64,000 bases of DNA, from the IMG/VR virus record IMGVR_UViG_3300048583_000100, positions 1 to 64,000 of that record; one strand, given 5' to 3'. The notes beneath the pieces were generated by a model, which was given only the letters and a program-made list of their open reading frames with translations, did not search any database and was not told the origin of the DNA. Source of the stretch: a virus. Position numbers and translations under genes: made by a program. Position 1 is the stretch's first letter. Each line of letters opens with the position of its first letter. This document shows positions 1 through 64,000 of the stretch, piece by piece.

Positions 1-95
1 TTACCATCTTCGACAATGATCGACTCGATGCCGCCGATAGCGCAAGTGGAAAGGATGCTGCTGAGATTCGAGATGTCTTCGTTAGTGAGCTTCAT
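1..95 (-). CDS. partial unknown protein, N-terminus only
   Basis: Only the first 31 codons lie in the window and the gene continues beyond base 1. The start ATG overlaps the stop of the preceding 77-aa gene (TAATG), which supports translational coupling in the polymerase operon. The visible residues begin MKLTNEDISNLSSILST. That start loosely resembles T4-type sliding clamps (gp45), which also open with MKL and an amphipathic helix, but 31 residues are too few to call it. Confidence 0.55.
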   Translation of the reverse strand, partial: MKLTNEDISNLSSILSTCAIGGIESIIVEDG

Positions 96-328
96 TAGTT
101 TTGTCCGTTTGAGTTCTTTATGATGTTGATCATGTACGTAGCTTCTTCTTCTGGATGACCGGCCATGACAAGTAGCTGCATCATCTCCATCTCTATGAGT
201 TGACGTTCAGTGAACTCAACCCATTTGGAACCGTCAAACACCGAAATGGTTTTGCTCTTGAGGTCTATCCACGCATTACCAGCTACTGGATTTGGTGGTG
301 GTGATGTCGGGTATGTCAGTCTTTCCAT
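95..328 (-). CDS. small protein with a NPVAGNAW...FDGSKW motif, unknown function
   Basis: This is a 77-residue protein encoded directly downstream of DNA polymerase; its start overlaps the polymerase stop. Residues about 13-38 hold a P-x-A-G-N-A-W-x-D...FDGSKWVEF pattern. I know this pattern as a short repeat-like motif in phage structural proteins, and a related version occurs in the virion protein at 22849-24360. The C-terminal half is Met- and Glu-rich and probably helical. The function is unknown; a small structural or assembly role is only inference. Confidence 0.7.
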   Translation of the reverse strand: MERLTYPTSPPPNPVAGNAWIDLKSKTISVFDGSKWVEFTERQLIEMEMMQLLVMAGHPEEEATYMINIIKNSNGQN

Positions 329-3033
329 CAGAATTCCAAAATGCTGTTAGTGAGTACCGACTGAGGCGAGGGAACATCCTTACCTAGCGCAGAGAAGATA
401 CCCGAAAGCTTGCTGTCGAACATTGAATCTTCGGTCTTCTTGACATCGACTGCAAAGTTCTCTTCGAACCACTTAGGGAAGCGAACCATTTCAGATGGGA
501 AAGCAATGGTCAAGAACTTGAACTGGTTTGGCTTGAGGTGGTAAATGAGAACCTTGTCGCCAGAGCGGATTGTCTTTGCGCCCTTCTCGAAGTGATCGAG
601 CAAGAAGTTGTAGTTGCAGGATGCGCGAGCATGTCCAGGAATGGTGAGCTTGTTACCTGACTCATTGCGTATCGTGCCAGGACGGAGATACTCCGCCGTG
701 TACTTGTCAAGGTTATTTACCTGCTTAGCAACCCCCAAAGAGAAGAGGTTGATCTTCTTCTTCAGGATTTCCCTGCGCTGTTCGTTGACGAACGTAGCAA
801 CAGTATCGTAATCTACGCCATCAAGAATCATGTCGACGGTAGACTTGAGGAACTTCTGAATGATCTTAGGGGTGTCGGCCTTCTTGATTTCCGATCCCTG
901 AGACTTCATCTTGTCGACGGCGAAACCTTCGAGGTCAACGACCTTGATCATGTACTTCTTCTTGGCCTGGAATAGACCGCGTACACCAACAATTTCACGA
1001 CCAGCTTCAATGAAGGTATCGAAGCCAGGCTGGCATAGGAAAGCTTCACGCATGAATTCTGGGAACGATGCGTTCACCGCTTCAGCTGCCTCGTCGGCAA
1101 TTTTGATTGCGCTTTCCTTGTCCGTTGCGCCAATGCACTTGTAGTAGCAGGAGTCAGTGTCGCCGTAGATGATAGCTTCAGATGCGCTCGTGTAGTTGTG
1201 AACTGGCTTGCCCTCTTCATCCGTCGTTGTCGTCTTAACGAGAGGAGTACGAATGCCAGTGAGCTTCTCTGCCATGGACTCGATCATGTGGGTCGTGATG
1301 CCGCGGCCGCTGGCAGTAACGGAAGCACCCATGCGCTCATCACCGAATCGGAATGCGACGTTGAGGAGTGCACCGTAAAGCGAGTTCATGGAGATTTTCT
1401 TGGTGAGCTGCAGAAGATCGTAATGGTCTTCGAGGACCTTGTACTCTGCCTTCTTGACCGGGTCTTTCTCATCCTTACCAAGTTTGGCGTACTTCTTCTT
1501 TTCGCCCTGAAGACGCTTACGCTCTGCATACCAGAAGCCGAGGATGTCAGCAACAACACCACGTGGACCAGACTGGTTGAAGACCGTTCCGTAGGCAGAC
1601 ACTGCCCACTTAGAAGCAAGCAGCAGTTCTTTCCATTCGGCAGCAGTGGTAACTTCCTGACTGCCATTGTCGAACATGAGGACATGTCGATTTTGGTTGC
1701 CTTCACGAATGTCAGCCCATGCTTTCTCACCGTTGGCAAACTGCCCAACGATCATTTCGGGTGACATGTTCAGAGAGCGAATGGTGTTCGGGTACAGGGA
1801 CTTGATGTCCACTGCTGCTACCCAATCATGCATGCCAATCCATGGCGTCATGACGATAGCACCCTCAACCTTATCGTGCTCCTTGATGTTCTTGTCGTGA
1901 ACGATCAGGCCAAGTTTGTTGTGTGCGTGGTTGGTAATACCGGTTTCTACGTACGAAACCGTGCCAAGCACGGCGTCAAACATTACCGTATTTTCATGGG
2001 CCATCTGATTTGCGAGGGCCATGAAGTTGAACTTGTCGTCTAGCTGAACAAGACCGTCGACGTCGCGGAAGTTGTATGCCGTGAACGTGGCGAAGTCATT
2101 GTTGTAGAGTTCTTCCAGAGTACCATCGTACTCAAGCTTACCAACGCCGACCTCTTCCTCGAGGATGTTGCCGAGAGAATAAGACGTGCGACCTTCGAAG
2201 GTGAACTTCTTGAAGAGGCGCATGTAGTCGAGGTGAGTACGACCAGTGAAGCGGTAGACTGGTTCCTCTGTACCGAAGCGTGAGACCATTTCCTTCTTAG
2301 GCAGTCTGACGCCGAGATGATCAAGCTTAGCAAGCATGCGCTCGCCACCAGCAAGTAGCAGGCGTTCGCAGATGTACGGGATGTCGTAAAATTCTGAGTT
2401 CCAGCCAGACAGAATGTCCGCATCGCCAACCCACTTGAGCATCAGAGTTAGTAGCTCTAGCTCGTCAGAGCAGATGGTGATTTCTGGAATGCGCTCTTCG
2501 CGAAGAAGCTTCTCGCTGATGAGCATGTCCATCTTGTCATAGAGGTCCTTCTTGGTGCCCTTCCAACCCTTAGGAGGAATGACCGCAGTGAGATACTTCT
2601 TAGACCAAGATTGGTAGACCGTGACCGCGTTGATCACAGCATAGGGATTTGTAGGACCAGCGAAACCGATTTTGCGCGAGTAGTCAACCTCGATGTCTAG
2701 GAAGGCCGTGTTGACAATCGGAGTCGGACGATCGTAGTAATAGTCCATGAGGACGCGCTTGAGCGGCGGAATATCCGACTCAAACTTTACTGGGAAATGA
2801 CGCTTGGCATACTCAAATGCTTCGCGCGAATCAAATTCTGCACGCACCAAACTATCGCCAAAGATAGAAGTGTAATCACCCTTCTCACCTTCTTCAGCGG
2901 GAACGTAGAAGTAGTACGGAGGATTGTAGCGCTTCCTGAAAAGCGAACCCTGCTTGTCGCGCTCGAGGACAATGATCTTGTCCGCGTCGTAATCAACCCA
3001 CGCTGCTACGTAATTTCTATCTTGATCTGTCAT
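328..3033 (-). CDS. 43: DNA polymerase, family B (T4 gp43 type)
   Basis: This is the replicative DNA polymerase with 3'-5' proofreading. Its 901 residues match the length of T4 gp43 (898). The exonuclease motifs are DIE at 113-115, N212 with YD at 216-217, and Y320...D324. The polymerase motifs are A (DIKSLYP, from D409), B (KISMNSLYG, from K546) and C (YGDTDS, 623-628). All catalytic acidic residues are present, so the enzyme should be active in both synthesis and editing. A GAGGAAA ribosome site precedes the ATG. The gene heads a short operon with two small downstream genes and follows the DsbA-like gene. Confidence 0.98.
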   Translation of the reverse strand: MTDQDRNYVAAWVDYDADKIIVLERDKQGSLFRKRYNPPYYFYVPAEEGEKGDYTSIFGDSLVRAEFDSREAFEYAKRHFPVKFESDIPPLKRVLMDYYYDRPTPIVNTAFLDIEVDYSRKIGFAGPTNPYAVINAVTVYQSWSKKYLTAVIPPKGWKGTKKDLYDKMDMLISEKLLREERIPEITICSDELELLTLMLKWVGDADILSGWNSEFYDIPYICERLLLAGGERMLAKLDHLGVRLPKKEMVSRFGTEEPVYRFTGRTHLDYMRLFKKFTFEGRTSYSLGNILEEEVGVGKLEYDGTLEELYNNDFATFTAYNFRDVDGLVQLDDKFNFMALANQMAHENTVMFDAVLGTVSYVETGITNHAHNKLGLIVHDKNIKEHDKVEGAIVMTPWIGMHDWVAAVDIKSLYPNTIRSLNMSPEMIVGQFANGEKAWADIREGNQNRHVLMFDNGSQEVTTAAEWKELLLASKWAVSAYGTVFNQSGPRGVVADILGFWYAERKRLQGEKKKYAKLGKDEKDPVKKAEYKVLEDHYDLLQLTKKISMNSLYGALLNVAFRFGDERMGASVTASGRGITTHMIESMAEKLTGIRTPLVKTTTTDEEGKPVHNYTSASEAIIYGDTDSCYYKCIGATDKESAIKIADEAAEAVNASFPEFMREAFLCQPGFDTFIEAGREIVGVRGLFQAKKKYMIKVVDLEGFAVDKMKSQGSEIKKADTPKIIQKFLKSTVDMILDGVDYDTVATFVNEQRREILKKKINLFSLGVAKQVNNLDKYTAEYLRPGTIRNESGNKLTIPGHARASCNYNFLLDHFEKGAKTIRSGDKVLIYHLKPNQFKFLTIAFPSEMVRFPKWFEENFAVDVKKTEDSMFDSKLSGIFSALGKDVPSPQSVLTNSILEF

Positions 3034-3053
3034 TCAATTTCCTCGCTAAGCTG

Positions 3054-3078
3054 TGGGGATGGTATTTAACCATCCCCA
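3054..3078 (-). terminator. 9-bp hairpin between dsbA-like gene and DNA polymerase
   Basis: The arms TGGGGATGG and CCATCCCCA pair perfectly around a 7-base AT loop. No T-run follows on the minus strand, so this may be an attenuator or an RNA-processing site rather than a standard terminator. The loop contains TTAAATA, a weak late-promoter resemblance that I do not rely on. Confidence 0.5.
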
Positions 3079-3108
3079 ATTCAGCATAAACCCAGATGGG
3101 AGCGGGGA

Positions 3109-3423
3109 TTACTCGTCCTTGCCAGCCTGCATGAGGGTGTCAAGAGCGCACTCAAGCTGCTCCAGCTCTTCACGCTTCTGTTCGAAGTTGTTGTTGAAGA
3201 ACAGTGAGACTAGGGTGTTGAACATCTTCGGCTGAATGTTGAGCTCTTCAACAGCAGAGTCGCGGAGACCCTTGATTGATTCGTTCTCATCGAGAATCTT
3301 GGTCTTGCAGCGGACCACTTCGTCGATGTAGGTCTGAAGCTTTGCGCGCTTCGCAGTCACACGGAGGATGTCGTTGATGTCGTCAAACGCCTTCGGTGCA
3401 GCCTTAGTCATGCCTTTTGCCAT
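3109..3423 (-). CDS. dsbA: DsbA-like double-stranded DNA-binding protein
   Basis: This 104-residue protein matches the pattern of T4 DsbA, a small dsDNA-binding protein associated with late transcription. Shared features are the stretch KGLRDSAVEEL, then KMFNTLVSLF, then an acidic helix ending in a D-T core (T4: GIRIRAKDELGVDGKMFNRLL...). I placed the start at the ATG with an AGGAG site 7 bases upstream, not at the in-frame codon 24 codons earlier, because that one lacks a ribosome site. An early-type promoter lies about 45 bases upstream. DNA binding is inferred from family resemblance only. Confidence 0.75.
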   Translation of the reverse strand: MAKGMTKAAPKAFDDINDILRVTAKRAKLQTYIDEVVRCKTKILDENESIKGLRDSAVEELNIQPKMFNTLVSLFFNNNFEQKREELEQLECALDTLMQAGKDE

Positions 3424-3471
3424 GGTGAATCTCCTATCTGATGGGTGTATGATGTGATGTACTGAAGTTCT

Positions 3472-3501
3472 ATTGTACATCTTACGGTGACGCAAGTAAA
3501 C
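3472..3501 (-). promoter_or_regulatory. early-type promoter for dsbA-like gene
   Basis: On the minus strand GTTTAC (3501-3496) is followed after 18 bp by TACAAT (3477-3472). The same architecture recurs at about a dozen intergenic sites in this window and resembles the GTTTAC -35 described for T4 early promoters. Confidence 0.75.
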
Positions 3502-3512
3502 GTTGTTCAGCC

Positions 3513-3923
3513 TTAAGCCTGAAACGCTACCTGGATTTCGTGGTCTGAAGTGATCTGACCTAGGACGTGGTACGTTAGCTGCGAGCTCTTGAGCTTTTCT
3601 GAATCAGCCACGTAGGCTCTTACGAGAGTGAATTTGTCCCAGGACGCCAAGTCGGCATGCTTCTTTCCTGAGTCATCCATCATTGGATTTGGCTTGCTCA
3701 CAATGACGTGACTCTTCTTTGCAGCCTTTGCTTCTGCGCGGGACAGGTAGGTCATGACTCCATTCAATCCTTCCTGGCACTCGGCGTAGGTATTGAAAGG
3801 CTTGGAGTAAATCACCATCTCCTCCAAGCGATCAAAAGTTTCGCCAAGTTTGGAGGACTTTAAGAAGCAGGCGCCCGTACCGATCCTTACTTCGTACTTG
3901 AATTTTACTAGCGAGTGTTCCAT
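3513..3923 (-). CDS. unknown protein, possibly paralogous to its upstream neighbour
   Basis: This 136-residue protein is not recognised. Its segment around residues 36-62 (YSKPFNTYAECQEGLNGVMTYL) parallels YPTDFEAHAGLAVVMDYF in the next gene upstream. This hints at a shared small fold in which a strand pair is followed by a helix, as in DUF1508/YegP-like domains, but that is inference. The start overlaps the previous stop as TAATG, so it is translationally coupled. Confidence 0.7.
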   Translation of the reverse strand: MEHSLVKFKYEVRIGTGACFLKSSKLGETFDRLEEMVIYSKPFNTYAECQEGLNGVMTYLSRAEAKAAKKSHVIVSKPNPMMDDSGKKHADLASWDKFTLVRAYVADSEKLKSSQLTYHVLGQITSDHEIQVAFQA

Positions 3924-4459
3924 TAGTGCACTCTCGATGTCTTGTTCTCGCGATGATCAGCGAACATGTTCTTTCCGGCCGCATCCTCTATGCCCTTCTC
4001 TCGAACATAGAACGTAGGGTCAACGACTACACGACCGACGGTCTTAGCTTCACCCTTGGAAACAGTCCAACGGAAGGTAACGAAGTCGCCCGTCATGTCA
4101 AAGAACTGCGTTATGGCGGTTGGAAGCTGACCTTTTGCTTTATGTACTTCCTGGTTCTCTTCAATGAATTCGTCGATCGCAGCTTTTTCTTGTAGCTGCT
4201 CTTCCGTCAATTTGATCGGAGGTAGAGAAGGATAGAAGTCTGGATTGAAGTCACGTAGCTCTTCAGGCGAATCGCCCAACACGTCCTTGAAGTAGTCCAT
4301 TACGACAGCGAGCCCAGCGTGGGCTTCAAAATCAGTTGGATACGTTTCGGATGCTAGGACGATCTTTGAAATCCCGTTATCACCGGGGATTAGCGCCTTT
4401 ATGCTTTCGCCTTCAACCTCAACCAGATACATGCTTGGAAGAAGTTTATCTCGAATCAT
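3923..4459 (-). CDS. unknown protein
   Basis: This 178-residue protein has no recognised function. The N-terminal 65 residues resemble the neighbouring 136-aa protein. A middle region is Glu- and Lys-rich, and the C-terminal part contains FVTFRWTVSKGEAKTVGRVVVDP, which looks like a beta-hairpin domain. It overlaps the upstream virion-like gene by ATGA and the downstream gene by TAATG, so three genes form one translational unit. Confidence 0.75.
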   Translation of the reverse strand: MIRDKLLPSMYLVEVEGESIKALIPGDNGISKIVLASETYPTDFEAHAGLAVVMDYFKDVLGDSPEELRDFNPDFYPSLPPIKLTEEQLQEKAAIDEFIEENQEVHKAKGQLPTAITQFFDMTGDFVTFRWTVSKGEAKTVGRVVVDPTFYVREKGIEDAAGKNMFADHRENKTSRVH

Positions 4460-5607
4460 ACTGGTCCTATGATCTTATTTGCTTTGGGTTTGGTTTCAAG
4501 AGCTTCGCTTGCCGCACGATCGTTAGACGGGAAAGTGTCAACGACAATGTAGGAATTATCTGGAGCCGGTGACCCACCGCCAATCAACTGGAACGGTGGG
4601 CTGACATCTCCAATTGCGTCAGCGACTGCGTAGAGTTCGGTAAACGTTGTGGAAATTGAGCGCATCAAGAAACCATCAGCGAGTGGAGCGGCGTCAACGT
4701 ACAAGTTGAGGTACCTATCAGTGTTGTCATGTGGCGAGGATGACAAGAAGAATCGAACATCTTGGAAGCTATGAACTGTGGGAACAATTACGGCTGCAGT
4801 CTGAACGTTGATGATGCTGTCGAGCTGATACTGCGCTTCAGACGAGATGCTTCCCGTTGTGTTCGCTGTGAATAGCCACCATCTGCGGTCTGCAATGCCA
4901 GTGGTCTTGTCGTATTCCTGCAGCCAGCGAATGTTACCCCATGCACCACCGGAAATGGTAGATGTTGCGGCAGCATTCTTCGTTAGCGTGATGTCGACCA
5001 GAGTCGTAGGAGCAGAACCAAACACAGACACGGCGGTACGCACGCCAATTGCTAGAGGCGTGGTGAACGTGATGATGTTAGGAGTGGCGACATAGTCGAC
5101 ATCCTGGTTCTTGATGATGCCGTCTACGATTACCTGCACACGCCCAGCATCAATTGCCGTTTGATCGAAGCGAAGGTTCTTACCGTTGGAATCACGACCA
5201 GAGATTACGTTGTCTTGAATCTGCTGGACAAAAACGTACTCAGTAAATGGCACGTCGGCAGTCAAGCGCTGCTTCATCTGAAGACGGATGTCTTGAATGC
5301 CCGCAGCTTCGATGTCGCTGATGAGCAAGCCGAGAGTGATTGCGCCGCTCTCAGAGTTTGAGAGCTGCTCAAACTGCTGTGCTTGAGGCGCAGGCGCGAA
5401 GGACAATTTCTGTCCTCGCGCGTACCAATCGGTTAGTCCAGCTACAGGAGCGGTTGCTGTTGGAAGTAGGGCTTCACCGATTTTGTAAAGGGTACCGCTA
5501 CACCCCTTAGTGATGATGCATTGCGCTGGTAGAGCGCGCAGATTATCCTGCGCGATGTCTTTATTCCGGCGGCAGATCGAGCACTGGTACGTTACGTACG
5601 TCGTCAT
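4456..5607 (-). CDS. probable virion protein with N-terminal zinc ribbon
   Basis: The 383-residue protein starts with a zinc-ribbon-like segment (C9-x2-C12 and C30-x5-C36). A long Thr-, Ser-, Ala- and Gly-rich beta-type body follows, with repeated hydrophobic strands and few charged clusters, typical of phage structural proteins. A late-promoter sequence (CATAAATA, 5761-5768) lies inside the upstream gene 153 bases before the start. I do not recognise a specific family; a baseplate, neck or decoration role is possible. The zinc ribbon on a virion-like body is unusual. Confidence 0.7.
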   Translation of the reverse strand: MTTYVTYQCSICRRNKDIAQDNLRALPAQCIITKGCSGTLYKIGEALLPTATAPVAGLTDWYARGQKLSFAPAPQAQQFEQLSNSESGAITLGLLISDIEAAGIQDIRLQMKQRLTADVPFTEYVFVQQIQDNVISGRDSNGKNLRFDQTAIDAGRVQVIVDGIIKNQDVDYVATPNIITFTTPLAIGVRTAVSVFGSAPTTLVDITLTKNAAATSTISGGAWGNIRWLQEYDKTTGIADRRWWLFTANTTGSISSEAQYQLDSIINVQTAAVIVPTVHSFQDVRFFLSSSPHDNTDRYLNLYVDAAPLADGFLMRSISTTFTELYAVADAIGDVSPPFQLIGGGSPAPDNSYIVVDTFPSNDRAASEALETKPKANKIIGPV

Positions 5608-5860
5608 TTTGGGTCTTCTTCTTCACTCTGTAATTGCGCAGGACGAGTCCGACGTCAGTACACTGGTAGGCTTCACCATTCTGGTAGTTCGCAACAGACA
5701 CGCACTGCCCATCAGAATTGAAGTCGACTTCAGGGAGCTGAAGGTACTCGTTAATCCTGATATTTATGATGACGATGGCGGCTGCAACAACACCTGTCAG
5801 GACTGCCATGGTGAGCAGCTGGAAGGTGGTGACCTGAAAATACTTCTTGGTGAAAGTCAT
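5561..5860 (-). CDS. small single-pass membrane protein
   Basis: This 99-residue protein has one membrane segment at about residues 12-33 (QLLTMAVLTGVVAAAIVII), followed by a soluble domain with two cysteines (QCVSV and QCTDV) that could form a disulfide outside the cytoplasm. The start was chosen at the ATG preceded by AGAGGA. Its 3' end overlaps the next gene by 47 bases. The function is unknown; a lysis-accessory (spanin or antiholin type) or envelope role is possible but unproven. Confidence 0.75.
   Translation of the reverse strand: MTFTKKYFQVTTFQLLTMAVLTGVVAAAIVIINIRINEYLQLPEVDFNSDGQCVSVANYQNGEAYQCTDVGLVLRNYRVKKKTQNDDVRNVPVLDLPPE
5761..5768 (-). promoter_or_regulatory. possible late promoter (CATAAATA) for the virion-like gene
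   Basis: This is a minus-strand match to the T4-type late -10 element with one variant base. It lies inside the membrane-protein gene, 153 bp upstream of the virion-like gene at 4456-5607, a longer distance than at the other late promoters. Confidence 0.4.
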
Positions 5861-5864
5861 CGTG

Positions 5865-6056
5865 TTAGTCCTCTTTGGTTTGTACAACGAACAGCATTGA
5901 AGGGTCAACCCACTTCTTCCAATCGAAAGAGGGGTCAACGGGTTCGATTTCAACGAGTGTCAGCTTTCTGGTGTTGTTTGGGGTTGTGCGGATTTCGCGG
6001 ATGGCCTCGCGACCAGTCCGCTTCACCTCAGTCCCGTCGTAAACGTAGCTGGTCAT
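5865..6056 (-). CDS. small unknown protein
   Basis: This 63-residue protein (MTSYVYDGTEVKRTGREAIR) has no recognised domain. It sits between the exonuclease gene and the membrane-protein gene on the same strand and overlaps the exonuclease stop by one base. The length and dense packing support it as a real gene. Confidence 0.65.
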   Translation of the reverse strand: MTSYVYDGTEVKRTGREAIREIRTTPNNTRKLTLVEIEPVDPSFDWKKWVDPSMLFVVQTKED

Positions 6057-6697
6057 CAGGCCGTCAAGCCAAGCTGCACGAGACCCTGAACGACCTGGCA
6101 GGTCTGGAGCGTCTGCTCAGCATCCTGGAGAGCATTGTGATCGCCTCGCTGCTCGAAGCCGATTTTGTCGAAGAGCAGATCGGACTTGTAGAGACCGAAG
6201 GTGATGAAGCCGAGTGCAGACGTGTCAAGCACGACGTGATGCAGCTGAATCTGCGTGAACTCTGGGTGCTTCTTCTCGACGCTGAATTCGAATTCGACGG
6301 AGGCGAGCAGCTGATCCGTGAAGCGAATGTCGAACCCTGGATTGTGACCGAGGAACATGACCTTCGACTCTGGGCCGAAGTACTTGAGGATGAGCTCGAG
6401 CAGATCGGTCGCAGCTTCTTCCTGCGTTACACCGTGCTCTTCGAGATGCTCGATGGTGAGACCGTGAACCTTCTGCGCACCCTCAGTCCATTCCCACTTG
6501 TCAGGGTTGAACTTGACTTCGCGATAAAGCTTCTCGACGGGCTCGAAGGTTGCGGTGTCGAAGACGATTGCACCGAAGGCAATGCCCTGGTACTTGATGG
6601 AGCTGTCTCCACCCCAAGTCGCACCACTAGTTTCCCAGTCGATGCAAAGACCGTATTTCTGCGGTGGCTGATAGGGCTTCTTTTTGTTGTCGCTCAT
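6056..6697 (-). CDS. DEDDh 3'-5' exonuclease (DnaQ/RNase T-like)
   Basis: The 213-residue protein carries the three exonuclease motifs in order: CIDWETSG (D20, E22), HNPGFDIRF in the middle, and H-x4-D in the C-terminal part (HNALQDAE). The family hydrolyses DNA or RNA from the 3' end using two metal ions. T4 DexA and host proofreading subunits are relatives by mechanism. I put the start at MSDNKKK because it has AGGAAAA upstream and overlaps the preceding stop by ATGA; longer in-frame starts would run far into the kinase gene. The substrate could be RNA or ssDNA. Confidence 0.85.
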   Translation of the reverse strand: MSDNKKKPYQPPQKYGLCIDWETSGATWGGDSSIKYQGIAFGAIVFDTATFEPVEKLYREVKFNPDKWEWTEGAQKVHGLTIEHLEEHGVTQEEAATDLLELILKYFGPESKVMFLGHNPGFDIRFTDQLLASVEFEFSVEKKHPEFTQIQLHHVVLDTSALGFITFGLYKSDLLFDKIGFEQRGDHNALQDAEQTLQTCQVVQGLVQLGLTA

Positions 6698-7305
6698 GAG
6701 TTTTCCTTTTTGACAGGTGATTCTATCGGAGTCATAAAATTGATGGCTGCTTCGATTCGCTCGTCGGCATCTGTGCTCCAAAATGTGTACCTCGGGATTT
6801 TCTCTGACACGAGAAAATCCTCGATACCATATTCGACGTAGTCTCGACTTTCTCTATCGGCTCGGTTTGGCTCGGCGACAAATGGCACGTTGGGATGCTG
6901 TCTAACAAATAGCACGATATCGTATCGCTCTGCCCACAGTTTGCACTTGGCGTAATACTCGCGGGTACGTTCGTCGGTGAGCCAGTTTACGCCAAGGCGC
7001 TCGCACCACATGCGAGTATATGCCCATAGGTCTGCGGGCGAACGCTCGACCATCGTCAGGCGTTTTTCAAACTCGATGAGGTAGTCGCGGTTGTTGAGGG
7101 CTGCCAGAATAGTGTTCTGAAGAGCCCACATGTTCTCGACTGAGTCTTGTGCTCGAGCAAGCGTATCCCAACCGAGGGCGGCTTGAGCTTGACGGGAAAG
7201 CTGTGTACGATCAACGTTAAAGCCGGCAGCTTCGACGCCGTTTAGAATGGTGCTCTTTCCGGTACCATGAGTACCGGAAAGGCCGATGATGAACTTAGTT
7301 GTCAT
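6694..7305 (-). CDS. P-loop kinase / AAA-type NTPase, NadR-like
   Basis: The 203-residue protein has a P-loop GTHGTGKS at residues 11-18 and an overall small-kinase fold pattern, with DIVLFVRQHP followed by a lid-like RADRESRDYVEYG. The layout resembles the NadR nucleoside-kinase domain and phage deoxynucleoside kinases. The phosphate acceptor cannot be read from sequence. It ends at an ATGA overlap with the exonuclease gene, suggesting joint expression in nucleotide metabolism. Confidence 0.75.
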   Translation of the reverse strand: MTTKFIIGLSGTHGTGKSTILNGVEAAGFNVDRTQLSRQAQAALGWDTLARAQDSVENMWALQNTILAALNNRDYLIEFEKRLTMVERSPADLWAYTRMWCERLGVNWLTDERTREYYAKCKLWAERYDIVLFVRQHPNVPFVAEPNRADRESRDYVEYGIEDFLVSEKIPRYTFWSTDADERIEAAINFMTPIESPVKKENS

Positions 7306-7308
7306 GGA

Positions 7309-7806
7309 TTACGAAGCCAGCCTGCAAGCCTTGAGCAGCTTGATGAGCTCGTAGTCACGATGACCAGGAGTGTAGTGGAACGTCACGCCATTTTCGTGGG
7401 TGAACGTGTAGATGTCAGCGTCTGCCTTGCGAGACATTTCGCGGTCGTACTGGGCATTGAAGACGAAGTCAGGCAGAACAACACCAACACACGTCTGCAG
7501 ACCACCGAGAGCATCTTCGCTTTCGAAGAAGCGAGCAAACGGCCAATGACCATTGCGCTCCAACAGAGCAGTAGCATCCATGATGCCACGATGATTGCCA
7601 CCGTTCAGGCTGATGTAGGTCTTGTGCTTCTCGGCCCACTCGCGAACCAGCTTGGTCTGGGCGTCCGTGTAGAAGTCGGTCTGCAGCAAACGCGCAGTCA
7701 GATCGATTGACGCATGACCGGTCTGGATGCCCTGCTGAATCGAGCTCAGGTAGAAGTTGATGAAGCAGTAGAAGCGCAGCTCAGGGATACGGCCGAAGTC
7801 GGTCAT
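7309..7806 (-). CDS. conserved-looking unknown protein
   Basis: I start this 165-residue protein at MTDFGRIPEL rather than ten codons upstream. The upstream ATG overlaps the TATAAT box of an early-type promoter, so a transcript from that promoter would not contain it. The protein has TDAQTKLVREWAEKHKTYI and NGGNHRGIMD motifs, giving a weak resemblance to the PTH2-type peptidyl-tRNA hydrolase fold that I would not rely on. It lies three bases before the kinase gene. Confidence 0.75.
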   Translation of the reverse strand: MTDFGRIPELRFYCFINFYLSSIQQGIQTGHASIDLTARLLQTDFYTDAQTKLVREWAEKHKTYISLNGGNHRGIMDATALLERNGHWPFARFFESEDALGGLQTCVGVVLPDFVFNAQYDREMSRKADADIYTFTHENGVTFHYTPGHRDYELIKLLKACRLAS

Positions 7807-7834
7807 AGAAGGGTCCAATGTCAATTCAGAGTTC

Positions 7835-7864
7835 ATTATAGCACATGACCTGTCAAAAGTAAAC
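7835..7864 (-). promoter_or_regulatory. early-type promoter
   Basis: GTTTAC (7864-7859) and a perfect TATAAT (7840-7835) are 18 bp apart on the minus strand. The TATAAT box overlaps an in-frame ATG, which decides the start of the downstream gene in favour of the next ATG. Confidence 0.8.
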
Positions 7865-7875
7865 TGAAGGTCTAA

Positions 7876-9231
7876 TCAGGTACGACCGATCAGCATGTAC
7901 CGATCATACTGATTGAACTTCCTGGTGCCTTCGTACAACACCTCATTGAGGGACAGAATATTCCTAAGCTCCGAAGAATTGTCTACGTTCGAGATGTGGC
8001 CTTCGCCTTCGAGGTAGTTGTTGTTCTGTACTACGAGGAATCTACCAGAAGGAATCATCTTACACCATGCGCCAATATCTTCGATGTGCTCTGACGAAGT
8101 GTTGATGATGATGTCGTAATCAGAATAATCTACAGCAAACATGTCTGCGGTAACCGTCTTGAAAGCGAAATCGTAGTTAAGCTTCTCTGCAATTCGATTT
8201 GCGCGTTCGTCAAGGTCCAAGCTGGTTATTTCGAATGGAAGTTCCCAGCTGTTCATGAGGAGAGAAAGAGTTCCAATCCAGCCACCAACGATCAGCACTC
8301 TGAATTTGTGATCGGGAAGTGTCTGTACTTTGCCCTCATTGATCAATCGCTTGAGCTCTTCGATCACCCACAGCTTACTGAGTAGCTGACCATCAGAGAT
8401 GGCGTCGCGAAGTTCGGTAACTGGCAGTTGCGCAAGTACGAACGGGTCGTAAAGCGAAGATGCGATACGAGAGGTAAAGAAGAGCTCATGCTTCATTGGG
8501 TTATTCTCTGATGGAGTTGGATCAGTGTTGAAGTCAATTTCGGGATACGTCTCAGCAAATAGTCTGTTCAGAAGATCGTGATCGTTGATGAACATCAGTC
8601 CATCTTTACTGGCATTCTGCTGCTTAGCTTCATAGAGTCCTCTGCGGGCTCCAGCTTCTACATGAGCTCTGAATTCGCAGCGACGAAGAGGTTCAGCCCA
8701 TGCAGATAGACGGGAGCGAGCTTCGTCGACTTCTTTTTTGGGGATGTCAGTGTTTTGAGTTGTCACGTAAAGCTTTGCTGCTTCTCTGAAGGCACCACGA
8801 TATGCTCTAAACGGATCAGAGTTGAATTTCGTGACACACGCAATTTCAGGCATCAACTTAATGCCCTTGGCGAGAGTAGTTGAGAAGTCGAGCTGCGTAG
8901 TTACGTTCGCGAAGAACTTCTTACTAAAGAGCTTGACGCCGCCGTAACCGTAATCCATACCAATGGCAGGATTGAATGCGTTCCAGATGTGGACGTACTC
9001 TGCTTCGTGTTCAGTCGGCTTGTATTCGAATTTGAATGTGTCGAGTATTTCCGCATCAGCATCTACTACGTAGAAAAATGTAGTGGACGCTTTCTTTGCG
9101 GCATCGATGTGAGCATTCGCAATGCCCTTTACGCCATGAACGCGCTTTGCATGTGGGAATCTTTTGCGCAGGTTCTGCCAATTGCGATCAGCGTTTGGCT
9201 CGTCGTATGAGATGAAGATAATGTCGAGCAT
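7876..9231 (-). CDS. glycosyltransferase-like domain fused to SAM methyltransferase
   Basis: The 451-residue protein has two parts. Residues 1-270 match the protein at 19026-20003 in pattern: FISYDEPN, KRVHGVKGI, a DxD-like YVVDADA, GYGGVKLFSK and DPFRAYRGAFREA. This is a GT-A-like domain as seen in phage and capsule glycosyltransferases. From about residue 290 there is a class I methyltransferase (VLIVGGWIGTLS as motif I, then TSLDLDE, then NTSSEHIED). A late promoter (GATAAATA) lies 25 bases upstream, so it is made late. It probably modifies a sugar on the virion or the host surface. Activity and substrate are inference. Confidence 0.75.
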   Translation of the reverse strand: MLDIIFISYDEPNADRNWQNLRKRFPHAKRVHGVKGIANAHIDAAKKASTTFFYVVDADAEILDTFKFEYKPTEHEAEYVHIWNAFNPAIGMDYGYGGVKLFSKKFFANVTTQLDFSTTLAKGIKLMPEIACVTKFNSDPFRAYRGAFREAAKLYVTTQNTDIPKKEVDEARSRLSAWAEPLRRCEFRAHVEAGARRGLYEAKQQNASKDGLMFINDHDLLNRLFAETYPEIDFNTDPTPSENNPMKHELFFTSRIASSLYDPFVLAQLPVTELRDAISDGQLLSKLWVIEELKRLINEGKVQTLPDHKFRVLIVGGWIGTLSLLMNSWELPFEITSLDLDERANRIAEKLNYDFAFKTVTADMFAVDYSDYDIIINTSSEHIEDIGAWCKMIPSGRFLVVQNNNYLEGEGHISNVDNSSELRNILSLNEVLYEGTRKFNQYDRYMLIGRT

Positions 9232-9256
9232 GGGGTTGATCTGATAGGTGATGCAG

Positions 9257-9264
9257 TATTTATC
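9257..9264 (-). promoter_or_regulatory. late promoter GATAAATA
   Basis: This T4-type late -10 element lies 25 bases upstream of the glycosyltransferase-methyltransferase gene and directly after a terminator hairpin, so it isolates that gene from the RNA ligase operon. Confidence 0.75.
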
Positions 9265-9281
9265 TTCTCCGGAACAAGGAA

Positions 9282-9303
9282 AAGGACCTGTTGCCAGGTC
9301 CTT
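9282..9303 (-). terminator. rho-independent terminator after RNA ligase
   Basis: AAGGACCTG pairs with CAGGTCCTT around a 4-base loop, and the minus strand continues with TTTTCC. It closes the RNA ligase transcript. Confidence 0.8.
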
Positions 9304-9328
9304 AATCTAGGCTCGCCCTACGGGCCAA

Positions 9329-10423
9329 TCAATCTTTTTCCTTCGCGAGGAACGAGTTGCTGATGACTTTGAAGCTGAACTTGCCGTCCTTGCGCTTGAA
9401 CACCATGCCCTCGCGGACCGGGTGAGTCAAGCTTGGGCCCTCTGCAAATGCAAGCAGCTGATCGATGTTGGCAATGCCGAGATCGGACAACGTCACACCT
9501 GCGAAGTAGATGGGCACAGACTCGATGACGCCATTTTGGCAGATGACGTCGATCATGAGCATTACCTTCTCGCGCTCTGCTGGAGTGTAGTACTCGCCAG
9601 TGTCCAGGTTCTGCATGTCGAAGATGTAGAAGCGATGTGTCGCCAGCTTCTCACGGTTACCCTGGATACCCAGACCCATCAGCTCACCCTGAATTGCGAT
9701 GTTGCCGAAGGACGGGAGGATTTCAGCGAGCTTGCTGTCGAACAAGATTCGAATCATCGTGTTGCCCTGATTCTCGTCGTTGATCTTGTACTCGAGGTTG
9801 CGAGAGCACACGCCGATCTGGCCATCACGATGGTAGTAGGTCACGCTTGTGCCGTCGAGCTTGAGGCTGACCTCGTACTCAGACTCAGCATTCTCGACGA
9901 AGATTTCGTTGAGGATGTTCTGGCAACGCTCTTGATCGGTCTTCTTCATCCAGCCCGGGAAGAAGCCAAGCACCTGACCAGCGAGCTCTGCGGGAACCGG
10001 CGGGTCCCACTTGACGACGCCCAACAGCTCAGTAAGATCGTCGTCGATGTGGTGACAGGTAACCGAATTGCCGTTGGTGACAGTGAAGCTACCATCGGGG
10101 GCAATAAACCACTCAGCCGGAGGCGGGAGTGCAAGACCCTGACTGATCTGACCGCGCAGCTTGACAGTGCGCAGACGATGACCAACCACGCCATCGAAGG
10201 TGCGAGGCTGCTTGTCGACCAGGAACTGCCAGGCGGGGTTACCGCTCGGAAGGAAGCTGTCGATCTCGAAGTAGAGGCAGGGATCGCCAACCTTGAAGTC
10301 GCCCTTCTTGACAACGACTTTCCAGCCGTCGATCGTGGCGACCTCAATAACGTCGGCACCCTCAATCGGATTGAGGGCATTGATCGTGCGTAGGGTAACG
10401 AGTTTGCGCATCGTAGTGTTCAT
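9329..10423 (-). CDS. RNA ligase, DRB0094 type
   Basis: The 364-residue protein has the two-domain pattern of the Deinococcus DRB0094-type RNA ligases. An N-terminal OB-like region (residues about 5-100: RTINALNPIEGAD..., VGDPCLYFEIDSFLP) precedes an adenylyltransferase domain with motif I KLDGTS (K188). Later motifs include GELMGLGIQGNREKL and EGMVFKRKDGKFSFKVIS (motifs IV and V). The family seals 3'-OH/5'-phosphate RNA nicks using ATP. An early-type promoter precedes it by about 20 bases and a terminator follows, so it is a single-gene transcript. It probably acts in RNA repair with the Rnl1-type ligase at 12730-13905. Confidence 0.88.
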   Translation of the reverse strand: MNTTMRKLVTLRTINALNPIEGADVIEVATIDGWKVVVKKGDFKVGDPCLYFEIDSFLPSGNPAWQFLVDKQPRTFDGVVGHRLRTVKLRGQISQGLALPPPAEWFIAPDGSFTVTNGNSVTCHHIDDDLTELLGVVKWDPPVPAELAGQVLGFFPGWMKKTDQERCQNILNEIFVENAESEYEVSLKLDGTSVTYYHRDGQIGVCSRNLEYKINDENQGNTMIRILFDSKLAEILPSFGNIAIQGELMGLGIQGNREKLATHRFYIFDMQNLDTGEYYTPAEREKVMLMIDVICQNGVIESVPIYFAGVTLSDLGIANIDQLLAFAEGPSLTHPVREGMVFKRKDGKFSFKVISNSFLAKEKD

Positions 10424-10442
10424 CCATTGTTATCAGAAGACC

Positions 10443-10472
10443 ATTATATCACAGGTCGCTTCTGTTTAGAAC
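10443..10472 (-). promoter_or_regulatory. early-type promoter with weak -35
   Basis: A perfect TATAAT (10448-10443) lies 18 bp from GTTCTA (10472-10467). The -35 keeps only the GTT of the consensus, so strength or timing may differ from the other sites. Confidence 0.6.
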
Positions 10473-10760
10473 TCAAGATTTGAGATTGAGAGTGATGAGA
10501 CGGTGCTTAGGCGGAACAGCAAAATGGAGTGGTTCGAGCCCCTGCTGAATCCTAAACAGATGTTCCAATTGCTGAACAAGACGGGAGTATGTCGCCAATG
10601 CAGCCTCGTATTCCTCAATGAACTCTTCAGGAACTTCCATGGTCGGACTGCCACGAACCATGTCAGATAGAAACGAATGACGTTGATCAACCTCGAAAAT
10701 GTTAGGCCAGAAAGTCCGACATTCGTCGGTTTCAATTCTAACCGGAATCATCTTGCTCAT
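10473..10760 (-). CDS. small unknown protein
   Basis: This 95-residue protein (MSKMIPVRIETDECRTFWPN) is mostly helical by composition, with EEFIEEYEAALATYSRLVQQ suggesting a coiled helix. No family is recognised. An alternative frame over the same bases (10466-10735) is less likely because it lacks a ribosome site. It is the last gene before the RNA ligase promoter. Confidence 0.7.
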   Translation of the reverse strand: MSKMIPVRIETDECRTFWPNIFEVDQRHSFLSDMVRGSPTMEVPEEFIEEYEAALATYSRLVQQLEHLFRIQQGLEPLHFAVPPKHRLITLNLKS

Positions 10761-10769
10761 GTGTTGTCC

Positions 10770-11138
10770 TTAGTTGCGGCGCATACGCGCGACCTCAACA
10801 GCTTCTTCGCTGCTGAAGATTGGAACCATGTTCGACTTATGCATGGTAGCGATGCCTTTCAGCTTATCGCCAGTGTAGGTTGGAGAACTCTTCTTTGCTG
10901 TCGAGTCCTTACCACCAGTCGATTCGTGCGAAGGGTACTTGCTCGTGTCTTCTGCCCGGTATTTTGGAATGACGGCGAGCTTAGACGGCTTCGAATTGGT
11001 TGCACGCCTTCCAGGCGAAGCAAAGAGCGGACCCATTAGTTCCTGAAGCTCCTTCAGGTTCTTGCGTCCAGTCTCTGTGATCTGCTTCTGAAGAGCGGCT
11101 CGCTTCTTCTTGGACATCATTAGCACTTTGGTGGCCAT
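10770..11138 (-). CDS. small basic protein ending in HKSNMVPIFSSEEA...MRR
   Basis: This 122-residue Lys/Arg-rich protein has a distinctive C-terminus: KYPSHESTGG, TYTGDKLKGIATMHKSNMVPIF, then MRRN. I have seen this tail pattern in small uncharacterised proteins of many unrelated phages, so it is probably a conserved phage family, but no function is assigned. It overlaps the upstream gene by 19 bases. Confidence 0.75.
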   Translation of the reverse strand: MATKVLMMSKKKRAALQKQITETGRKNLKELQELMGPLFASPGRRATNSKPSKLAVIPKYRAEDTSKYPSHESTGGKDSTAKKSSPTYTGDKLKGIATMHKSNMVPIFSSEEAVEVARMRRN

Positions 11139-11455
11139 CCCTCTCTATCCTCATCTATCCATTCGTTTCTATTGGGCCACGGAGCGCGCGCATTGTGAAC
11201 GACATCGAGCCAGTGAATGGTGACTTGACCATCCCAGAACTGGATTTCGTATTTGCGGCCTTCGAGAGAATTCTTTCTGATTGTTTGGAACGATCCGTAG
11301 GTAGTATTTTCGCCTTTACCTTTCAGACTCTGCCAGAGGAAAGCCGATTGATCATGCTTGCCGGGCCAAGGCACACGTTCCATGTGCTCATCGAATGCGC
11401 GCTGAAGAGCTTCTTCTGGGCTACGCTTCCAGGTATCGTAACGAAGCTCAGCCAT
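11120..11455 (-). CDS. small unknown protein
   Basis: The 111-residue protein is Trp-rich (RYDTWKRSPEEALQ, WPGKHDQSAFLWQ, FWDGQVTIHWLDV) and slightly basic. No known domain is visible. It overlaps both neighbours (8 and 19 bases) within a run of small early genes. Confidence 0.7.
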   Translation of the reverse strand: MAELRYDTWKRSPEEALQRAFDEHMERVPWPGKHDQSAFLWQSLKGKGENTTYGSFQTIRKNSLEGRKYEIQFWDGQVTIHWLDVVHNARAPWPNRNEWIDEDREGWPPKC

Positions 11456-11687
11456 CTTTGGGCTCCAGCGTACCGGAATACGATGAGTGGATTGCGCAAC
11501 CAGTTACACCGCATCCGCAGATGGCGATGTAGCGGTTGTTGGTGCGCTTCAGCTCACCGCGCTTTTCCTGAGAGTTGTAAACATCAGCATCGTGCTTGAT
11601 GGTACCCATGTCACCAGGGCCGAGGAAACGTCTGGTCGTCTTTGGACCACGAACTCGGCGCGTTGGGCGTGGTTCACGTCCGGCCAT
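11448..11687 (-). CDS. small basic protein with Cys cluster
   Basis: This 79-residue protein has an Arg/Pro-rich N-terminus (MAGREPRPTRRVRGPKTTRR) and a C-G-C-G-V-T-G-C motif near the C-terminus that could bind a metal. A clear AGGAG site precedes the ATG. The basic tail suggests nucleic-acid contact, as inference only. Confidence 0.7.
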   Translation of the reverse strand: MAGREPRPTRRVRGPKTTRRFLGPGDMGTIKHDADVYNSQEKRGELKRTNNRYIAICGCGVTGCAIHSSYSGTLEPKDG

Positions 11688-11832
11688 TTTCTTTACTCCT
11701 CAGCTTTTCATTGCCGATTTGGTGGTCCATCGTGGCTTCGCAGTAGCATGGAATGGATTCGAAGCCTGCGCTCCAAATGCGCCAGACATCATGCGTCGAG
11801 CGAACGTATTCAGCTGGCTTCTGGTCGCTCAT
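11674..11832 (-). CDS. very small unknown protein (52 aa)
   Basis: This open frame of 52 codons starts with an ATG that overlaps the upstream stop as ATGA and ends 14 bases inside the next gene. Residues start MSDQKPAEYVRSTHDVWRIW, and there is a C-Y-C pair at 29-31. The coupling pattern matches its neighbours, and without it the interval would be the only gap in this dense region. Confidence 0.65.
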   Translation of the reverse strand: MSDQKPAEYVRSTHDVWRIWSAGFESIPCYCEATMDHQIGNEKLRSKENGRT

Positions 11833-12206
11833 CGTTCTTCCTCAAGCGCAAGTGCTCGAGCAGCAAGTGAGCGCTCGCGCATATTCTCGTACATGGTGTG
11901 GAAGCGCTTGCCGGATTCAATCCGCTTCTCTTCCTGTTCATGCTCGTAAGCAAGCTCGGTGGGAGTGAGGGGCACTGACTCCTCGAGATACAGATTGAGA
12001 ATGCCCTCACCATCCTCTTCAAGAGCCGTGACTTCGCAGCCAGCGGGGAACTTCTTGAGGATTTCGATAAGCGTATCAACACGCATGCTGCCGTGATGCC
12101 CACCAGAATTAAGCTTCAGGTTTGCTTCTGCTCGACGAGTCTTCGTGCCTTCCTGCACATCGATTTCCCACTTGTCGAATTTCAGTTTCGCTTTCATCGC
12201 CATCAT
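11829..12206 (-). CDS. small acidic unknown protein
   Basis: The 125-residue protein starts at one of two adjacent ATG codons downstream of AGGAG (spacing 4 or 7 bases). The middle contains MRVDTLIEILKKFPAGCEVTAL, similar to short phage proteins that evaluate as a strand-helix-strand fold. The C-terminal 45 residues are rich in Glu and Arg and likely form a long helix. No function can be assigned. Confidence 0.7.
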   Translation of the reverse strand: MMAMKAKLKFDKWEIDVQEGTKTRRAEANLKLNSGGHHGSMRVDTLIEILKKFPAGCEVTALEEDGEGILNLYLEESVPLTPTELAYEHEQEEKRIESGKRFHTMYENMRERSLAARALALEEER

Positions 12207-12213
12207 CGTGCTC

Positions 12214-12474
12214 CTAGAGCTTGAGAGCTTTGGCAGTCTTGACGCCAAGCTCAGTAATGTAGACTTCCTCGGTAAATGCAAAGCCTTCCTCATCTTCGTC
12301 TTCTTCAGTGAAGACGAGCAGTCCTTTCTTTTCTAGCTTCTTGAACACTGCCATCCCTGGCACAATTTCTCCGAACACATCTCGACTGTTCTTGCTGTCA
12401 ATCTTGGTGACAAGAATCGAACCATGTCGATTGACATAGCGTAAAGCGTTGTATTCGGCTTCAGAGAGTTGCAT
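12214..12474 (-). CDS. putative winged-helix-type small protein
   Basis: The 86-residue protein runs MQLSEAEYNALRYVNRHGSI, then MAVFKKLEKKGLLVFTEE, then YITELGVKTAKAL. Helix, helix, recognition helix and wing followed by a terminal helix is the usual pattern of MarR/PadR-type winged helices in small phage proteins. A DNA-binding or regulatory role is inference from this pattern. The ATG overlaps the upstream stop (TGATG); an in-frame GTG one codon earlier is possible. Confidence 0.7.
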   Translation of the reverse strand: MQLSEAEYNALRYVNRHGSILVTKIDSKNSRDVFGEIVPGMAVFKKLEKKGLLVFTEEDEDEEGFAFTEEVYITELGVKTAKALKL

Positions 12475-12746
12475 CACACGCCAGCTTTTGCTCTGGCACG
12501 TCGAAGAGCCGCACCCTCACGCTTCGAAGGAAGGTGAGGACGCTTCGCAAGCTCTTGGCGAACCTGCGATTCGGTGGCATAGATGGGAACAGACTTGCCA
12601 CCTGCCACAGTACGATGCGCAACGAGAATTTGCTGTCGCTCACTGTCATCGCCGTAGTACAGCGGATGGTAAAACGGATGGAGCGCGTTAAGCAGCTCCT
12701 TCGTCGAGACATCTTCGATGCTCGCAGTTTCAGTTTTCGACTTCAT
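12474..12746 (-). CDS. small basic unknown protein
   Basis: The 90-residue protein has an Arg/Lys-rich C-terminus (KREGAALRRARAKAGV) and no recognised domain. It overlaps the end of the Rnl1-type ligase by 17 bases and couples to the winged-helix gene downstream. Confidence 0.65.
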   Translation of the reverse strand: MKSKTETASIEDVSTKELLNALHPFYHPLYYGDDSERQQILVAHRTVAGGKSVPIYATESQVRQELAKRPHLPSKREGAALRRARAKAGV

Positions 12747-13905
12747 GACCGTTGACGTCCTTGAGGATGAGGGTACGGAGCGAGAACTCGGACTTCAAGA
12801 TGTTGCGCTCGAAGTACTCGAGATAGCGAGGCACCTTACCGTTGAACTTGTTCATGATCAGACCGCGCAGAGCATGCTCCTTGAACTTCTCGGCCATCTC
12901 ACGAGCCGTCAGACCAACCGACCCGTCAACTGCCGCCTCGACCTCATTGAACAGATCGCGGAAGAACTGCAGCACACGCTCTTCGATCTCGAGGACCTCG
13001 GTGATGTCAACACCCTTGCTCGAAAGCAAAGACTTGAAGTCATCCACCTGCTCGTTCATCACGAGCTCAGCGATGTCACGCTCACGGAGGAACGTCATGA
13101 CCTTGTGGCGAGCAAGGTACCATTCCGTCTTGACCTTGATCATCTCGCCGCTTTCGAGCTGTACGATCCAGCCCTCGACACCCTCGCGGGTAGCAGCGGC
13201 TTCGATCATCTTCTTGATGCTGAAGCGACGACGCGGGACGCTGTCCATCTCGTTGATTTCGACGGTCTCGAAGAACTCATCCACCTCGTCAACCAGAGGA
13301 ACGTTGTAGTAGGTCGACAGAACGTGGAGGTCCTGGAGGTTCATGTACTGACCCGTCACGTTGTCACGGACGTGCAGCAGAACCAGCGAAGGCTTGTCGT
13401 AGGCCAGCACGATACGGTCCTGAGGAGACGTCCACTCGAAGATGACAGTCTTGTACTTGAACTGTTCGTGGTTGAGCATCTTGCGAACATTGGAAGCTTC
13501 AACAGAGTCGCCAGCAAGCCACGTCTGGACAGACACAGCCACGTCAGAGTTGAAGGACTTCTTCGTCTTGATGCGGATCGTTCCGTTGTCGTTTACGGAA
13601 TGGATCATCGAACCATCGCGCTTGTCCATGACACGCACGACCTTCGACCAGTCGACAACGTGAGGCTGCGTCTCTTCACGCTCGCCAAGGTTGAAGAACT
13701 TGTGGAAAGGACGGCCGATCACAGCGCCAGTTTCCGCGCTGAAGACGATACCACGGCACTCACGTGCATGGTCGGAGTCGAAGGTGTTGGCACCGCCGAT
13801 CATGTAGCAGAATGAGATGGCGTTCGTGCAGATACGCGACTCGCGGATTTCTTCCTTGCCAGAAACAACGGCGCGGAGTTCATCGATGTGGTTGATCGTC
13901 AACAT
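12730..13905 (-). CDS. rnlA: RNA ligase 1 (T4 RnlA type)
   Basis: The 391-residue protein is close to the length of T4 RNA ligase 1 (374). The nucleotidyl lysine motif is KRDGSM (K95), where T4 uses KEDGSL at K99. Upstream, ARECRGIVF (residues 47-55) and GRPFHKFFN match the conserved Rnl1 N-terminal motif. Later EGWIVQLESGEMIKVKTEWY fits motifs IV and V. The family repairs tRNA anticodon cuts made by host suicide nucleases. With the second ligase at 9329-10423 this gives the phage two RNA-sealing enzymes. Confidence 0.9.
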   Translation of the reverse strand: MLTINHIDELRAVVSGKEEIRESRICTNAISFCYMIGGANTFDSDHARECRGIVFSAETGAVIGRPFHKFFNLGEREETQPHVVDWSKVVRVMDKRDGSMIHSVNDNGTIRIKTKKSFNSDVAVSVQTWLAGDSVEASNVRKMLNHEQFKYKTVIFEWTSPQDRIVLAYDKPSLVLLHVRDNVTGQYMNLQDLHVLSTYYNVPLVDEVDEFFETVEINEMDSVPRRRFSIKKMIEAAATREGVEGWIVQLESGEMIKVKTEWYLARHKVMTFLRERDIAELVMNEQVDDFKSLLSSKGVDITEVLEIEERVLQFFRDLFNEVEAAVDGSVGLTAREMAEKFKEHALRGLIMNKFNGKVPRYLEYFERNILKSEFSLRTLILKDVNGHEVEN

Positions 13906-13909
13906 TTTC

Positions 13910-14122
13910 TTAGGCTCTCTTCAGGTCTTCAATGTGGACATACCCGTTGACCTTGACGGTCGGATCGGAGATGCACTTGAGTTCGATGTGGTCGCCATGA
14001 TGAAGCTTGACGACCTGGAATTTGTGACCTTTGTAAGCGTCGTAGTATGGGGAGAAGGGCGGCTCGTAGACGCGCGAGCGGAAGAAGACTTCCATGCCGA
14101 TGCCGATGCCGATGCCGATCAC
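13910..14122 (-). CDS. small protein with a GTG start and Ile-Gly repeat N-terminus
   Basis: The 70-residue product would start at a GTG that overlaps the preceding stop (GTGA) and begin with four Ile-Gly pairs encoded by a tandem hexamer. The alternative start is the ATG at codon 10, but no ribosome site precedes it. The rest (FSPYYDAYKGHKFQVVKLHH, then a VNGYVHIEDLKRA end) looks like a small SH3-like barrel seen in phage proteins. Confidence 0.65.
   Translation of the reverse strand: MIGIGIGIGMEVFFRSRVYEPPFSPYYDAYKGHKFQVVKLHHGDHIELKCISDPTVKVNGYVHIEDLKRA
14096..14122. repeat. tandem hexamer repeat GCCGAT
   Basis: Four consecutive GCCGAT units, with a partial unit at the left edge, lie at the 5' end of the small gene on the minus strand. 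Each unit encodes Ile-Gly in the GTG-started frame. Units can be gained or lost without breaking the frame. Confidence 0.7.
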
Positions 14123-14553
14123 GGGTTGATCGCCTTAGAGACGGCGTGGATGAAGCCGTTGAAGCCGATAATCCTGACATCGTCGATGGACAGATTCATG
14201 ACCTCTTCATCCTTGCTTTCGGGCAGGGTGCTGAGGGTTTCGATACGACGCCACCAATCGGAATCGGTGCGGCTATAAGCCCACCACTGTTCGGTCATGT
14301 GGGGCAGGGTGCCGTTGGCGTATTCTTCCTTCCACTTGGAAACGAGTTGCTCGACAGTCGGTACGTCGAGCTTCTTTGACCAGCCGAGACGACGGAAGAT
14401 GCAGCGATTTTCAGCGTTGGTTCGCTTGATGTGCTGTTCGGCGCGAACGGCCAACTCGTCGTAGATGCGTTCAAGGCGTGCCTGAAGATTGACTTTGGCA
14501 CATTCGCGAACGTGCTTGACTTTGACGGGGATGGTAGAAGCAGAGCTTTTCAT
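14119..14553 (-). CDS. unknown protein
   Basis: The 144-residue protein is basic in its first half (KVKHVRECAKVNLQARLERIYDELA) and ends in a segment NLSIDDVRIIGFNGFIHAVSKA. No family is recognised. GAGGAA precedes the ATG, and an early-type promoter lies 26 bases upstream. Confidence 0.75.
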   Translation of the reverse strand: MKSSASTIPVKVKHVRECAKVNLQARLERIYDELAVRAEQHIKRTNAENRCIFRRLGWSKKLDVPTVEQLVSKWKEEYANGTLPHMTEQWWAYSRTDSDWWRRIETLSTLPESKDEEVMNLSIDDVRIIGFNGFIHAVSKAINP

Positions 14554-14578
14554 CAGAAGGTTCCTCAGCAGATGGTTA

Positions 14579-14608
14579 ATTCTAACCTGATCTCAATCAG
14601 AAGTAAAC
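14579..14608 (-). promoter_or_regulatory. early-type promoter
   Basis: GTTTAC (14608-14603) is 18 bp from TAGAAT (14584-14579) on the minus strand, directly upstream of the 144-aa gene. Confidence 0.75.
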
Positions 14609-14614
14609 TGACGA

Positions 14615-15157
14615 TTAGACCTTCTGTTTACGCTCAGCCATGAACCGATCATAGCCGACGAACTCTGAGTCCTTCAGAGAAATGTACATGACCGAGTCGT
14701 CTCCATCTGCATGGAGATTAGCGAGCTGGGTCAGTCTCTGGTATCTGTCGGTATTGATGTGCATCCGCATGACACTCGAATCGTTCTCGATGTCCTTGTC
14801 GGGGTTGTCGTAGTCAGCGAAAATCTGACCAGTGTAATCGTAGCTCTTCATGAGCGAGTCCATATCTGGAATCTCGCGCTTCTTCTTGAAGTAATTGCGC
14901 ACGAGGAAGCTGCTATTGTACTTGTCCACTTCCTCGATCTGGCGCTGGGCCCAACCCTTGAACATTTCGCGCATGCGGTCGATGGTCTTGCGGGCATCTT
15001 GAAGAGCCTGGAATCGAATGTCAAAGATCGCCTTCGCAGCTGCAGCTTTGACATCTACGATTTTGACTGGCAGGAGCGTGCCACCACCCTCGACGACGAT
15101 AGTCTGTTCTCTGTCGAATGGGTGCACATGTCGCGGGTAGCTGTGAATCGAGATCAT
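14615..15157 (-). CDS. unknown protein
   Basis: The 180-residue protein has a central helical region with many charged residues (KTIDRMREMFKGWAQRQIEE) and an acidic stretch around residues 110-130. The C-terminal YISLKDSEFVGYDRFMAERK resembles the end of the 144-aa protein at 14119-14553 (NLSIDDVRIIGFNGFIHAV), so the two may share a short C-terminal module. The function is unknown. Confidence 0.75.
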   Translation of the reverse strand: MISIHSYPRHVHPFDREQTIVVEGGGTLLPVKIVDVKAAAAKAIFDIRFQALQDARKTIDRMREMFKGWAQRQIEEVDKYNSSFLVRNYFKKKREIPDMDSLMKSYDYTGQIFADYDNPDKDIENDSSVMRMHINTDRYQRLTQLANLHADGDDSVMYISLKDSEFVGYDRFMAERKQKV

Positions 15158-15158
15158 G

Positions 15159-15473
15159 TCAAGAAGCCCTCTTGTTGAGATGTGCGATGTACGAGTTCAT
15201 GAGGCCACGAATGTTTGCCGCGCCAACTGGATTCGCACTGTGAACGTAGAAGTCGGCAGGGAAGATGATGTCGGGATTGTCGAGGCTGTAGTCGATCATC
15301 CACCGAACGAAAGGAATTGCGGTGTCATCTCCACCAAGATCATGGTCGAAGCTGATGAAGTATGGGAAGCCGCGCGAGAAGACAACGCGGCGTGCTTCAG
15401 CCGAAGAACGAGCAATGACCCAATCGTTATCGATCGGGTCTCGCAGGTCATCGATGAAGAGCTTGTAGGTCAT
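15159..15473 (-). CDS. receiver-like protein of the cyclic-phosphate processing type
   Basis: The 104-residue protein has LFIDDLRDP (acidic pair near residues 8-9), SFDHDLGGDDT in the middle and YVHSANPVGAANI near the end. This set fits the receiver-fold family annotated as cyclic-phosphate processing (cREC), proposed to act on 2',3'-cyclic phosphate RNA ends. Two RNA ligases within 6 kb support an RNA-repair role, but the reaction is a family-level proposal. The ATG lies 7 bases after the TATAAT of its promoter, so the mRNA may be leaderless. Confidence 0.75.
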   Translation of the reverse strand: MTYKLFIDDLRDPIDNDWVIARSSAEARRVVFSRGFPYFISFDHDLGGDDTAIPFVRWMIDYSLDNPDIIFPADFYVHSANPVGAANIRGLMNSYIAHLNKRAS

Positions 15474-15479
15474 ACGAAA

Positions 15480-15509
15480 ATTATATCACGCATGCCACCG
15501 TAAGTAAAC
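15480..15509 (-). promoter_or_regulatory. early-type promoter, apparently leaderless transcript
   Basis: GTTTAC (15509-15504) and TATAAT (15485-15480) are 18 bp apart. The downstream ATG starts 7 bases after TATAAT, at the expected transcription start. Confidence 0.75.
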
Positions 15510-15511
15510 TA

Positions 15512-16954
15512 TCAGGTCTTGCTTCGCCAAACTGGATCTGCTAGCGGCTTCCAGGCCTGTTCACTGATTGCCTTACCCTGATTCCAGATAGCTTCTAGAG
15601 ATGGGAAGGTTTTGATGAAGTCTGTTCCGCGTCTCGTGTCCATCTCGGAGAAAACAGAATAAGTGTTGGCGAGCTGAGCAGTATCCTGTGGTGTCGAATT
15701 GATCCAATCTACCAGACGATTGATCTGATCGACCTCCTCAATGTACAAATTACCGTTGACGTCGTATCCGCCCTGAGTCATCTCCTTGACTACAGCGATC
15801 ATCTTGTCGGCAAATACCTTTCGCTGTACGTCGTCAAGCAGCGTAATCTGCTGATGAGAAGGCCAGCGCAAGTAATTGACACTCAACGTAATGCGTGAGC
15901 GAGCACGATTCACATCGTACTTCTTTCTCAATGCGCAGACGAATCGAATGAAGTCGTCGAATGATTCGGAAGATAGTAGATCAACCGTCGTCATCATGCC
16001 CAATGTGACATCACTTGGTGTGTTGTCTAGAAGGTACGAAATGTTCTGGACATACAAATCCCAATCCATACCGAAGCGACTGTACTCTGCCTGCTCGCGA
16101 ACTGATTCTGCTGACGTGAAGATGATGACGCCTTTACACTTTTCGCGGATGTCATTGATGCTCTCAACAAGCTTCTCAACGAGCTTATGTGGAATACCCA
16201 TGTTCGTGTTGACTTCAAGCTTGAGTTCCTTACGAGGATTCTCTTTGATGTAGTCAAACACTCTCCACGTATTCTTGGACAGCAGTGGTTCGCCACCGGT
16301 AATGCGGAAGGTGTGAAGCGCCTGATAGAGTTCAGGCCACCATTCCCAGAACTTGTCGATGTACGGGTTGACTTCTGTGTGGTGATACGCAAGCTTACCC
16401 TGACCGCGAAGCCAGTCTAGATCATGATGGTTGTCACCATTGGCCAGCTTGTAACCGCCATGCTTGACAATCTCTTCCATCCAACGGGATGAAACGTCTG
16501 GGGAGCAGTAGGTGCACTTGAAGTTGCAAGTGTTTTCGAAAGCTACTTCGAGGTAGACGGGGTTGATGTTCTGTCCCAGTCCTGAATCAACGGCATTGTC
16601 AAAGTTTTCCCAGAGGCCCATGCCTACGTTAGCAGACTTGTAGTGGCGATCAGAGAAGTGTTCCTCACCAAGGTTCTCAATGTTCCAGCAGTAGTCGCAC
16701 TCTTTCGTCTGTACACCATCTAGCATGTCTTGACGAGCTGCGATCTTGGTCGGCGTATTGTGAAGGGCGGTCGAAGACTTCTCTAGGTCCTCAAGCTTGA
16801 TCTTGTGGGGCACTGGGTGGTGGCACGAGTGCGTGAAGCCGTTATAGAGCGTAGTAGTTGACGTCAGCCACTTCGCAGTACAAAACGTAGGTGAGACGGC
16901 ATTTAGCTTCTCAACCTTGTCTTTCAGTCTGGAGATTCTATCTTCGTTTGACAT
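15512..16954 (-). CDS. radical SAM protein (twitch-domain type)
   Basis: The 480-residue protein contains the radical SAM cluster motif C143-x3-C147-x2-C150 (NTCNFKCTYC) followed by the SAM-binding GGEP-like FRITGGEPLL. Extra cysteines upstream (C25, C44, C86, C89) look like an auxiliary cluster site, as in twitch/SPASM-type enzymes. These enzymes use S-adenosylmethionine and an iron-sulfur cluster to modify peptides, sugars or other small molecules. It is last in a late operon of glycosyltransferase-like genes, so it may modify a sugar or a peptide carrier. The substrate is unknown. Confidence 0.88.
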   Translation of the reverse strand: MSNEDRISRLKDKVEKLNAVSPTFCTAKWLTSTTTLYNGFTHSCHHPVPHKIKLEDLEKSSTALHNTPTKIAARQDMLDGVQTKECDYCWNIENLGEEHFSDRHYKSANVGMGLWENFDNAVDSGLGQNINPVYLEVAFENTCNFKCTYCSPDVSSRWMEEIVKHGGYKLANGDNHHDLDWLRGQGKLAYHHTEVNPYIDKFWEWWPELYQALHTFRITGGEPLLSKNTWRVFDYIKENPRKELKLEVNTNMGIPHKLVEKLVESINDIREKCKGVIIFTSAESVREQAEYSRFGMDWDLYVQNISYLLDNTPSDVTLGMMTTVDLLSSESFDDFIRFVCALRKKYDVNRARSRITLSVNYLRWPSHQQITLLDDVQRKVFADKMIAVVKEMTQGGYDVNGNLYIEEVDQINRLVDWINSTPQDTAQLANTYSVFSEMDTRRGTDFIKTFPSLEAIWNQGKAISEQAWKPLADPVWRSKT

Positions 16955-18465
16955 TAGAGTCCTCTAGCAAATATGTGATATCTGCTCTTGTTTGTTTTAC
17001 GCCACCACGAAGCAGAGTCTGCGAGGATAGCTGTGTAGAAATCTCGATTGTACTCGTCATCCAAGAAGAACTCGAAGGTATCTCTCTGAACAACTTCGGT
17101 GAAGATGATGTCGGTTGCTTCTTCGCTACCAAACGTAATGTCTTGAGTGACCATTGGTAGCATCGAATGTAAATCTTTGTCCTTGGTCGTTAGCGAAAGC
17201 GTTCGCAGTCTGGCAGGGAGCTTTCTGAAATACGACCACATGTCCTTCCCAAACATGAACCACATATCGTTCGAGCGATCATCTGCTGGGTTCTTGTTGA
17301 GCACAATACCCTCAAGAGGAATTTCGTAGAGCCAATGCTTAGCCCAGATGAAAACGTCTGGCCTGATAATCACGATGCGCTCGTAGTCTGAAGATGCAAA
17401 TAGGAAAGCCGCTCGCTCCCAGTGGCTCAACATGTATTCAACAGTATCCTGAAGCTTCGACTTCTTCTTCTTCATCTCACTCTTGAACTGTTCGAAGTTG
17501 TCAAGATGTACGTAGTCAGCTCTGACTATTCTAGCAAAGCGGTGGGCTTCAGGCGTGCCCCATGCAACGACAGCAACATCAGCATCGCCGAAAAGCGGTA
17601 GCGTAAGTAGGCCCGCGTGATAGTTTCTGATTTCACCCGAATAGATGACGAGAGTCTTGTTGCCTTTCTTTCTATTGAGACGCCCGGAACGATAGGTGAG
17701 CAGTGCTTCTTCGGTAATGTCATAGCTCCAAGATTGCACAGCGACCTTGTAGTTACCATGCTTCTTAGAAGTATTTACGATGTGCGCATCACGCCAATCA
17801 TCGTGCCGAGTATGGACATCCTGAATGCTCTTGATCTCCAGGTTGTTCGAAGGTCTAAAGAACGTGAGCGGTACATGCTCGAACATGAACTCAATGGGTA
17901 CTTGTGCGTAAGTGTTTACCTTGTTCGCCCACCATTTGTGCACGTCGCCCTGACGATTGGTCTGCCAATCATCGACTGAGATGTTTGAGAAGATTCTATC
18001 GAGGACTTCGAATGATGCAGCGAACATCGTATCAGCCTTGACATCATCGCGAGTGTTCCACATGATCTCAAGAACGTCTTCATCGTGCAGCGTCTGCTGT
18101 TTTGCCGTAGACTGCGGATCGATATAAAGGTCGGGTCGAACGACGATGATCTTCTTGTATCGCTTCCCACTAGCACGAATCATTTCCCAGCCAGCCAACC
18201 AGCGATGCACCATGTGATCGCTATATCTTTTGGTCGTAAAGCATTCTGCTGGCTCGATAAGAATGGTAGCGTTTGGTAGCAGCTTTCTAATGCGCTCTTC
18301 GGTTACGTCTTCCTGAATATCGATGCCGAGCAGATCGTTCTTGATTGAGACCTTATCCCACGTACTAACATAGACATCAACCGAATCGTTGATGAACTTC
18401 ATTGTCGGCAAGCACTGCTCTAGAAAGCGTAGCTCGCCTGAGATAAGAACGGCTTGACACTTCAT
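16954..18465 (-). CDS. tandem-domain glycosyltransferase-like protein
   Basis: The 503-residue protein seems to contain two copies of one domain. The first starts MKCQAVLISGELRFLEQCLP and has KIIVVRPDLYID near residue 130. The second starts KTLVIYSGEIRNYHAGLLTL near residue 268 and has RIVIIRPDVFIWA near 365. The SGE-R start and the RPD motif occur in phage and capsule-type glycosyltransferase-like families of GT-A fold. It overlaps the radical SAM gene by one base and lies in the same late operon. The sugar substrate is unknown. Confidence 0.7.
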   Translation of the reverse strand: MKCQAVLISGELRFLEQCLPTMKFINDSVDVYVSTWDKVSIKNDLLGIDIQEDVTEERIRKLLPNATILIEPAECFTTKRYSDHMVHRWLAGWEMIRASGKRYKKIIVVRPDLYIDPQSTAKQQTLHDEDVLEIMWNTRDDVKADTMFAASFEVLDRIFSNISVDDWQTNRQGDVHKWWANKVNTYAQVPIEFMFEHVPLTFFRPSNNLEIKSIQDVHTRHDDWRDAHIVNTSKKHGNYKVAVQSWSYDITEEALLTYRSGRLNRKKGNKTLVIYSGEIRNYHAGLLTLPLFGDADVAVVAWGTPEAHRFARIVRADYVHLDNFEQFKSEMKKKKSKLQDTVEYMLSHWERAAFLFASSDYERIVIIRPDVFIWAKHWLYEIPLEGIVLNKNPADDRSNDMWFMFGKDMWSYFRKLPARLRTLSLTTKDKDLHSMLPMVTQDITFGSEEATDIIFTEVVQRDTFEFFLDDEYNRDFYTAILADSASWWRKTNKSRYHIFARGL

Positions 18466-18468
18466 TCG

Positions 18469-19029
18469 TTAAAGCCAGACCCACGCTGCGCATTCTTCAA
18501 TGGTGACCATTCGAGGAGATACGCGCCCGCAGAATTCGTCTACCGCTTGGATGCAGCCTGGGAACATATCGAAGTAATCGTCGAACACGATGATGCCATC
18601 CTTAGCCATGAATCGATGCCACGTGTTAATGTCATCTCGAACAGCTTCATAGGTGTGAACGCAGTCGATAAAGAGCAGATCAATCTTCTTGGAGAAATTG
18701 AGGTACTCTACGTTGAGTGGCATGTAAGCACGAACAGTTTCAAGGTTCACCACTTCGCTCGTATTGCGCAGGAATTCCTGGTACGAGTATGGGCGGGATC
18801 GATCACCTAGGCAGGTGTCGGGAATCTCCTGCGGCTGATCCGGGAACATGTCAAAGCACGTCAGCTTGACATTATTCGGCTTGTTCATTCCCATCGCATA
18901 TGCGCTGCGACCACAGAAGCTGCCAACTTCAACGATCCATCCGTTGAACGGTACCTGGGCGGCAAGAATAGCCAGTCGTTCAAGCTTCTTCTCAGAGCTC
19001 CAACCGGGGATGTTTGTATTCAGCTTCAT
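18469..19029 (-). CDS. SAM-dependent methyltransferase (class I, Methyltransf_24-like)
   Basis: The 186-residue protein has motif I VEVGSFCGRSAYAMG, then KLTCFDMFPD (motif II acidic residue), then LLFIDCVHTYEAVRDDI and DGIIVFDDYFD. This is the pattern of class I methyltransferases that often act on sugars or small molecules in glycan clusters. It lies between two glycosyltransferase-like genes and overlaps the upstream one by ATGA, so a role in methylating a sugar is likely but inferred. Confidence 0.85.
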   Translation of the reverse strand: MKLNTNIPGWSSEKKLERLAILAAQVPFNGWIVEVGSFCGRSAYAMGMNKPNNVKLTCFDMFPDQPQEIPDTCLGDRSRPYSYQEFLRNTSEVVNLETVRAYMPLNVEYLNFSKKIDLLFIDCVHTYEAVRDDINTWHRFMAKDGIIVFDDYFDMFPGCIQAVDEFCGRVSPRMVTIEECAAWVWL

Positions 19030-20003
19030 TGATCAACCTCAATTTCGGTGGCAAGCGGATTCATCGTGCGCTTTGGTGGTTCGTAGACAGACTTGAAGAA
19101 GCGAGACTGCTCTTCATTGAAGTTGGCTATCGTCATACCCAGCTCTCTGTTGAGTGGAATGATTAGTTCGGCGCTCTCTTTACGAAGCTCGTTGTTGTTC
19201 CATCTTAGTTTGGTGCGGGGGCACCAATGCGTACACTCTATTTCTGGGAAGTCTGCAAAGCGCCAAATGATGTGATCATCCCAATACTTCTTAAACCACT
19301 CGTAGTCAGAAATTTGAGAGATGTCAAACGTCTTGTCGATGTTGGCCATATAGATACCGAGACGAGTACCGTAGATAGCCCAATCACCATTCTCTACGTC
19401 AGCCCCGATTGTTGCCCAGATAAGCAGACGACGGTAATTCTTTTCGTGCAGGTACTTGTTGATGACACCCTCACCAGCTTTGACACCACGATCCAGAGTC
19501 ATCTTGACACCTTCACGGAAGCCAGCTCTAAATGCTTGGAATGGAGAACCATTTGGGCACGTATCAGTGTAGACACCATTTAGCTGAACGTACTTGTCGT
19601 CCCAGCAGAAGTCGACCTTCTCTGCGTCATTTGTGGCATTCTCATGGGTGCGCATATTGAGAACGAATTCTTTCGTCCACAGCTTTGCCCCGCCGTTGCC
19701 ATAGCAAAGTCCATTGATGACATTGCGACCAGCCCAGCTGAGAGTCTTGTCGTGAAGCTTCTCTGGGATTTCGATCTGGAGATCGAAGAATTCAGGATAG
19801 ACGATGTTGTCACCGTCAATCGTGATAAAGCGTTCCGTTTCCGATTGTTCTGCACATGCCTTGTGGGCACTGTCGAAACCCTTGACGCCATCTACTCGCT
19901 TAGCCCATGGAGCTAGCTCTTGTATTTTGGCCCAATACTCTTCTTTCTGAGGTTCATCGTATGAGATGTAGAAGAGGTCAAACTCGGTGATTGCTTGCTT
20001 CAT
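19026..20003 (-). CDS. glycosyltransferase-like protein
   Basis: The 325-residue protein is a paralogue of the N-terminal domain of the fusion at 7876-9231. Shared markers are FYISYDEPQ, KRVDGVKGFDSAH, a DxD-like TIDGDN, GNGGAKLWTKEF and SPFQAFRAGFREG. The DGDN motif is placed as the metal-binding site of a GT-A fold. Unlike its paralogue it lacks the methyltransferase half; the separate methyltransferase gene lies immediately downstream, which mirrors the fusion. Confidence 0.7.
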   Translation of the reverse strand: MKQAITEFDLFYISYDEPQKEEYWAKIQELAPWAKRVDGVKGFDSAHKACAEQSETERFITIDGDNIVYPEFFDLQIEIPEKLHDKTLSWAGRNVINGLCYGNGGAKLWTKEFVLNMRTHENATNDAEKVDFCWDDKYVQLNGVYTDTCPNGSPFQAFRAGFREGVKMTLDRGVKAGEGVINKYLHEKNYRRLLIWATIGADVENGDWAIYGTRLGIYMANIDKTFDISQISDYEWFKKYWDDHIIWRFADFPEIECTHWCPRTKLRWNNNELRKESAELIIPLNRELGMTIANFNEEQSRFFKSVYEPPKRTMNPLATEIEVDQ

Positions 20004-20649
20004 GACGTATGATGACCATTTTGATGTTTGATTTGGCAGTGTAGACAGAGGTGTCTTCTGCTTGAGGAAGATGTAGAACTAGCGGGTTAGGCCACTCACT
20101 TAGGCCATTTGCGGCAGTGATCTCGTTCATGATATTTACATCCAGCGAGAAAGCGCATTTCAGGAAGGTTGGGTTTCCCTCGGCGGTGAAGTACAGTTTA
20201 GCAGGTTCCTTCCACCTGCTGATCCGCTCTCCATTGAAATGAATCAACACTGCGTCAGGTACCTTACCAATCTCAACCCTGATGTCTACATTTTCAGAGT
20301 CTTCCTCGGGAACTTCCTGCATGACAAGACCTTCGACTCTTTCGTACTTTAGCTTCGATAGATCGCGGCTATCCATGAGGATGTATTCGTCACCCCGCTT
20401 GATAGCAAGCCATCGGCCTGGACGCTTCTTGCCGCTCGTGAAGTCTTCAGCTAGGTCTTTGTCGATTGGGATGCTGACCATATTCTCGCCCGCTTGTGGG
20501 CGACGAGAGATGCTCATGATGCGGCCGTGTCGCACGCCTACATGCGCGTAAAATTGGACTGGCTGGCGTTCTACTGGAAGAGTCACATTGATCTCATTCA
20601 CAGTCTGTGTGATGTCAATCTTGCCTAGAATACTGATCGGCGCACTCAT
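19978..20649 (-). CDS. unknown protein of the late glycan operon
   Basis: The 223-residue protein starts at MSAPISILGKIDITQ, where the ATG overlaps the preceding stop (ATGA). It is rich in beta-type segments (EINVTLPVERQPVQFYAHVG, VDIRVEIGKVPDAVLIHFNG) and looks like a two-domain beta protein, possibly a virion or carbohydrate-binding component. No family is recognised. It overlaps the next gene by 26 bases. Confidence 0.7.
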   Translation of the reverse strand: MSAPISILGKIDITQTVNEINVTLPVERQPVQFYAHVGVRHGRIMSISRRPQAGENMVSIPIDKDLAEDFTSGKKRPGRWLAIKRGDEYILMDSRDLSKLKYERVEGLVMQEVPEEDSENVDIRVEIGKVPDAVLIHFNGERISRWKEPAKLYFTAEGNPTFLKCAFSLDVNIMNEITAANGLSEWPNPLVLHLPQAEDTSVYTAKSNIKMVIIRHEASNHRV

Positions 20650-21506
20650 ATGCCCAACTTCCTTTCCATAGTCGCGATCATCTTGTCTGTCACGAATTCT
20701 TTTACGTGATAGTGGAACGGTAGCGTCTGCTTGTAATTGCCTATCATGATCGAGCAATCGCGGCCGAAGTAACTGGGAATCATTTTCGTCCAATCTTCAA
20801 CCATAAACCGATTGTCTGTCCAGCCCTGTAGCTGACTCTTCATGTGCACAAAGGTTGGTAGGTTTAGATGAGGCGTACGATTGTGCTCTTCGTAATTCAG
20901 AATCTTGGCAGCGATTGCGAACACTACGTCAGTGGACACGATCTTAGGACGGTTGTCTGGCCCCAGGAACTCATAGAAGTATCGTTCCCAATTGTTGAAG
21001 ATGTCTTCTGCTAGTTGGAACAGTTCGTAGTTGACATCGTTCTTCTTGAAGTAGAACATCGCCGTGTAAACGTTTGGAAGTCCAGACTCTGTATACGTCT
21101 TGCGGTAGAAGTCGCTGGTGATCTTCTCACCTCTGTACGAGATGGGAGCAGTACAGAAGATACCATCACTGTAAGACATCGCGTCCCACCAAGCGCTAAC
21201 GTCAGAAGGAAAGAGCATGTCGGCATCAAGCTTAATGGTCTCTTCGTAAGGCGTCATGTAGATAGCCTTCCACTCATTCTCTAGCTTCCATGATGATTTC
21301 TCAGCATGATCTTTCCAGGGAATTTCGACGATCTCGTCAAACACTTTCTTGTACTTGGGGTTGACAGTCTTCAGCTCTTCACTAGTAACGCCGATAGAAA
21401 GCTTCGAAAACTCTTTTGGCTGAGAGATTTTCAGTGAGAGCGCAAGAGCGTACGCAAGCCGCTGGTAGGCCTGTCCTTGAGCAATAGTAAAGTACCCTCT
21501 GCTCAT
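20646..21506 (-). CDS. glycosyltransferase-like protein
   Basis: The 286-residue protein starts MSRGYFTIAQGQAYQRLAYA and has a DxD motif in ETIKLDADMLFPSD near residue 93. The DxD, the preceding helix and later segments such as FYFKKNDVNYELFQLAEDI match its neighbour at 21503-22387, which also starts MSRG. The pair are probably duplicated GT-A-type enzymes. The start is at an ATGA overlap; a longer frame reaching 21605 lies inside the upstream gene. Confidence 0.7.
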   Translation of the reverse strand: MSRGYFTIAQGQAYQRLAYALALSLKISQPKEFSKLSIGVTSEELKTVNPKYKKVFDEIVEIPWKDHAEKSSWKLENEWKAIYMTPYEETIKLDADMLFPSDVSAWWDAMSYSDGIFCTAPISYRGEKITSDFYRKTYTESGLPNVYTAMFYFKKNDVNYELFQLAEDIFNNWERYFYEFLGPDNRPKIVSTDVVFAIAAKILNYEEHNRTPHLNLPTFVHMKSQLQGWTDNRFMVEDWTKMIPSYFGRDCSIMIGNYKQTLPFHYHVKEFVTDKMIATMERKLGI

Positions 21507-22387
21507 GACAGAGTCTCCATGATAGCGTCCATGTTGTTCAACAGCGATAGCTTGTTCATGCAGTGCACGTTGACTCCGCTCAACCTTGTTACGTAGAACT
21601 TCCAAGTCTCGGCTGGATCGTTAGCGAATAGTGACAGATCGGTTGGAGAGTGGATTGCAAAGAACTGGTCAGTGTCGAGTGATGTCAGAATAGACGGGAT
21701 GGGGAGAGGTGACACTGAATCATTGCCATCTACGAAGCCGTTAAGGATGTGAATGGCTATTGAGAAGGCGTAATCGTTTCTGAAGAGCGTACCTGGAATT
21801 TCGTAGAGCATCACGTAGTACTGCCAGTTCTCTTTGATGAAGTCAACCAAATCGAATAGTAGCTTTGCCTTGTCACCCTTTCTAAAGTAGATGACGGTTG
21901 CCCAGTACATTCTGATGCCAAAGAGATTAAGCCTGAACTCGTGCCCCTGCATGGGAGTATGAAGTAGACTTGTGGCATCGCGATTGATCATCACCTCTTC
22001 ATCGTTACCCCAGACGGCATTGAGTGCGCCATTACATACGAGGTAATCGACGTCAATCAAGAGCGTCTCGTCAAATGGTGAGAGTGAATAGACGCTCGAC
22101 CGCGTTTCGTTCTTAAAGGTCGATTCGACTCCATGGTATTTGGTGTCGCGATAGACGCGAGAGTTTTCAAACCGCTGTTCGGTCTTTGGTAGCAGAATGA
22201 CTCGATCGATATTGTCAAGTTTCCACTTGTGCTTACCGAGCTGCGAGTTTCGGCTGTCTTCGTCAGTGATCAGCGCGATTGGAATTCCAGGCATATTCTT
22301 GCGGATGAACGCAGCTGCCATCACGGCAAGCTGAACATAGTCAACCTTGGAGTTGTTTACTCCGAAAAGAACGATACCTCTGGACAT
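21503..22387 (-). CDS. glycosyltransferase-like protein
   Basis: The 294-residue protein begins MSRGIVLFGVNNSKVDYVQL and has ETLLIDVDYLVCNG near residue 110, a DxD in the same context as in the downstream paralogue. YFRKGDKAKLLFDLVDFIKE matches the other protein's FYFKKNDVNYELFQLAEDI. A role in sugar transfer is inferred from the motif and the company it keeps. Confidence 0.7.
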   Translation of the reverse strand: MSRGIVLFGVNNSKVDYVQLAVMAAAFIRKNMPGIPIALITDEDSRNSQLGKHKWKLDNIDRVILLPKTEQRFENSRVYRDTKYHGVESTFKNETRSSVYSLSPFDETLLIDVDYLVCNGALNAVWGNDEEVMINRDATSLLHTPMQGHEFRLNLFGIRMYWATVIYFRKGDKAKLLFDLVDFIKENWQYYVMLYEIPGTLFRNDYAFSIAIHILNGFVDGNDSVSPLPIPSILTSLDTDQFFAIHSPTDLSLFANDPAETWKFYVTRLSGVNVHCMNKLSLLNNMDAIMETLS

Positions 22388-22770
22388 CAGCGTGCCCCTA
22401 CTACAGCCTTAGTGGTTCTCGCTTTGCCCAGAGTCTTTATCTGGATTGTGTAATCGTTGAGCGCCTCAGAATAGATATCGAGAATCTTCTGGTAGAACTC
22501 TGAAATGTCTTCGATCTGAATTGGATTCGCGTTCACGTCCAGAAGAGTCACAGACGTTTTGCCGCCTGTAACAAGAGCGGCAGCGAAAGAAATTAGAGCG
22601 GGATTGATCTGGAAAGTGCCGCCGGACGTGGCATACACTAGCGCATTCTCTAGCTTGAGCCGCGCATTCTGCTTTTGAATATTCAGGGTCGTGCGATAGT
22701 TGGCGTGTACCAACGCCTCTTCTAGACGCGTATCTATGGCAGCCTGAAGGTCATGATTCGGTTTCTGCAT
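22387..22770 (-). CDS. unknown protein, first gene of the late glycan operon
   Basis: The 127-residue protein is mostly helical, with an N-terminal coiled-coil-like stretch (LQAAIDTRLEEALVHANYRT) and IEDISEFYQKILDIYSEALN. It begins 45 bases downstream of a late promoter, so it is expressed late and may be a virion or assembly protein. It overlaps the next gene by one base. Confidence 0.75.
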   Translation of the reverse strand: MQKPNHDLQAAIDTRLEEALVHANYRTTLNIQKQNARLKLENALVYATSGGTFQINPALISFAAALVTGGKTSVTLLDVNANPIQIEDISEFYQKILDIYSEALNDYTIQIKTLGKARTTKAVVGAR

Positions 22771-22787
22771 TATCTGATTCCATATGA

Positions 22788-22816
22788 AAGAGGAGCCGTT
22801 GTGAACGGCTCCTCTT
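22788..22816 (-). terminator. 13-bp perfect hairpin, terminator of the virion gene
   Basis: AAGAGGAGCCGTT pairs with AACGGCTCCTCTT around GTG. It lies after the virion gene at 22849-24360. The overlapping late promoter would start transcripts at or inside this hairpin, so the operon's mRNA may begin with a stem-loop. Confidence 0.75.
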
Positions 22817-22823
22817 ATTTATC
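22816..22823 (-). promoter_or_regulatory. late promoter GATAAATA for the glycan operon
   Basis: This T4-type late -10 element lies 45 bases upstream of the 127-aa gene, abutting the hairpin at 22788-22816. It would drive the run of genes down to the radical SAM gene. Confidence 0.75.
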
Positions 22824-22848
22824 TAACCTGCAATCACGCTAGAATTGA

Positions 22849-24360
22849 TCAGGCTCCTGACTCTGTGAACGTACCGCTGTGGGCTACGACAGGTGCGGCG
22901 ATGCCTGGGCTGTTGCAGTTTTCAGCAGATGCGTAGTACACACCAATTTCAGAAGCAAGAGCGCCGTTAAGCTGAGTATCTGTCGTGTCATTTTGACCAG
23001 GTAGACCGGTGGTTACGTTCAACAGACGGTATTCAATTGCAAACGTTACACGATAGTTCAGACCAGAGACCGCCTTGCGAGCACGGATGATCATACCACC
23101 GTTAGTTGGCGTCGAGTAGACGAAAATGTTGCCCGGTGTATCAAGTACGTCGCGCTGGAAAATGGTCTGATACGTGCTGTTGAGATCGTAGTATCCCAAG
23201 TACTCGGTGCCACCATCAACTACGGGTAGGTACGTTGGGGTGAAGCTTGGCGAGCGGTATGCTGGCGTAGTCTTGACACCGTAGTAGTCAAAGCAGAAGC
23301 CAGAGAAGGCGTTGAGGAAGATTTCCCAATCCTGCTCCACATTAGAAGGTGAACCTTCCGAAGGTGTGAAGCTTGGTTCGAATTGAATCAGTCCACCAGC
23401 ATTGAAGAATGCTTCGGCGGCGGCCTCGTCTTCAAAGTCAACCGTCACTGTGTGGATGTATTCGTCAACAGCAGTTGGGATGTTTAGGTCGAAGCCAAGA
23501 GATGTGTCACGAACTGGGCCACCCTCATTGCTGTATTCCGACTGACCAGCGCCAAGAGAGAAGCGATGCAGCTCAAGTGCGTCAAGAGCAGCTTCAGTTG
23601 CCAAGTATGCATCAGTTAGAGCAGTAGTGCTAAGACCGCCGTAACCAGCAGCAATGTTTGCGATTGTGCCAGTACCAGAAACGAAGTTGTTGTACGCATT
23701 GGCAAGGGAATTGCCTGGGCTATTAGGCAGCCCATCGTTGACAAAGCCCACAAGCGAAGTTTCCGATTCGTCGAGACCTGTCTGGCGAAGAGCCTTACGT
23801 AGACGAGAGATAGCAATCGCCCAAGCATTGTTGTTGAACGTGCGTGGGAATACTTCGCCGCCTGGCAGATCTGCTTCACGAGCAATCGACGTCGAATCTA
23901 GTGCACCACTGGCATTATATGTTGGTACCCAGTCGGTTTGACCCCAACCCCAAACGGTGGTTGGTACTACGTCACCTGGTTCTGGACCATCAGGCGTACC
24001 AATAATGCGGTTGATTCGTGCAGCGAATCCGATTGGACCAACTGTTGGGCTGTAATCGCCCAGACCGAATGCAGCGTCAGCACAAACGTTCTTCCACTCA
24101 GTGCCATCCCAAATCTTCAGGCACTCGTCGGCAGTACTGTACCAAAGCTGACCAGTAGTCGGCGCTGGTGGCGAATCGAAGTACGCGAAGTTCTCAAGAA
24201 GCTTAAGGAAGTTTTCCTGCTGGAACAGACCATAGTTGTTAAGGCCCTTACCAGTCAGAACCAGTGAAGTAGAAGCAGCGTCAAATGTGCGCTCTGCTAC
24301 GGTGATAGCTGGCTTACCGCCTGGGCTGCCAGTGCTGGACCAATTTACGATGTAGCTCAT
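22849..24360 (-). CDS. virion protein, probable tail fibre or baseplate-associated
   Basis: The 503-residue protein starts MSYIVNWSSTG after a GGAG site. Residues 20-85 hold LTGKGLNNYG, then QENFLKLLENFA, then P-x-P-x-x-G-x-LWY...KIWDGTEWKNV. This N-terminal module is common in phage tail-associated structural proteins. The remainder is low in charge and rich in Ser, Thr, Asn and Gly, as in fibres. A late promoter lies 78 bases upstream. The exact virion location is not determined. Confidence 0.8.
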   Translation of the reverse strand: MSYIVNWSSTGSPGGKPAITVAERTFDAASTSLVLTGKGLNNYGLFQQENFLKLLENFAYFDSPPAPTTGQLWYSTADECLKIWDGTEWKNVCADAAFGLGDYSPTVGPIGFAARINRIIGTPDGPEPGDVVPTTVWGWGQTDWVPTYNASGALDSTSIAREADLPGGEVFPRTFNNNAWAIAISRLRKALRQTGLDESETSLVGFVNDGLPNSPGNSLANAYNNFVSGTGTIANIAAGYGGLSTTALTDAYLATEAALDALELHRFSLGAGQSEYSNEGGPVRDTSLGFDLNIPTAVDEYIHTVTVDFEDEAAAEAFFNAGGLIQFEPSFTPSEGSPSNVEQDWEIFLNAFSGFCFDYYGVKTTPAYRSPSFTPTYLPVVDGGTEYLGYYDLNSTYQTIFQRDVLDTPGNIFVYSTPTNGGMIIRARKAVSGLNYRVTFAIEYRLLNVTTGLPGQNDTTDTQLNGALASEIGVYYASAENCNSPGIAAPVVAHSGTFTESGA

Positions 24361-24438
24361 GTCGTCTCCAATGCGCCGGTTCACATGTAAGTTTTCTCAG
24401 CATGCCGGTATTGATTAGCTGAGGGTGATTATCCTGCG

Positions 24439-24446
24439 TATTTATT
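24439..24446 (-). promoter_or_regulatory. late promoter AATAAATA
   Basis: This late -10-like element lies 78 bases upstream of the virion gene start, just after the terminator that ends phoH. Confidence 0.65.
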
Positions 24447-24453
24447 GGACAGC

Positions 24454-24495
24454 GAAAAAGCGCTGGGGCCGGCCCTCCTTTAGAACCGACCCCAG
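24454..24495 (-). terminator. rho-independent terminator after phoH
   Basis: CTGGGGTCGG pairs with CCGGCCCCAG (one mismatch) on the minus strand, followed by CGCTTTTT. Confidence 0.8.
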
Positions 24496-24518
24496 GTCTA
24501 TTGACGAAGTGCTTCCGC

Positions 24519-25316
24519 TTAGCGGTGAATCAGAGCCCGTGCTCCGTTCGTGCCATTGCGGTCAGCGTTGTGTGAAGCTGGACGTTCGTCTGGAGAGTCT
24601 AGCAGATTCAAAATCTTCTTGACCATTTCAGAGCGTACAACGTCTCTGTTTTGGAACTCGATAAAATTGATACTTGCGTCCCTCCCTGTTAGTTTGCGGA
24701 TTACGTATTCGAGACCATTTTCCCATGCGTTAGCATTGACACCCTTAGGTGCTTCAAGATCGCTCTGAGTAATGTCTCCGTTGATTGCAAAGATGCTATG
24801 GTAGCCCATGCGCGTTACAAACATCTTGACCTGGTCCACTGTGGCATTTTGAGCTTCATCTAGGATTACGAAGCATCTATTGAACGTACGTCCTCTCATG
24901 AAAGCCAGTGGTGCGATCTCAATCTTCCCCGACTCGAATAGACGTTTGGTTGCTGCGGGACCGATGTGGTCTTCGAGAGCATCCTTAAGAGGGAGTAGAT
25001 AGGGATCGAGTTTTTCTTCGAGAGTGCCCGGTAGGAATCCTAGGCTTTCGCCTGCTTCAACTACGGGTCTTGTTAGTACGATACGCTCGACTTCACCAGA
25101 GAGTAGCTTCTCAAGAGCTATGGAAGTGACGAGGTAAGTTTTTCCTGAGCCTGCAGGCCCAGCACAGATGGTCAATGGTACTTCACGTAGAGAATCGATG
25201 TACTGTTCTTGCGCGTAATTCTTTGGTTTGATCTGATGTTTGATCCTAACGGCCTGTCCCTGGTGTTCGCTGGGAACTGCTGCTGGTGGGTACTTATTCT
25301 TCTTTGCGCGAGGCAT
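24519..25316 (-). CDS. phoH: PhoH-like ATPase
   Basis: The 265-residue protein has Walker A GPAGSGKT (residues 53-60), IVLTRPVVEAGESLGFLPG (PhoH signature) and Walker B FVILDEAQNAT. PhoH proteins are P-loop ATPases, often in marine and large phages, with a probable RNA-related role. It shares a transcript with the small upstream gene driven by a perfect TATAAATA late promoter, and is closed by a terminator. Confidence 0.93.
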   Translation of the reverse strand: MPRAKKNKYPPAAVPSEHQGQAVRIKHQIKPKNYAQEQYIDSLREVPLTICAGPAGSGKTYLVTSIALEKLLSGEVERIVLTRPVVEAGESLGFLPGTLEEKLDPYLLPLKDALEDHIGPAATKRLFESGKIEIAPLAFMRGRTFNRCFVILDEAQNATVDQVKMFVTRMGYHSIFAINGDITQSDLEAPKGVNANAWENGLEYVIRKLTGRDASINFIEFQNRDVVRSEMVKKILNLLDSPDERPASHNADRNGTNGARALIHR

Positions 25317-25413
25317 TTAGAATCCCCTTACGTGTTAGTTGCGGTTATGGGCCAGTCACCGGGCAAAATTCATCCGCGAGAGTTCTGCACTTCTCCTTTG
25401 TTGAGTGGTTGGG

Positions 25414-25809
25414 TTAGTCTTGCTTGCGAAGAACCCATCGCACCCACTCTACCGGATCTTGGTAGGGATGAGCACCGTATGGATTAGATTCGAAGTTCGC
25501 TGGGAACTGCAGGGAATCAAGCAGCCATGCTGAGATAGAGGTTGCCTCTTCGTCAGTTAGCTTCTTGACCGACTCAATCAGATCAGCGTTAGTCGCCATC
25601 TCATACGAGTTAAGTTCGCGAGGCCAGCGATATGGACCGCCACCCTTGAACATTTCGATCAAAGCCGCCATCATGAAATGCTGAACGGGATTCGTGACCT
25701 TGCCGTCGTTTAGGACCTGCTGGAGGGTCATCGTAATGTGAATAGGGATGACGCCTTCTGTGAGGTCGTAATCACCAGCTTTCACGTTCTTGATTTCGTT
25801 GAGTTTCAT
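25414..25809 (-). CDS. small late unknown protein
   Basis: The 131-residue protein starts MKLNEIKNVKAGDYDL and is preceded at 43 bases by a perfect TATAAATA. The N-terminus resembles the MKL... leaders of the packaged-type proteins here, but no L/I-x-E cleavage site is visible, so I do not count it with them. It has a Trp-rich C-terminus (DPVEWVRWVLRKQD). The function is unknown. Confidence 0.75.
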   Translation of the reverse strand: MKLNEIKNVKAGDYDLTEGVIPIHITMTLQQVLNDGKVTNPVQHFMMAALIEMFKGGGPYRWPRELNSYEMATNADLIESVKKLTDEEATSISAWLLDSLQFPANFESNPYGAHPYQDPVEWVRWVLRKQD

Positions 25810-25852
25810 TGTTGATTCCCTGGGGTTGAATGGTGCTTGTTAAGCACGATGG

Positions 25853-25860
25853 TATTTATA
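25853..25860 (-). promoter_or_regulatory. late promoter, perfect TATAAATA
   Basis: This exact match to the T4 late promoter core lies 43 bases upstream of the small late gene and phoH. Confidence 0.85.
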
Positions 25861-25924
25861 GCGGGCTGCTGGAGTTCATCAGTAAAGAGTCAAGAACTTC
25901 TTGTCGACCCAGGCTCCGTCTGAT

Positions 25925-25932
25925 CATAAATA
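25925..25932 (+). promoter_or_regulatory. late promoter CATAAATA, plus strand
   Basis: It lies 31 bases upstream of the first plus-strand gene and is divergent from the minus-strand late promoter 64 bases away. Confidence 0.75.
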
Positions 25933-25963
25933 CTCGTACTCCTGAACACTTCGGAATCCTATC

Positions 25964-26239
25964 ATGACAGACCAGAACAGAGAACCAATCCCACCACCCG
26001 ATCGTTGGATTGGTCATGGTGCCACTGAGCTAAATCGTAAGGCAGCTGCTGAATGGCAGATGCAATCTGGAGATGGTACCATCAAAAAGATGTCACTATA
26101 CCACCGTGGGTCTGAACGACCTATGCTAGTCACTCTCGCCGGTAAGGTTCATTTCCTTACGCGCTGGGATCAACTCAAATACGCTTTTGGTTTCGAGTCG
26201 CTAGAGTCTCTAAACGAAAAGTACTCCAAGCTACCTTAA
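25964..26239 (+). CDS. small late unknown protein
   Basis: The 91-residue protein starts MTDQNREPIPPPDRWIGHGA. It has a Pro-rich N-terminus, then ERPMLVTLAGKVHFLTRWDQ. No family is recognised. It is the first gene after the plus-strand late promoter and is followed 11 bases later by a gene with a packaging-type leader. Confidence 0.7.
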   Translation: MTDQNREPIPPPDRWIGHGATELNRKAAAEWQMQSGDGTIKKMSLYHRGSERPMLVTLAGKVHFLTRWDQLKYAFGFESLESLNEKYSKLP

Positions 26240-26250
26240 AGGACCCAACC

Positions 26251-26679
26251 ATGAAGCTATCTCAAGTCAAGCAGCTGCCAATTCTAAAGGAAGGAATGCC
26301 TTCTTCAATTGATACCTTCGCGCTCGTTAACAGCAAGATGATCAATCGCCTCGCTCAAGATATCGCGGATTACGGGTTTCCAGCAGAATTTGAACTCACG
26401 CTAATCACAAAAGACAAAACCAGAATTGCCGTAAACTTCGCCCTAGAGAAGAAAACGATCAATGATGAAGCGTCCTACCACACCATTACGTTTGAGTATC
26501 AGCGCGATGCTGCGTCTGATAAGAAAATTGCAGCCTACCTTAAGACCCTAGAGAATGCAAAAGACGATCCAGAAGGCGAAAAGTACGACGCTGCGCAGGA
26601 AGAATTGAGCGTTGATAGCATCTACGTCTCTATTGATCTTCGCAAAGAAATTGAGAAGGTCTGGGGCTCTACACAGTAA
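26251..26679 (+). CDS. unknown protein with probable capsid-targeting leader
   Basis: The 142-residue protein begins MKLSQVKQLPILKEGMPSSI. The leader ends in L12-K-E14 followed by Gly, which fits the T4 gp21 prohead protease consensus (L/I-x-E, cut after Glu). AAGGA precedes the ATG. The rest is charged (FALEKKTINDEASYHTITFE; PEGEKYDAAQEELSVDSIYV) with no known domain. Late expression and the leader together suggest a packaged head protein, as inference. Confidence 0.75.
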   Translation: MKLSQVKQLPILKEGMPSSIDTFALVNSKMINRLAQDIADYGFPAEFELTLITKDKTRIAVNFALEKKTINDEASYHTITFEYQRDAASDKKIAAYLKTLENAKDDPEGEKYDAAQEELSVDSIYVSIDLRKEIEKVWGSTQ

Positions 26680-26700
26680 CAAATCCAGGAGGATAACGAA

Positions 26701-26742
26701 ATGAACTCGCTAAACGCAAGAGGCTTGGTAAGAACTTCCTGA
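26701..26742 (+). CDS. 13-codon open frame with strong ribosome site
   Basis: An ATG with AGGAGGATAACGAA just upstream opens a frame of 13 codons that stops two bases before the next gene's ATG. It is either a leader peptide that couples translation or the broken start of the 107-aa protein. The overlapping frame of that gene reads LAKRKRLGKNFLK back to this ATG region and would join it with a single inserted base. Confidence 0.45.
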   Translation: MNSLNARGLVRTS

Positions 26743-26744
26743 AG

Positions 26745-27068
26745 ATGGTTCCCATCTATCGTGTCTTCGCTCGTGATTTTGAATCGAGCTTAGATTTCAG
26801 CGAAGATATGCTGTACGAGATGTACGAGTACGAATCACGCGGAAGCGGAACGTGCTCACAGAAGAACGGTTATTTCCATGGCAAGAAATGGATGGACGTT
26901 ACCGTAGCAATGTGGGTTGAAGACCTTCGATTGGGAAATCTTTTCTCATTCGAGCTTTACGAAGACGACAAGTTCCCAGGATGGTGGCTTGATCGAGTCC
27001 TCGCAAATGTCTGGCCCATCACAAAAGAAAGGGCTCTAATCCTAGAGCCCTCATTACATAAGGAGTAA
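26745..27068 (+). CDS. unknown protein, possibly frameshifted at its start
   Basis: The 107-residue frame starts MVPIYRVFARDFESSLDFSE but its ATG has no clear ribosome site. Codons upstream in the same frame encode LAKRKRLGKNFLK and end at a stop at 26694. The strong ribosome site sits in another frame. One missing base near 26705 would give a continuous protein of about 121 residues. No domain is recognised; it is Trp- and Glu-rich. Confidence 0.6.
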   Translation: MVPIYRVFARDFESSLDFSEDMLYEMYEYESRGSGTCSQKNGYFHGKKWMDVTVAMWVEDLRLGNLFSFELYEDDKFPGWWLDRVLANVWPITKERALILEPSLHKE

Positions 27069-27071
27069 AGC

Positions 27072-27299
27072 ATGGAGAAGCAAAAAATTCCAGGCCGAAA
27101 CGAGTGGTACGAATTAACGATTAGCCAGCTGTATGAAACCAAATCTCAGCTGACGACACTCTACTACAACATGCGTGGTGCTGGTGCATCATACGCAAGT
27201 CAGTACCTTGGCTTTATCAACGAGGTTGACGCTTTGATCCAGCGGCGGGAGTTCGAGGCTTTGCAAGCCGAGGCTGCCGAACAGGCGAACGGGCAGTAG
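27072..27299 (+). CDS. small late unknown protein
   Basis: The 75-residue protein begins MEKQKIPGRNEWYELTISQL, after AAGGAG. It is probably helical, with an Ala/Glu/Gln-rich C-terminus. The last 83 bases overlap the 3' end of the convergent ClpP-like gene, so the two transcripts are antisense to each other there. Confidence 0.7.
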   Translation: MEKQKIPGRNEWYELTISQLYETKSQLTTLYYNMRGAGASYASQYLGFINEVDALIQRREFEALQAEAAEQANGQ

Positions 27300-27903
27300 T
27301 AGAGAAATCTACGTTGAAGTCCGGAAGCTCATCAACGATTTGATCGCAGATTCCAAACTTCTTACACTCAGATGGCGTCAGGTATCTATCTGACGCCCCA
27401 AAAAGAATATCATCAATCTGCTTCTCGGTCATAGTAGTATGACGCTTGAAGTGTTGTAGGGTCTGGTGTCTGAGGTACTCATTGGCCTTATGATCTTGAA
27501 TGAGCTCATGATACTTACCATGAGTACCACCTGAGAACTGGTGAGCCATGACGAGTGTGTTCTTGGTTAGAATTCTGCGGCCCTTGGTACCAGCGGCAAA
27601 GATGTAGACGCCCATAGACATTACGCTGCCGAGGCCAACGGTCTTGATTGGCAGCTTGCAAATTTCCATGAGGTCAATTAGAGCGAAGCCATCATAAGCG
27701 TGTCCACCACACGTATTGATGAAGAAGGTTAGTTCCTTGTTGCGAAAGAGCTGACTAGCTTTGAGGAGAAATATGCTTGCTTCCTTGGTCGTCTCTTCAT
27801 CAACATCGCCGAAGAGAACGTGCGCACCTAGAGATTCGATAGAGATGTCGTTAAAGTCAATACGCGTTCCATCGGACGCGGCTTCAATGCCGTAAGATTT
27901 CAT
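27217..27903 (-). CDS. clpP: ClpP-like serine protease
   Basis: The protein (228 residues from the ATG with GGGA 6 bases upstream) has the ClpP catalytic triad. Ser96 is in GSVMSMG, His121 is in VMAHQFSGG and Asp172 is in GASDRYLTPSEC. The usual GxASS nucleophile elbow is altered to GSVMS. A late-like promoter (CCTAAATA) lies 88 bases upstream. ClpP-type enzymes in phages can act as head-maturation proteases or recruit host unfoldases; which one applies here is unknown. The Arg/Pro-rich tail overlaps the plus-strand gene and may not be essential. Confidence 0.85.
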   Translation of the reverse strand: MKSYGIEAASDGTRIDFNDISIESLGAHVLFGDVDEETTKEASIFLLKASQLFRNKELTFFINTCGGHAYDGFALIDLMEICKLPIKTVGLGSVMSMGVYIFAAGTKGRRILTKNTLVMAHQFSGGTHGKYHELIQDHKANEYLRHQTLQHFKRHTTMTEKQIDDILFGASDRYLTPSECKKFGICDQIVDELPDFNVDFSTTARSPVRQPRLAKPRTPAAGSKRQPR

Positions 27904-27990
27904 ATCATGTCCCATTTTGGTGGATGCCTGTCCTTCCTAGCTTTAGCGGGGATCGGATCTTCGATTCCGATGTGATGAGATGGTCAAGGG

Positions 27991-27998
27991 TATTTAGG
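27991..27998 (-). promoter_or_regulatory. possible late promoter CCTAAATA
   Basis: This imperfect late -10 element lies 88 bases upstream of the ClpP-like gene and after a strong terminator. Confidence 0.5.
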
Positions 27999-28032
27999 AC
28001 AGCGACTCATCCAGGCCCGGTACCAGGATATG

Positions 28033-28056
28033 AAAAAGCCGGCGATTCGCCGGCTT
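28033..28056 (-). terminator. rho-independent terminator
   Basis: On the minus strand AAGCCGGCGA pairs with TCGCCGGCTT and is followed by TTTTTC. It ends the membrane-protein transcript. Confidence 0.85.
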
Positions 28057-28080
28057 GATCAGGTTGAGTGTGAAGTATCG

Positions 28081-28572
28081 TTACTGGATGATATTCCCAT
28101 CCTCATCTCGTTCGATACCAAAGCGGCGATCAGGGTTCATGAGGTTGACGTTCTGATCGAAGGCGAATCGGCAGAAGACGTACATGATGTAGACGCCCAG
28201 GCCATGCGTGAAGATGAAGTGGAACTTGAAGTGTAGGAAGAAAATCTGCAAGTACCACACGATGAACTGCGCGAGCGCTACGTAGGGATAGAGGAGATAC
28301 CAACCGAGTGCCGAAGGCCCGTTGGGTGAGCGACTGTCGATGAACGCTTCGTACCCATCAGTGAGGTTGGCGTCGAGATCGATTCGCTTGAAGTAGTCGT
28401 AGTCGCCGAAAATCGGTATCAGACCGAGACCCACGACCATGCAGAGGGTTGCGACGAATGCGCCCACGACGACCGTCAGTGTGATCCATTTCGCGTAGTA
28501 TTCGTTGAAGAAGATACGCAGACCCCAATAGAGGGTAATGTAGAGAGCACCGGCGAGTATCAGCAAAGTCAT
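28081..28572 (-). CDS. multi-pass membrane protein, unknown
   Basis: The 163-residue protein has about four hydrophobic segments: residues 1-20, 30-55, 92-113 and 118-138. The last is rich in aromatic residues (FFLHFKFHFIFTHGLGVYIM). An early-type promoter and a terminator flank it, so it is its own transcription unit. Early membrane proteins of phages often act on superinfection exclusion or host membrane physiology; that is inference. Confidence 0.8.
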   Translation of the reverse strand: MTLLILAGALYITLYWGLRIFFNEYYAKWITLTVVVGAFVATLCMVVGLGLIPIFGDYDYFKRIDLDANLTDGYEAFIDSRSPNGPSALGWYLLYPYVALAQFIVWYLQIFFLHFKFHFIFTHGLGVYIMYVFCRFAFDQNVNLMNPDRRFGIERDEDGNIIQ

Positions 28573-28602
28573 CAGAAGGCCTAGTCAGGTTAACGTAAGA
28601 CC

Positions 28603-28632
28603 ATTATATCCTGCTTCTAATCAGAAGTAAAC
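28603..28632 (-). promoter_or_regulatory. early-type promoter for the membrane protein
   Basis: GTTTAC (28632-28627) and TATAAT (28608-28603) are 18 bp apart, 31 bases upstream of the start. Confidence 0.8.
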
Positions 28633-28687
28633 TGAAAGGCGCGAAGTTTGAAGGACTTAAGCAGTAGACCGCACTGGTAGTTCGAGG

Positions 28688-28716
28688 CAAAATAAAGGCC
28701 ACCGAAGCAGCCTTTA
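28688..28716 (-). terminator. terminator with UUCG-type loop
   Basis: On the minus strand AAAGGC...GCCTTT pairs, with inner wobble pairs closing a TTCG tetraloop, then ATTTTG. It ends the tail-anchored protein gene. Confidence 0.65.
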
Positions 28717-28718
28717 AT

Positions 28719-28931
28719 CTATTTGAGAAGTGCGATGATTAAAAGTGGAACAGATATCGCCGCCCATATGAGTAGTCCGATGCAGGCCCTTCGCAGTTTC
28801 AAGATCGCCGTGATCGTAGGCAGTGCAAAATTCTCAAGCGCAACCAAACGCTCGTCAATGGGGTCGATGACCTCATCTTCAAACTGTTCGAATTCTTCCC
28901 TTGAGACTACTTCCTGATTGAGAAGCTTCAT
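28719..28931 (-). CDS. small tail-anchored membrane protein
   Basis: The 70-residue protein has an acidic soluble N-terminal half and one C-terminal membrane segment (CIGLLIWAAISVPLLIIALL). The ATG overlaps the upstream stop as TGATG. The topology fits a tail-anchored protein with the N-terminus in the cytoplasm. The function is unknown. Confidence 0.75.
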   Translation of the reverse strand: MKLLNQEVVSREEFEQFEDEVIDPIDERLVALENFALPTITAILKLRRACIGLLIWAAISVPLLIIALLK

Positions 28932-29128
28932 CAAAGATTCTCGTCTAGTTCGTCGTCAAGAAGCTGCTCTTCCATTTCGAGCAGGTAACGTTTGAAGCTG
29001 ATACGCGAGTGGCGCTTCGCATCGACATCCTCAGAGTAGCCCTTGCGATGGTGCTTTCTCTTATCGATGGTGCGTGGCTTATGGTGCGCGGTTTCGACTT
29101 CAACTTCGAATTCTGGAATCTTGGACAT
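28931..29128 (-). CDS. small charged late protein
   Basis: The 65-residue protein is rich in His, Lys and Arg in the first half (HHKPRTIDKRKHHRKGYSED) and acidic at the end. A late promoter (CATAAATA) lies 27 bases upstream. No family is recognised. Confidence 0.7.
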   Translation of the reverse strand: MSKIPEFEVEVETAHHKPRTIDKRKHHRKGYSEDVDAKRHSRISFKRYLLEMEEQLLDDELDENL

Positions 29129-29155
29129 TGCTCCAATCCTCTATCTTGACAAACG

Positions 29156-29163
29156 TATTTATG
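29156..29163 (-). promoter_or_regulatory. late promoter CATAAATA
   Basis: It lies 27 bases upstream of the small charged gene, with the coding end of the ADP-ribosyltransferase operon just above it. Confidence 0.7.
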
Positions 29164-29172
29164 AGTGGCAGG

Positions 29173-30306
29173 TTAGCCAACGGTACCTTTCATGACTGTA
29201 AGCTGAATCTGCGTGGGTTTGGCAGAACCTTTTCCTCGTGGGTTTCGGGCTTCAAGCTTAAACTTCATGAAGTCTGATTGCAGGTAAATGTTGATCTGCT
29301 TTCTATTCTTTGAAGGATAGCGAATTTCAGTTACTCTCAACCCGCCAAGAATGACATTGTCGACATACTGTCTGTCAATCTTGATGGCATAGAAGCCACC
29401 TCTCTTCTCGCGCAGGTAATAGTAGTTGGCGCCCCACATCTGCTGCATGATTCTGAAAATAGGGTGATCGTTATCAACAGAGACGCTCCGCGTTTCAATG
29501 TCATTCCATTCCACTTCAGTTTGATCTTTGGCAGCTCGTAGACCCTCTTCAATCTTTTCTGGGCTTAGACCAAATGGTTCAAGCCACGTGCGCCACTCAT
29601 TAGAGCGAGTGTTGACAGAGAGGTCGTCGTTGAACGCTTTCGAGATACCGAACTGTGCGACAGTTCCACCCAATGCATTCTTAACCGACACGTACTTCTT
29701 ACCGCCGACCTTAAGGTGAACCACAATGTCTGCGATGATCTCGCCGGTCTCTTCAGGAGTCAGATTGCCGCTACGCTGAGTCGATCCGCTGCGAGGTGAG
29801 ACTGATACGATGTTGTCGAGCTCGAATAGAGGATCGACTTCTTCTAGAGCCGAGAAAGCAGCTCGAGCCTGATCACCGTCTTCTGCTCCCGACCCAGTAG
29901 CAACGAGGTTGTCCATCTTCAGCAGAAGTTCTTTCTCAAAGCTCTCGCCAGAGTTACCACCAAGAGCGGCAACTACGTCATAGTCGATACCATTGACAGT
30001 GAACGACACAGACGAGTACTTGCCGGAGTTAACAGAGCGATCGTTGATCTGAACATTTGAGATGCCGAGATGCCCACTCTTTGCATTGCGAAGATACTTT
30101 TCAATCTGCAAGAGTAGATCGGCAAGAGGAATGGAACCCTTCACAGTAGGCTTGACACGAATTTGGTAGAACGCCGTTGATCCGTAATTCTGACCGCGAT
30201 TGTTTCTCATCTCGTCAACTGGCAGCCCTGCAAGAATATGCTGGACGAGTGTATCTGCGGTCTGAAGAACTTCTTTTCCAGCTCGCTCGTTTAGTTGTGA
30301 CTTCAC
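29173..30306 (-). CDS. unknown protein coupled to the ADP-ribosyltransferase
   Basis: The 377-residue protein overlaps the transferase stop by ATGA. Visible segments include VNGIDYDVVAALGGNSGESF, a DIVVHLKVGGKKYVSVKNALGG core with alternating hydrophobic residues, and a C-terminal KQINIYLQSDFMKFKLEARN. The YVSVKNALGG stretch recalls the lysine core of some restriction-like nucleases, but the match is too short to claim. A possible early L-N-E-R cut site (residue 7) is weak. It may be a partner, regulator or immunity-type protein of the transferase. Confidence 0.75.
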   Translation of the reverse strand: MKSQLNERAGKEVLQTADTLVQHILAGLPVDEMRNNRGQNYGSTAFYQIRVKPTVKGSIPLADLLLQIEKYLRNAKSGHLGISNVQINDRSVNSGKYSSVSFTVNGIDYDVVAALGGNSGESFEKELLLKMDNLVATGSGAEDGDQARAAFSALEEVDPLFELDNIVSVSPRSGSTQRSGNLTPEETGEIIADIVVHLKVGGKKYVSVKNALGGTVAQFGISKAFNDDLSVNTRSNEWRTWLEPFGLSPEKIEEGLRAAKDQTEVEWNDIETRSVSVDNDHPIFRIMQQMWGANYYYLREKRGGFYAIKIDRQYVDNVILGGLRVTEIRYPSKNRKQINIYLQSDFMKFKLEARNPRGKGSAKPTQIQLTVMKGTVG

Positions 30307-31982
30307 TTCAGGTTTCCTAGAGCTTCATGCATGCTGTTTAGTTCCTTCAGCATGTCAAAATTGCGGTAAGCTTTGCGCATAAGAGTGATCATCAGCTTGA
30401 TAGCTTCGAGTCTATTTTCTGGCTTAGATACATTGAGACGCTTGAAGAATGCGTCTAGCGTGGCATTGATGACAGGCTCTTGCTTAGCTGCACCAAGAGT
30501 CGACAGACGTCCCTTGGGCAACTCAACGCCAAGAATAGTAGCAAGCTGTTCAAACGAGCGTGCAGTTTCCTTATCGTCTATCTTACCACGAGTCAAAAGA
30601 TCGCGTTCGATAAAGCGAAGGTCAACCGGATTGATCGTCGTACGGTAGTCTTCTCCGCTCATCTCATGCTTAGCAACCGTACCAACGGAGTTGTCCTTGG
30701 TAATGAACTTGGAATGCTTGTGAGTCTGGCGGAAACGCTTGACGATTTTGCTGAGAGTAGAAATCTTCTGACGAGCTTCAGGCTTACCGACATACCCTTC
30801 AGCAGATAGATCGGTCTCACCGAGGTCGTGCATTGTCTCTTTGTAAAGCTTGGACATCTGATCAAACGATGCGCCGACTTGCTTTGACAGACCATCGCTC
30901 ACAAGCTTCTTGAAGAGTTCTTCTTTCTTCATGAGCGCAACGGCTGAATGAGACCAGTGATTGCCAGCAGATTCCATGTCAACATACGGCACTGTAATGC
31001 TTTCGAGCTGATCAACGATCTTCGAAATTGCATCTTCACCCTTGGTGCTAGCTGCAGCAGTGGGATCGACTTCGCCTTGAGTGTTGTACTTCTTAGAGAT
31101 GCGACAAGTGTACGTGCCAGGCTTCAAAATCATCTCAGCTTCGTCACCGTGGTTCTGTCCCGAAGCGGTCCGGTACTTACGCACGTCTAGCAGAATGTCT
31201 TCAGGGTCAGCAAGAGTAGAGATGATGAAGCCTAGAGCTCCGTCAATTGCTTTGCCAGAACGCTGACGATCGAACCACTGCATCATGGCTCCAGTATGGG
31301 ACGATGCTGGACCGAATTTAGCAAACTGTTCTGCGACAGACTTTTCGGTGGTCCAAGAAGAATATCGATCCCATTCGAGATCAACGATTCGAGTGCCTTC
31401 GCGAATAGCTTCGAGGAACTTCAGACCATTACCCTTCTCAAGAGTACCGTCATAACGTTCACGCTCCTCTAGAGAGCTCTCGGAGAACAACAGACCGCGA
31501 TAGAGAAGAGTCGGCTTGCTTGGGCGAATCCCATCAACCGAACCGATTTCTCTAGCTACCCATCCCTTGAGGTCATGGCGATAGCCGTTCGTGTTTACGA
31601 AGTCGTCAATATCTTTGCGAGCATCACGCGAGAGGGTACCTTTGGATACACTCGTATGTTCCTTGAACAGGTTGCTGACGAAGTCTTTTAGCTTGTCGAA
31701 TTCGCGAGCAGTCAGATCTGGCCCACGAAGCTTACGAAGCCCCGAGAGCGTAGCCAGATCGATGTCTTTGACGTAGTCACGTGTCTTGACGAAAGCTTTT
31801 ACGCTCTCGTTGTTGAGGAGCCAGTATTTGACAGTAGCCAGAAAAGCTTCTGGATCTGTAACGTCCGCAAGAGTTGAAGCCTGTTTGAATAGGGGATCAA
31901 TTCGCTTATCCTTCTTCATTGACTTCTTTAGGTCAACGAGATTGAGTGTGCTTGCTTCTTGAAGTAGACGGATAAGCTGCAT
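30303..31982 (-). CDS. Alt-like ADP-ribosyltransferase with capsid-targeting leader
   Basis: The 559-residue protein shows the R-S-E triad of arginine-type mono-ADP-ribosyltransferases. R162 is in LLYRGLLFSE, the S-S-W-T motif is at 208-211 (YSSWTTEKSVAEQF) and E-x-E is at E281/E283 (DEAEMILKPG). The first residues MQLIRLLQEAST end in L7-Q-E9 followed by Ala, a gp21-type cleavage site. T4 Alt is likewise packaged, processed and injected to modify host RNA polymerase. A late promoter lies 35 bases upstream. The C-terminal 250 residues are mostly helical and unknown. The target is not predictable. Confidence 0.85.
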   Translation of the reverse strand: MQLIRLLQEASTLNLVDLKKSMKKDKRIDPLFKQASTLADVTDPEAFLATVKYWLLNNESVKAFVKTRDYVKDIDLATLSGLRKLRGPDLTAREFDKLKDFVSNLFKEHTSVSKGTLSRDARKDIDDFVNTNGYRHDLKGWVAREIGSVDGIRPSKPTLLYRGLLFSESSLEERERYDGTLEKGNGLKFLEAIREGTRIVDLEWDRYSSWTTEKSVAEQFAKFGPASSHTGAMMQWFDRQRSGKAIDGALGFIISTLADPEDILLDVRKYRTASGQNHGDEAEMILKPGTYTCRISKKYNTQGEVDPTAAASTKGEDAISKIVDQLESITVPYVDMESAGNHWSHSAVALMKKEELFKKLVSDGLSKQVGASFDQMSKLYKETMHDLGETDLSAEGYVGKPEARQKISTLSKIVKRFRQTHKHSKFITKDNSVGTVAKHEMSGEDYRTTINPVDLRFIERDLLTRGKIDDKETARSFEQLATILGVELPKGRLSTLGAAKQEPVINATLDAFFKRLNVSKPENRLEAIKLMITLMRKAYRNFDMLKELNSMHEALGNLK

Positions 31983-32017
31983 TTTGGGAGCTCTTACAGT
32001 AGGGCTTGAGATGCTCT

Positions 32018-32025
32018 ATTTATCG
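32018..32025 (-). promoter_or_regulatory. late promoter GATAAATA
   Basis: It lies 35 bases upstream of the ADP-ribosyltransferase gene. Confidence 0.75.
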
Positions 32026-32039
32026 CCCGTCGTACCAGC

Positions 32040-32492
32040 TTACTCGTAAATCCAGAGGGTTCGGGCTACGTCGGGATATGGTTCGAATGCCGTGTCGATG
32101 ATCTCGGAGATGACTGCCCAATTACCGCCACCTAGTCCTGCACCGATCATTGGATAATGCACCTCGATATCTAGCTGGCTAGCTGCTTCGGCGATCGCAA
32201 TGAACGTCTGCTGAATTGCGGGGTAGCTGACGTACTTGACTTTGTCGCGACCATAATGCCACTGCGTGATTGCATTGGCGATTACCAGAGTGTCCGTGAT
32301 CTCCGAAAGAACAACCTGACCTAGCTCAAGTCCGCCCTGAGTGTATGCGTCTGCATAATCGGCGAAGGCTTTGGGATACTTGGCTCTAACCGCTTTAGCA
32401 AGACCACTACCCATTACGCCCTGGGCATTGCACCCATGGACGATGATTCCATTTGTTGCATCGAGGACGTCCCCGAATTTAATCCGCTTCAT
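32040..32492 (-). CDS. macro-domain protein (ADP-ribose binding or hydrolysing)
   Basis: The 150-residue protein is a stand-alone macro domain. It has GDVLDATNGIIVHGCNAQGVMGSGLAKAVRAKYP at the ADP-ribose-binding loop (N24, G31-S33 region) and HYPMIGAGLGGGNWAVISEI as the second loop. The family removes or binds ADP-ribose on proteins and nucleic acids, or dephosphorylates ADP-ribose-1''-phosphate. It lies directly upstream of the ADP-ribosyltransferase gene but on the other side of the late promoter, so it is expressed separately. Confidence 0.9.
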   Translation of the reverse strand: MKRIKFGDVLDATNGIIVHGCNAQGVMGSGLAKAVRAKYPKAFADYADAYTQGGLELGQVVLSEITDTLVIANAITQWHYGRDKVKYVSYPAIQQTFIAIAEAASQLDIEVHYPMIGAGLGGGNWAVISEIIDTAFEPYPDVARTLWIYE

Positions 32493-32895
32493 AAAGTTCT
32501 ACCGCTGAGGAAGCAGCCAGCTTCACCTTCTCAAAAGTGGAACGAGCTGAGATGTTGCAAATTAGGATTTCGAGAATTTGCTTCCCGAGTTCTGAAGGAA
32601 GAGCCATCTCTTCATTGAGAACGAATCGAATGAGCTGCTCGATAAGAGGTTCATCTGTGAGCGAGATGGTGCCGAAGGGAACAATCCCAGCGGCATGGCG
32701 CTCTCTTAGAGTCTTAACGGACTGCTTGGCAGAAAAAGTTGCTGTCTCCGGGCAGATGTACACCCAAAAATCGTAAGTCTTCTCTGCGCGCGGATGAAGT
32801 AGGAATGAAACTCCGCCCATCGGGTTAGGGATGAGCGTAGAGTTCCTGCGGTCAAACCAAGTAGAACGCAGGTGTCTGAAGATTTCAGTCTCCAC
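32479..32895 (-). CDS. unknown protein starting at a GTG in a Gly-codon tract
   Basis: The 138-residue frame is protein-like from VETEIFRHLRSTWFDRRNST onward. The only plausible start is GTG at 32895, with GGAGG about 8 bases upstream. That ribosome site is formed by the glycine codons at the end of the preceding gene. It overlaps that gene by 11 bases and the macro-domain gene by 14. The sequence includes YDFWVYICPETATF and an alpha-helical end. No family is recognised. Confidence 0.6.
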   Translation of the reverse strand: METEIFRHLRSTWFDRRNSTLIPNPMGGVSFLLHPRAEKTYDFWVYICPETATFSAKQSVKTLRERHAAGIVPFGTISLTDEPLIEQLIRFVLNEEMALPSELGKQILEILICNISARSTFEKVKLAASSAVELYEAD

Positions 32896-33463
32896 CGCCA
32901 CCGCCTCCACCACTGTCCGAAGATGAGCAGCTTGAAGAGCTATCGGAGTACGATGAGCTATACGACGAAGAACAGCTGCTAGCAGCCCAGTCAGTTGGGA
33001 CGTATGGAGGATAGACCGGCAGGATAGGCGTGACAGGCGTATCCACTGAGCGGGTGCCATAGCGATCGAAGCTTGGCGTTTCATCGCGCGGCAGCGGTCG
33101 TGCTGCAATCTTGGGAGCCGTCTGCGCTTCAATGACATTCTGAAGCTCAGTCATTGGATCGTAGCAGAGTGATTCGACCGCCACGAAGTAGTTGAGATTC
33201 TTCTTGACGTCTAGCAGATCAGCATCGTTCACGAAGAGCTCAGTGATCTTGGATACCGTACCAACCCAGATGATTCGTACGTCCTGAACGACGATGAGTC
33301 CGCCTTCCGGCGTAACGAGCATTGTCAATTCACCCGCATTGAACTCTTCGGTCAAGTCTTGATTCAACAGAAGAGCCCATTCAACGAGCTTCTTTGGGAT
33401 GGTACCGATCATCATCTTCGAGAATGAATCAGTGACCTCGTACAGCGGCGGCTTAATTTTCAT
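32885..33463 (-). CDS. protein with Ser/Cys-rich and poly-Gly C-terminal tail
   Basis: The first 130 residues of this 192-residue protein form a globular-looking domain (TMLVTPEGGLIVVQDVRIIW). A Pro-rich linker follows, then a tail of Ser, Cys and Tyr ending in seven Gly and Asp. Such low-complexity tails occur on secreted or membrane-associated proteins, but no signal peptide is seen here. The glycine codons also supply the ribosome site of the next gene. The function is unknown. Confidence 0.75.
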   Translation of the reverse strand: MKIKPPLYEVTDSFSKMMIGTIPKKLVEWALLLNQDLTEEFNAGELTMLVTPEGGLIVVQDVRIIWVGTVSKITELFVNDADLLDVKKNLNYFVAVESLCYDPMTELQNVIEAQTAPKIAARPLPRDETPSFDRYGTRSVDTPVTPILPVYPPYVPTDWAASSCSSSYSSSYSDSSSSCSSSDSGGGGGGGD

Positions 33464-33471
33464 GTTTGTCC

Positions 33472-34413
33472 TTAGACTGCCATTGGGGCTTTGATTGCCG
33501 GGTGAGAGTGATAGCCGACGATCTCGATATCAGCCATCGTGAATGAATCAATGTTGGTGATATCGGGGTTTAGACGAATGTCTGGAAGCGGGAATGGTTC
33601 ACGCGTCAATTGCTCATTCACCTGATCGAAATGGTTCTTGTAGATGTGCGCATCACCAATCGTGATGATGAGCTCGCCTACTTCGTAGCCAGTTACCTGG
33701 GCTAGCATGTGAGTGAGAAGCGCGTAAGACGCAATGTTAAACGGCAGACCGAGGAACAGATCGTTCGAGCGAATGTAGACTTGGCAGCTTAGTTCATTGT
33801 GCTTCTGGTTAACGAAGAACTGACAGAACATGTGGCATGGCGGCAACGCCATCTGATCAATTTCGCCGACGTTGTAAGCAGTCAACAGCATTCTGCGATC
33901 GGTGGGATTGGTCTTGAGCGACTTGACGATATTGGCAAGCTGGTCTGTCGTAGAGACACCAACCTTGGCATCGAAGAGCGTCATGCCCTGTCCTTCGCCA
34001 TGACTGACCGCATCCTTCACGCTCTTGATGGTGTGCGTACGCCAGTGTCTCCACTGAACGCCGTAGACTCGTCCAAGATCGCCTTCGAATTTGGCCTTCG
34101 GCTTCCAGTACGGAGCCTCTGCGTTTGCAGTCCAGATGGTGGTGCGAGAGGGGTCTCGAGTGCCGTACGTAATCTCGGCGAGACGACGTTCATCTCCACT
34201 ACCTTCTACGAACCAGAGCAATTCGCCAGCGATGGGCGTGAAGAACGTTTTCTTCGTAGTGAGAAGAGGAAACCCGTCCTTAAGATGATGGCGAAGCTGA
34301 CGACCAAAGAGAGCTACCGTACCTACGCCAGTGCGATCAACTCGTTCGTCGCCGTCGGTCATGACGTCTTTCATTAGCTCAAGATACTGTACGTCGATAT
34401 TTCCTGCGTCCAT
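33472..34413 (-). CDS. thyA: thymidylate synthase (ThyA type)
   Basis: The 313-residue enzyme makes dTMP from dUMP with methylene-tetrahydrofolate. Visible motifs are DRTGVGTVALFGRQLRHHL near the N-terminus, the folate/dUMP segment GRVYGVQWRHW, the active-site Cys193 in MALPPCHMFCQFFV, and RSNDLFLGLPFNIASYALL. I start at MDAGNID because the longer in-frame start lies only about 18 bases from the late-type promoter. A ThyA relative making hydroxymethyl-dUMP cannot be excluded from sequence alone. Confidence 0.93.
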   Translation of the reverse strand: MDAGNIDVQYLELMKDVMTDGDERVDRTGVGTVALFGRQLRHHLKDGFPLLTTKKTFFTPIAGELLWFVEGSGDERRLAEITYGTRDPSRTTIWTANAEAPYWKPKAKFEGDLGRVYGVQWRHWRTHTIKSVKDAVSHGEGQGMTLFDAKVGVSTTDQLANIVKSLKTNPTDRRMLLTAYNVGEIDQMALPPCHMFCQFFVNQKHNELSCQVYIRSNDLFLGLPFNIASYALLTHMLAQVTGYEVGELIITIGDAHIYKNHFDQVNEQLTREPFPLPDIRLNPDITNIDSFTMADIEIVGYHSHPAIKAPMAV

Positions 34414-34463
34414 GTTTGCTCTTCGTGATGTGATGGGGAGATTCATGTGATGAATCTTACCGG

Positions 34464-34471
34464 TATTTATT
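34464..34471 (-). promoter_or_regulatory. late-type promoter AATAAATA upstream of thyA
   Basis: A late -10-like element lies 50 bases before the chosen thyA start. A late promoter on a nucleotide-synthesis gene is unusual, so early transcription from further upstream is also likely. Confidence 0.5.
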
Positions 34472-35018
34472 CGAGCTCGTTGTTCAGAAGTTTGGCACTT
34501 CGTAGCTCTTTCAGGATGGCCGTTACTGCTTCGACGGTTGACGTAAGATGAAAGTTGGGTTCATGACCTGATCCCGTATCACGATTTCCAGCAACGTTCA
34601 AGACCTCTACGCAGTTGTCTTTGATGAATGCGACTGCAACTTCAACCTCTCGTTCGATGTCCTTAACAGGAAGACGAATGAGATGAACCGGCTTTGAGTG
34701 CTTTCTGCACAGCCGAATTGTCAGTGCAGTACCACCCGAGTTTGGGTTCGATGCTAGCACGAGCGTAGCATCCGAATCGCAGATGTTCTTCTCAGTGCGA
34801 GGTGGATACATCGGGCTGAAATGTTCTACCAATCCGAATGTCGCGAGTTCTGGCGCTGGACCATACCAAGTCCTCCATCCCTTAGGAGCAGTTCCGCCGG
34901 TGGGGATGCCGCACGCTTTTGCTGCTTCCAGACCACCTCGATCAACGCCGCACTGACCACCGCTTATTACCTTGCGAAGGCCTGGGTAATCCATGATGAG
35001 GAAGTTAGGTGGCGTCAT
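34467..35018 (-). CDS. SLOG/LOG-like nucleotide-binding protein
   Basis: The 183-residue protein has the Rossmann-type start KVISGGQCGVDRGGLEAAKA, then GGTAPKGWRT and TLVLASNPNSGGTALTIRLC. These are marks of the SLOG superfamily and its molybdenum-carrier-like branch, whose members bind nucleotides or ADP-ribose-type ligands. The start was taken at MTPPNFLIMD, 14 bases inside the DnaJ gene; the next ATG eight codons later is possible. Function inferred: nucleotide-ligand sensing or base release. Confidence 0.75.
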   Translation of the reverse strand: MTPPNFLIMDYPGLRKVISGGQCGVDRGGLEAAKACGIPTGGTAPKGWRTWYGPAPELATFGLVEHFSPMYPPRTEKNICDSDATLVLASNPNSGGTALTIRLCRKHSKPVHLIRLPVKDIEREVEVAVAFIKDNCVEVLNVAGNRDTGSGHEPNFHLTSTVEAVTAILKELRSAKLLNNELE

Positions 35019-36006
35019 TCTCGGGTTCTGCTTCTGAGTCGGGCTTTGCAAAGTCTTCGGGTTTCAGAGTGATGCCAAATGCGGCAGTTAGCTCCTTAAT
35101 CAGAACAGTCAGCAGCATCTGTGCATCTTTGGCTGGCAGGTGCTCTGCCCAGTTTTTGTGAACAGCTTCTTGGAAATCCAGGATGCTCTTGAGATCGTAT
35201 TCGGCGATGCGCTTGATCTCGGGGATGACCCGAAGCAAGCAGTGACCGCGCATAAAGCGCGTTGCATCTTTCCAGTATCCCTTATCCTTGACCTTGAGCA
35301 GCGTATTCGCTTTAGTGCCGGGCGGGATGTAGACCTTGACAGTCGTTCCATCGACCATCTGCGCTTCGGCATACCCGCCGGTAATCAAAAGGAAAGGAGA
35401 CACGTTAAACTGCATCGTAAGATTGCCGATGTCAGACGGAGTAGTCTTGCCCCAATCGACCACCATTCCCTCTGGCGCCACGATCCGAACGTGAATCATG
35501 TACGTGAAGCCGTTCTCTTTGATGATCTCAACGACTTGATTGTCGAGAGCCCCCGAAGGTACCTTTACATTGCGAACACCGAGCCCGTCAATGTTGATCT
35601 TCTTACGGATACCACCAAAGGCTTCGTCGATCGCACAGTTAAACTGGACGACTCGAGGCTGCGGAGTTTCGTAGGATTTGTAATACGCGTTCTCTTTGTC
35701 TTTCTTGGCCTTAGCTTCGGCTCGTGCCCAAGCATCGTCCCCATACCCGCTTTTGAAGGCGTTCTTAAAGACGTCATTGAACGCATCTTCAAAGCCACCG
35801 TAGCTGGAGCCGGTTCGGGCGTATGGACTGACTTTCTCTGGCGACTGAAGAGTTTCATATGCTTCGCCGACTCGCTTGAAGTCTTCTTCCTTGCCGCCTC
35901 TGTCGGGGTGAGTCTGCATTGCCTTGCGACGATAAGCAGCCTTGATGGCGTCCTTATCTGCTCCGGCTTCGAGGCCTAGAATCCTACGTGCTTCAGCGTG
36001 ATTCAT
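35005..36006 (-). CDS. dnaJ: DnaJ-like co-chaperone
   Basis: The 333-residue protein has an N-terminal J domain (residues 3-60) with the HPD motif at 33-35 (MQTHPDRGG), then a Gly/Phe-type linker and C-terminal beta domains. KVYIPPGTKANTLLKVKDKG matches the DnaJ C-terminal substrate domain. No Cys-rich zinc finger is present, so it is type II (CbpA-like). It would stimulate host DnaK ATPase, for example in virion assembly or replication. Confidence 0.9.
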   Translation of the reverse strand: MNHAEARRILGLEAGADKDAIKAAYRRKAMQTHPDRGGKEEDFKRVGEAYETLQSPEKVSPYARTGSSYGGFEDAFNDVFKNAFKSGYGDDAWARAEAKAKKDKENAYYKSYETPQPRVVQFNCAIDEAFGGIRKKINIDGLGVRNVKVPSGALDNQVVEIIKENGFTYMIHVRIVAPEGMVVDWGKTTPSDIGNLTMQFNVSPFLLITGGYAEAQMVDGTTVKVYIPPGTKANTLLKVKDKGYWKDATRFMRGHCLLRVIPEIKRIAEYDLKSILDFQEAVHKNWAEHLPAKDAQMLLTVLIKELTAAFGITLKPEDFAKPDSEAEPENDAT

Positions 36007-36007
36007 T

Positions 36008-36508
36008 TCAGTTGATCAGTGAGTAGGTGTTTAGGAAGAGAGCACGACGGACAATCCACTGGTCGCTGTGATCGTCGATCTGGCGGCAGATGTAGTCGCC
36101 GAGGTCGCCATGTTGTATGCACTTGCCGAGACCAACGTCTTCGCCCCAACGAGCATAGATGGCAATGGAGTCACCGAATGGAACGCTGAAGAGCTCAGAC
36201 GAAATCTCAAGGCTCTCAACAGAATTCTCCTGCTTCGGGAAGCAGATCATCCAGCCATCCGGATCAAAGCCAATCACGTCGTACTTATTCAGTAGACGTG
36301 CTGGCGTCTGTGGCCACACGTCGTCAGCTTCACCAATGCAGAACATCATGTCAGGAGACACGGCTTCTCGAGCCTCGAGAGTATCAAGCAGGAACTTGTG
36401 CATGACGGTCTGATCTGCGAAAATGCTGCTCATTGGCTTGGCGCGAATAGGCTTGATCTTCTTGGCAAGCTTCCACGGGCCAAGCGTTTCGGTGTTGACC
36501 ATGATCAT
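36008..36508 (-). CDS. unknown protein
   Basis: The 166-residue protein has VSPDMMFCIGEADDVWPQTP and VIGFDPDGWMICFPKQENSV, with no recognised family. The start is at an ATGA overlap with the upstream membrane gene; a second in-frame ATG two codons later is possible. It lies just before dnaJ. Confidence 0.7.
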   Translation of the reverse strand: MIMVNTETLGPWKLAKKIKPIRAKPMSSIFADQTVMHKFLLDTLEAREAVSPDMMFCIGEADDVWPQTPARLLNKYDVIGFDPDGWMICFPKQENSVESLEISSELFSVPFGDSIAIYARWGEDVGLGKCIQHGDLGDYICRQIDDHSDQWIVRRALFLNTYSLIN

Positions 36509-37044
36509 CGCGACTTCTCCCGGAGGCGTTCGATCTGAAGATCACGTAGCAGCTTCTGCGCATCTGTCATGCCAGCAGTTTCGAGCTTTTCCTGCTTGAG
36601 CTTGTCGATCAGTTCCCTAACAGTCATGTTCTCTTCGAGCGCGAACTTCTCGATCTGCTTAGCGATAGACTCCAGGAACGACGCGATGACGAGTGTCACA
36701 ACGATCTGCACGAGATAAAGTGCGAGCGTTACGAATGCTCCCCAGTAGGCGAGCGCACTGATAATGCCGAGCCATGTGGTATAGATGAAGGCCTTTCTCC
36801 AGAACGGCTGCGTCTTGTAGCGATAGATTGCTTCAATTATCCCGATGTCTGATGTCAGATCACCGCTGCCCTTCTTTGCAATCACCAAGGCAACCACAAC
36901 CATGGCGAGACCTACGACAACGGTAATGAAGACGCTGAGCGCACCGATGAAGAACAGAAAAGCTGTGTGCTGCGTCAGATAGTAGCCGAGAGTCAGCCCA
37001 GGAAACAGAACATAGCCGAGTACATTTTGCCAAAGCTTGCTCAT
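36505..37044 (-). CDS. multi-pass membrane protein
   Basis: The 179-residue protein has about four membrane segments: residues 9-23, 28-55, 84-103 and 104-122. A charged C-terminal helix region (ENMTVRELIDKLKQEKLETA) follows. It could be involved in lysis or membrane remodelling, but it lacks a recognised holin signature. Confidence 0.75.
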   Translation of the reverse strand: MSKLWQNVLGYVLFPGLTLGYYLTQHTAFLFFIGALSVFITVVVGLAMVVVALVIAKKGSGDLTSDIGIIEAIYRYKTQPFWRKAFIYTTWLGIISALAYWGAFVTLALYLVQIVVTLVIASFLESIAKQIEKFALEENMTVRELIDKLKQEKLETAGMTDAQKLLRDLQIERLREKSR

Positions 37045-37340
37045 CGCTCGTCATCCTTTAGAGAAGTTGCCATCCAAGAGAATCCATGGCCGAACGTAAG
37101 GCCAAAGATAGTTACCGAGCTTACCGTATGCCAGTCATACTCGGTGCAGCAGTAATCGAAAAGCTTTTTCGTGCGGCCAACCGCAATGAACGCGAACCAT
37201 TCATCAACGGATTCCCATGGGGCATTGTCGAAATGCTCATTCTCGTATGCGCAGTACTTGGTCTTATAGGTGAAGTACACCCCACGATTGTACGTGTAGA
37301 GCCGCTTAGGCCTGTCGAGTTTTACGGGGGTGAAATTCAT
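37041..37340 (-). CDS. small unknown protein
   Basis: The 99-residue protein is rich in aromatic residues (RLYTYNRGVYFTYKTKYCAY). It couples to the membrane gene by an ATGA overlap. No family is recognised. Confidence 0.7.
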   Translation of the reverse strand: MNFTPVKLDRPKRLYTYNRGVYFTYKTKYCAYENEHFDNAPWESVDEWFAFIAVGRTKKLFDYCCTEYDWHTVSSVTIFGLTFGHGFSWMATSLKDDER

Positions 37341-37341
37341 G

Positions 37342-37527
37342 TTAGTCCTGGTAGAGCTTCAGTGCTGAGAAGGTGCCGAATGGTGGCTTGAATTTGTAAA
37401 GCTTATCGAATGCGACATCTGCATGAGCTCGCGTTTTAAACTCCAGGGTCTTCATTGTCGCCGCCCGGCCACCACCATCTTCATTGGCGTAGCCACCAAA
37501 GGTAAGCACTATCAGAATCTGGTACAT
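37342..37527 (-). CDS. small unknown protein
   Basis: This 61-residue protein (MYQILIVLTFGGYANEDGGG) has GGAGAAC just upstream of its ATG and lies one base before the next gene. It is too short to classify. The middle contains EFKTRAHADVAFDKLYKF. Confidence 0.65.
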   Translation of the reverse strand: MYQILIVLTFGGYANEDGGGRAATMKTLEFKTRAHADVAFDKLYKFKPPFGTFSALKLYQD

Positions 37528-37547
37528 GCGTGTTCTCCGAACTTGGG

Positions 37548-38942
37548 TTAGGCGGTGAAGGTGAAGGCCTTCAGCTCACGGCGGTACATCTCATTCGCAG
37601 TGTCAGCCTTGAGGACAGCAAGCGCCTTCTTGTCCTCGGCGATCTCGGCCTTGAGCTCTTCGATCTTGTCCTTGGTCAGATTCCAAATCGGCATCTGCAG
37701 CAGGCGGTCGTAGTCGACGAAGTCGTTCTTGAGAAGCAGAGTGACGAGGTCGTCCTTCTTCTTGTTCTTGAACGCATCGACATTGGCCAGATAGAACAGG
37801 ATGAAGCGAAGCTTCTCACTCAGCCAGCGGATGCGTTCACTGACATCTGCGATCATCTTCTGACGGCGATCTTCGTAGCGAGCCAGACGCCAGGCGGTGA
37901 ATCGTTCGATGACAGCTTCGGCCGACGTAAAGCGCTTGATGATGCCGTCGGTATCCCAGAGCGTGAAGTTCTCGGTATCGCGCGAGATGAGCTTAAACTT
38001 CTTGTAGAGCTCGTCAGTGTCAAGAGCCGAAGTCGAGCGAGGCACCTTGACGATGAACTCAAAGCTGTGCTCCGTCGGGTTGCCTTCGTAATCGGAGATG
38101 ACGCCGGCGTCCTCGAGCTTATTGAGCGTCTTCTTGTAGTCGTCGAGATACGTACCGATAGGGAACTCGGTGATCTTGATGGTGGTCGAGTTAACAACCT
38201 CGAGCTTGCCAGTGATGACAACCTGTCCAGTCTCAGCATTGCGCTCAATGGTACCGGCGAAGTTGTTGTACCAGGGAATCAGCGCGCCTTCCTTGAGCTT
38301 CTTGCCATCGAGGACCTTGATGATCGTGTCGCGAATCTGAGTAGGATGATAGGCCATGATGTTGCAAGCGTGGCCCGTACCGGTACCCTGAGCGCCATTG
38401 ATGAGCATCAGCGGGAGGATCGGCATGTAGGTGCGAGGCTCGATCTTGTCGCCATCGTTTTCCAGATGATCGAGGATGTCGTCATCAGCCTTCGGGAAGA
38501 GGGCTCGGAAATACGGAGAGAGCTTCGTCTCGATGTATCGAGCAGCAGCGGGGTCGGCCGACAGACGAGAACCGAACTGACCTTCCGGCAGGAAGACGTT
38601 CATGTTGTTGGAGCCTGCGTAGTTGTTCGCAAGACCAACAATGGTCGACTGCATGGAGCCGATACCGTGGTGGTAGTCGGTCTCAGATGCGACGAAAGCT
38701 GCGAGACGTTCGACAGAGAGAAGGCCACCATTTTCACCGCGACGAAGCGTGCCACAGATTGCCTTACGCTGTGAAGGCTTGAGGCCGTCAGTCAGCAGAG
38801 GAATCGAGCGGACGTTGTCGTAAAGGGAGAATTCCTTGAACGCCGAGCCGATGAAATGGCGGGTTCGAATGACACGAATGGATTTGGAAGCCGTCTTCGT
38901 AGGAGTCATCTTGGGTTCTGCTTTCTTGATAATGCGAGACAT
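37548..38942 (-). CDS. 52: type II topoisomerase, DNA-cleaving subunit (T4 gp52 type)
   Basis: The 464-residue protein is close to T4 gp52 (442). The sequence YDNVRSIPLLTDGLKPSQRK is the GyrA/ParC breakage-reunion start. The active-site tyrosine is Y136 in ADPAAARYIETKLSP. It later has an approximate coiled-coil and exit-gate region. Together with the 661-aa ATPase subunit it relaxes DNA and supports replication. The ATG lies 6 bases after the promoter's -10, so a leaderless message, or initiation at MTPTKT 11 codons later, is possible. Confidence 0.94.
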   Translation of the reverse strand: MSRIIKKAEPKMTPTKTASKSIRVIRTRHFIGSAFKEFSLYDNVRSIPLLTDGLKPSQRKAICGTLRRGENGGLLSVERLAAFVASETDYHHGIGSMQSTIVGLANNYAGSNNMNVFLPEGQFGSRLSADPAAARYIETKLSPYFRALFPKADDDILDHLENDGDKIEPRTYMPILPLMLINGAQGTGTGHACNIMAYHPTQIRDTIIKVLDGKKLKEGALIPWYNNFAGTIERNAETGQVVITGKLEVVNSTTIKITEFPIGTYLDDYKKTLNKLEDAGVISDYEGNPTEHSFEFIVKVPRSTSALDTDELYKKFKLISRDTENFTLWDTDGIIKRFTSAEAVIERFTAWRLARYEDRRQKMIADVSERIRWLSEKLRFILFYLANVDAFKNKKKDDLVTLLLKNDFVDYDRLLQMPIWNLTKDKIEELKAEIAEDKKALAVLKADTANEMYRRELKAFTFTA

Positions 38943-38947
38943 GTAGT

Positions 38948-38977
38948 ATTGTATCCTGTTTTTGATTGGACGTAAAC
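38948..38977 (-). promoter_or_regulatory. early-type promoter of the topoisomerase cleaving subunit
   Basis: GTTTAC (38977-38972) and TACAAT (38953-38948) are 18 bp apart. The ATG follows 6 bases after the -10 box. Confidence 0.75.
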
Positions 38978-38981
38978 TGAA

Positions 38982-39185
38982 TCAGATTTTGATCAGGTTA
39001 CTCTGCCTGACGGCGTAAGTTTTGTTCTCGTCAGAGCACAGCATGACGAGAATCTTACCGCCTCTGGTCCTCTTGATTATCTGGCACTCCGCGCCGATGA
39101 ATGGACGAGAGTCGGCGTCAAAGTACAAATCGCCGCGGCTGTCGACAGTCACCCGGTCACCGGGCTCGAACTCTCCCGTCCTCAT
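38982..39185 (-). CDS. small KOW/SH3-like protein
   Basis: The 67-residue protein starts at an ATG overlapping the preceding stop. FEPGDRVTVDSRGDLYFDAD, GAECQIIKRTRGGKILVMLC and YAVRQSNLIKI fit a small beta-barrel such as KOW or SH3-like folds. It lies between the two topoisomerase subunits. Confidence 0.7.
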   Translation of the reverse strand: MRTGEFEPGDRVTVDSRGDLYFDADSRPFIGAECQIIKRTRGGKILVMLCSDENKTYAVRQSNLIKI

Positions 39186-41170
39186 CAAGCGGCCTCAACG
39201 ATGAAGTCTTCGAAGTTATCTGCCGGAGTTTCCAACCAGACCTTACGGTCATCGGCACGTTCGCCATTGAATGCGAGGTCGAGGGCATTCTTGTCATCGC
39301 CATCTTCCATCGATACATTGAACAGGTAAGTGTCGAGGTTCTGCAGGTACGGCTTGAAGTCAGGAGTCTTGGTCGTGCCGAGACCCTTGAAGTAGCGGTG
39401 ATTCCAACCACGCAGCTTCTTACCGTCGCTGTTAGCCCACAGCTTGAACTCGCGCTCAGTAAAGAACTCGTGAACGATCTTGTCCTTCACAAACACCTTG
39501 ACGACCGGAGTGCGGAGGATATGGATGAAGCCAAGCTGGAACAGCTCAGGCCAGAAGTGGTCGAAGAGGTTCATGAGCAGGCCGGCAATGTGTGCGCCGT
39601 CAACGTCAGCGTCAGTTGCGAAAGCAACCTTGCCGAAACGCAGCTCCTTGAGCGACTTAACAGGCACACCAATCTGCAGGCCGATGATCGTCAGAATCTT
39701 CTGGATTTCGTTCGGCTCAGTTTTCTTGCCGTCCTTCTCGCGATCCTTCTTCTTATCGAGGCCGAGAACTCGTGCGATTTCCTTCTCGCGGACATTTAGC
39801 GGCTTGCCCTTCAGAGGGAAGGTGCCGATAAACTGGCGATCAGTCGCAGCTGCGAAGAGACTCTTGGAAGCGGAGTCACCCTCAGCCAGGAAGAGAACGC
39901 ACTTGTGGCGATCGACCTTCTCAGTTGCGTCGTTGAACTTCTCAACACGCTTCGGGTTCGCCTTGTCAACGTCCTTGTTGAGCTTACGAACATCCTTCAT
40001 CTGCTCCTGGAGAGCCTTGGCTTCCGCCCAGTCCAGAATCGACTGGATGATAGACGACTTGATGATCTTGTTGATCATCTTGTCAGGCACGGCCCACGAA
40101 GTCTTGTAGTCCTTGACTTCAGTGATGAGGTCTTCCTTGGTCTGCGAGGAGTAGCGAGGGTTGACGATCTGTGCGTCAATGAAGAGCGTCATGTGCTGAC
40201 GCAGCTCCGACGGCTTGATCTCGACCTTGTGCTTCTTCTTGATGTGGGCGCGAACAGCTTCCCAAATCTGCATGCCTGCATAGAGGATATGCGTGCCACC
40301 GGTCTTCGTGTGGGTACCGTTGACGAAGGAGATGTGCTGGAAGCCGTCTTCGCTGTGAGCGATACCGACCTTCCAGTGTTCCGTCTCGTCATAGGCGTAG
40401 TCACCTTCACCAACGAACATCTCGATGTAGTCCTTGAACGAACGCGTCATCACGCGAACTCCGTTGAAGTAGACCTTGAGGTGCGTGTTGACGGCAGCTA
40501 CCTGATAGACACGCGCGAGCAGCATCGCCATGTTGTCATCGTCGATGCCCTTCAGGCCAAGCTTCTCGAAGTCTGGGTAGTACGTGATTCGAGTGTAGCC
40601 CTTCGCGCCTTCTGCCGGAGTAACCTTGGCAGGCTTGCGGTCTTGCGAATGATCTTCGAAGACCATCTTGAACTTGTTCTTCGTGTCGCACGTCTCGATG
40701 ACGAACTTGTGCGAGAAGATGTTGGTCAGAGCTGCACCTTCACCGTTCTGGCCAGTGAGCATTGCCTGATCATCGTCGTCGAAGTTTGAGCCAGCGCGGA
40801 GCTCGAAGATCATCTCCGGAATCCACTGATTGTATTCCTTGTGCTTGATGACCGGAATACCGCCGTTGTCGAAGACGCTGATTTCACCCTTCGCCTGGTC
40901 GATCTCAACACGAATGGTATCGAGGCCCTTACCTTCAGGACGCTTCGAATGGTCAGACGAGTTGGAGATGACTTCGTCGAACAGCTTGAGGAAGCCGGGG
41001 TTGTACGTAATTGGACGGCGGACCATCTTGACGTCAGTCGCAGACTTCACGTCAGGGATAAACTCGTCAGAGGTGTGAGGAGTAATGGAGCCAATGTATC
41101 GGCCTGGACGAAGGAGGACGTGCTCGACCTCGTTAAGCTTCTTGTATTTCTGTTCGATCGACTTTGACAT
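39185..41170 (-). CDS. 39: type II topoisomerase, ATPase and TOPRIM subunit (T4 gp39-gp60 type)
   Basis: The 661-residue protein has a GHKL ATPase (E66..N70 in DEVISNSSDH, DNGG at 101-104, GQNGEGAA at 140-147). A TOPRIM domain follows, with E430 in LFLAEGDSASKSL and DADVD at 520-524. In T4 the ATPase (gp39) and the TOPRIM part (gp60) are separate genes; here one reading frame holds both, as in many relatives. The promoter is about 40 bases upstream. Confidence 0.94.
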   Translation of the reverse strand: MSKSIEQKYKKLNEVEHVLLRPGRYIGSITPHTSDEFIPDVKSATDVKMVRRPITYNPGFLKLFDEVISNSSDHSKRPEGKGLDTIRVEIDQAKGEISVFDNGGIPVIKHKEYNQWIPEMIFELRAGSNFDDDDQAMLTGQNGEGAALTNIFSHKFVIETCDTKNKFKMVFEDHSQDRKPAKVTPAEGAKGYTRITYYPDFEKLGLKGIDDDNMAMLLARVYQVAAVNTHLKVYFNGVRVMTRSFKDYIEMFVGEGDYAYDETEHWKVGIAHSEDGFQHISFVNGTHTKTGGTHILYAGMQIWEAVRAHIKKKHKVEIKPSELRQHMTLFIDAQIVNPRYSSQTKEDLITEVKDYKTSWAVPDKMINKIIKSSIIQSILDWAEAKALQEQMKDVRKLNKDVDKANPKRVEKFNDATEKVDRHKCVLFLAEGDSASKSLFAAATDRQFIGTFPLKGKPLNVREKEIARVLGLDKKKDREKDGKKTEPNEIQKILTIIGLQIGVPVKSLKELRFGKVAFATDADVDGAHIAGLLMNLFDHFWPELFQLGFIHILRTPVVKVFVKDKIVHEFFTEREFKLWANSDGKKLRGWNHRYFKGLGTTKTPDFKPYLQNLDTYLFNVSMEDGDDKNALDLAFNGERADDRKVWLETPADNFEDFIVEAA

Positions 41171-41209
41171 GAATGGGTTCCGATAGGAGTTGTGCTGCGT
41201 AGTGAGTCT

Positions 41210-41239
41210 ATTGTATCATGCCGTGAACCTGGCGTAAAC
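41210..41239 (-). promoter_or_regulatory. early-type promoter of the topoisomerase ATPase subunit
   Basis: GTTTAC (41239-41234) and TACAAT (41215-41210) are 18 bp apart on the minus strand. Confidence 0.75.
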
Positions 41240-41241
41240 TG

Positions 41242-41715
41242 TCAGAACGCCAGGACACCGCTCTGCTCGTCCTTTAGCTGCTTTCGCAGTTTCATCAGAC
41301 GGCTGCAGAATTCTGTTTTGGTGAGAACGGTCTCTGATTGCTTCGAGCGGCCAATCGAATGCTGAAGAACCGCATCGCCAGTGGCTAGCAACGCTTTCCT
41401 GAAGCCCTCGTTCCCGTCGCACATTGCCTTGTAAGCCCGATCAAGAAGTTCCTGATAGGCTTCAGACTTGCGTGGGTACTCGACACCGTTCCAGTGAAGG
41501 ACCTGTCGCTCCTGCCAGTTCTTCATCTTGCCACGCTTCTTGGCATTGAAGCCGACGAGCTTGCATACTTCGACTTGGATGTGTACCTTTTCGAACTTGA
41601 AAGATTGTAGAAGGCCCTCAAAACTGGCACACTGCACCCCATCGAAAATAAATGGGTGCGGTGCGAAATTCGAGAGAGCTGCTGCGGGGTAACCACAGCC
41701 AGATTTGATGTCCAT
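41242..41715 (-). CDS. NADAR-family protein (YbiA-like N-glycosidase)
   Basis: The 157-residue protein matches the NADAR/YbiA pattern. It has LSNFAPHPFIFDGVQCASFEG, then FNAKKRGKMKNWQERQVLHW, then ALLATGDAVLQHSIGRSKQS. The family acts as N-glycosidases on ADP-ribose-type or riboflavin-pathway substrates and some remove ADP-ribose from guanine. It is preceded by four small genes of an early operon. Confidence 0.85.
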   Translation of the reverse strand: MDIKSGCGYPAAALSNFAPHPFIFDGVQCASFEGLLQSFKFEKVHIQVEVCKLVGFNAKKRGKMKNWQERQVLHWNGVEYPRKSEAYQELLDRAYKAMCDGNEGFRKALLATGDAVLQHSIGRSKQSETVLTKTEFCSRLMKLRKQLKDEQSGVLAF

Positions 41716-41717
41716 GT

Positions 41718-41891
41718 TCAGTCCTTTAGCATCAAGAATTGATCAGGCATGTTCCAAGAAACCGGCCAATCGTCACCATCTTCAAGAGAGACGCCCGTAG
41801 GGTCTCGCCCGGTTTCTGGCATTTGGATTTCCATGTCGCCATAATTCTCTTTAGCGGATTCCAGCATCGCAATCAGTAGGGAGATTTTCAC
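41718..41891 (-). CDS. very small acidic protein with GTG start (57 aa)
   Basis: This frame opens with a GTG overlapping the upstream stop (GTGA). It encodes KISLLIAMLESAKENYGDME, then a Gly/Asp-rich middle and the end DQFLMLKD. It closes the gap before the NADAR gene. Similar small proteins in phage operons (with an I-x-L-L start and a Pro-Glu middle) exist but have no assigned role. Confidence 0.6.
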   Translation of the reverse strand: MKISLLIAMLESAKENYGDMEIQMPETGRDPTGVSLEDGDDWPVSWNMPDQFLMLKD

Positions 41892-42067
41892 GTCGGGTCC
41901 TTCGCGTTTCGGTATTCGATCATCTGCTCTTCAGTAAAGAGCGGTTGGATTTCAGCTGCGTTGTAACCCTTCTCCCACGACAACTCTTGTAGATAGCTGT
42001 CTCCGCGTCGACCTAGATCAGCGACGTAGACGTTGATGAACGCTCTTGGCTTAGGAAGGTCGCTCAT
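41888..42067 (-). CDS. very small unknown protein (59 aa)
   Basis: This frame of 59 codons starts at an ATG overlapping the previous stop (TGATG) and begins MSDLPKPRAFINVYVADLGR. FINVYVADLG suggests a beta-alpha unit. It is translationally coupled to both neighbours. Confidence 0.65.
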   Translation of the reverse strand: MSDLPKPRAFINVYVADLGRRGDSYLQELSWEKGYNAAEIQPLFTEEQMIEYRNAKDPT

Positions 42068-42573
42068 CAGATGCTACTCACAAGTTTAAGCGGCTCAACA
42101 CTGAATTCCGTATCCGAGCTGTAACCATACCCGAAGGTGTTTGGGTTTTCGCTGAAACCGAGAAGCTCTAGCTCTTCTTCAGTGGCGCCAGCAGCAATAG
42201 CATTTTGACGAGCATGCGCCACCGCCGCGTACAACATAGCAGTCTGTCGAGTGCGGTTGCGCTCGCTAATCGGCACCATCTTCTTTCGCCATTCTTCCAT
42301 GCGTCGCTGATAGTCAGCGTTGAGTTCCTTAGTTGGCTTGGCTGGACCTTTTGGAGCTGGCTCCACTTGCTCCAAGCCAGATACTTCGGTACGAAGGAAT
42401 GCCCAGCGAGCCTCACTTGCCTGCTTGTCCAGTTCAGAGAGACGGACATGCATCTCGCTTCGACGGATGACTTCGAGGTCAGCTTCTTCCCGAGTAGCGA
42501 ATGCACAAACGTTGCTGCGCCACGCATCATCGTACGAGCCACCACTTGCTACAACGATAAAGATGTCAGACAC
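42067..42573 (-). CDS. unknown protein with GTG start
   Basis: The 168-residue protein begins with GTG at 42573 (VSDIFIVVASGGSYDDAWRS), with AGAAGG upstream. A longer in-frame start would run through a basic segment that mirrors the antisense of the preceding gene, which I consider spurious. The middle is Lys/Glu-rich with RQTAMLYAAVAHARQNAIAA. No domain is recognised. Confidence 0.65.
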   Translation of the reverse strand: MSDIFIVVASGGSYDDAWRSNVCAFATREEADLEVIRRSEMHVRLSELDKQASEARWAFLRTEVSGLEQVEPAPKGPAKPTKELNADYQRRMEEWRKKMVPISERNRTRQTAMLYAAVAHARQNAIAAGATEEELELLGFSENPNTFGYGYSSDTEFSVEPLKLVSSI

Positions 42574-42814
42574 GCGCCTTCTCCGGAATGATCTTCTCGT
42601 ACACGTGAACCGTGCTGGAGACGTTGATCTTGTTTGAGTCTTCGCCATGACGACCCTGTTCCCAGTTGGCAGTTACCTGATCTCTCCAGGTATGACGATA
42701 GCCAGGCCGGATGCTGATGGCGATGCTGTTGAATTCATACTTTTTAGCCAGCTCTGCACACTCTCGAGCATAGGCAATGAAGTCTTCTGGGATGTTGTGC
42801 TTGATGTCGCTCAC
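42566..42814 (-). CDS. small unknown protein
   Basis: The 82-residue protein has EFNSIAISIRPGYRHTWRDQ in the middle. It overlaps the next gene by 8 bases and the previous one by ATGA. No family is recognised. Confidence 0.65.
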   Translation of the reverse strand: MSDIKHNIPEDFIAYARECAELAKKYEFNSIAISIRPGYRHTWRDQVTANWEQGRHGEDSNKINVSSTVHVYEKIIPEKARV

Positions 42815-43359
42815 GAAATCTCTCCTCGAGTTCCGTTGATCACGGCGTCGACCATGATGTCAGCTTCGTCACCGATGAGAGTGCGGTTACCGACATACTT
42901 GCCGCCTTCGTACAGGGTAATGCTTACGGCGGGCCGACCATCGCTCATGAGACCGCCAGTGCGAACGCAATTCCAGCGACGCTGATCCTTAAGCAGTGCG
43001 GGAATTTGACCAGCAAGAATCTCCGCGTTGGTGGAAAGCTTATTGGCCGTCTCAATAAGCAGAGCGCAACTGGCAGATGCAGCTTCCAGTTCTGCTTTGA
43101 GTCGGGTAATCTCGTGGTTAAGCGTCGTCGCTGCATTGTTCCAGTGCGCGTTGACATCTCGCGCCATCTTGGTCAGCTCTTCATGGAGATACGGGCTGTC
43201 GGGAATAGCAAGACGATCGCCAGTCGGATCGCAGATTCGGAAGGTGCTTCCACCGCCCTTAGTCTGTACTTCCCAACCGCCGGGTAGCGGAATGTATTCG
43301 CGAAGCATGTGCTTGTCCACGTCGATCGGTTCTACCTTGAGAGCCTTATCCAGTTCCAT
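42811..43359 (-). CDS. unknown protein with central coiled coil
   Basis: The 182-residue protein has PLPGGWEVQTKGGGSTFRIC at the N-terminus and a helical stretch (NHEITRLKAELEAASASCAL) that predicts a coiled coil. A beta region (GRPAVSITLYEGGKYVGNRT) follows. No function is recognised. Confidence 0.7.
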   Translation of the reverse strand: MELDKALKVEPIDVDKHMLREYIPLPGGWEVQTKGGGSTFRICDPTGDRLAIPDSPYLHEELTKMARDVNAHWNNAATTLNHEITRLKAELEAASASCALLIETANKLSTNAEILAGQIPALLKDQRRWNCVRTGGLMSDGRPAVSITLYEGGKYVGNRTLIGDEADIMVDAVINGTRGEIS

Positions 43360-43361
43360 GT

Positions 43362-43739
43362 TTAGAGTTCCTCATCTGATGCGTATTTGGTAACTTCTGC
43401 TGCCATCCTTTTGACATATCCGTTCGCGCGGACCACTCTTTCCTCAGCATACTCATAAGCCTTTAGCACTACTTTGGCCGGAGGAGTCACACCACGGTGA
43501 ATGGTAAGGTTTGCGGATTCAGCGAACTGCATCCACGACTCGAAGCGATCGACGATCCAATCGCGAAGCTCTTCCTGATTGGTCATGTCAGGAGCAAAGT
43601 GATAGTGCGGAGTGTACATGCCACCGCCACCCCTGCCCCAGGAATAGTACGCGATCCATCCGGTTGCATTGGTTTCTTCGTCCGCAGTAGGACGTTTGGC
43701 GTCGTCGTAATCGACACCTTCTCGTTCAGACCAGCCCAT
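43362..43739 (-). CDS. small unknown protein
   Basis: The 125-residue protein has a Gly-rich, aromatic segment WIAYYSWGRGGGGMYTPHYH and a mostly helical second half. Three bases separate it from the exonuclease gene. The function is unknown. Confidence 0.7.
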   Translation of the reverse strand: MGWSEREGVDYDDAKRPTADEETNATGWIAYYSWGRGGGGMYTPHYHFAPDMTNQEELRDWIVDRFESWMQFAESANLTIHRGVTPPAKVVLKAYEYAEERVVRANGYVKRMAAEVTKYASDEEL

Positions 43740-43742
43740 AAA

Positions 43743-44198
43743 TCACCTGCTATACGGAGAGTTATCGTCCAGCATATCCTGCTGGCGCTTGTTCATGAGG
43801 AACTTACGGATGCCGTGAGCATCAGCAAGTGCATTGTGCGGCTGTTCAGAAGGAGCATCGTCACGCACGATTTCGAAAGTGATCGGCGGCGTATCGATGC
43901 GCGCACCTGGACCGATGATTAGCGACTGGCAGAAGTACGCAACATCATCCGGCCAATCAGCGATGATGTGAACACTGTTGAACTGCGCGAGATACATTTG
44001 CAGCTTGGAGCAAAACGCATTGCGACCGATCGGGCTCTTACCCAGAATAGGAAGAACGTTGTCAGCGACCCAAGGGTCAATTGCCATGTGGCTGAACGGA
44101 AGGACTTCGTAGAATTCCTTGCCGTCTTCGGACACGCACGCAAGAGAGATGAGCTCGCCCTGATAGCTGTTGAATTCACAGTCGAGGTAAATGTTCAT
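43743..44198 (-). CDS. DEDDh-type 3'-5' exonuclease, second copy
   Basis: The 151-residue protein has D-C-E-F at the start (MNIYLDCEFNSYQGELISLA), ADWPDDVAYF in the middle, and HNALADAHGI near the end. This is a compact DEDDh exonuclease, distinct in sequence from the one at 6056-6697. The substrate is unknown; in T4-like phages related enzymes trim DNA or RNA ends. Confidence 0.85.
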   Translation of the reverse strand: MNIYLDCEFNSYQGELISLACVSEDGKEFYEVLPFSHMAIDPWVADNVLPILGKSPIGRNAFCSKLQMYLAQFNSVHIIADWPDDVAYFCQSLIIGPGARIDTPPITFEIVRDDAPSEQPHNALADAHGIRKFLMNKRQQDMLDDNSPYSR

Positions 44199-44368
44199 TC
44201 TACGATCTCCCAGAAATGCAGCTCACCAAAGAACAGCATTGCACTACCATGATCTGCCGAATAAATCCAGCCGTTTCGATCCTGCTTGAGGGTGAATGTT
44301 CCCCAATCGGGGTTGTTCCGATTCCTGATCTTCAGCCCGACCTTGGCATTGTCCTTAGACAGAATCAT
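44195..44368 (-). CDS. very small unknown protein (57 aa)
   Basis: This 57-codon frame overlaps both neighbours by ATGA, so it is coupled on each side. The residues MILSKDNAKVGLKIRNRNNP and DRNGWIYSADHGSAMLFFGE give a small beta-type protein. No family is recognised. Confidence 0.7.
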   Translation of the reverse strand: MILSKDNAKVGLKIRNRNNPDWGTFTLKQDRNGWIYSADHGSAMLFFGELHFWEIVE

Positions 44369-44838
44369 GTCGTTTCCTTCGGAGTAATGAGAGCGGTCAG
44401 CTCCATGTAGAACTGGAAGTAACGCTGCATTCGGATGTTGTCTTTGTCGGACAAACCCTTGAGGCGGCGGATGTCCGTGTTGTGGCGAAGGTCAGCGATC
44501 TTGACGCGGATGGAATCGCGGTTCGACTTGACTCGGTCCTTGTACTCTTCGTACGTCTCACCAGGTACCTTCGTCATGCAGCGGATGCCTTCGATGATTC
44601 GCTCGGTGAAGCCCGCCTCGCGGAGCTCCTTGTACGTGACGTTGCAGTCCTCGATGATGTCATGGCCGAGAGCGATACAGCGGAGCTCTTCATCGGCATT
44701 CTCGAGGAGGTACATCACTGCGATCGGATGCAGAATGTACGGGCTGCCACCCTTGTCGAACTGGTGGGCGTGCTTGTTCGTGGCAAGCAGCAGCATCTTG
44801 TTGAGCAGCTCGCCTTTCTTGAAAGTCTGGGTAGTCAT
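44365..44838 (-). CDS. HD-domain hydrolase of the RelA/SpoT (MESH1-like) type
   Basis: The 157-residue protein has HAHQFDKGGSPYILHPIAVM (first His near 23), then ALGHDIIEDCNVTYKELREA (HD at 59-60) and IADLRHNTDIRRLKG. These are the marks of the RSH hydrolase domain, which removes pyrophosphate from (p)ppGpp in bacteria. A stand-alone hydrolase could lower host alarmone levels. Other HD substrates remain possible. Confidence 0.85.
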   Translation of the reverse strand: MTTQTFKKGELLNKMLLLATNKHAHQFDKGGSPYILHPIAVMYLLENADEELRCIALGHDIIEDCNVTYKELREAGFTERIIEGIRCMTKVPGETYEEYKDRVKSNRDSIRVKIADLRHNTDIRRLKGLSDKDNIRMQRYFQFYMELTALITPKETT

Positions 44839-44861
44839 ATCGGTTCTCCGAAAGTCAATTT

Positions 44862-44891
44862 ATTGTATCACAGGGCAGGTCTTCCGTAAAC
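44862..44891 (-). promoter_or_regulatory. early-type promoter of the HD hydrolase operon
   Basis: GTTTAC (complement at 44886-44891) and TACAAT (44867-44862) are 18 bp apart. GGAGAAC precedes the gene's ATG. Confidence 0.75.
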
Positions 44892-44897
44892 TGAAGC

Positions 44898-44905
44898 CAT
44901 AAATA
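44898..44905 (+). promoter_or_regulatory. late promoter CATAAATA, plus strand
   Basis: It lies 22 bases upstream of the plus-strand gene at 44928 and is divergent from the early promoter of the HD gene. Confidence 0.75.
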
Positions 44906-44927
44906 TCGTAGACCCAGGAGGAACACC

Positions 44928-45326
44928 ATGACCATTCTTCAAGATTTGCTGACTCTTCGCGAAGCAGAAGACCTCAACCCAGACGTGCCAAAGGCAGTTA
45001 ACGCTATCAAGCGCAAACTGAAGGAACCGTTCGGTAGAGAGCAGGTTAAGATTACGCTGACTCCGTCAGGTAACAAGATTGTCATCCTCCTCGAATTCAA
45101 CCGCACGCTGACTGAAAAGGAATTCGACTACGCTGTCGATGACCTCAAGGACGCAATCGAAAAGGCCGACGAGTCTGGTCGATGGGAATTCAAGGACACT
45201 GGATCGTACTTCGCTGATCCAGCTGCTCTCATGCCCAAGCGTGGCGTGATGATGGATCAAGGTGCGTTGCTTTGCGATATCGAATACACCGTTACCGTCC
45301 CAAATACGATTCGCAAGAAGCGCTAA
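44928..45326 (+). CDS. unknown protein with probable capsid-targeting leader
   Basis: The 132-residue protein starts MTILQDLLTLREAEDLNPDV. L10-R-E12 followed by Ala fits the gp21-type cut site. AGGAGGA precedes the ATG. The body is charged with a DUF-like alternation (KITLTPSGNKIVILLEFNRT, YAVDDLKDAIEKADESGRWE), giving a small alpha/beta domain. It shares a late promoter with the HAD protein downstream and may be packaged with it. Confidence 0.75.
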   Translation: MTILQDLLTLREAEDLNPDVPKAVNAIKRKLKEPFGREQVKITLTPSGNKIVILLEFNRTLTEKEFDYAVDDLKDAIEKADESGRWEFKDTGSYFADPAALMPKRGVMMDQGALLCDIEYTVTVPNTIRKKR

Positions 45327-45362
45327 CGCGCAGCTATAGTCCTTCAAACTTCGGCGCCCAAA

Positions 45363-46376
45363 ATGTTTACCTTCAAACAGTTCATCAGCGAGTCTACACT
45401 CCACGTGTTTGACATCGACGACACCCTATTCAAGACGTCTGCTAAGGTAGTCGTTAAGAAGGGCGGCAAAATCGTTCGCTCGCTGTCTTCGTCTGAATAC
45501 AACAAGGACAAGCTGAAGGACGGAGAAGTCTACGACTTCGATGAGTTCCGTTCTGCTAGGAAGTTCAAGGACGAGTCAGAGCCAATGCAGGACATGCTCG
45601 ATACCGTCAATCGTATCCACAACAAGATCAAGATGAACCTTACTCCTGGTTCCAAGATCATCATGAACACCGCTCGTAGCGATTTCGATGAGCGTGATAC
45701 GTTCCTTGGTAAGTTCAGAGATCACAAAGTGGACATCGACGATATCCACGTTCATCGTGCTGGCAATGTCAAGGGCGATCAACCTACTGCAGCCAAGAAG
45801 CTCGTATTCATCCGTGGCTACTTGAAGTCTGGCAAGTACAGCAACGTCATGATGTACGATGACAGCGAAAAGAATCTAGACCATTTCCTCGGTCTTCGCG
45901 AAGAGTTCCCAGACGTAAAATTCCACGCCTACCTTGTCAAGCACACCGGTAAGCTAGTGCAGTACAACTCAGCTGAGAAGGTTACCGAGGATGATGCCGA
46001 GCTGAAAGAAAAGTATCAGCGTTGGAAGAAGCTCGTCAACATGCCATCGCCTACACTCCAGAAGTTCATTGACTCGGACACTGGCAAAGATGCCGGCCTG
46101 TCTAGACAGGAAGCTTCGTCTTTGGGGATTAAGAGTGGGCGCGATTCAGCCCGTGCTATCCTAAGAATGCGCGCAAAGCCATTCTCCGAGTGGACAGCAG
46201 ATGACATCAAGTGGATGAATCGCCAAATCTCATTCGTAAGTCGAATGACTGGCAACCAAGGCCCGATGTTCCAGATGAAAGATGGAAAGAAGGTTCCTAC
46301 TCGTAAGCTTACGAGTCTCTGGATTTGGGGTAACGTGCCAGCGGGTCATTCACCTGGCACGTACCGCATCTTTTAA
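45363..46376 (+). CDS. HAD-family phosphatase with capsid-targeting leader
   Basis: The 337-residue protein begins MFTFKQFISESTLHVFDIDD. I8-S-E10 followed by Ser fits the head-protein leader (T4 internal proteins start MKTYQEFIAE). The HAD motif is D17-I-D19-D-T21, with NTARSDFDERDTFL and MMYDDSEKN as later motifs. From about residue 220 a second domain (SRQEASSLGIKSGRDSARAI, LTSLWIWGNVPAGHSPGTYR) is of unknown function and appears in other phage proteins. It could be an injected phosphatase for nucleotides or nucleic-acid ends. Confidence 0.8.
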   Translation: MFTFKQFISESTLHVFDIDDTLFKTSAKVVVKKGGKIVRSLSSSEYNKDKLKDGEVYDFDEFRSARKFKDESEPMQDMLDTVNRIHNKIKMNLTPGSKIIMNTARSDFDERDTFLGKFRDHKVDIDDIHVHRAGNVKGDQPTAAKKLVFIRGYLKSGKYSNVMMYDDSEKNLDHFLGLREEFPDVKFHAYLVKHTGKLVQYNSAEKVTEDDAELKEKYQRWKKLVNMPSPTLQKFIDSDTGKDAGLSRQEASSLGIKSGRDSARAILRMRAKPFSEWTADDIKWMNRQISFVSRMTGNQGPMFQMKDGKKVPTRKLTSLWIWGNVPAGHSPGTYRIF

Positions 46377-46921
46377 CGCTCTCGATCCCGCGCGTCATAC
46401 GGCGGGACTGCGTTCAACTTCGACTTGATACTTTCCCAGCTGACTGGGGTGTATCCATGTGCGTCGACACCAACGTCATATCGACGATTGGTACCGTCAT
46501 TGGCGATCTTCCCGTGAACATGGCCGTGAAGCATCATCGAACCGTGAAAGGCCTTCTCCCAGCTCAGCAGCGGGTAGTGGCACATGTTGACCAGATGCCC
46601 ATCAAAGGTTTCGCGATGAAGGTCTGGCACCAAGCGATGGAACTTCCGCTGCATGGCTTCCGAGTATCGAATGCGCTTGTCATGGTTGCCGAGAAGCAGA
46701 ATGATCTTGCCCTGAAGTCGGCGCAGAATCTGAATTGCTCGCTGCTCGGGGCAGAAGAAGATGTCGCCAAGCACCCACACTTCGTCTCCGTCTTGAACGA
46801 CAGAATTCCAGTTGGCGATCAGCGTCTCATCCATCTCTTCGGCATTTGCGAAGGGACGAGAGCAGTACTTGATGATGTTTTCGTGCCCGAAATGCGGGTC
46901 ACTTGTAAAGAACCTGTTCAT
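46373..46921 (-). CDS. calcineurin-like metallophosphoesterase
   Basis: The 182-residue protein has the family's metal motifs: SDPHFGH (residues 7-13), VWVLGDIFF, LLLGNHD and MLHGHVHG. The enzyme hydrolyses phosphodiesters or phosphomonoesters; substrates in phages range from cyclic phosphates to nucleotides. It overlaps the HAD gene tail to tail by 4 bases. A small membrane protein is encoded just upstream. Confidence 0.9.
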   Translation of the reverse strand: MNRFFTSDPHFGHENIIKYCSRPFANAEEMDETLIANWNSVVQDGDEVWVLGDIFFCPEQRAIQILRRLQGKIILLLGNHDKRIRYSEAMQRKFHRLVPDLHRETFDGHLVNMCHYPLLSWEKAFHGSMMLHGHVHGKIANDGTNRRYDVGVDAHGYTPVSWESIKSKLNAVPPYDARDRER

Positions 46922-47064
46922 CAGCTATTCCTGAACCACGCTCGGACGTTGCTGAACAGATTGTACTTGACGATGTCGTGCCAGGCAACTACGCCAATGC
47001 AAACGACGATCGAGAACAGCCCATACCCAACGATGGCGTACATTGCAGCTTCTTCATTACTCAT
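46921..47064 (-). CDS. very small single-pass membrane protein (47 aa)
   Basis: This 47-codon frame begins MSNEEAAMYAIVGYGLFSIV and has one membrane segment (IVGYGLFSIVVCIGVVAW). AGGAG precedes its ATG, an early-type promoter is 26 bases upstream, and the stop overlaps the phosphoesterase start. The function is unknown. Confidence 0.75.
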   Translation of the reverse strand: MSNEEAAMYAIVGYGLFSIVVCIGVVAWHDIVKYNLFSNVRAWFRNS

Positions 47065-47089
47065 CTGATTTCTCCTAATCACTTAGGTC

Positions 47090-47119
47090 ATTATACACCA
47101 CGGTGAATCAGACGTACAC
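47090..47119 (-). promoter_or_regulatory. early-type promoter with GTGTAC -35
   Basis: GTGTAC (47119-47114) and TATAAT (47095-47090) are 18 bp apart. Just downstream of the -10, bases 47078-47088 (aatcacttagg) match half of the 22-bp repeat found upstream of three other promoters. Confidence 0.75.
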
Positions 47120-47121
47120 TG

Positions 47122-47616
47122 TCAACCTGCGAGTCGCTCCATGTCTCCGAGTTCAAGAAGCTGCTTGATGTAGAGACAGGCGTCCATCACTGCGCCCTCA
47201 CCACCCTTGTTAGGTGTCACGAAATTTGCAGCCTTGATAGCTTCAATTCGCGCATTCGCGGGTGCGATACCAATTGCGCAAGTCTTGATGCATGGCGCAT
47301 CGTAGTAGCCGTCGCCCATGAAAATGGTTTCGCGTGGATTCATCTGATGAATGAATTCAAGTCTGTCTTCTTCGGGTATAAACGTCAGCTCATATCCCAT
47401 GTCTGCACAAATTCTGCGATGTGTAATCTCGTAGCCTCTCTTATCGGCAGAGATAAACTGAATTCGAAGACGATTGCGAAGCATCTTCAATCCATCTGCA
47501 TCATGCGGGCCAAACACCTTCGCTAGCTTGCCAGCAGCAGTGTAAATGAACTGCCCGTTAGTCATGACACCATCGACATCAAGGATGAAGTTTTTCAGAT
47601 CTGCGGTTCTAAACAT
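47122..47616 (-). CDS. HAD phosphatase, KdsC-like
   Basis: The 164-residue protein starts MFRTADLKNFILDVDGVMTN with HAD motif DVDGVMT, followed by KVFGPHDADGLKMLRN and FISADKRGYEITHRRICADM, and later FMGDGYYDAPCIK. This is the KdsC type of 3-deoxy-octulosonate-phosphate phosphatase. It probably removes a phosphate from a sugar in a pathway with the nucleotidyltransferase-kinase gene that overlaps it by 8 bases. Confidence 0.85.
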   Translation of the reverse strand: MFRTADLKNFILDVDGVMTNGQFIYTAAGKLAKVFGPHDADGLKMLRNRLRIQFISADKRGYEITHRRICADMGYELTFIPEEDRLEFIHQMNPRETIFMGDGYYDAPCIKTCAIGIAPANARIEAIKAANFVTPNKGGEGAVMDACLYIKQLLELGDMERLAG

Positions 47617-49126
47617 TGGTGTTGACCTTGTGGTTGAGTCGTTCGAGAGCCAGACAGAATAGTAGCTTATCGAGTGGAGCATTGTGGAGAGGAGCCATGT
47701 TCAGGAAAATCAGCGTGACCATATCGTCAATGATCGGGCTTGGGAGCATGTGCTTGAATTTTTCGCGGAAGGCAATGAACTCTGGACGGCTTTCGAATCC
47801 AAACGAGCACGAGTCTCCGTCTTCAGACACCCAGAATTTGTGTTCGCGAATGTAATCGTAGTTGACTATCATGCCACCTACCAGCTTCGCAGCATCATAA
47901 TAGAGATCGCCGACTTTGATCTGCCCACCGAAATCCTGTCTCCAGTCGATGAGCGTAAACTTCTCACCATCGTAGATGACGTTGTCGAACTGAAGATCAC
48001 CATGGAAGAACACCGAACGAGTCTTCAGATCGGTGTTGAGCATTGCATTCCAATCGATGTGATGCTGAATGCCATTGTCGATGTCGACTTTTAGCACTCG
48101 CCCGTTGATGATCTTTGGATTGAATGTCGGGTACTTGTCTCGGAAAACCTGTAGACGACGCATCGTCTTGTCGTAGTAGAATTTGCGGCACAGCTCAGGA
48201 GTAAGCGTCTTGCTCTCATCCATCTGCCATACTTCGAATGCCATCCACTCCAAGAATTTCGTAAAGGTTTCGGCAGTTAGCGACTTGTAGAGCACATCAC
48301 CTGGCACAAAGTGATACGAGTACCATGGCCCACGGTGTTCAATGATCTTTGGAAAGAGATGCTCTCTGCCTTCGATTCGAGCAAGACGATTCATCGTGTT
48401 AGCTGGATTGCGGAACCACTTGATGACTCGATTGTTGACGATGTAGAGGAACTCGTCTGACTTGCTGTTGTCAAATGGTGAAGTCTCCTTAGAAAACTTC
48501 TCATAGCGCTCGTAGGTGCCAAGATCAACCCAAGGAAGCTCGATTGAATGTACCTCATTAGCAGTCCAACCGCTGGCGAGCTCGATACCGTTCAGACCGT
48601 TCCAAAAATGCTTTGTGTCCTTGATGTAGAAAACACCAGAGACAGCAATTCCAGAATCGAAATGCTGCTTGTCAACCACCGTGTCGATGCGCGTACCGTC
48701 TAGAGCTACGTTGCAGTACGCAGGAGAATCCATTGGATCAATGCGAGCAGTCGCTACATAGTTCTTATCTTCGGGAATGTCATTGAGCCCCTCGTAGTAT
48801 CCATCACAAGCGATCAGATAGAAGGGCCCGTCGATATGCGCACCTGCGGCGAGCAATGATTGGGCTGGACCAGCACCCGGCCCATCAAAGTTTTCGACGT
48901 ACGAGTAAAGGAAATTCCGTTCTGGGTGGGCGAGCGATAGATAGTCGCGAACTTGGTCGTGCTTGTACCCCACAGCAACCACGAACTTCGTGTCTTGGGG
49001 AAATTGCTCGATGATGTGCGAAATGATTGCCTTGCCTCGAATGGGAAGCAGCGTCTTGTTGATGACGGTACTGTACTTTCCCATTCGCGATCCCGTTCCT
49101 GCTGTGAGGAGGACCACTGTTTTCAT
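47609..49126 (-). CDS. bifunctional sugar nucleotidyltransferase and APH/choline-kinase-like protein
   Basis: The 505-residue protein is a fusion. Residues 1-230 form an NTP-transferase (TAGTGSRMGKYSTVINKTLL, then LIACDGYYEG). From about 250 a kinase-like domain follows with the APH/choline-kinase loop VFFHGDLQFDNVIYDG and TLIDWRQDFGGQ. Such pairs occur in LicC/LicA-type phosphocholine or amino-sugar activation. The late promoter is 34 bases upstream, so it would act in late modification. The start was set at MKTVVLLTAG, after AGGTC. The substrate is unknown. Confidence 0.85.
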   Translation of the reverse strand: MKTVVLLTAGTGSRMGKYSTVINKTLLPIRGKAIISHIIEQFPQDTKFVVAVGYKHDQVRDYLSLAHPERNFLYSYVENFDGPGAGPAQSLLAAGAHIDGPFYLIACDGYYEGLNDIPEDKNYVATARIDPMDSPAYCNVALDGTRIDTVVDKQHFDSGIAVSGVFYIKDTKHFWNGLNGIELASGWTANEVHSIELPWVDLGTYERYEKFSKETSPFDNSKSDEFLYIVNNRVIKWFRNPANTMNRLARIEGREHLFPKIIEHRGPWYSYHFVPGDVLYKSLTAETFTKFLEWMAFEVWQMDESKTLTPELCRKFYYDKTMRRLQVFRDKYPTFNPKIINGRVLKVDIDNGIQHHIDWNAMLNTDLKTRSVFFHGDLQFDNVIYDGEKFTLIDWRQDFGGQIKVGDLYYDAAKLVGGMIVNYDYIREHKFWVSEDGDSCSFGFESRPEFIAFREKFKHMLPSPIIDDMVTLIFLNMAPLHNAPLDKLLFCLALERLNHKVNTNV

Positions 49127-49160
49127 TTGATGACCTGATAAGATGCCCATGGTATGCAAG

Positions 49161-49168
49161 TATTTACC
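49161..49168 (-). promoter_or_regulatory. late promoter GGTAAATA
   Basis: This variant late -10 element lies 34 bases upstream of the nucleotidyltransferase-kinase gene. Confidence 0.6.
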
Positions 49169-49197
49169 TCAAGCTCTACCAGACCCCGCGCACAAAA

Positions 49198-49222
49198 AAG
49201 CCTGAGCTTCGGACTCAGGCTT
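49198..49222 (-). terminator. rho-independent terminator
   Basis: On the minus strand AAGCCTGAG pairs with CTCAGGCTT and is followed by TTTTGTG. It ends the operon that starts at the 51.1-kb promoter. Confidence 0.85.
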
Positions 49223-49258
49223 CCTCGTGATGGTGCCTACTCCATCTAGCGCAGAGGG

Positions 49259-49639
49259 TTACAGGGCTTCAGCGATCTTGGCAGCCAGCTTGGCCTGGTC
49301 CTTGAAGTTGGAAGCACCCGGGATGCCGTAGGCTTCGCCAGTCAGCACCAGCTTCGGCAGGTTGCGCGGGGACAGGGCGGGACCGTTGCCGGCCTTCACG
49401 CTCGCCAGCCAGACCGGACCGAACTTGAAGCCACGGGGACCAGCAGTGCGGACGGCGCCAGCCTTGCGGACGCGGAGAGCGGCAGCCGACTTCGGCTTGG
49501 ACTTCGCCTTGGTGCCGAGATCGGCAGCCTTGATCGCAGCTTCCGCTTTGGCCTTGTTGTCGAAGCCCTTGCGGAGCGGCAGACCAGCCAGCTTGGCGAG
49601 GACGTTGTAACGGGTGACCAGATCATTCATCGTGCTCAT
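49259..49639 (-). CDS. Lys/Ala-rich early protein with shared C-terminal domain
   Basis: The 126-residue protein starts MSTMNDLVTRYNVLAKLAGL after GGAG. It has a Lys/Ala-rich middle and a C-terminal domain KFGPVWLASVKAGNGPALSP...AKLAAKIAEAL. The same domain pattern is present in the 156-aa protein at 50598-51068 (SFGPIWNASVTKGKGIATAE), so these are duplicated. The basic middle suggests nucleic-acid binding. Confidence 0.75.
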   Translation of the reverse strand: MSTMNDLVTRYNVLAKLAGLPLRKGFDNKAKAEAAIKAADLGTKAKSKPKSAAALRVRKAGAVRTAGPRGFKFGPVWLASVKAGNGPALSPRNLPKLVLTGEAYGIPGASNFKDQAKLAAKIAEAL

Positions 49640-49667
49640 TTGAAACTCCTTCATCAGTGGGATTGGT

Positions 49668-49919
49668 TTATGAGAGAACAGTACCGCAACATCTGCAGAC
49701 ACGTGGAGCGGGTATTACGACGGGACGGACAGCATGATTGAGGCTGGTGATTCGGAACCAGCGGGTTCCAAGATGTTTCTGGCGCTTTTTGACTTCCACC
49801 ATCGCCACGGCCTTGAGGTTGTCAACCATGACGACTTCGCCGGTGTGACCCATCAGACCTTCACCTTGGCTGACAATCTGGACGAAGTCACCGATTCGAA
49901 TGGGCTCTTGTGCGTTCAT
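49668..49919 (-). CDS. small KOW-like protein with C-terminal CxxC
   Basis: The 83-residue protein has DFVQIVSQGEGLMGHTGEVV and AVAMVEVKKRQKHLGTRWFR, the pattern of a small KOW beta-barrel. It ends in CRCCGTVLS, a possible metal site. It is in the early operon downstream of the 51.1-kb promoter. Confidence 0.7.
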   Translation of the reverse strand: MNAQEPIRIGDFVQIVSQGEGLMGHTGEVVMVDNLKAVAMVEVKKRQKHLGTRWFRITSLNHAVRPVVIPAPRVCRCCGTVLS

Positions 49920-50227
49920 TCCAGCCCCAGCAACTTCCGATCTTCAGCAGTCAGCTTGGCAAGGGCAGCTCGACGGGCTTGACTCTCTATGCCATTCCAG
50001 AACTGCTCCGCGGTCTGGTAGATGTGGAGGTTGATCTCTGCGACGGCGCTGTGCTCGCTGCCGGGGCGGTGGATACCTTGGACGCAGTAGCGTGCGAATC
50101 GCGGATCATCAACGACCTTGAGCGCCTCTTCCTTGGAGTTCATGTATGCCATGGTCACCATCGGCCCACGACCTTCATTGGTGTCAGCGTTGCGATTGAT
50201 GGAGAACACTTTGATCGGATTGGTCAT
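49916..50227 (-). CDS. small unknown early protein
   Basis: The 103-residue protein starts MTNPIKVFSINRNADTNEGR after GAGG. An alternative ATG six codons earlier overlaps the upstream stop but lacks the ribosome site. The sequence is charged with MNSKEEALKVVDDPRFARYC. No family is recognised. Confidence 0.65.
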   Translation of the reverse strand: MTNPIKVFSINRNADTNEGRGPMVTMAYMNSKEEALKVVDDPRFARYCVQGIHRPGSEHSAVAEINLHIYQTAEQFWNGIESQARRAALAKLTAEDRKLLGLE

Positions 50228-50241
50228 GTCAGTAGCCTCGT

Positions 50242-50532
50242 TCATGCGTAGAGCCAGCCATCTTTCTGTGCACCTTCGATGGCGTCCTTGATGTTCTTGC
50301 CGTAGCTCGACCAGAAACCGAGACCGTTGGCATACCAAACCACGATCTGGTTGGGAGCTTGTCGGTGGCCCTTGCCGAGATACATGAACGTCTTGCCTTC
50401 TTCGCCGAAGTTCTTGACCACGTAGAACGTTTCGAAGTCAGCCACGTGGTCCATTCCCTTGGGAAGGTCCGACTTGTAGATGCTTCGTACGAAGAGGGTG
50501 TGGCCCGAAGCTACGCTGATGGTCTTTTTCAC
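50242..50532 (-). CDS. small early protein with GTG start
   Basis: The 96-residue protein starts at GTG after AAGGAG (6 bases). Upstream codons in frame encode an unlikely leader. It reads VKKTISVASGHTLFVRSIYK with FETFYVVKNFGEEGKTFMYL later. No family is recognised. Confidence 0.7.
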   Translation of the reverse strand: MKKTISVASGHTLFVRSIYKSDLPKGMDHVADFETFYVVKNFGEEGKTFMYLGKGHRQAPNQIVVWYANGLGFWSSYGKNIKDAIEGAQKDGWLYA

Positions 50533-50597
50533 GAGAGGCTCCTTAAAGATGTCCAGGCCGGTCTTTCGACCTGGACACAATCGCTGCGGGGAGAAGA

Positions 50598-51068
50598 TCA
50601 GAAGGTGGCAGCGATCTTGCTGCAGAGGTCCTTGATGTCCAGCTTCTCAGGAGCCTTGATGCCGGCCAGGAGGGCCTGGTGGTTGAGCTTCTCGCGGTTG
50701 GCTTCGGCGGTAGCGATGCCCTTACCCTTGGTCACCGAGGCGTTCCAGATGGGACCGAAGGAGAAGCGGACGCCGTTGGCGGCAGCAACCTTGATGCGGA
50801 CACCCTTGGGGCTGGACTTGATCTTGAGCTTCTTCTCGGCGGCAGGAGCGGCCATGTCGGCGACCAGCGCGGTGAGGGGAGCATCACCTTCAGCTTCGAC
50901 CATCGCAGCAGCTTCCTTGACCATGCGGACGAACTGCATGTTGTCCAGGGAGACCACGAAGTTGTTCACGAGCGGGAACTTCTGGGCAATCCGACGGAGC
51001 TTGTCCATCGCGATCGGATTGGATTCGTCCAGGGCAAGACCGGTGATTTTCGAGATTTCCTTGATCAT
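50598..51068 (-). CDS. first gene of an early operon; domain shared with 49259-49639
   Basis: The 156-residue protein begins MIKEISKITGLALDESNPIA. The middle is Ala/Lys-rich and the C-terminal 50 residues (SFGPIWNASVTKGKGIATAE...DLCSKIAATF) match the smaller paralogue downstream. AAGGAA precedes the ATG. It lies about 60 bases below the first iteron-type promoter. Confidence 0.75.
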   Translation of the reverse strand: MIKEISKITGLALDESNPIAMDKLRRIAQKFPLVNNFVVSLDNMQFVRMVKEAAAMVEAEGDAPLTALVADMAAPAAEKKLKIKSSPKGVRIKVAAANGVRFSFGPIWNASVTKGKGIATAEANREKLNHQALLAGIKAPEKLDIKDLCSKIAATF

Positions 51069-51130
51069 CTGAGTATTTCCTTCGTCAGTAGTAGGGTTGA
51101 TCAGATTTCGTTTCGTCCGATCATGTAGCT

Positions 51131-51159
51131 ATTATACACTAACCTGCGGAGATGTACAC
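51131..51159 (-). promoter_or_regulatory. iteron-type early promoter 1
   Basis: GTGTAC (51159-51154) lies 17 bp from TATAAT (51136-51131) on the minus strand. Four copies of the 22-bp repeat start 24 bp above the -35, so the promoter has an upstream regulatory array. Confidence 0.8.
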
Positions 51160-51183
51160 AGTTTTGTTCGGTTATTTTCACTT

Positions 51184-51331
51184 CTAAGTGATTGATCCGT
51201 ATAGGCTTTCTGGAGCGTATCCCTAAGTGATTGATCCGTAAAGGAAACTATTTTCAGTTAGTTTCACTCCCTAAGTGATTGATCCGTATAGGCTTTCTGG
51301 AGTGCTTCCCTAAGTGATTGATCCGTATAGG
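51184..51331 (+). repeat. four-copy 22-bp repeat array 1
   Basis: Copies start at 51184, 51223, 51271 and 51310 (spacing 39, 48 and 39) and read CTAAGTGATTGATCCGTATA plus GG on the plus strand; copy 2 has one substitution. A second short element (GGCTTTCTGGAG) follows copies 1 and 3 and in part copy 4. The array ends 24 bp above a promoter that runs on the minus strand, in the opposite orientation to arrays 2 and 3. Confidence 0.9.
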
Positions 51332-51410
51332 CTTTCTGTAGGCTAGAAACCGTGACCCCAGAGGTCCCCTGGGTCTGGGTGCACCCAGAGAACCTATGTG
51401 ATAGTCTATC

Positions 51411-51785
51411 TTAGGGTTCTACAACCGTGCACCCAGAGGGGAGTCCGAGACCGAAGCTGTCAGGTCCTAGGATTTCGTATCCGCGGACAGGAGCCGCAGC
51501 GGTCCTGAGCAGCTGGTATCCAAGGATGAGCTCGGCGTCTAGAAGACCCTGCCCAATCTGCTCGAGGTATTTCTGGTTGCCCTCGCGAGCAACGATGATC
51601 TTGTTGCTGTGAGCATGGTCGCTCTTGGCAATCTGGATGTCGCCACCTTGGTGCTCGATCATCAGAATGTAGAGCTCTTCAACGTGTACGGTCATGTCGG
51701 GTCCTTTCATCATTGCGCCACAGTTAGCACAGGGGCCGCGGTGACGGATTATGTTTCCACAGCCAGGGCATCCAGGCTCGCTCAT
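51411..51785 (-). CDS. zinc-ribbon early protein with possible internal start
   Basis: The 124-residue protein starts MSEPGCPGCGNIIRHRGPCA with C6, C9, C19 and C22 as a zinc ribbon. The start overlaps the preceding stop by ATGA. At codon 31 a second ATG follows AAAGGACCCGAC, a strong ribosome site, so a shorter product lacking the ribbon may also be made. The remaining sequence (GNQKYLEQIGQGLLDAELIL) is alpha-helical. The function is unknown. Confidence 0.7.
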   Translation of the reverse strand: MSEPGCPGCGNIIRHRGPCANCGAMMKGPDMTVHVEELYILMIEHQGGDIQIAKSDHAHSNKIIVAREGNQKYLEQIGQGLLDAELILGYQLLRTAAAPVRGYEILGPDSFGLGLPSGCTVVEP

Positions 51786-52129
51786 ATAGATAGCTCGTAG
51801 TTGGGGTTGCCGAGGTTTTCCAGAGCAGCCTTCCGTTCCTTCTTGGTCCACCTTCTGCCCCAGGCATTCCAGTACGTGCCGAAATGCGGGTTGTACTTTG
51901 CAGCCCACCGCTTAAGGACGCGTAGGGAGTCCATTCGAACGTATCGACCCTTTCGAATGGTGCCCTTGTAGTCAGAGAGCACGAGCTCATCCGGCTGGTA
52001 GACACTCACGTGAGAGCCGCCACAGACAACAACGAGGCGACCATCAGGAAGGATGCGCCAGATTCGGCCGTAAAGAATCCAGCCGTCAGCTTGCTCCTTC
52101 TTGGAGAAGACGATGTCGTTACGCTTCAT
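51782..52129 (-). CDS. small basic early protein
   Basis: The 115-residue protein has a beta-rich N-terminus (DGWILYGRIWRILPDGRLVV), a Lys/Arg/Trp-rich C-terminal part (YWNAWGRRWTKKERKAALEN), and overlaps both neighbours. No family is recognised. Confidence 0.7.
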   Translation of the reverse strand: MKRNDIVFSKKEQADGWILYGRIWRILPDGRLVVVCGGSHVSVYQPDELVLSDYKGTIRKGRYVRMDSLRVLKRWAAKYNPHFGTYWNAWGRRWTKKERKAALENLGNPNYELSI

Positions 52130-52244
52130 CTTGCTCCTCCATGATGCGTTCGATGTCGAGCTTGAGAATCACGAACTCGCCACCCAGAATGGGGTCTGGA
52201 ACCAGCTTGACTGGGATGCCGTTGACTGTCTCAAACTGCTTCAT
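52119..52244 (-). CDS. very small protein (41 aa)
   Basis: This 41-codon frame starts MKQFETVNGIPVKLVPDPIL and ends in IMEEQDEA. It overlaps the upstream gene by 14 bases and the downstream one by 11. The codon pattern is coding-like although short. Confidence 0.55.
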   Translation of the reverse strand: MKQFETVNGIPVKLVPDPILGGEFVILKLDIERIMEEQDEA

Positions 52245-52491
52245 CGGCCCGCTCGCCCTTGACATGCCATGAGATATAGAAGCGATCCAGTTGATAGCTG
52301 CCCGGCTTCTTTCTGAATTTGAAATTGCCCTTGACGAGGACTTGCTCGATGGCATCGGCGAAATACTTCTCAACGTCGAATACCAGGCTGAGCTTGCCGT
52401 CCTCTGCTAGCCTCTTGATAGCCTTTACCAGACTATTCGTCTTCGCCTGTACGGCTATTGCATGTGCGGTTGCGGAGTCGATGGTGCCCAT
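52231..52491 (-). CDS. small early protein, paralogue of the next gene
   Basis: The 86-residue protein has IAVQAKTNSLVKAIKRLAED and FADAIEQVLVKGNFKFRKKP. The order of helix, FxxAIxQxL and a following strand matches the 85-aa protein encoded directly upstream (EIISQTLSQNGYKYTVAEKA), so the two look like a tandem duplication. The function is unknown. Confidence 0.7.
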   Translation of the reverse strand: MGTIDSATAHAIAVQAKTNSLVKAIKRLAEDGKLSLVFDVEKYFADAIEQVLVKGNFKFRKKPGSYQLDRFYISWHVKGERADEAV

Positions 52492-52493
52492 GT

Positions 52494-52751
52494 TTATTCC
52501 TTTTCACTGAAGGAGAAGTCGATGGTATATTCCACGACCCTTGGAGCCTTTTCTGCTACCGTGTACTTGTAGCCGTTTTGACTTAAAGTTTGCGAGATGA
52601 TTTCCCGGAATGCTTCGGTTGTTTCAAACACTGCATAGAGGAAACCTTTCTGCGCACTTTCGTCAATTGCCGTCTTTAATCGTTCGATGTGTGACCACTG
52701 GGCCATAGCGTATGCATCTCTTGCCTGGCGAAATGCTTGGTTCATGTTCAT
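52494..52751 (-). CDS. small early protein, paralogue of the previous gene
   Basis: The 85-residue protein starts MNMNQAFRQARDAYAMAQWS. It shares the helix and strand layout of the 86-aa protein next to it. Two bases separate the pair. The function is unknown. Confidence 0.7.
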   Translation of the reverse strand: MNMNQAFRQARDAYAMAQWSHIERLKTAIDESAQKGFLYAVFETTEAFREIISQTLSQNGYKYTVAEKAPRVVEYTIDFSFSEKE

Positions 52752-52754
52752 TCC

Positions 52755-53174
52755 TTATGGCGCGAGGTTGTCGTTCCTGAAGCGGGCCTTCTCGACGAAC
52801 TCGGACGGTACTTCGAGGACCGCATTTTCGTACTTGTAGACCCGCAGATGTTCCGGCGGTCCGCCAAAGCCCCAGCCCATGTCGTCATCGGAGCTCTGGA
52901 TGGTGTCGTACTGATTCGTGCGACGCTTGAGCGTCACGTTCAGCACCCAGACTTCACTGTCGCCAGTGCTGCGAATCGGGGTAACCTTCTCGAGCTCCCA
53001 GCCGTCCTTGCGAAGGTACTTGCCAGTCAGCTCTTGCGTCTGGCTCCACCACGCGGTGCCGAGAACGTAGACTTGTGAGCCGAAGCGCAGCTTGAGCTCT
53101 TCGATCAGCATCTGGTAGCTTCCCCAGTTGGTGCTGAGAGCGCATGCGTACATCTTACCACGCGACATATTCAT
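52755..53174 (-). CDS. early unknown protein
   Basis: The 139-residue protein has a beta-alpha start (GKMYACALSTNWGSYQMLIE), a Trp-rich middle (GTAWWSQTQELTGKYLRKDG) and an acidic, Gly-rich linker. It couples to the preceding 54-codon gene by ATGA. No family is recognised. Confidence 0.7.
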   Translation of the reverse strand: MNMSRGKMYACALSTNWGSYQMLIEELKLRFGSQVYVLGTAWWSQTQELTGKYLRKDGWELEKVTPIRSTGDSEVWVLNVTLKRRTNQYDTIQSSDDDMGWGFGGPPEHLRVYKYENAVLEVPSEFVEKARFRNDNLAP

Positions 53175-53335
53175 GACTGCGACTCCTGCTCCAGTTCGCG
53201 CTGGTGAATCATGGCGGCCATCTTGAGGACGGTCTGCTCAGTGATGTAGAGCTCCTTGCCATTGGGAGCCTTGAGAAGGAAAGCGCCGCCGATGTCAGTG
53301 ATCTTCAGCTGGTCGGGAACTCGTTCAGTGTTCAT
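53171..53335 (-). CDS. very small protein (54 aa)
   Basis: This 54-codon frame (MNTERVPDQLKITDIGGAFL) overlaps both neighbours by ATGA. It ends in a Gln/Glu-rich helix (IHQRELEQESQS). It is coupled with an 84-aa gene upstream, and the coding-like composition makes it likely real. Confidence 0.65.
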   Translation of the reverse strand: MNTERVPDQLKITDIGGAFLLKAPNGKELYITEQTVLKMAAMIHQRELEQESQS

Positions 53336-53586
53336 GCGACCTCCAACTTCAGGGGCGGCATCGCTGCAGCCTGGACATTCAGTGCGTGAGCGAGAGCATT
53401 GGCCCGCTCACGCTGCTTGTCTTGCGAGTACAGACCCACCGGGAATGCGGCGACCATGCGATCCTTCGGAACGGTGTCGCCGTCATGGTCACATCGACGA
53501 GCAACGGAGAACTCGACGGGTGCTCTGGCACTGCTCCAACCGGTGTAGCCAGTGCGAGTATACACGATGTACTCTTCCATGTTCAT
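53332..53586 (-). CDS. small early protein
   Basis: The 84-residue protein has MNMEEYIVYTRTGYTGWSSA and an alpha-helical C-terminal half (ERANALAHALNVQAAAMPPL). It follows the ATPase gene by about 23 bases in the early operon below promoter 2. No family is recognised. Confidence 0.65.
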   Translation of the reverse strand: MNMEEYIVYTRTGYTGWSSARAPVEFSVARRCDHDGDTVPKDRMVAAFPVGLYSQDKQRERANALAHALNVQAAAMPPLKLEVA

Positions 53587-53609
53587 TGTCCGAACTCCTT
53601 GAGGTTGGG

Positions 53610-54584
53610 TCAGATGGCCGTCAGCAGGTATTCGGCTCGGCGCTTCCAGTCACCGCCTCGGGCAGAGACCTTGGTGACCGCGATGAGGGTGCGGAGGCTG
53701 AGCTCCTTGGCCTGGTCCTTGAGCTCCTCGAGGAAGGTCAGAGCTTCACGCTTCACCTTCGGCTCGTACTCGGGCAGGAAGTCGTCCTGCAGGATGATCG
53801 CTTCCATGCGCTCGATCTTCTGAGCAGTGTTCATGGAGAGGTCGACGCAGATGGCGCGGGACCGGACGGCCTGGTCGATCTTGAAGATGGGGAGGTTCGA
53901 GATGAAGATCACGCCGCCTTCGAACTGGAAGGAGCGGGGCAGATCGTCGTCACCGAAACCTTCGGCGTTCCAGGAGATGATGCGCTTGTCGTAGGAATCG
54001 AGGGCGCCCTTGAGAAGGTTCAGAGCAACCGGATCGCGGAGGATCGAGTCACAGTCGTCGAAGACGATCGTGCGGTAGCGATTCTCGAAGAGGGTGCGGT
54101 AGAGACCCTTGGCCGTCGAGTAGCCCTTGACGACGCTGTAGAGATTGCGCTGCTTCGAGCGGGGCAGTTCCTCGCCGATGCCGGCGGATTCCATGAACTC
54201 CGACATGTCCTTCATGCCTGCGCTGCGGAGCGCCTTGTTCACGGTGTGGGTCTTGCCGAGGCCGCCTTCACCAGTCACGAGGAGGGAAGCACTCGTGCGA
54301 TCAGCGACCATGTTCACGAAGTCGGTCAGGAAGTCGAAGCGTTCGTTGATGCCGAAGCGTTCGACCTTTTCGAGCTTTCCGGTGGAGACGTCGAGCTGAG
54401 TCTCGCCGACTTCCTTCACCTTGGTAACGCCAGCATCTGCAGCTTTGCGGCACCGGCCGCTCGTGATCATGTTGATCACGTAGTCTTTGTTCGGAGAAGC
54501 TGCGAGGACCTTGCCTGCGTACATGGCGGTCCACTTGTTCGACCGCGTGTCCAGGGAGAGGAGGGCAACATTCGACATATTCAT
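53610..54584 (-). CDS. early AAA+ ATPase, paralogue of the packaged-type ATPase
   Basis: The 324-residue protein has Walker A GEGGLGKT (residues 105-112), Walker B IVFDDCDS (DD at 176-177), sensor 1 GVIFISNLP (N230) and an Arg pair in AVRSRAICVD. These motifs line up with the protein at 59636-61123 in order and spacing. The first 90 residues are a variable domain. It is first in the operon below promoter 2, which carries four upstream repeats, so it should be made early. Its target is unknown; P-loop ATPases of this type remodel proteins or nucleic-acid complexes. Confidence 0.88.
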   Translation of the reverse strand: MNMSNVALLSLDTRSNKWTAMYAGKVLAASPNKDYVINMITSGRCRKAADAGVTKVKEVGETQLDVSTGKLEKVERFGINERFDFLTDFVNMVADRTSASLLVTGEGGLGKTHTVNKALRSAGMKDMSEFMESAGIGEELPRSKQRNLYSVVKGYSTAKGLYRTLFENRYRTIVFDDCDSILRDPVALNLLKGALDSYDKRIISWNAEGFGDDDLPRSFQFEGGVIFISNLPIFKIDQAVRSRAICVDLSMNTAQKIERMEAIILQDDFLPEYEPKVKREALTFLEELKDQAKELSLRTLIAVTKVSARGGDWKRRAEYLLTAI

Positions 54585-54624
54585 CGTGCTCCAGAAAGGA
54601 ATTCGTTATTCAATCTACTGGACT

Positions 54625-54654
54625 ATTCTATCAAGTCCTGAGGAGAATGTACAC
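54625..54654 (-). promoter_or_regulatory. iteron-type early promoter 2
   Basis: GTGTAC (54654-54649) lies 18 bp from TAGAAT (54630-54625). Four copies of the 22-bp repeat start 20 bp above the -35. Confidence 0.8.
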
Positions 54655-54674
54655 AGTTCCGGAGATTTATTTAA

Positions 54675-54813
54675 CCTATACGGATCAATCACTTAGGGAC
54701 TGTCTCCGGAGATACCTATACGGATCAATCACTTAGAGCCTGAAATCTTATTCCTTTACGGATCAATCACTTAGGGACTGTCTCCAGAAAAGGTAACGGA
54801 ATCAATCACTTAG
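54675..54813 (-). repeat. four-copy 22-bp repeat array 2
   Basis: Copies start at 54675, 54715, 54753 and 54792 (spacing 40, 38 and 39) and read CTAAGTGATTGATCCGTATA plus GG on the minus strand. Copies 3 and 4 carry substitutions. The element GGACTGTCTCC recurs between copies. Copy 4 takes part in a 13-bp inverted repeat with 54818-54830. Confidence 0.9.
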
Positions 54814-54830
54814 GGCATGATTGATTCCGT
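54796..54830. repeat. 13-bp inverted repeat built from repeat copy 4
   Basis: ACGGAATCAATCA (54796-54808) is the reverse complement of TGATTGATTCCGT (54818-54830) around a 9-base loop. On the minus strand it follows the secreted-protein gene and could serve as its terminator, though the T-run is poor. Confidence 0.6.
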
Positions 54831-54851
54831 CTATTCCTTATCTATAGGGGC

Positions 54852-55178
54852 TTACGGACTGACGGGTTTCGATTCCTCGAAATCGCGAACCACGGACTTG
54901 GCATCGAACTCAATGCTCTCAACCCGGATCGTTCCCTCTTTAGCATAGCGAACCATTTTTCCGCTCTTGTCCCAGACGACCGTAAAGCGTGGGTCATTGT
55001 CAGTAGCGAACCAGCATCCCGTCTCCACGGTCTTTGCGTCAGCAACCAAATCAGGAACATCTACGACCAGCTCGGCGTAGTATCCCTCTTGGCATTCGCC
55101 AACGGTGTCGTGAAGCCGAACTTCACCACCCTGGGCTGCCTTTGACATAATTACTGCAGCGAGCATCAGGCTCAACAT
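54852..55178 (-). CDS. probable secreted protein
   Basis: The 108-residue protein starts MLSLMLAAVIMSKAAQGGEV, a short signal-peptide-like segment after GAGGAG. Two cysteines follow (GECQEGYY and TGCWFAT) that could form a disulfide in the periplasm. The start was chosen by the ribosome site; longer in-frame starts overlap the upstream gene. The function is unknown. Confidence 0.65.
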   Translation of the reverse strand: MLSLMLAAVIMSKAAQGGEVRLHDTVGECQEGYYAELVVDVPDLVADAKTVETGCWFATDNDPRFTVVWDKSGKMVRYAKEGTIRVESIEFDAKSVVRDFEESKPVSP

Positions 55179-55191
55179 TTTGAATCTCCTC

Positions 55192-55629
55192 TTATTTTTG
55201 GGGCGGTATGTATGCCAGTGGTTTGTCGTCGTACTCATCTCCGAGAGACGCATTTTCCCAGTGCACGCAGATTAGACCCTGTCGTTCAAGTGAAGCGGTC
55301 GCGACGAGCGACATGAATTTTGAAAGGTACCGATTCAGCTCCTCATGACTCGAGCAGACGCAGCCTTCGGCTCGCGTAAGCATCTCAGTCAGCAGGACCA
55401 TCTGATAGGCAGCTTTATGCTTGTCCTCACTGCCTACATTGACAGTATTTACATAATCGCAGAGCTGGGCTAGATCAGCGTTTGACAGCATCTCGAAGAA
55501 GCCCTTCATCGTGATGTACTGCTGGTCCTTCAGCTTCAGAGCCAAAATGCGAGTCAGTGGCAGCAGGTCCTTGTTGGCAGCGATCTTGTCGTACTGTATG
55601 ACGAGCCCTTTCGGGTAAACACGATCCAT
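55192..55629 (-). CDS. early unknown protein
   Basis: The 145-residue protein has an alpha-helical body (LTRILALKLKDQQYITMKGF, NADLAQLCDYVNTVNVGSED) and no recognised domain. It lies in the operon below promoter 3, upstream of the secreted protein. Confidence 0.7.
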   Translation of the reverse strand: MDRVYPKGLVIQYDKIAANKDLLPLTRILALKLKDQQYITMKGFFEMLSNADLAQLCDYVNTVNVGSEDKHKAAYQMVLLTEMLTRAEGCVCSSHEELNRYLSKFMSLVATASLERQGLICVHWENASLGDEYDDKPLAYIPPQK

Positions 55630-55639
55630 GAAAGCTCCT

Positions 55640-55948
55640 TTAGTTGTCGATTTCGAGGAACTGCTCCGCAGCTTCGAAAGTAAAGTGGCGCACGCGTCGT
55701 TCAGTCACCCTTTCATTTCCACCATTGAAGAACACGGTGCGTCGAACGGTACCACGAATCTTGCGGGCGGACCAGTCGACGCAAATCTTTTCCAGGGGAC
55801 CAGCATGGTACATGATGCCGAAGCCTGTGGTGGCAGCAAGGTCTTCCTTCGTAGGATTGAAGATGTAACGTCGCTCTCCACCATCCAAGCAAAGCTCCAG
55901 ATGCTGAACGACGGTGAATCGCGGACAAAGCGGCTCTTGGAACTTCAT
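55640..55948 (-). CDS. early unknown protein
   Basis: The 102-residue protein is rich in Arg and beta-type segments (RRYIFNPTKEDLAATTGFGI, RGTVRRTVFFNGGNERVTER). No family is recognised. It is one base from the 74-aa gene. Confidence 0.7.
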   Translation of the reverse strand: MKFQEPLCPRFTVVQHLELCLDGGERRYIFNPTKEDLAATTGFGIMYHAGPLEKICVDWSARKIRGTVRRTVFFNGGNERVTERRVRHFTFEAAEQFLEIDN

Positions 55949-55949
55949 C

Positions 55950-56174
55950 TTACACCTCGTACTCGCGGAACTTCATCCACCAGAACTTGTTGGTGTTGAA
56001 GAAGTCGATGGCTTCATGGTGCTGATTCTTGATCTTGATCAGCATCGTGCCCTTCGTCAGGGAGAATCGACGAGCATTGGACGCATGTATCGCTGCGGAC
56101 TGCAGCGCCTCGTCTAGCGACTGAAGACGCTGAATAAATTTGGTCGAAGAGAGCCAGCGCTGAAAAATGTTCAT
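55950..56174 (-). CDS. small early protein
   Basis: The 74-residue protein (MNIFQRWLSSTKFIQRLQSL) is basic with an aromatic end (FWWMKFREYEV). It couples to the upstream membrane gene by ATGA. The function is unknown. Confidence 0.65.
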   Translation of the reverse strand: MNIFQRWLSSTKFIQRLQSLDEALQSAAIHASNARRFSLTKGTMLIKIKNQHHEAIDFFNTNKFWWMKFREYEV

Positions 56175-56386
56175 GCTTTATCTCCGCGTACCCACTTCAG
56201 CATCTTGCTGCTGTACGGCTTGATGGCTCGCTCGGCCCATTCATCGCCCAGCAGAATGATCTCAGCGAAATTCTTGAGCAACCACAGAATGCCCGCAAAG
56301 ATCAACATGAGTAGTGCGACGGGCAGCAAAACCCACCAACGCCAGTTAAGGATGGTAAGCTGAAGAATGGATTTTTGGGTGCTCAT
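56171..56386 (-). CDS. small single-pass membrane protein
   Basis: The 71-residue protein starts MSTQKSILQLTILNWRWWVL and has one membrane segment (WVLLPVALLMLIFAGILWLL), then a charged C-terminal part. The ATG overlaps the previous stop (ATGA). A longer frame reaching 56782 lies largely antisense to other genes and is not used. Confidence 0.7.
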   Translation of the reverse strand: MSTQKSILQLTILNWRWWVLLPVALLMLIFAGILWLLKNFAEIILLGDEWAERAIKPYSSKMLKWVRGDKA

Positions 56387-56625
56387 GCGAAGATTTCCTC
56401 TTGGGCCAGTACACATTGACCGCACTCGACGATCGAGTCGTCTTCCTCGAAAGTAAAGGCGAGGTGACCGGGCAGATGCGGATGACCGACGATGCTGTAC
56501 GTGGTGTTGATTCGAAGACCAGACTTGAACGGCTTCGGAGCCTTGCCACCAGTGCGACGCTTGACCACTCGCTTTCCGAGCATGTCGATGAGGGTGTCTA
56601 CGTCGTACTGTTGAAGAGTGTCCAT
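56383..56625 (-). CDS. small early protein
   Basis: The 80-residue protein has an alpha-helical start (MDTLQQYDVDTLIDMLGKRV) and a beta part with SIVECGQCVLAQEE, including a C-G-Q-C pair. No family is recognised. Confidence 0.65.
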   Translation of the reverse strand: MDTLQQYDVDTLIDMLGKRVVKRRTGGKAPKPFKSGLRINTTYSIVGHPHLPGHLAFTFEEDDSIVECGQCVLAQEEIFA

Positions 56626-56633
56626 GTCCTGCC

Positions 56634-56807
56634 TCAGTCGTCGTTATCGTTGGACCAGCGAGACGGCTTCTGACGCTTGCGGTCAGTCTCTTCAACGGGT
56701 GGCGCGTGCTTTTCGCGGCGCTTGTCTCGCAGCTCTTTGTCTTTCGACTTCTTGCTGCGGAACTCGTTGTAGTCTTCGTCATCGAAATCGCGGAAGCGGG
56801 TGCCCAT
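56634..56807 (-). CDS. very small highly charged protein (57 aa)
   Basis: This 57-codon frame starts MGTRFRDFDDEDYNEFRSKK after AAGGACAAG. It is rich in Asp, Glu, Lys and Arg and probably disordered. Such short charged proteins can bind host RNA polymerase or nucleic acids; that is speculation. Confidence 0.65.
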   Translation of the reverse strand: MGTRFRDFDDEDYNEFRSKKSKDKELRDKRREKHAPPVEETDRKRQKPSRWSNDNDD

Positions 56808-56833
56808 TTTCTTGTCCTTGGTGCGGGTTGGTG

Positions 56834-56995
56834 TTACTCGGAAATTTGAATCCAGCCCCACTCAGTTGCTTTGGGGTCTGGGTTGCAGTTGAAGTCCTTG
56901 AACATCTTACGGGCCGTAGCTCGGTCCAATCCTTGGACTTCACGCCGAGGTTCACTTTCGAACTCAACGTAGAACGTATACTTGGCGGTGTGCAT
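56834..56995 (-). CDS. very small early protein (53 aa)
   Basis: The frame starts MHTAKYTFYVEFESEPRREV and has a strand-helix-strand pattern (GLDRATARKMFKDFNCNPD). It overlaps the preceding gene by 32 bases. An upstream in-frame ATG is less likely because it lies deep in that gene. Confidence 0.6.
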   Translation of the reverse strand: MHTAKYTFYVEFESEPRREVQGLDRATARKMFKDFNCNPDPKATEWGWIQISE

Positions 56996-57203
56996 AGGTG
57001 GTGATCGCCATCTGCTTGTTGTGGGCACGAGCGTAGCCAGGCATTGCCTTCTCGACCTTCTTGAAGTACTTGCGGTCGAAAACGTAACGCTGACCGTGGA
57101 AGGTATTGAACACGAACTCAGCGATGAAGGGAACGCCGAGTTCCTTCAGAACGGCCGGGACGTCGTAGCGCTTGGGAAGAGAGAAGCCGAATTCGTTCAT
57201 CAT
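56964..57203 (-). CDS. small early protein
   Basis: The 79-residue protein starts at one of two adjacent ATG codons, 7 bases after the GIY-YIG gene stop (MMNEFGFSLPKRYDVPAVLK). No clear ribosome site is seen, so it may be translated by re-initiation. RYVFDRKYFKKVEKAMPGYA is basic. No family is recognised. Confidence 0.6.
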   Translation of the reverse strand: MMNEFGFSLPKRYDVPAVLKELGVPFIAEFVFNTFHGQRYVFDRKYFKKVEKAMPGYARAHNKQMAITTYAHRQVYVLR

Positions 57204-57210
57204 GAGATAT

Positions 57211-57543
57211 TTACACCGAGTTGAGGGTGAACTGACCAGACTTGCGGAGAGCCGTTTCGGCGGCGTGGGCATCAGCCTTACCACGAACGAACTGCAGAAT
57301 TTCTGGAACGAAGGCATCGGGACCGTGCTTGCGAATGGACTTGCAGAGGTTCCACTGCTTACCCTGGTTCTTGGCTCGACCGACGTGGCGGCTGAAGCGA
57401 GCTGCGAGGGTTTCCTTTCCGCTGCGATCCACACAGACCGCGATGCCGACATACTGCTCGTCGGTCTTGATGTTCGTGATCACGTACACGATGTGCTTGC
57501 GGTCTGAACGACGCTTGCGCTTGGTAAGTTTGTTCTTGATCAT
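57211..57543 (-). CDS. GIY-YIG nuclease-like early protein
   Basis: The 110-residue protein has IVYVITNIKTDEQYVGIAVC as the GIY-YIG-like core and ARFSRHVGRAKNQGKQWNLC with a later Arg and Glu. It is the first gene below promoter 3. Its ATG lies 7 bases after the -10 box, so the message may be leaderless. It may be a small free-standing nuclease acting on host DNA, or a homing-type remnant. Confidence 0.75.
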   Translation of the reverse strand: MIKNKLTKRKRRSDRKHIVYVITNIKTDEQYVGIAVCVDRSGKETLAARFSRHVGRAKNQGKQWNLCKSIRKHGPDAFVPEILQFVRGKADAHAAETALRKSGQFTLNSV

Positions 57544-57549
57544 GTGACT

Positions 57550-57578
57550 ATTCTATCACAACCTGAGCAAATGTACAC
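57550..57578 (-). promoter_or_regulatory. iteron-type early promoter 3
   Basis: GTGTAC (57578-57573) lies 17 bp from TAGAAT (57555-57550). Four repeat copies start 20 bp above the -35. Confidence 0.8.
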
Positions 57579-57598
57579 AGTCCCGTGAAAATAGTTTT

Positions 57599-57728
57599 GC
57601 TATACGGATCAATCACTTAGGGATCATCAAACCGAAAGCCTTTAGAAATCAATCACTTAGATAGCGAAAATAGTTTTCGTATACGGATCAATCACTTAGG
57701 GACTTATCTATACGGATCAATCACTTAG
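57599..57728 (-). repeat. four-copy 22-bp repeat array 3
   Basis: Copies start at 57599, 57639, 57678 and 57707 (spacing 40, 39 and 29) in the minus orientation. Copy 2 is degenerate in its promoter-proximal half. The element AAAATAGTTTT recurs between copies and, inverted, in array 1. Confidence 0.9.
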
Positions 57729-57745
57729 GGCAGTGCTATTCCTTA

Positions 57746-58768
57746 TTATAGCAGCTTGGCGATCTCGGCTGACTTAGCTCGTAGCATGTCCTGGGTCTCG
57801 GCTGCTTTCTGCTTGGCTCGGTCGGTCTGGGCCTTGTCAAATTTGCTGCTCTTGGCCAAGTCCTCATTCTTCTTGATGTACGTTTCGCGGACCTTGGAAA
57901 GGAAATCCTCTTGCGAAGAGATGTGCTTGAGCAGTCCCTTACTGTACATGTCGTTGAGTGCGAAGGATTCTCCAAGACCCTTGATTGCTGATGCGAGATC
58001 GGCAATCTTGATTTCGGATTTCGTAATACCCGGGTGCGCTGCTAGACCCTTGCTGATCTTGACCTTACCTTCTCCATCTCTTTCGTGGAAAGCTTTCAGG
58101 ATATCAGTTGCGAAGGTGTCGATGCTTGTAGACAGGGTGCGAAGTTTGTCGGCCTTTAAGGTGCGGAAGCTCACCACTTCACCGCCCTTCTCTTTCATCT
58201 GTACACCCGAGTCGCCAATGCTGAGATTGAGAACTTCTGCGAGTGATGAGTAAAGGAAGCCGATGAGTGCACCCTTGACACCGTGTTCAGGAGTCATGCG
58301 ATGCGAAGTCCAATCTTCGAGGTCAGTGAATGACTTGACGAGATCGATCTGAACAGCCTGATCACCGACCTGGAATACAAGAGCCGCACCCTTGAAGGAT
58401 GTGCCAGCAGCCAGATATGAAAGATCGTTGTCGTCTATGTACTCGTCAAGCTCTTCACGATAGAGACGCCAGTTGTCTGAGCCTTTCATTCCCTCAATAC
58501 GAGGAACGATGAACATCACATCGATGTCACCGTACTCTTTGTCTGGGTTAGACTTGAGATCGCGTTCGATGTATGCAGAGGAACCGACTGGCTTACCAAA
58601 TGCGACAGGCGCAAGGTTCTTCTTTGCAAGATGAGCATTGAAGTCCTTCTCGAATCTAGGAAGCAGTGCGAGTGCCTTCTTAGCAAGAGCCGGAGTCAGA
58701 ATAACGTCTTGCGTAAGGGTGCTAGACCAGCCACCCTCAGCTAGGAACTCTTTGAATGATCGCTTCAC
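57746..58768 (-). CDS. packaged-type Pol-beta nucleotidyltransferase
   Basis: The 340-residue protein starts MKRSFKEFLAEGGWSSTLTQ. Its L9-A-E11 followed by Gly is nearly the T4 head-protein leader (MKTYQEFIAE). The catalytic core is G62-S-S with D81-I-D83 (GDIDVMFIVP) and D142 (VQIDLV), the Pol-beta-type nucleotidyltransferase pattern also found in tRNA- and toxin-type enzymes. A late promoter is 52 bases upstream. The C-terminal 100 residues are helical and Lys-rich. An injected enzyme that adds nucleotides to host molecules is the best inference. Confidence 0.85.
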   Translation of the reverse strand: MKRSFKEFLAEGGWSSTLTQDVILTPALAKKALALLPRFEKDFNAHLAKKNLAPVAFGKPVGSSAYIERDLKSNPDKEYGDIDVMFIVPRIEGMKGSDNWRLYREELDEYIDDNDLSYLAAGTSFKGAALVFQVGDQAVQIDLVKSFTDLEDWTSHRMTPEHGVKGALIGFLYSSLAEVLNLSIGDSGVQMKEKGGEVVSFRTLKADKLRTLSTSIDTFATDILKAFHERDGEGKVKISKGLAAHPGITKSEIKIADLASAIKGLGESFALNDMYSKGLLKHISSQEDFLSKVRETYIKKNEDLAKSSKFDKAQTDRAKQKAAETQDMLRAKSAEIAKLL

Positions 58769-59583
58769 GTTACATACCTAAAATTCGGAGAGCGAGAACC
58801 ATTCCTGCCCGTACCTAAACTATTTACGAGGTGCTTTACCGATTCGAAGATAGTGACACCGTCTACAGTGCAAGCCCTTTTGTTCTTTGACATATCCTTT
58901 GACTTGCGCATGTTCTGCTTTGCTTCTTCAGAATGCTTCTTACCAAGTCGGACCTGTCGAATTGATTCTTTGTGAGCCGTAGAAAATGTCGGTAAGACTT
59001 TCGACTTTCCTTTTGTGGCTTTTGAAATATTGTGACGTGTTTCGGGAGTTCTGGTTTGTCCAGTGCCACCCTCAGAAATCTTCTTCTTGTGTTCTTCAGT
59101 TAGCACTTTACCCGTCAGCGCATTTCGAATTTTTTCACGAGCTTCAGGGGTATGCGTAGTCCAGGTTTTTGCTCTAGAAGCGGCTATCTTGTCGTACCAC
59201 TCTTTTGTGCGAACATATTTCTTGGACGCTGCTGAAAGCTTTGCACTTGTTTCTGCTTTTGTCGGTGGGCGATCATAGTAGCCTTCTCCACCGGGCCCAC
59301 AATTCATGCAAGCGGGATCTTTTCTAAGCTCAACAGTAATGAGCTCTTTTTCTTTATCTGATGCTTCTTGTCGAGAAGAAAATTCGAATAGCACCTGAGA
59401 TACATGCCTGTCTTTACCGTATTTTCTGATGGACTTTCTCAGTCGCATACCGCTGCCCAAATAACCATCATTCAAGTTATCAGTGCTGTGCATCCCGATA
59501 TAAAAGGCACCTGTTTCAATGCAAACTGTCTTATAGACAATATGGTGCTTTCTATTTGACGCTCTAACGTACTTCTTTTCCAT
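58765..59583 (-). CDS. GIY-YIG homing endonuclease
   Basis: The 272-residue protein has a GIY-YIG core (HIVYKTVCIETGAFYIGMHS) with later R and E. Helix-turn-helix NUMOD-like repeats follow (PEAREKIRNALTGK; SEEAKQNMRKSKDMSKNKRA) and an end similar to NUMOD1 (TIFESVKHLVNSLGTGRNGS). These modules are typical of phage homing endonucleases (SegA-like). It is inserted between a perfect TATAAATA late promoter and the nucleotidyltransferase gene, to which it is coupled by ATGA. It looks more AT-rich than its neighbours, which fits recent entry. Confidence 0.88.
   Translation of the reverse strand: MEKKYVRASNRKHHIVYKTVCIETGAFYIGMHSTDNLNDGYLGSGMRLRKSIRKYGKDRHVSQVLFEFSSRQEASDKEKELITVELRKDPACMNCGPGGEGYYDRPPTKAETSAKLSAASKKYVRTKEWYDKIAASRAKTWTTHTPEAREKIRNALTGKVLTEEHKKKISEGGTGQTRTPETRHNISKATKGKSKVLPTFSTAHKESIRQVRLGKKHSEEAKQNMRKSKDMSKNKRACTVDGVTIFESVKHLVNSLGTGRNGSRSPNFRYVT
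58821..58828 (-). promoter_or_regulatory. late promoter CGTAAATA
   Basis: It lies inside the homing endonuclease gene, 52 bases upstream of the nucleotidyltransferase start, so the nucleotidyltransferase keeps its own late promoter. Confidence 0.6.
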
Positions 59584-59609
59584 TTGATACTCTCAAGGCT
59601 AGCTGAGAA

Positions 59610-59617
59610 TATTTATA
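59610..59617 (-). promoter_or_regulatory. late promoter, perfect TATAAATA
   Basis: It lies 26 bases upstream of the homing endonuclease gene. Confidence 0.85.
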
Positions 59618-59635
59618 GAAATCGGCAAAATCAGG

Positions 59636-61123
59636 TCATGCATACAACTCCACGAGTTTTTCCCAATTTGGAGCTCCTGATGCAGCAAGGTTAAGAGCAC
59701 GTACGAGCTTACGAAGGGATACGTCACCCTTACGCTTAGAGGTCTTGACGACCTTCAGAACATTCTCACGCTCATCCTTCGAAAGGGTCATGTCGCCTTC
59801 GAGACGGATGTCATGCAGGATTCTTTCCATGTGCTCGAACATTTCGTCGTCGGTTGGATCGACGTTGATGACGAATGCACGGGTACGAAGAGCTCCGTCT
59901 GGGTCAAGCTTCGAAAGCGGAAGGTTCGAGATGAAGATGATGCGACCCTTAAAGTCGAAGTACTTAGGAGCCATGGTGGCATCGTCTTCGTACTGCTCTG
60001 GGTCTTCACTCTCTGGGTCGAAGATGAACGAGGAGCGCTTGTTCCAAACCATTTTACGGCTCTTCTTAGTGTCGGTGGCAGCCTTGATGAGGTTGCGAGC
60101 GTCGACGTCAGCAAGAGCTCCGTCCGAGTCATCGAACAGAATGATGTCGTTGCGGTGGTGATAGAGCAGCGTGTAGACACCTGCAGCAGAAGCCGAACCG
60201 GTGTTCTTGAAGTAGCCATCGCCGTCAGTAAGACCATTAGCCTCGAGCACACGCTCAACAGTCTGAGTCTTACCAGTACCACCCTTACCAGCTACGAAGA
60301 GAGCGTTAAACGATCCCTTGATGACAGCTTGGACAAGACCCGCAAGGTGATCTAGGGTCTCGAGATATGGAGTGCGCTCGGCACCAGCCTTATCCTTACC
60401 TTCGATCTCCTCTTCCTGAGAAGACTTGAAGTAGGTTTCCTTTGTGCCACCAGCAGTCACCTCGACAACGCCAGCCTTAGAAAGGATAGAGTCCTTGAGT
60501 GACTCGATCTTTGCATCAGGGTCCAGCGTGACTCGCTTACCGTTGATGCCGAACTGTTCCTTGAACTTGTCGTAGATGGTATCGAAGACACCGGCATGGA
60601 CGATGTGGTAACGACCGATGAAGTCAGAACGAGTCATCGACTTGCCGCTCTTCAGCTGGCCGAGGAAGTCAACGAGTGCAGTTTCAGCTGTAAAGTCGTC
60701 GCGCTTTGCTTCAGTGACGATCGACTCATTCATGGCCTCTGTAGCAGAGACTGGGAATGCGAACTCCTTACCAACAGATGGGTTCTCAAGCTTCGAAACT
60801 ACGAGTGGTAGAATCTGTACGAGGGAGACGCCCTTAGAACGAATGGAGTAGTTTGGATCGTGCGACTTACCGGTGAAAATGTCGATCGATGCAAGCGAAC
60901 CTGGTTTTCCGACTGCACCTTCGCTCGCCCAATTGAATCGAACGCAGCGAGTTGAACCCGACTGAACGTAGCGAACACCGTAGCCGCTACCTTCAGAGTT
61001 CTTGAAGTGTTCGATGCCTGGGATTCGGATGAACTTGACACCCAACTTCTTCTCAATGTACGAGATCATGGTTGGAAGAGCTAGACCGGTGGCCTTAGCT
61101 TCGTGCAGCTGACTTAGTTTCAT
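59636..61123 (-). CDS. AAA+ ATPase with capsid-targeting leader
   Basis: The 495-residue protein starts MKLSQLHEAKATGLALPTMI; L6-H-E8 followed by Ala fits the head-protein leader. Walker A is GKGGTGKT (279-286), Walker B is IILFDDSDG (DD at 331-332) and the sensor segment is GRIIFISNLPLS. The ATPase part matches the early protein at 53610-54584. The first 250 residues are an extra region with a segment similar to small phage DNA-binding domains (DDFTAETALVDFLGQLKSGK). A late promoter is 35 bases upstream. A packaged ATPase is unusual. Confidence 0.85.
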   Translation of the reverse strand: MKLSQLHEAKATGLALPTMISYIEKKLGVKFIRIPGIEHFKNSEGSGYGVRYVQSGSTRCVRFNWASEGAVGKPGSLASIDIFTGKSHDPNYSIRSKGVSLVQILPLVVSKLENPSVGKEFAFPVSATEAMNESIVTEAKRDDFTAETALVDFLGQLKSGKSMTRSDFIGRYHIVHAGVFDTIYDKFKEQFGINGKRVTLDPDAKIESLKDSILSKAGVVEVTAGGTKETYFKSSQEEEIEGKDKAGAERTPYLETLDHLAGLVQAVIKGSFNALFVAGKGGTGKTQTVERVLEANGLTDGDGYFKNTGSASAAGVYTLLYHHRNDIILFDDSDGALADVDARNLIKAATDTKKSRKMVWNKRSSFIFDPESEDPEQYEDDATMAPKYFDFKGRIIFISNLPLSKLDPDGALRTRAFVINVDPTDDEMFEHMERILHDIRLEGDMTLSKDERENVLKVVKTSKRKGDVSLRKLVRALNLAASGAPNWEKLVELYA

Positions 61124-61158
61124 TTGGGAGCCTAGTTAAAGTGGTGAATACTCGAGTC

Positions 61159-61166
61159 TATTTATC
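61159..61166 (-). promoter_or_regulatory. late promoter GATAAATA
   Basis: It lies 35 bases upstream of the packaged-type AAA+ ATPase gene. Confidence 0.75.
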
Positions 61167-61179
61167 GTTCCACCAACAG

Positions 61180-61203
61180 AAAAGGGAGCCGAAGCTCCCT
61201 TTT
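61180..61203 (-). terminator. terminator with UUCG tetraloop
   Basis: On the minus strand AAAAGGGAGC and GCTCCCTTTT pair around a TTCG loop. It ends the 99-aa gene transcript. Confidence 0.85.
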
Positions 61204-61223
61204 CTTTCTTGCTGCTTCCTGGC

Positions 61224-61523
61224 TTAAGCAGCGCGACGCTTCTCAAAGAGCTCTGCGACGGCGTTCAGGCCTTCACGGTACGTCTGGTTAGGGGTTTCAC
61301 CCTCAACGCGACGAGCAACGAATTCGTTGCTGAGCACTGCACCCGTAGCAGTCACTGCGTAGGTAGGAGTGATGGTCTTGCGACCTGCGCGAATCTTGCC
61401 TGCGAAGGCGAGGGTGCCGTTCGAAAGCTGACGATCAGTCGAAACCATCTTGAGGCCCGAGTTGATGAGGTTCTGGAACTGCTTGCTGCGCTGAACTGCT
61501 GCGAGGGTCTTGGCGATTGACAT
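61224..61523 (-). CDS. small unknown protein
   Basis: The 99-residue protein starts MSIAKTLAAVQRSKQFQNLI after GGAG. It is rich in Thr, Ala and Arg with a beta middle (KTITPTYAVTATGAVLSNEF) and a basic end (ELFEKRRAA). It may bind nucleic acid. The function is unknown. Confidence 0.75.
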   Translation of the reverse strand: MSIAKTLAAVQRSKQFQNLINSGLKMVSTDRQLSNGTLAFAGKIRAGRKTITPTYAVTATGAVLSNEFVARRVEGETPNQTYREGLNAVAELFEKRRAA

Positions 61524-61562
61524 TGGTGATTCTCCTATGGTCTTATACATCAAAATTCAGGA

Positions 61563-61580
61563 AGACGGTGCTTCCCGTCT
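61563..61580 (-). terminator. weak hairpin after the membrane protein gene
   Basis: AGACGG pairs with CCGTCT around a 6-base loop. The T-run is poor, so termination is uncertain. Confidence 0.35.
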
Positions 61581-61599
61581 GAGACATCGTTGCCTCAAA

Positions 61600-62100
61600 T
61601 TAGTTTTCGCTTTCCTTGAAGGTCAGCTGTGGACAAATCTTTTCATGCTTGGCCTTGAACCATTCTGTGATGATGTTCGGTTCTTTCTTTGGCTTCTCGC
61701 CGTACCGATACATGTCCCATGCTTCTATGCCATGTTCGGCAATGTACTTGTCCCTGAATCGCTGCTGTAGCTTTTCTTTAGCGGCAAAGTAACCCGCGCA
61801 CACAGCAAGGATAGCCACCGCTGCGGTAACACTAGTTGGGATGATGACCCAAAGAGCAAGACCAGGCATACCCGCTTGTCCAATATGGAACATCGCATCA
61901 AACCCAAGTGTCCACCAAATCGCAGCGGCCAAGATAAGACCTGTGGTGTAAAAGGCTAGTGCCATAAACAGCGCTACAAATTTGAATAGTCCCCAGATAA
62001 TCTGGCGAACGTAGGGGCAGAGATTCGTGCTGACATCATGTCGGTTAATGCCGAATTTAGCAAATCGATAGTGCCACGACTTGGTCGATAGCGTAATCAT
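61600..62100 (-). CDS. membrane protein with two predicted segments
   Basis: The 166-residue protein has hydrophobic segments at about 36-66 and 83-104 (LALWVIIPTSVTAAVAILAV). A charged C-terminal tail follows (DKYIAEHGIEAWDMYRYGEK). The start overlaps the MazG-like gene stop by one base. The function is unknown. Confidence 0.75.
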   Translation of the reverse strand: MITLSTKSWHYRFAKFGINRHDVSTNLCPYVRQIIWGLFKFVALFMALAFYTTGLILAAAIWWTLGFDAMFHIGQAGMPGLALWVIIPTSVTAAVAILAVCAGYFAAKEKLQQRFRDKYIAEHGIEAWDMYRYGEKPKKEPNIITEWFKAKHEKICPQLTFKESEN

Positions 62101-62561
62101 CAGAGCTTCCTAAGTAGCCCAATGTTGTCAAGGTGAGATGGTGCTGTCCAGCCTTCCGGCTTGATGAGGTCTGGGAGACCGAGTGGGTTAGGACGCGAAG
62201 CCTTGATACCCGGTTCCTTCTGCATGTTGGCATCCAGTACGCGAGTCCAAGCCTTGTGGGCGTCTACCTTGAATGCATCGAGAGTACCGATGGCAACAAC
62301 ACAGAGGTCAATCATTGCATCGACGATTTCGTCTGCGTATTCGATCTTGGCATTTTCCTGGAGAGCACCTTCATCAGCCTCGAGCGCTTCGAAAGCAGAG
62401 CGAGCTTCGTTCAGTTCTTCCTGAAGGAAGTCGAGACGGAATTTTAGGAAGGTGAGCAACTTGTCGCGCGGTAGGGTTTCGATTACTTCGCGCACCTTGA
62501 ACTTGGTGTGCATGGTGTGGATGTCGTTGTCCCAATGGGACTTGTTCACTTCAAGATTCAT
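62100..62561 (-). CDS. mazG: MazG-like nucleoside triphosphate pyrophosphohydrolase
   Basis: The 153-residue protein has the all-alpha NTP-PPase pattern. LDFLQEELNEARSAFEA gives the E-E-x-x-E part and YADEIVDAMIDLCVVAIGTL the E-x-x-D part. Lysines and the PNPLGLPDLIKPEGW end are typical of phage MazG relatives. The enzyme hydrolyses NTPs or dNTPs to monophosphates. A late-type promoter variant lies 34 bases upstream, although nucleotide-pool enzymes are normally made early. Confidence 0.88.
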   Translation of the reverse strand: MNLEVNKSHWDNDIHTMHTKFKVREVIETLPRDKLLTFLKFRLDFLQEELNEARSAFEALEADEGALQENAKIEYADEIVDAMIDLCVVAIGTLDAFKVDAHKAWTRVLDANMQKEPGIKASRPNPLGLPDLIKPEGWTAPSHLDNIGLLRKL

Positions 62562-62595
62562 TATGGTCTCTGATTGGTTGATGTTGCTACGGTAG

Positions 62596-62603
62596 TATTT
62601 ACG
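62596..62603 (-). promoter_or_regulatory. possible late promoter CGTAAATA
   Basis: It lies 34 bases upstream of the MazG-like gene. Confidence 0.45.
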
Positions 62604-62613
62604 CTTGGAAGAA

Positions 62614-63267
62614 TCACGAATGGTTCAGTTGTGAATCACGGGCTAGCTTGCCAACTGCTTCCATGATCAGGAAGACGTTGCGTTCGGGATGATCAGTACC
62701 GTCGAGCACCAGGTTCCAATTGTGAAGAGTCTTCCAATCGCGTTCGGTGGTCAGCATTGTGATCAGGCGTGTCACGTGGGTGTTCATGGCCTTGAGCAAG
62801 TCTTCTTCATTCAGAGGCCCAACTCGGTCGCAAATAACCATGACATCGTCCGTCAGCCTCTTACGCATCCTCTGAATGCGAAGCTCTTCAGGCGCATCGA
62901 CGTAACAGTTCAGATGCAGCGCACCAACTTCAAGAGCAGGTGCTACGTAGTGATTGATGCCGCTTGGTTCGACGATCAAGAATGCAACGCCTTTTGCGAG
63001 CTTACCATGGAACTCTTCTTTGGAAACGCCGTAGCGATAACCATTGTAGGTCATGAGCTCAGCGAATCCATCGCGAGCTTCGATTGCGCGAGACTCTTCT
63101 TCTGTGATGAAGAAGTAATCGACACCTTCTACTTCGCCTTTACGGGCTGGGCGAGTCGTAGTTGAGATGAGGCAAGGTAGACGCTCAATATCTCTGATGT
63201 GGTTCAGTAGATAGCTCTTTCCCGAATTGGACGGAGCTGTAAGTGTTACGAGGATTGGCTTAGCCAT
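62614..63267 (-). CDS. gmk: guanylate kinase
   Basis: The 217-residue protein has the P-loop APSNSGKS (residues 11-18) and the GMP-binding STTTRPARKGEVEGVDYFFI with GVDYFF. RIQRMRKRLTDDV is a lid region. It phosphorylates GMP/dGMP to the diphosphate, so it fits nucleotide supply with ThyA and MazG. It overlaps the nucleotidyltransferase gene by 22 bases. Confidence 0.92.
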   Translation of the reverse strand: MAKPILVTLTAPSNSGKSYLLNHIRDIERLPCLISTTTRPARKGEVEGVDYFFITEEESRAIEARDGFAELMTYNGYRYGVSKEEFHGKLAKGVAFLIVEPSGINHYVAPALEVGALHLNCYVDAPEELRIQRMRKRLTDDVMVICDRVGPLNEEDLLKAMNTHVTRLITMLTTERDWKTLHNWNLVLDGTDHPERNVFLIMEAVGKLARDSQLNHS

Positions 63268-64000
63268 TTCTGCTTTAGCTCCATTTGAATGTGAGCAACT
63301 TCCTCGGGAGTGTTGAAGGAGAGAGTTGGGTAATCGGTCTGATACACCGTCACAGGCTGATCAGTGTTGTAGAGATGATGGAACACGTAGAGCATTGAGA
63401 GCTCTCCGCCTTGCGTGATGTAGCGACCATTCTTCCAGAACGCATTGTGAAGATCATAAAGAGCTTCATGCAGTATGGACTTCTTGAATCGGAATACTGA
63501 CTGATCATGCAGGCCGCTAGAATGATTCTCACCATACTTTGAAAAATCGGCAGACATACATTCCATATCTTCGTCAACCAAAAGAGTCACATACGGGTTC
63601 GGTTTAAGAACTGCCGGCACTACACCCGAATGCCAATACATGGGATGCGACAGCAGTTCATCGATGATTTCGGGATTAGAGAAGAACACATCACCCCAAG
63701 CAATCACGATGTCATCGCTGACTTCGATTTTCTGAGCGTGGGCATCAACAAGTCCCCAAAGAACCGCATGACCATCGCCGAGCCCAGAAGAGATTGGCAC
63801 GTTATGAACGTTGTTCAGAAGCTCTGGATACTTCGCCTTGGTCTCTGCGAAGTATGCTGACCACTGGTCCTGAATGTCTTTGTTAGTGACGATGACAACC
63901 TTGTCGAATTTGGAACCAAGCTGTTGAAGAGTCGTAGTAAGGCAGGGCTCGTCCGTGATTGGTACGAGCGCCTTAGGAACGTTGACCTTCATTCGCGACC
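63246..64000 (-). CDS. partial nucleotidyltransferase, N-terminus outside the window
   Basis: The frame is open to the right end. The visible residues read SRMKVNVPKALVPITDEPCL, the second part of the NTP-transferase signature G-x-G-x-R...PKAL. The GTG-rich loop before it must lie beyond base 64000, so an internal ATG at 63992 is not the start. Later segments include DIVIAWGDVFFSNPEIIDEL and a DxD-type core. It probably activates a sugar or similar group, like the N-terminal half of 47609-49126. It overlaps the guanylate kinase gene. Confidence 0.8.
   Translation of the reverse strand, partial: SRMKVNVPKALVPITDEPCLTTTLQQLGSKFDKVVIVTNKDIQDQWSAYFAETKAKYPELLNNVHNVPISSGLGDGHAVLWGLVDAHAQKIEVSDDIVIAWGDVFFSNPEIIDELLSHPMYWHSGVVPAVLKPNPYVTLLVDEDMECMSADFSKYGENHSSGLHDQSVFRFKKSILHEALYDLHNAFWKNGRYITQGGELSMLYVFHHLYNTDQPVTVYQTDYPTLSFNTPEEVAHIQMELKQKWLSQSS

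Follow-up and report, generated by a model that had tools for sequence, protein, structure and literature searches.

Glycosyltransferase and radical SAM genes have already been reported in T4-like phages. The available part of a study of pelagimyophages and cyanomyophages describes a host recognition cluster, and the authors favour modification of the host O-chain by its GT8 genes (PMC7029224). Virion glycosylation is known from mycobacteriophages, according to the parts of the citing papers that were available (Freeman et al. 2023, cited in PMC12619734 and PMC11256854), and expansions of radical SAM genes are on record in the T4-like phages CP220/CPt10 (PMC2853527) and TARA_ERS488813_N000010 (PMC5332604). 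The original prediction for the locus studied here held that a mix of radical SAM and glycosyl transfer genes is unusual for a T4-type phage; given these earlier reports of such genes (PMC7029224; PMC5332604; PMC2853527), and in light of our own survey of 80 related loci, that description is wrong.

The DNA analysed here, referred to as the window (64,000 nucleotides), makes up the first 64 kb of a virus contig 97,427 bp long. Eight genes run along its minus strand from position 22770 to position 15512 (Table 1), with intergenic gaps of -26 to +3 nt; since eight genes on the same strand are spaced this closely, a single transcription unit is likely. Every gene named when an operon was originally predicted is present in this tightly packed minus-strand run. 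However, the promoter had been thought to open directly onto the paired glycosyltransferase genes, whereas the first gene is in fact P127, which had been omitted. A gene encoding a cREC domain begins 38 nt past the radical SAM gene, and because a sigma-70-like site (15508-15480) lies inside this 38-nt gap, the operon probably stops at the radical SAM gene. A search of the operon region for Rfam families found none.

Table 1. Features of the cassette and neighbouring genes, with positions counted from the first nucleotide of the window.
Feature	Position	Strand	Remarks
Late promoter core GATAAATA	22816..22823	-	46 nt 5' of first ATG
13-bp perfect hairpin	22788..22816	-	between virion-type gene and cassette; abuts promoter
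P127, conserved small protein, 127 aa	22387..22770	-	operon gene 1
GT294, GT8-like glycosyltransferase, first of pair	21503..22387	-	
GT286, GT8-like glycosyltransferase, second of pair	20646..21506	-	
Two-domain partner protein (originally "beta-rich")	19978..20649	-	between GT286 and GT325
GT325, glycosyltransferase of predicted GT-A fold, 325 aa	19026..20003	-	invariant DxD
Class I SAM methyltransferase, phage-specific insert	18469..19029	-	Pfam Methyltransf_24
503-aa repeat protein, phage-specific insert	16954..18465	-	two repeats
Radical SAM enzyme (predicted), N-terminal twitch domain	15512..16954	-	NF033640; last gene of operon
VIR511, 511-aa virion-type protein	22849..24384	-	directly upstream of cassette
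GT451, GT-A domain plus methyltransferase-like C-terminal part	7876..9231	-	outside the originally predicted operon

The paired genes GT294 and GT286 are paralogs; both encode an acidic D/E-x-D motif, in which D96 never varies across the GT8 alignment. A joint profile of the two matches glycogenin (E = 1.4e-7) over the N-terminal ~115 residues only, which bears out their earlier description as glycosyltransferase-like; both are GT8-type glycosyltransferases, with predicted activity. For GT325, in which the DxD residues D63 and D65 are invariant, a profile search of the PDB returned nothing significant. Its AlphaFold2 model (pLDDT 91) was compared with solved structures using Foldseek, and the top structures were GT-A glycosyltransferases, along with nucleotidyltransferases of a related fold; the best PDB matches, which include RmlT, chondroitin polymerase, WrtF and Mimivirus R699, are modest (E 5e-4 to 2e-3, TM about 0.3). 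By its predicted fold, GT325 is a GT-A glycosyltransferase, as the original description of a further glycosyltransferase-like gene had suggested. Farther along the contig, the paralog GT451 combines a GT-A domain that resembles GT325 with a C-terminal part that reads, from sequence, as methyltransferase-like, and it lies behind its own late promoter (9257-9263).

The identities that had been proposed for the other enzymes fared unevenly. The radical SAM assignment holds: the protein scores 302 bits on N_Twi_rSAM (NF033640), whose curated cut-off is 170, the match spans positions 1-397 of 398, and both the CxxxCxxC motif (C143/C147/C150) and the additional N-terminal cysteines C25, C44, C86 and C89 are conserved in all 61 radical SAM sequences compared. 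The protein is thus a member of the N-twitch radical SAM family, with predicted activity; our literature search on the twitch family in phages found no reported function. The methyltransferase is likewise confirmed by a match to Pfam Methyltransf_24 (4e-19), and a homologue that is 36% identical adjoins a UDP-glucose dehydrogenase gene in one related locus (L076). The 503-aa protein had been read as a tandem-domain glycosyltransferase; the repeats are real, with two in the window and three in a relative (L002), but the protein has no match in family or PDB profile searches, so the label "glycosyltransferase-like" stays guesswork. The supposedly beta-rich partner protein has instead a predicted fold of two mixed alpha/beta domains (AlphaFold2, pLDDT 88.6), for which Foldseek returned only uncharacterised phage proteins and no named fold. 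P127 has three invariant residues (G50, F53 and P83) and resembles a tail assembly chaperone family only weakly (E = 0.0035). PDB profile searches with P127 and with the partner protein gave no significant match.

To place the cassette among other viruses, viral contigs were scanned with the GT8 alignment, which yielded at least 531 confirmed relatives, and the best 80 were analysed. These 80 loci were picked by GT286 alone, with their neighbours ignored, and genes in them were called mechanically; being the best 80 of at least 531, the sample tilts towards closer relatives and includes some near-duplicates. Among these best 80 of at least 531 loci, GT294 is present in all 80, P127 in 78, GT325 in 75 and the radical SAM gene in 62-64, and the gene order P127-GT8-GT8-partner-GT-A recurs. 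By iterated HMM, 89 of ~95 proteins encoded between GT286 and GT325 are homologous. The slot 3' of GT325, by contrast with this core, is variable: relatives carry radical SAM arrays, GT451-like genes, an O-methyltransferase gene, and genes for a carbamoyltransferase and for UDP-glucose/GDP-mannose dehydrogenases, and in the window the slot is filled by the methyltransferase and the repeat protein. Scans with each of the latter two proteins singly found no relatives. In a tblastn search of 50,697 cultured-phage records, GT286, GT325, the radical SAM enzyme and the 503-aa protein were unmatched, as were a marine GT286 and a marine P127, and a marine radical SAM protein had a weak match in Vibrio phages K566/K567 only; a DNA polymerase control gave 2,600 matches in the same search. 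Judged by homology, the cassette core is conserved across many uncultured aquatic T4-related phages.

The cassette almost always follows a virion-type gene. In 78 of 84 cases, the window included, P127 is immediately preceded by a gene whose product shares homology with the C-terminus of VIR511, a protein that matches phrog_15511 and virion structural families and has its own late promoter (24439-24445). The C-terminal domain of VIR511 also matches gp360 of phage PA5oct, and its N-terminal part matches gp359; both PA5oct proteins carry ESI-MS/MS annotations that mark them as detected in the phage particle, and the record for gp359 calls it a virion structural protein. The boundary between VIR511 and the cassette is marked by a hairpin with a predicted fold of -30 kcal/mol (z -5.7). 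Among relatives, the 90 nt ahead of P127 have a mean z of -2.05, based on mononucleotide shuffles, with 41% under -2, compared with means of -0.2 to -0.4 for control starts; the hairpin is kept although the sequence diverges. The T-run that follows it is short in the window and plainer in two relatives (L002 and L007). The hairpin is probably a terminator of the virion-type gene that overlaps the late promoter of the cassette, and/or the 5' end of the late mRNA.

The promoter core itself, GATAAATA, matches the T4 late consensus TATAAATA at 7/8 positions. A single site of this kind is weak alone, with 19 one-mismatch matches in the window against 14.5 expected. The 97-kb contig, however, contains 22 copies of the core ATAAATA where a third-order Markov model predicts 2.7; almost all copies are intergenic, and most lie 23-57 nt ahead of a co-directional gene. 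A late promoter sits at the matching site in one relative (L003), 47 nt ahead of the homologous start codon. More broadly, late promoters are found in relatives ahead of the virion-type gene in 58 of 149 cases and ahead of P127 in 11 of 80, against a background of ~2.7% per 135 nt, and ahead of none of 97 GT294 and none of 104 GT286 genes, as expected of operon-internal genes; their presence before 21 of 105 GT325 genes suggests a second late start in some cassettes. Of 12 cassette-bearing records, 9 have a gene for the T4-type late sigma factor gp55, and a T4-type portal gene is present in all eight large records tested; neither was found in the 97-kb contig fragment to which the window belongs. 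Late timing, as originally proposed, is backed by the promoter, by its enrichment across the contig and in relatives, and by the gp55 genes, and late expression of the operon is a supported prediction.

We propose that the operon is a late-expressed glycan assembly line, composed of a core and exchangeable tailoring enzymes, that most likely decorates a virion or tail protein; we put the probability of this reading at roughly one half. The first part of the proposal, that the predicted product is a glycan, is well supported by gene content (the GT8 pair, the GT-A enzyme and the tailoring enzymes), since cassettes encode carbamoyl-, methyl- and uronic-acid enzymes. In the proposed pathway, a GT8 enzyme would start the chain in the cytosol by attaching a sugar to a virion protein, most likely one associated with the tail or a fibre, for example the neighbouring VIR511. 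The second GT8 enzyme and the GT-A enzyme would then lengthen the sugar chain, while P127 and the partner protein may hold the acceptor or the enzymes. The methyltransferase and the radical SAM enzyme would supply or tailor sugars, with relatives adding a carbamoyltransferase and UDP-glucose dehydrogenase. With the core constant and the tailoring genes swapped, phages would share the attachment step yet carry different surface glycans. Decoration of the virion is plausible given that the cassette has a late promoter, that virion glycosylation has a precedent in mycobacteriophages, that the cassette lies behind a virion-type gene in nearly all relatives and that its proteins lack predicted membrane segments (no 19-residue window exceeds 1.5 on the Kyte-Doolittle scale). 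Neither the neighbouring virion-type gene nor the late timing, however, is proof that the target is in the virion.

Surface polysaccharides, too, can bear carbamoyl, methyl and uronic acid modifications. The cassette could alter a host surface glycan, either the LPS O-chain or capsule, and thereby block superinfection or the loss of released phages on cell debris. Such a role has been proposed for GT8 genes of the pelagimyophage host recognition cluster, and the available part of that report notes that GT8 enzymes often act in LPS synthesis (PMC7029224). We consider this reading unlikely, though the strongest of the alternatives: a late promoter and a location behind a virion gene argue against it, much of the host surface would already have been made before late expression, and the operon contains neither the membrane flippase nor the membrane-anchored glycosyltransferases of a Gtr-type system.

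Less probable still is that the glycosyltransferases make a glycan while the radical SAM enzyme separately modifies a peptide, by crosslinking a virion protein or otherwise. Radical SAM genes do form arrays of up to 7-8 genes in relatives, and some occur without glycosyltransferase genes in the sequence stretches examined. Moreover, in two cultured phages, Atu_ph07 of Agrobacterium and Phosso of Sinorhizobium, the radical SAM genes follow a member of the same virion family as VIR511 and adjoin a protein with a RiPP-like tail ending in CHxSCHASCHxSRSRR. A Cys-rich peptide target, the idea raised by these two phages, was nonetheless not found in any of the cassette loci examined, and in the cassette lineage the radical SAM gene often lies immediately 3' of GT325, beside sugar-tailoring enzymes. 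The peptide modification that was part of the original prediction finds no support within the window.

It is very improbable that the genes are loose, unrelated cargo with no shared function; the methyltransferase and repeat protein are indeed not conserved and occupy the variable slot, but the order of the five-gene core is kept over many diverged viral sequences. T4-like phages glucosylate DNA, but modification of phage DNA by the operon enzymes is the least credible reading of all, since the contig has a distinct T4-type beta-glucosyltransferase gene elsewhere (positions 66616-67815, E = 3e-19), which also backs the original exclusion of early host-DNA modification, the cassette has a predicted late timing and a virion gene as its regular neighbour, and none of the operon proteins matches the family of T4 DNA glucosyltransferases.

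If the glycan assembly line is real, it would explain the abundance of radical SAM and glycosyltransferase genes in aquatic T4-like phages, so far filed as loose auxiliary genes, and would supply a defined core for testing. It would also open the radical SAM enzyme family to substrate study and point to glycan-coated phage tails, with a bearing on adsorption, host range and particle recognition. A bolder reading, less likely than not, is that one widespread and hitherto uncultured group of T4-like phages builds a complex glycan on its own tail or particle proteins with a fixed two-GT8 core, swappable tailoring enzymes and radical SAM chemistry on the sugars, as a phage counterpart of flagellin glycosylation islands.

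The locus shares individual features with several known systems. Its GT8 pair resembles glycogenin in the N-terminal half, by profile match and acidic motif, with low similarity. Like mycobacteriophages, it encodes glycosyltransferases, which in those phages decorate capsid or tail tube proteins; mycobacteriophages are a different phage group in which the acceptor has been shown, and the available parts of the reports mention no radical SAM enzyme (PMC12619734; PMC11256854). As in CP220/CPt10 and TARA_ERS488813_N000010, radical SAM arrays behave as exchangeable modules, but no GT8 core is reported for those phages, and the reports either assign the arrays no function or put them down to metabolism (PMC2853527; PMC5332604). 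The stretches from Atu_ph07 and Phosso lack homologues of GT8, P127, the partner protein and GT325, and have the RiPP-like Cys-rich protein instead. A further likeness is to the host recognition cluster, which is also found in the tail-fibre region of T4-like phages and has several GT8 and radical SAM cassettes of variable content (PMC7029224); correspondingly, genes for a baseplate wedge protein and a tail collar fibre lie upstream of the cassette in two relatives (L010 and L019), as does the virion-type gene in the window. The available part of that report, unlike our survey, describes no fixed P127-GT8-GT8-partner-GT-A core, promoter boundary or tie to a single virion family, and the literature we searched, some of it available in part, yielded no account of such a core, of its terminator/late-promoter boundary or of a link with a virion protein. 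T4-like phages were already known to carry radical SAM and glycosyltransferase genes; what is probably new, judged by the literature searched, is a fixed core with a boundary element and a virion neighbour.

Because a gene outside the late modification cassette matches T4 beta-glucosyltransferase, the phage may, judging from sequence, glucosylate its own DNA with a separate enzyme. The gene for GT451 is kept 3' of the cassette in close relatives. A phosphatase and an adjoining fusion gene form a possible sugar-activation pair.

Features outside the cassette and in other phages
Feature	Position	Remark
T4 beta-glucosyltransferase match	contig 66616-67815 (= L062:2616-3815)	Pfam 3e-19
GT451: GT-A domain fused to methyltransferase-like C-terminal part	window 7876-9231	own late promoter
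801-aa homolog of the window's 503-aa repeat protein	L002 (cassette relative):6980-9385	three repeats; opposite strand
KdsC-like HAD phosphatase, adjoining nucleotidyltransferase-kinase fusion (NTP_transf_3 plus APH)	window 47122-49126	
Guanylate-kinase-like, MobA-like nucleotidyltransferase, CofD/YvcK-plus-HAD gene row	window 62614-63992 and contig 64027-65934	
Paralogous protein, Atu_ph07	L151:13449-14339	C-terminal ends of this and the Phosso protein: CHSSCHASCHNSRSRR / CHTSCHASCHSSRSRR
Paralogous protein, Phosso	L150:12679-13599	as for Atu_ph07

In the cultured phages Atu_ph07 (Agrobacterium) and Phosso (Sinorhizobium), paralogous proteins are candidate RiPP-like substrates of radical SAM chemistry. 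Their genes are immediately preceded by a relative of the virion-type gene directly upstream of the cassette, and have radical SAM genes beside them, together with one for a cupin-like protein. Vibrio phage K566 (L148, record 161.5-168.3 kb), also cultured and a possible system for laboratory work, encodes a cluster of at least four radical SAM proteins.

Follow-up and report, generated by a model that had tools for sequence, protein, structure and literature searches.

Twelve copies of one 22-bp repeat, set in three arrays of four, lie upstream of the three early promoters recognised in a T4-like phage, and their sequence suggests that they are binding sites for the host protein IHF (integration host factor). 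The window analysed is a stretch of 64,000 nucleotides, positions 1 to 64,000 of the 97,427-base IMG/VR virus record IMGVR_UViG_3300048583_000100. We give a probability of roughly three in four to the reading that the repeats are host IHF sites that boost the early promoters by bending upstream DNA onto RNA polymerase. Four predicted IHF sites, about one footprint apart (38-40 bp), would form an upstream platform at each early promoter, and IHF, already present at infection, would bind there, bend the DNA sharply and fold the upstream region back onto RNA polymerase. Transcription of the takeover operons would be raised at once, without a phage activator, with the nearest site fixed in phase and the extra sites adding occupancy and wrapping.

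The 13-nt core of the repeat (CTAAGTGATTGAT) occurred 12 times in the whole record, every time inside one of the three arrays (Table 1). Ten copies matched the 20-mer with no more than one mismatch, for which shuffled sequence gave no match, and the other two (54792-54813 and 57639-57660) retained the core exactly and had diverged in the remainder. Copy-to-copy steps measured 39, 48 and 39 bp in array 1, 40, 38 and 39 bp in array 2 and 40, 39 and 29 bp in array 3, which bears out the original prediction of twelve copies in three four-copy arrays at 38-40 bp with single exceptions of 48 and 29 bp. Array 1 had also been described as inverted, and in the orientation in which the repeat was then written it does read on the plus strand and arrays 2 and 3 on the minus strand. 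A GG said to follow each repeat was missing from some copies. The spacing had been taken as four helical turns, with all sites on one face of the DNA; 38-40 bp is about 3.7 turns, so the four sites do not all share one face.

Table 1. Promoters, arrays and neighbouring features (positions in the window).
Feature	Position	Strand	Details
Early promoter P1	51131..51160	-	TGTGTACA...TATAAT (GTGTAC, 17 bp, TATAAT)
Early promoter P2	54625..54655	-	TGTGTACA...TGATAGAAT
Early promoter P3	57550..57579	-	TGTGTACA...TGATAGAAT
Array 1, four IHF-type sites	51184..51331	- (WATCAA reading)	22-mers 51184-51205, 51223-51244, 51271-51292, 51310-51331
Array 2, four IHF-type sites	54675..54813	+	54675-54696, 54715-54736, 54753-54774, 54792-54813
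Array 3, four IHF-type sites	57599..57728	+	57599-57620, 57639-57660, 57678-57699, 57707-57728
Operon 1 first ORF, 156 aa	50598..51068	-	without family match
Operon 2 first gene, 324-aa AAA ATPase	53610..54584	-	phrog_1250, T4 nrdC.10-like
Operon 3 first ORF, 110 aa	57211..57543	-	weak homing-endonuclease-type similarity
Perfect 13-bp inverted repeat	54796..54830	.	takes in part of the array 2 site farthest from the promoter

The promoters fitted the T4-like early pattern (-35 GTTTAC or GTGTAC, 17 +/- 1 bp, TATAAT-like -10), with -10 boxes TATAAT/TAGAAT on the minus strand. They were the sole GTGTAC/TATAAT-type early promoters recognised in the record, and each had an array upstream that started about 20-24 nt above GTGTAC, as the original prediction had stated. 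GTGTAC is the form of the T4 early -35 found in RB49, RB43 and Aeh1 (PMC1524935). Direct reading of the three promoter sequences gave no MotA TGCTTtA box 11-13 bp before the -10, so a MotA-type middle promoter was rejected for P1-P3, in line with the earlier view that the arrays are unlike T4 MotA boxes. Transcription from P1-P3 is probably early. The description of their operons as made up of small genes was too broad, operon 2 opening with the AAA ATPase (phrog_1250) and operon 3 with the ORF of weak homing-endonuclease-type similarity. The inverted repeat in Table 1 resembles a minus-strand terminator hairpin that closes operon 3.

On the opposite strand the repeat core reads ATCAA-TCAC-TTAG and fits the IHF consensus WATCARNNNNTTR, published as WATCAANNNNTTR or TAAnnnnTTGATW (PMC10380432). 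ATCAA-TCAC-TTA was present in 12/12 copies; the first consensus position was A/T in two and G in ten. The four central bases (N4, TCAC) were invariant although IHF leaves them unspecified, which recent duplication or extra specificity could explain. A weight matrix was built from 160 sites taken from unrelated viral contigs alone. In its site class an A-tract occupies -13 to -9, some 9-13 bp 5' of the core, the same offset as the A-tract of lambda H' (lambda attP H1 is AATCAACTACTTAG), and the array copies have AAA or TTTT/AT-rich runs at this position, weaker in some. When the 97-kb record was ranked by this matrix, the 12 copies were the 12 best sites bar one near-tie (12.0-27.6 bits), only two other places reached at least 10 bits (12.2 and 11.8), and shuffles gave 0-5 matches. 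Array 1 scored 13.8-17.5 bits with its A-tract side pointing away from the promoter. Array 2 has that side towards the promoter, and its last copy, diverged outside the core, scored 19.3 bits; in array 3, copy 57639-57660 was a near-perfect general IHF site (27.6 bits). No HU/IHF gene (PF00216) was detected in the record or in the complete genomes of the phages X1 and DLP6, and we infer that IHF is the protein bound at the arrays.

Of the named relatives, X1 matched best in the search used; it has 13 copies of the variant AATCAGACACTTAC, which differs from the window repeat where the IHF consensus has R or N and keeps ATCA and TTA; four X1 sites adjoin TTGTCC/TAATAT-type promoters. In the cultured phage DLP6, 14 pairs of AATCAACGACTTA-type sites stand before gene clusters, and a CTTTAC-N17-TATAAT-type promoter was recognised downstream of 13 of the 14. 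DLP6 has 25-bp pairs where the window has 39-bp arrays; these pairs, like the 29-bp step of array 3, are closer than an IHF footprint. The hosts, Xanthomonas for X1 and Stenotrophomonas for DLP6, are proteobacteria that presumably encode IHF. The DLP6 repeats, found in twos before gene clusters, have been published as 'phage promoters' (PMC5349666). They are very probably the same kind of site as those of the arrays, and we read them as IHF sites that precede separate CTTTAC/TATAAT promoters rather than as promoters themselves. The trait is not general, because T4, pf16, Acj9 and other gammaproteobacterial T4-like phages lack such site pairs. Against annotated phages, neither megablast of the region nor blastn of array 1 returned a relative of the array, and weak matches to VR7/VR25 (E about 0.7) spanned the promoter stretch of the query alone.

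Clusters of IHF-type sites also lay upstream of strong sigma-70 promoters in many unrelated phages. Next to 147 clusters on other contigs, which had been chosen for their IHF-like motifs, sigma-70 promoters scoring 10 bits or more faced the gene in 45 flanks vs 9 antisense, and 46 beat all 20 shuffles where 6 were expected. Viral contigs commonly carry the early-promoter pattern by itself, and the regions upstream of it showed no IHF-site enrichment as a set, so the arrays are not its general companion. A pair of the 13-mer gave a single match in bacterial genome contigs. Repeat matches at five loci (L130, L136, L139, L140, L143) were set aside as different repeats, of which at least one is coding-like, and triple-site matches within ORFs were mostly coding repeats by appearance. 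The repeats in X1, DLP6 and the unrelated contigs were mostly intergenic and promoter-associated, as expected if they are tied to promoters rather than placed at random.

These comparisons bear on the original prediction of a phage-encoded, phage-specific activator or repressor that binds the arrays at takeover promoters. Within the phage the copies are near-identical across 20-22 bp, and their N4 is invariant though unneeded by IHF, as such a regulator would explain. However, the IHF core survives in both diverged copies, which score at the top as IHF sites, the X1 variant changes at IHF-tolerant positions, the same site class is present in unrelated phages, and early promoters act before any phage protein is made; we consider a phage-specific regulator improbable. 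A role of the arrays as regulatory elements of T4-like early promoters is supported by sequence, and it is the phage-specific protein that the IHF-type sites in unrelated phages speak against.

An array was present at 5/5 early promoters when the examined parts of a probable companion contig (G001, with L009 and L010) were added to the record. The examined parts of G001 share no genes with the record, and the contig was at first taken for independent conservation. The two have complementary single-copy genes and a tetranucleotide correlation of 0.96 over most of the record; G001 probably belongs to the same genome as the record, or to a sister genome, and was therefore not counted as independent. 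Clustered repeats of about 22 bp could also be replication-origin iterons lying near promoters by chance, and T4-type origins rely on nearby promoters. Yet every array is linked with an early promoter in a fixed phase (5/5 with the G001 parts), the 14 site pairs of DLP6 precede gene clusters and no initiator-type gene was found among the genes examined or the annotated neighbours, which makes iterons very improbable.

Helical phase was measured as the distance between the IHF pseudo-dyad and the -10 box, with the pseudo-dyad placed by motif symmetry and the IHF-H' crystal duplex; in a scan of its placement the best coherence lay one base away, with an alternative optimum half a period off. For the promoter-nearest site the distance was 61.5 bp in array 1, 52.5 bp in array 2 and 51.5 bp in array 3, and the phase held in either site orientation. 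The other array sites drift by about 2-3 bp per step, so that the rotational argument made for the whole array fails there and stands between the nearest site and the promoter. The window phase predicted 22 of 29 unrelated phages within 2 bp (11 expected, p 4e-5) and 4/4 X1 sites within 1 bp. The DLP6 distances fell into three classes one helical turn apart (13/13; R 0.97, Rayleigh p 5e-6), with the promoter-nearest site half a turn off the common phase and, post hoc, its upstream partner in phase; the common phase was lost when the DLP6 nearest-site distances were pooled with the others. Judged by sequence and leaving aside this site of DLP6, the phase is that expected of an IHF-activated promoter.

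This phasing weighs on two further explanations. IHF may shield the promoters from H-NS/MvaT-like silencing with no direct activation of polymerase, for which there is AT-rich upstream DNA and the precedent of the Mu early promoter (reportedly described by van Ulsen in 1996, as cited in PMC6070864); a strict site-to--10 phase is expected of direct bending and is unneeded to block a silencer, and we regard this as unlikely. Array-bound IHF might instead repress or time the early promoters, by shut-off or by release as replicated phage DNA titrates IHF. The X1 pseudo-dyad is 30.5 bp from the -10, near enough to the -35 for IHF to occlude polymerase, and many sites per genome could titrate the 5,000-10,000 IHF molecules (PMC10380432), but occlusion would not need phasing and the arrays reach about 190 bp upstream, which suits wrapping over blocking. 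We think repression or timing rather improbable and activation the probable effect.

T4-like early promoters are usually held to require no more than strong host-type boxes with an A-rich UP element, and the arrays add a recurring module of predicted host DNA-bending sites with a testable rule (pseudo-dyad to -10 about 31, 41, 51.5 or 62 bp). It also offers an explanation for the DLP6 repeats, and for environmental phages it puts host IHF forward as a candidate determinant of takeover and host range. The recurrence of the layout across many unrelated phages suggests a widespread, largely unnoticed borrowing of a host protein for the first genes. More tentatively, and at somewhat less than even odds, virulent proteobacterial phages may share a widespread unrecognised class of early sigma-70 promoters behind 2-8 tandem, footprint-spaced IHF sites, the nearest of them phase-locked, that form an IHF-wrapped platform through which the phage would win host polymerase at once, and with the multiplication of phage genomes the sites may outnumber IHF and turn the promoters down without a repressor.

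Lambda pL is reportedly stimulated by IHF (Giladi, 1998), and at the Mu early promoter IHF is said both to stimulate and to relieve H-NS silencing. As with the arrays, the host IHF site in both precedes an early sigma-70 promoter of the phage. Each case depends on one or two IHF sites and comes from a temperate phage, whereas the T4-like phage has four tandem footprint-spaced sites at each of three promoters, a module recurring in the genome. Activation of glpFK by IS5 is phase-dependent, with an upstream IHF site and A-tracts at a sigma-70 promoter, and a 10-bp insertion keeps activity where a 5-bp insertion does not (PMC2753651); unlike the arrays, it involves a single IHF site at about -215 and a permanent bend in an insertion sequence (PMC2753651). 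The early promoters of T4, RB49, RB43 and Aeh1 resemble P1-P3 in their GTTTAC/GTGTAC -35 and TATAAT-type -10, and differ in a consensus whose positions -40 to -44 form an A-rich, UP-like stretch and, in the part of that source available, no mention of an upstream repeat array (PMC1524935). T4 middle promoters likewise combine a phage promoter with an upstream regulator box; there, however, a GCTT motif at -30, the MotA box, takes the place of the -35, whereas P1-P3 keep their -35 and have their sites 50-190 bp upstream of the -10.

The record of 97,427 bases, whose bases 1-64000 form the window, is a piece of a T4-like phage as judged by sequence and gene position. The top named match of its topoisomerase large subunit was Xanthomonas phage X1 (57.8% identity). 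Both nrdC.10-like AAA ATPases (phrog_1250) lay inside 7 kb of the window. Several predicted window proteins carried similar short N-termini (MKLSQ..., ..FKQFISES, ..FKEFLAEGG), which are perhaps capsid-targeting signals like those of T4. A MobA-like/APH fusion gene was recognized by family similarity alone, with no evidence of drug resistance.

Features of the record and of a probable companion contig (G001, locus L009)
Feature	Position	Remark
DNA polymerase-like ORF	328-3033	sequence + position
Topoisomerase II subunits	37548-41170	sequence + position
nrdC.10-like AAA ATPase, phrog_1250, copy 1	53610-54584	
nrdC.10-like AAA ATPase, phrog_1250, copy 2	59636-61123	extended N-terminus, long
Predicted proteins with similar short N-termini	25414-25809, 26251-26679, 45363-46376, 57746-58768, 59636-61123	
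Homing-endonuclease gene, phrog_314	58765-59583	NUMOD3 motif; ~1 kb upstream of array 3
MobA-like nucleotidyltransferase fused to phosphotransferase-fold (APH) gene	47609-49159	family similarity
24-nt element	28641-28664 (-), 84388 (-); L009 985 (+)	
24-nt element, weaker copy	45331 (+)	

The 12 repeats formed three arrays of four copies, as originally described, with the 13-nt core CTAAGTGATTGAT exact in 12/12 copies and found nowhere else in the record. The predicted promoter downstream of each array was also recovered in all three cases, on the minus strand and with GTGTAC and TATAAT/TAGAAT boxes; the whole record held just these three promoters of the kind (P1-P3). The T4 early -35 is GTTTAC (PMC1524935), and RB49, RB43 and Aeh1 favor G at its third base, giving GTGTAC. 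Because they share this form, P1-P3 are, by sequence, T4-like early promoters. Two further arrays on G001 each preceded a further GTGTAC/TATAAT promoter, and one lay before a helicase gene with Dda-like similarity. A perfect 13-bp inverted repeat (ACGGAATCAATCA / TGATTGATTCCGT, 54796-54830) overlapped part of the array 2 distal site and may be the terminator hairpin of operon 3. A 24-nt element (C-A/T-GCTTAAGTCCTTCAAACTTCGC), which is not an IHF site, was repeated in the record and G001, with at least two copies near hairpin/terminator-like sequence.

On the opposite strand the core reads ATCAA-TCAC-TTAG; the consensus for integration host factor (IHF) is WATCAAnnnnTTR or TAAnnnnTTGATW (PMC10380432), and the lambda H1 site is AATCAACTACTTAG. 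Viral contigs scanned for paired AAATCAANNNNTTA gave at least 185 sites of this class. Across the 185 among the matches listed, a strong A-tract preceded the core by 9-13 bp, the offset of the lambda H' site, and NNAC was preferred at the four free positions. A weight matrix trained on 160 viral-contig sites of this class, none from the window phage, scored all 12 copies at 12.0-27.6 bits. Outside the arrays only two places in the whole 97 kb reached 10 bits (12.2 and 11.8), the same number as in shuffled sequence. Eleven of the 12 copies ranked above every other position, and the twelfth (12.0) came within 0.2 bits of the match at 25781 (12.2), which is at chance level. The best-scoring site was the copy furthest diverged from the 22-mer (57639-57660, array 3), followed by the other strongly diverged copy (54792-54813, array 2). 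A search for HU/IHF genes (PF00216) detected none in the record or G001, nor in complete X1, complete Stenotrophomonas phage DLP6 or ten other array-bearing records.

The search of related genomes that had been proposed for the repeat yielded a variant in X1, with 13 copies of AATCAGACACTTAC (at most two mismatches), 12 intergenic and one overlapping a gene's end. The variant retained ATCA and TTA and differed at the R position and N4, and four copies lay directly before TTGTCC-N17/18-TAATAT or TATAAT promoters. The cultured T4-superfamily phage DLP6 held 31 WATCARNNACTTA sites, with 14 pairs (25-26 bp apart) before gene clusters, 13 of them with a recognized CTTTAC-N17-TATAAT-type promoter downstream. 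Its published description reports 25 'phage promoters' found with PHIRE, 22 as groups of two before gene clusters (PMC5349666). These are very probably the paired IHF-type sites of DLP6 (KU682439.2; L428-L442), with separate CTTTAC/TATAAT promoters downstream.

Distances were measured to base 1 of the -10 box from the IHF pseudo-dyad, the point of rough symmetry of the IHF contacts, which we place at index 0.5, between A-tract and TTA, on motif symmetry and the IHF-H' crystal duplex. In the window the nearest site lay 51.5 bp away in array 3, 52.5 bp in array 2 and 61.5 bp in array 1, and the two G001 arrays gave 51.5 and 51.5 bp; array 1 and the L009 array had reversed site direction with unchanged phase. 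The X1 distances (30.5, 30.5, 30.5 and 31.5 bp) were two turns closer. Among 29 non-redundant, strong-consensus promoters on unrelated contigs, 22 fell within 2 bp of the window-set phase (11 expected, p = 4e-5); with a 10.5-bp period, a Rayleigh test of these promoters gave R 0.50 and p = 7e-4. The promoter-nearest DLP6 site stood 16.5-17.5, 26.5-27.5 or 37.5 bp from the -35 in 13/13 cases (R 0.97), out of step with the common phase by half a turn, and the upstream partner was on that phase within 1.5 bp in 13/13, a post hoc observation. The four-turn, one-face layout first claimed for the array sites failed, because the 38-40 bp step is ~3.7 turns and upstream sites rotate away.

Loci fetched from other contigs for the motif held 147 clusters of at least two IHF-type sites, on different phage kinds by PHROG matches, with up to eight sites 38-39 bp apart in L367 and six sites 37-38 bp apart in L225. 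The eight tandem sites (L367 8595-8895), from an unrelated 168-kb phage record, preceded a TTGACA/TATGCT promoter. Sigma-70 promoters scoring 10 bits or more stood within ~130 bp on 45/128 gene-facing flanks versus 9 antisense, and 46 gene-facing flanks scored better than all 20 shuffles (about 6 expected); with loci chosen for motif content, these controls bear on the site-promoter link only, not on the prevalence of the layout. The sole match among bacterial genome contigs searched for the core pair was on a Burkholderiales contig (L129 5686-5726, 31 bp apart).

Stimulation of phage promoters by IHF is already known; the non-subscription literature searched gave no published description of tandem IHF sites in front of T4-like early promoters. 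IHF at the predicted sites might protect the promoters from silencers, or repress them or be titrated at them. Immediate stimulation of the early promoters by host IHF is the most likely function, since IHF is pre-existing and abundant, with 5,000-10,000 molecules in an E. coli cell (PMC10380432), and phased bends are known to activate promoters. Host IHF, already in the cell before phage proteins, would act at once from a phased bend adjoining the promoter. Similarly, IS5 activates glpFK via A-tracts together with an IHF site, and this activation withstands an insertion of 10 bp but not one of 5 bp (PMC2753651); there a phased bend beside a promoter activates it, as is proposed for these arrays.
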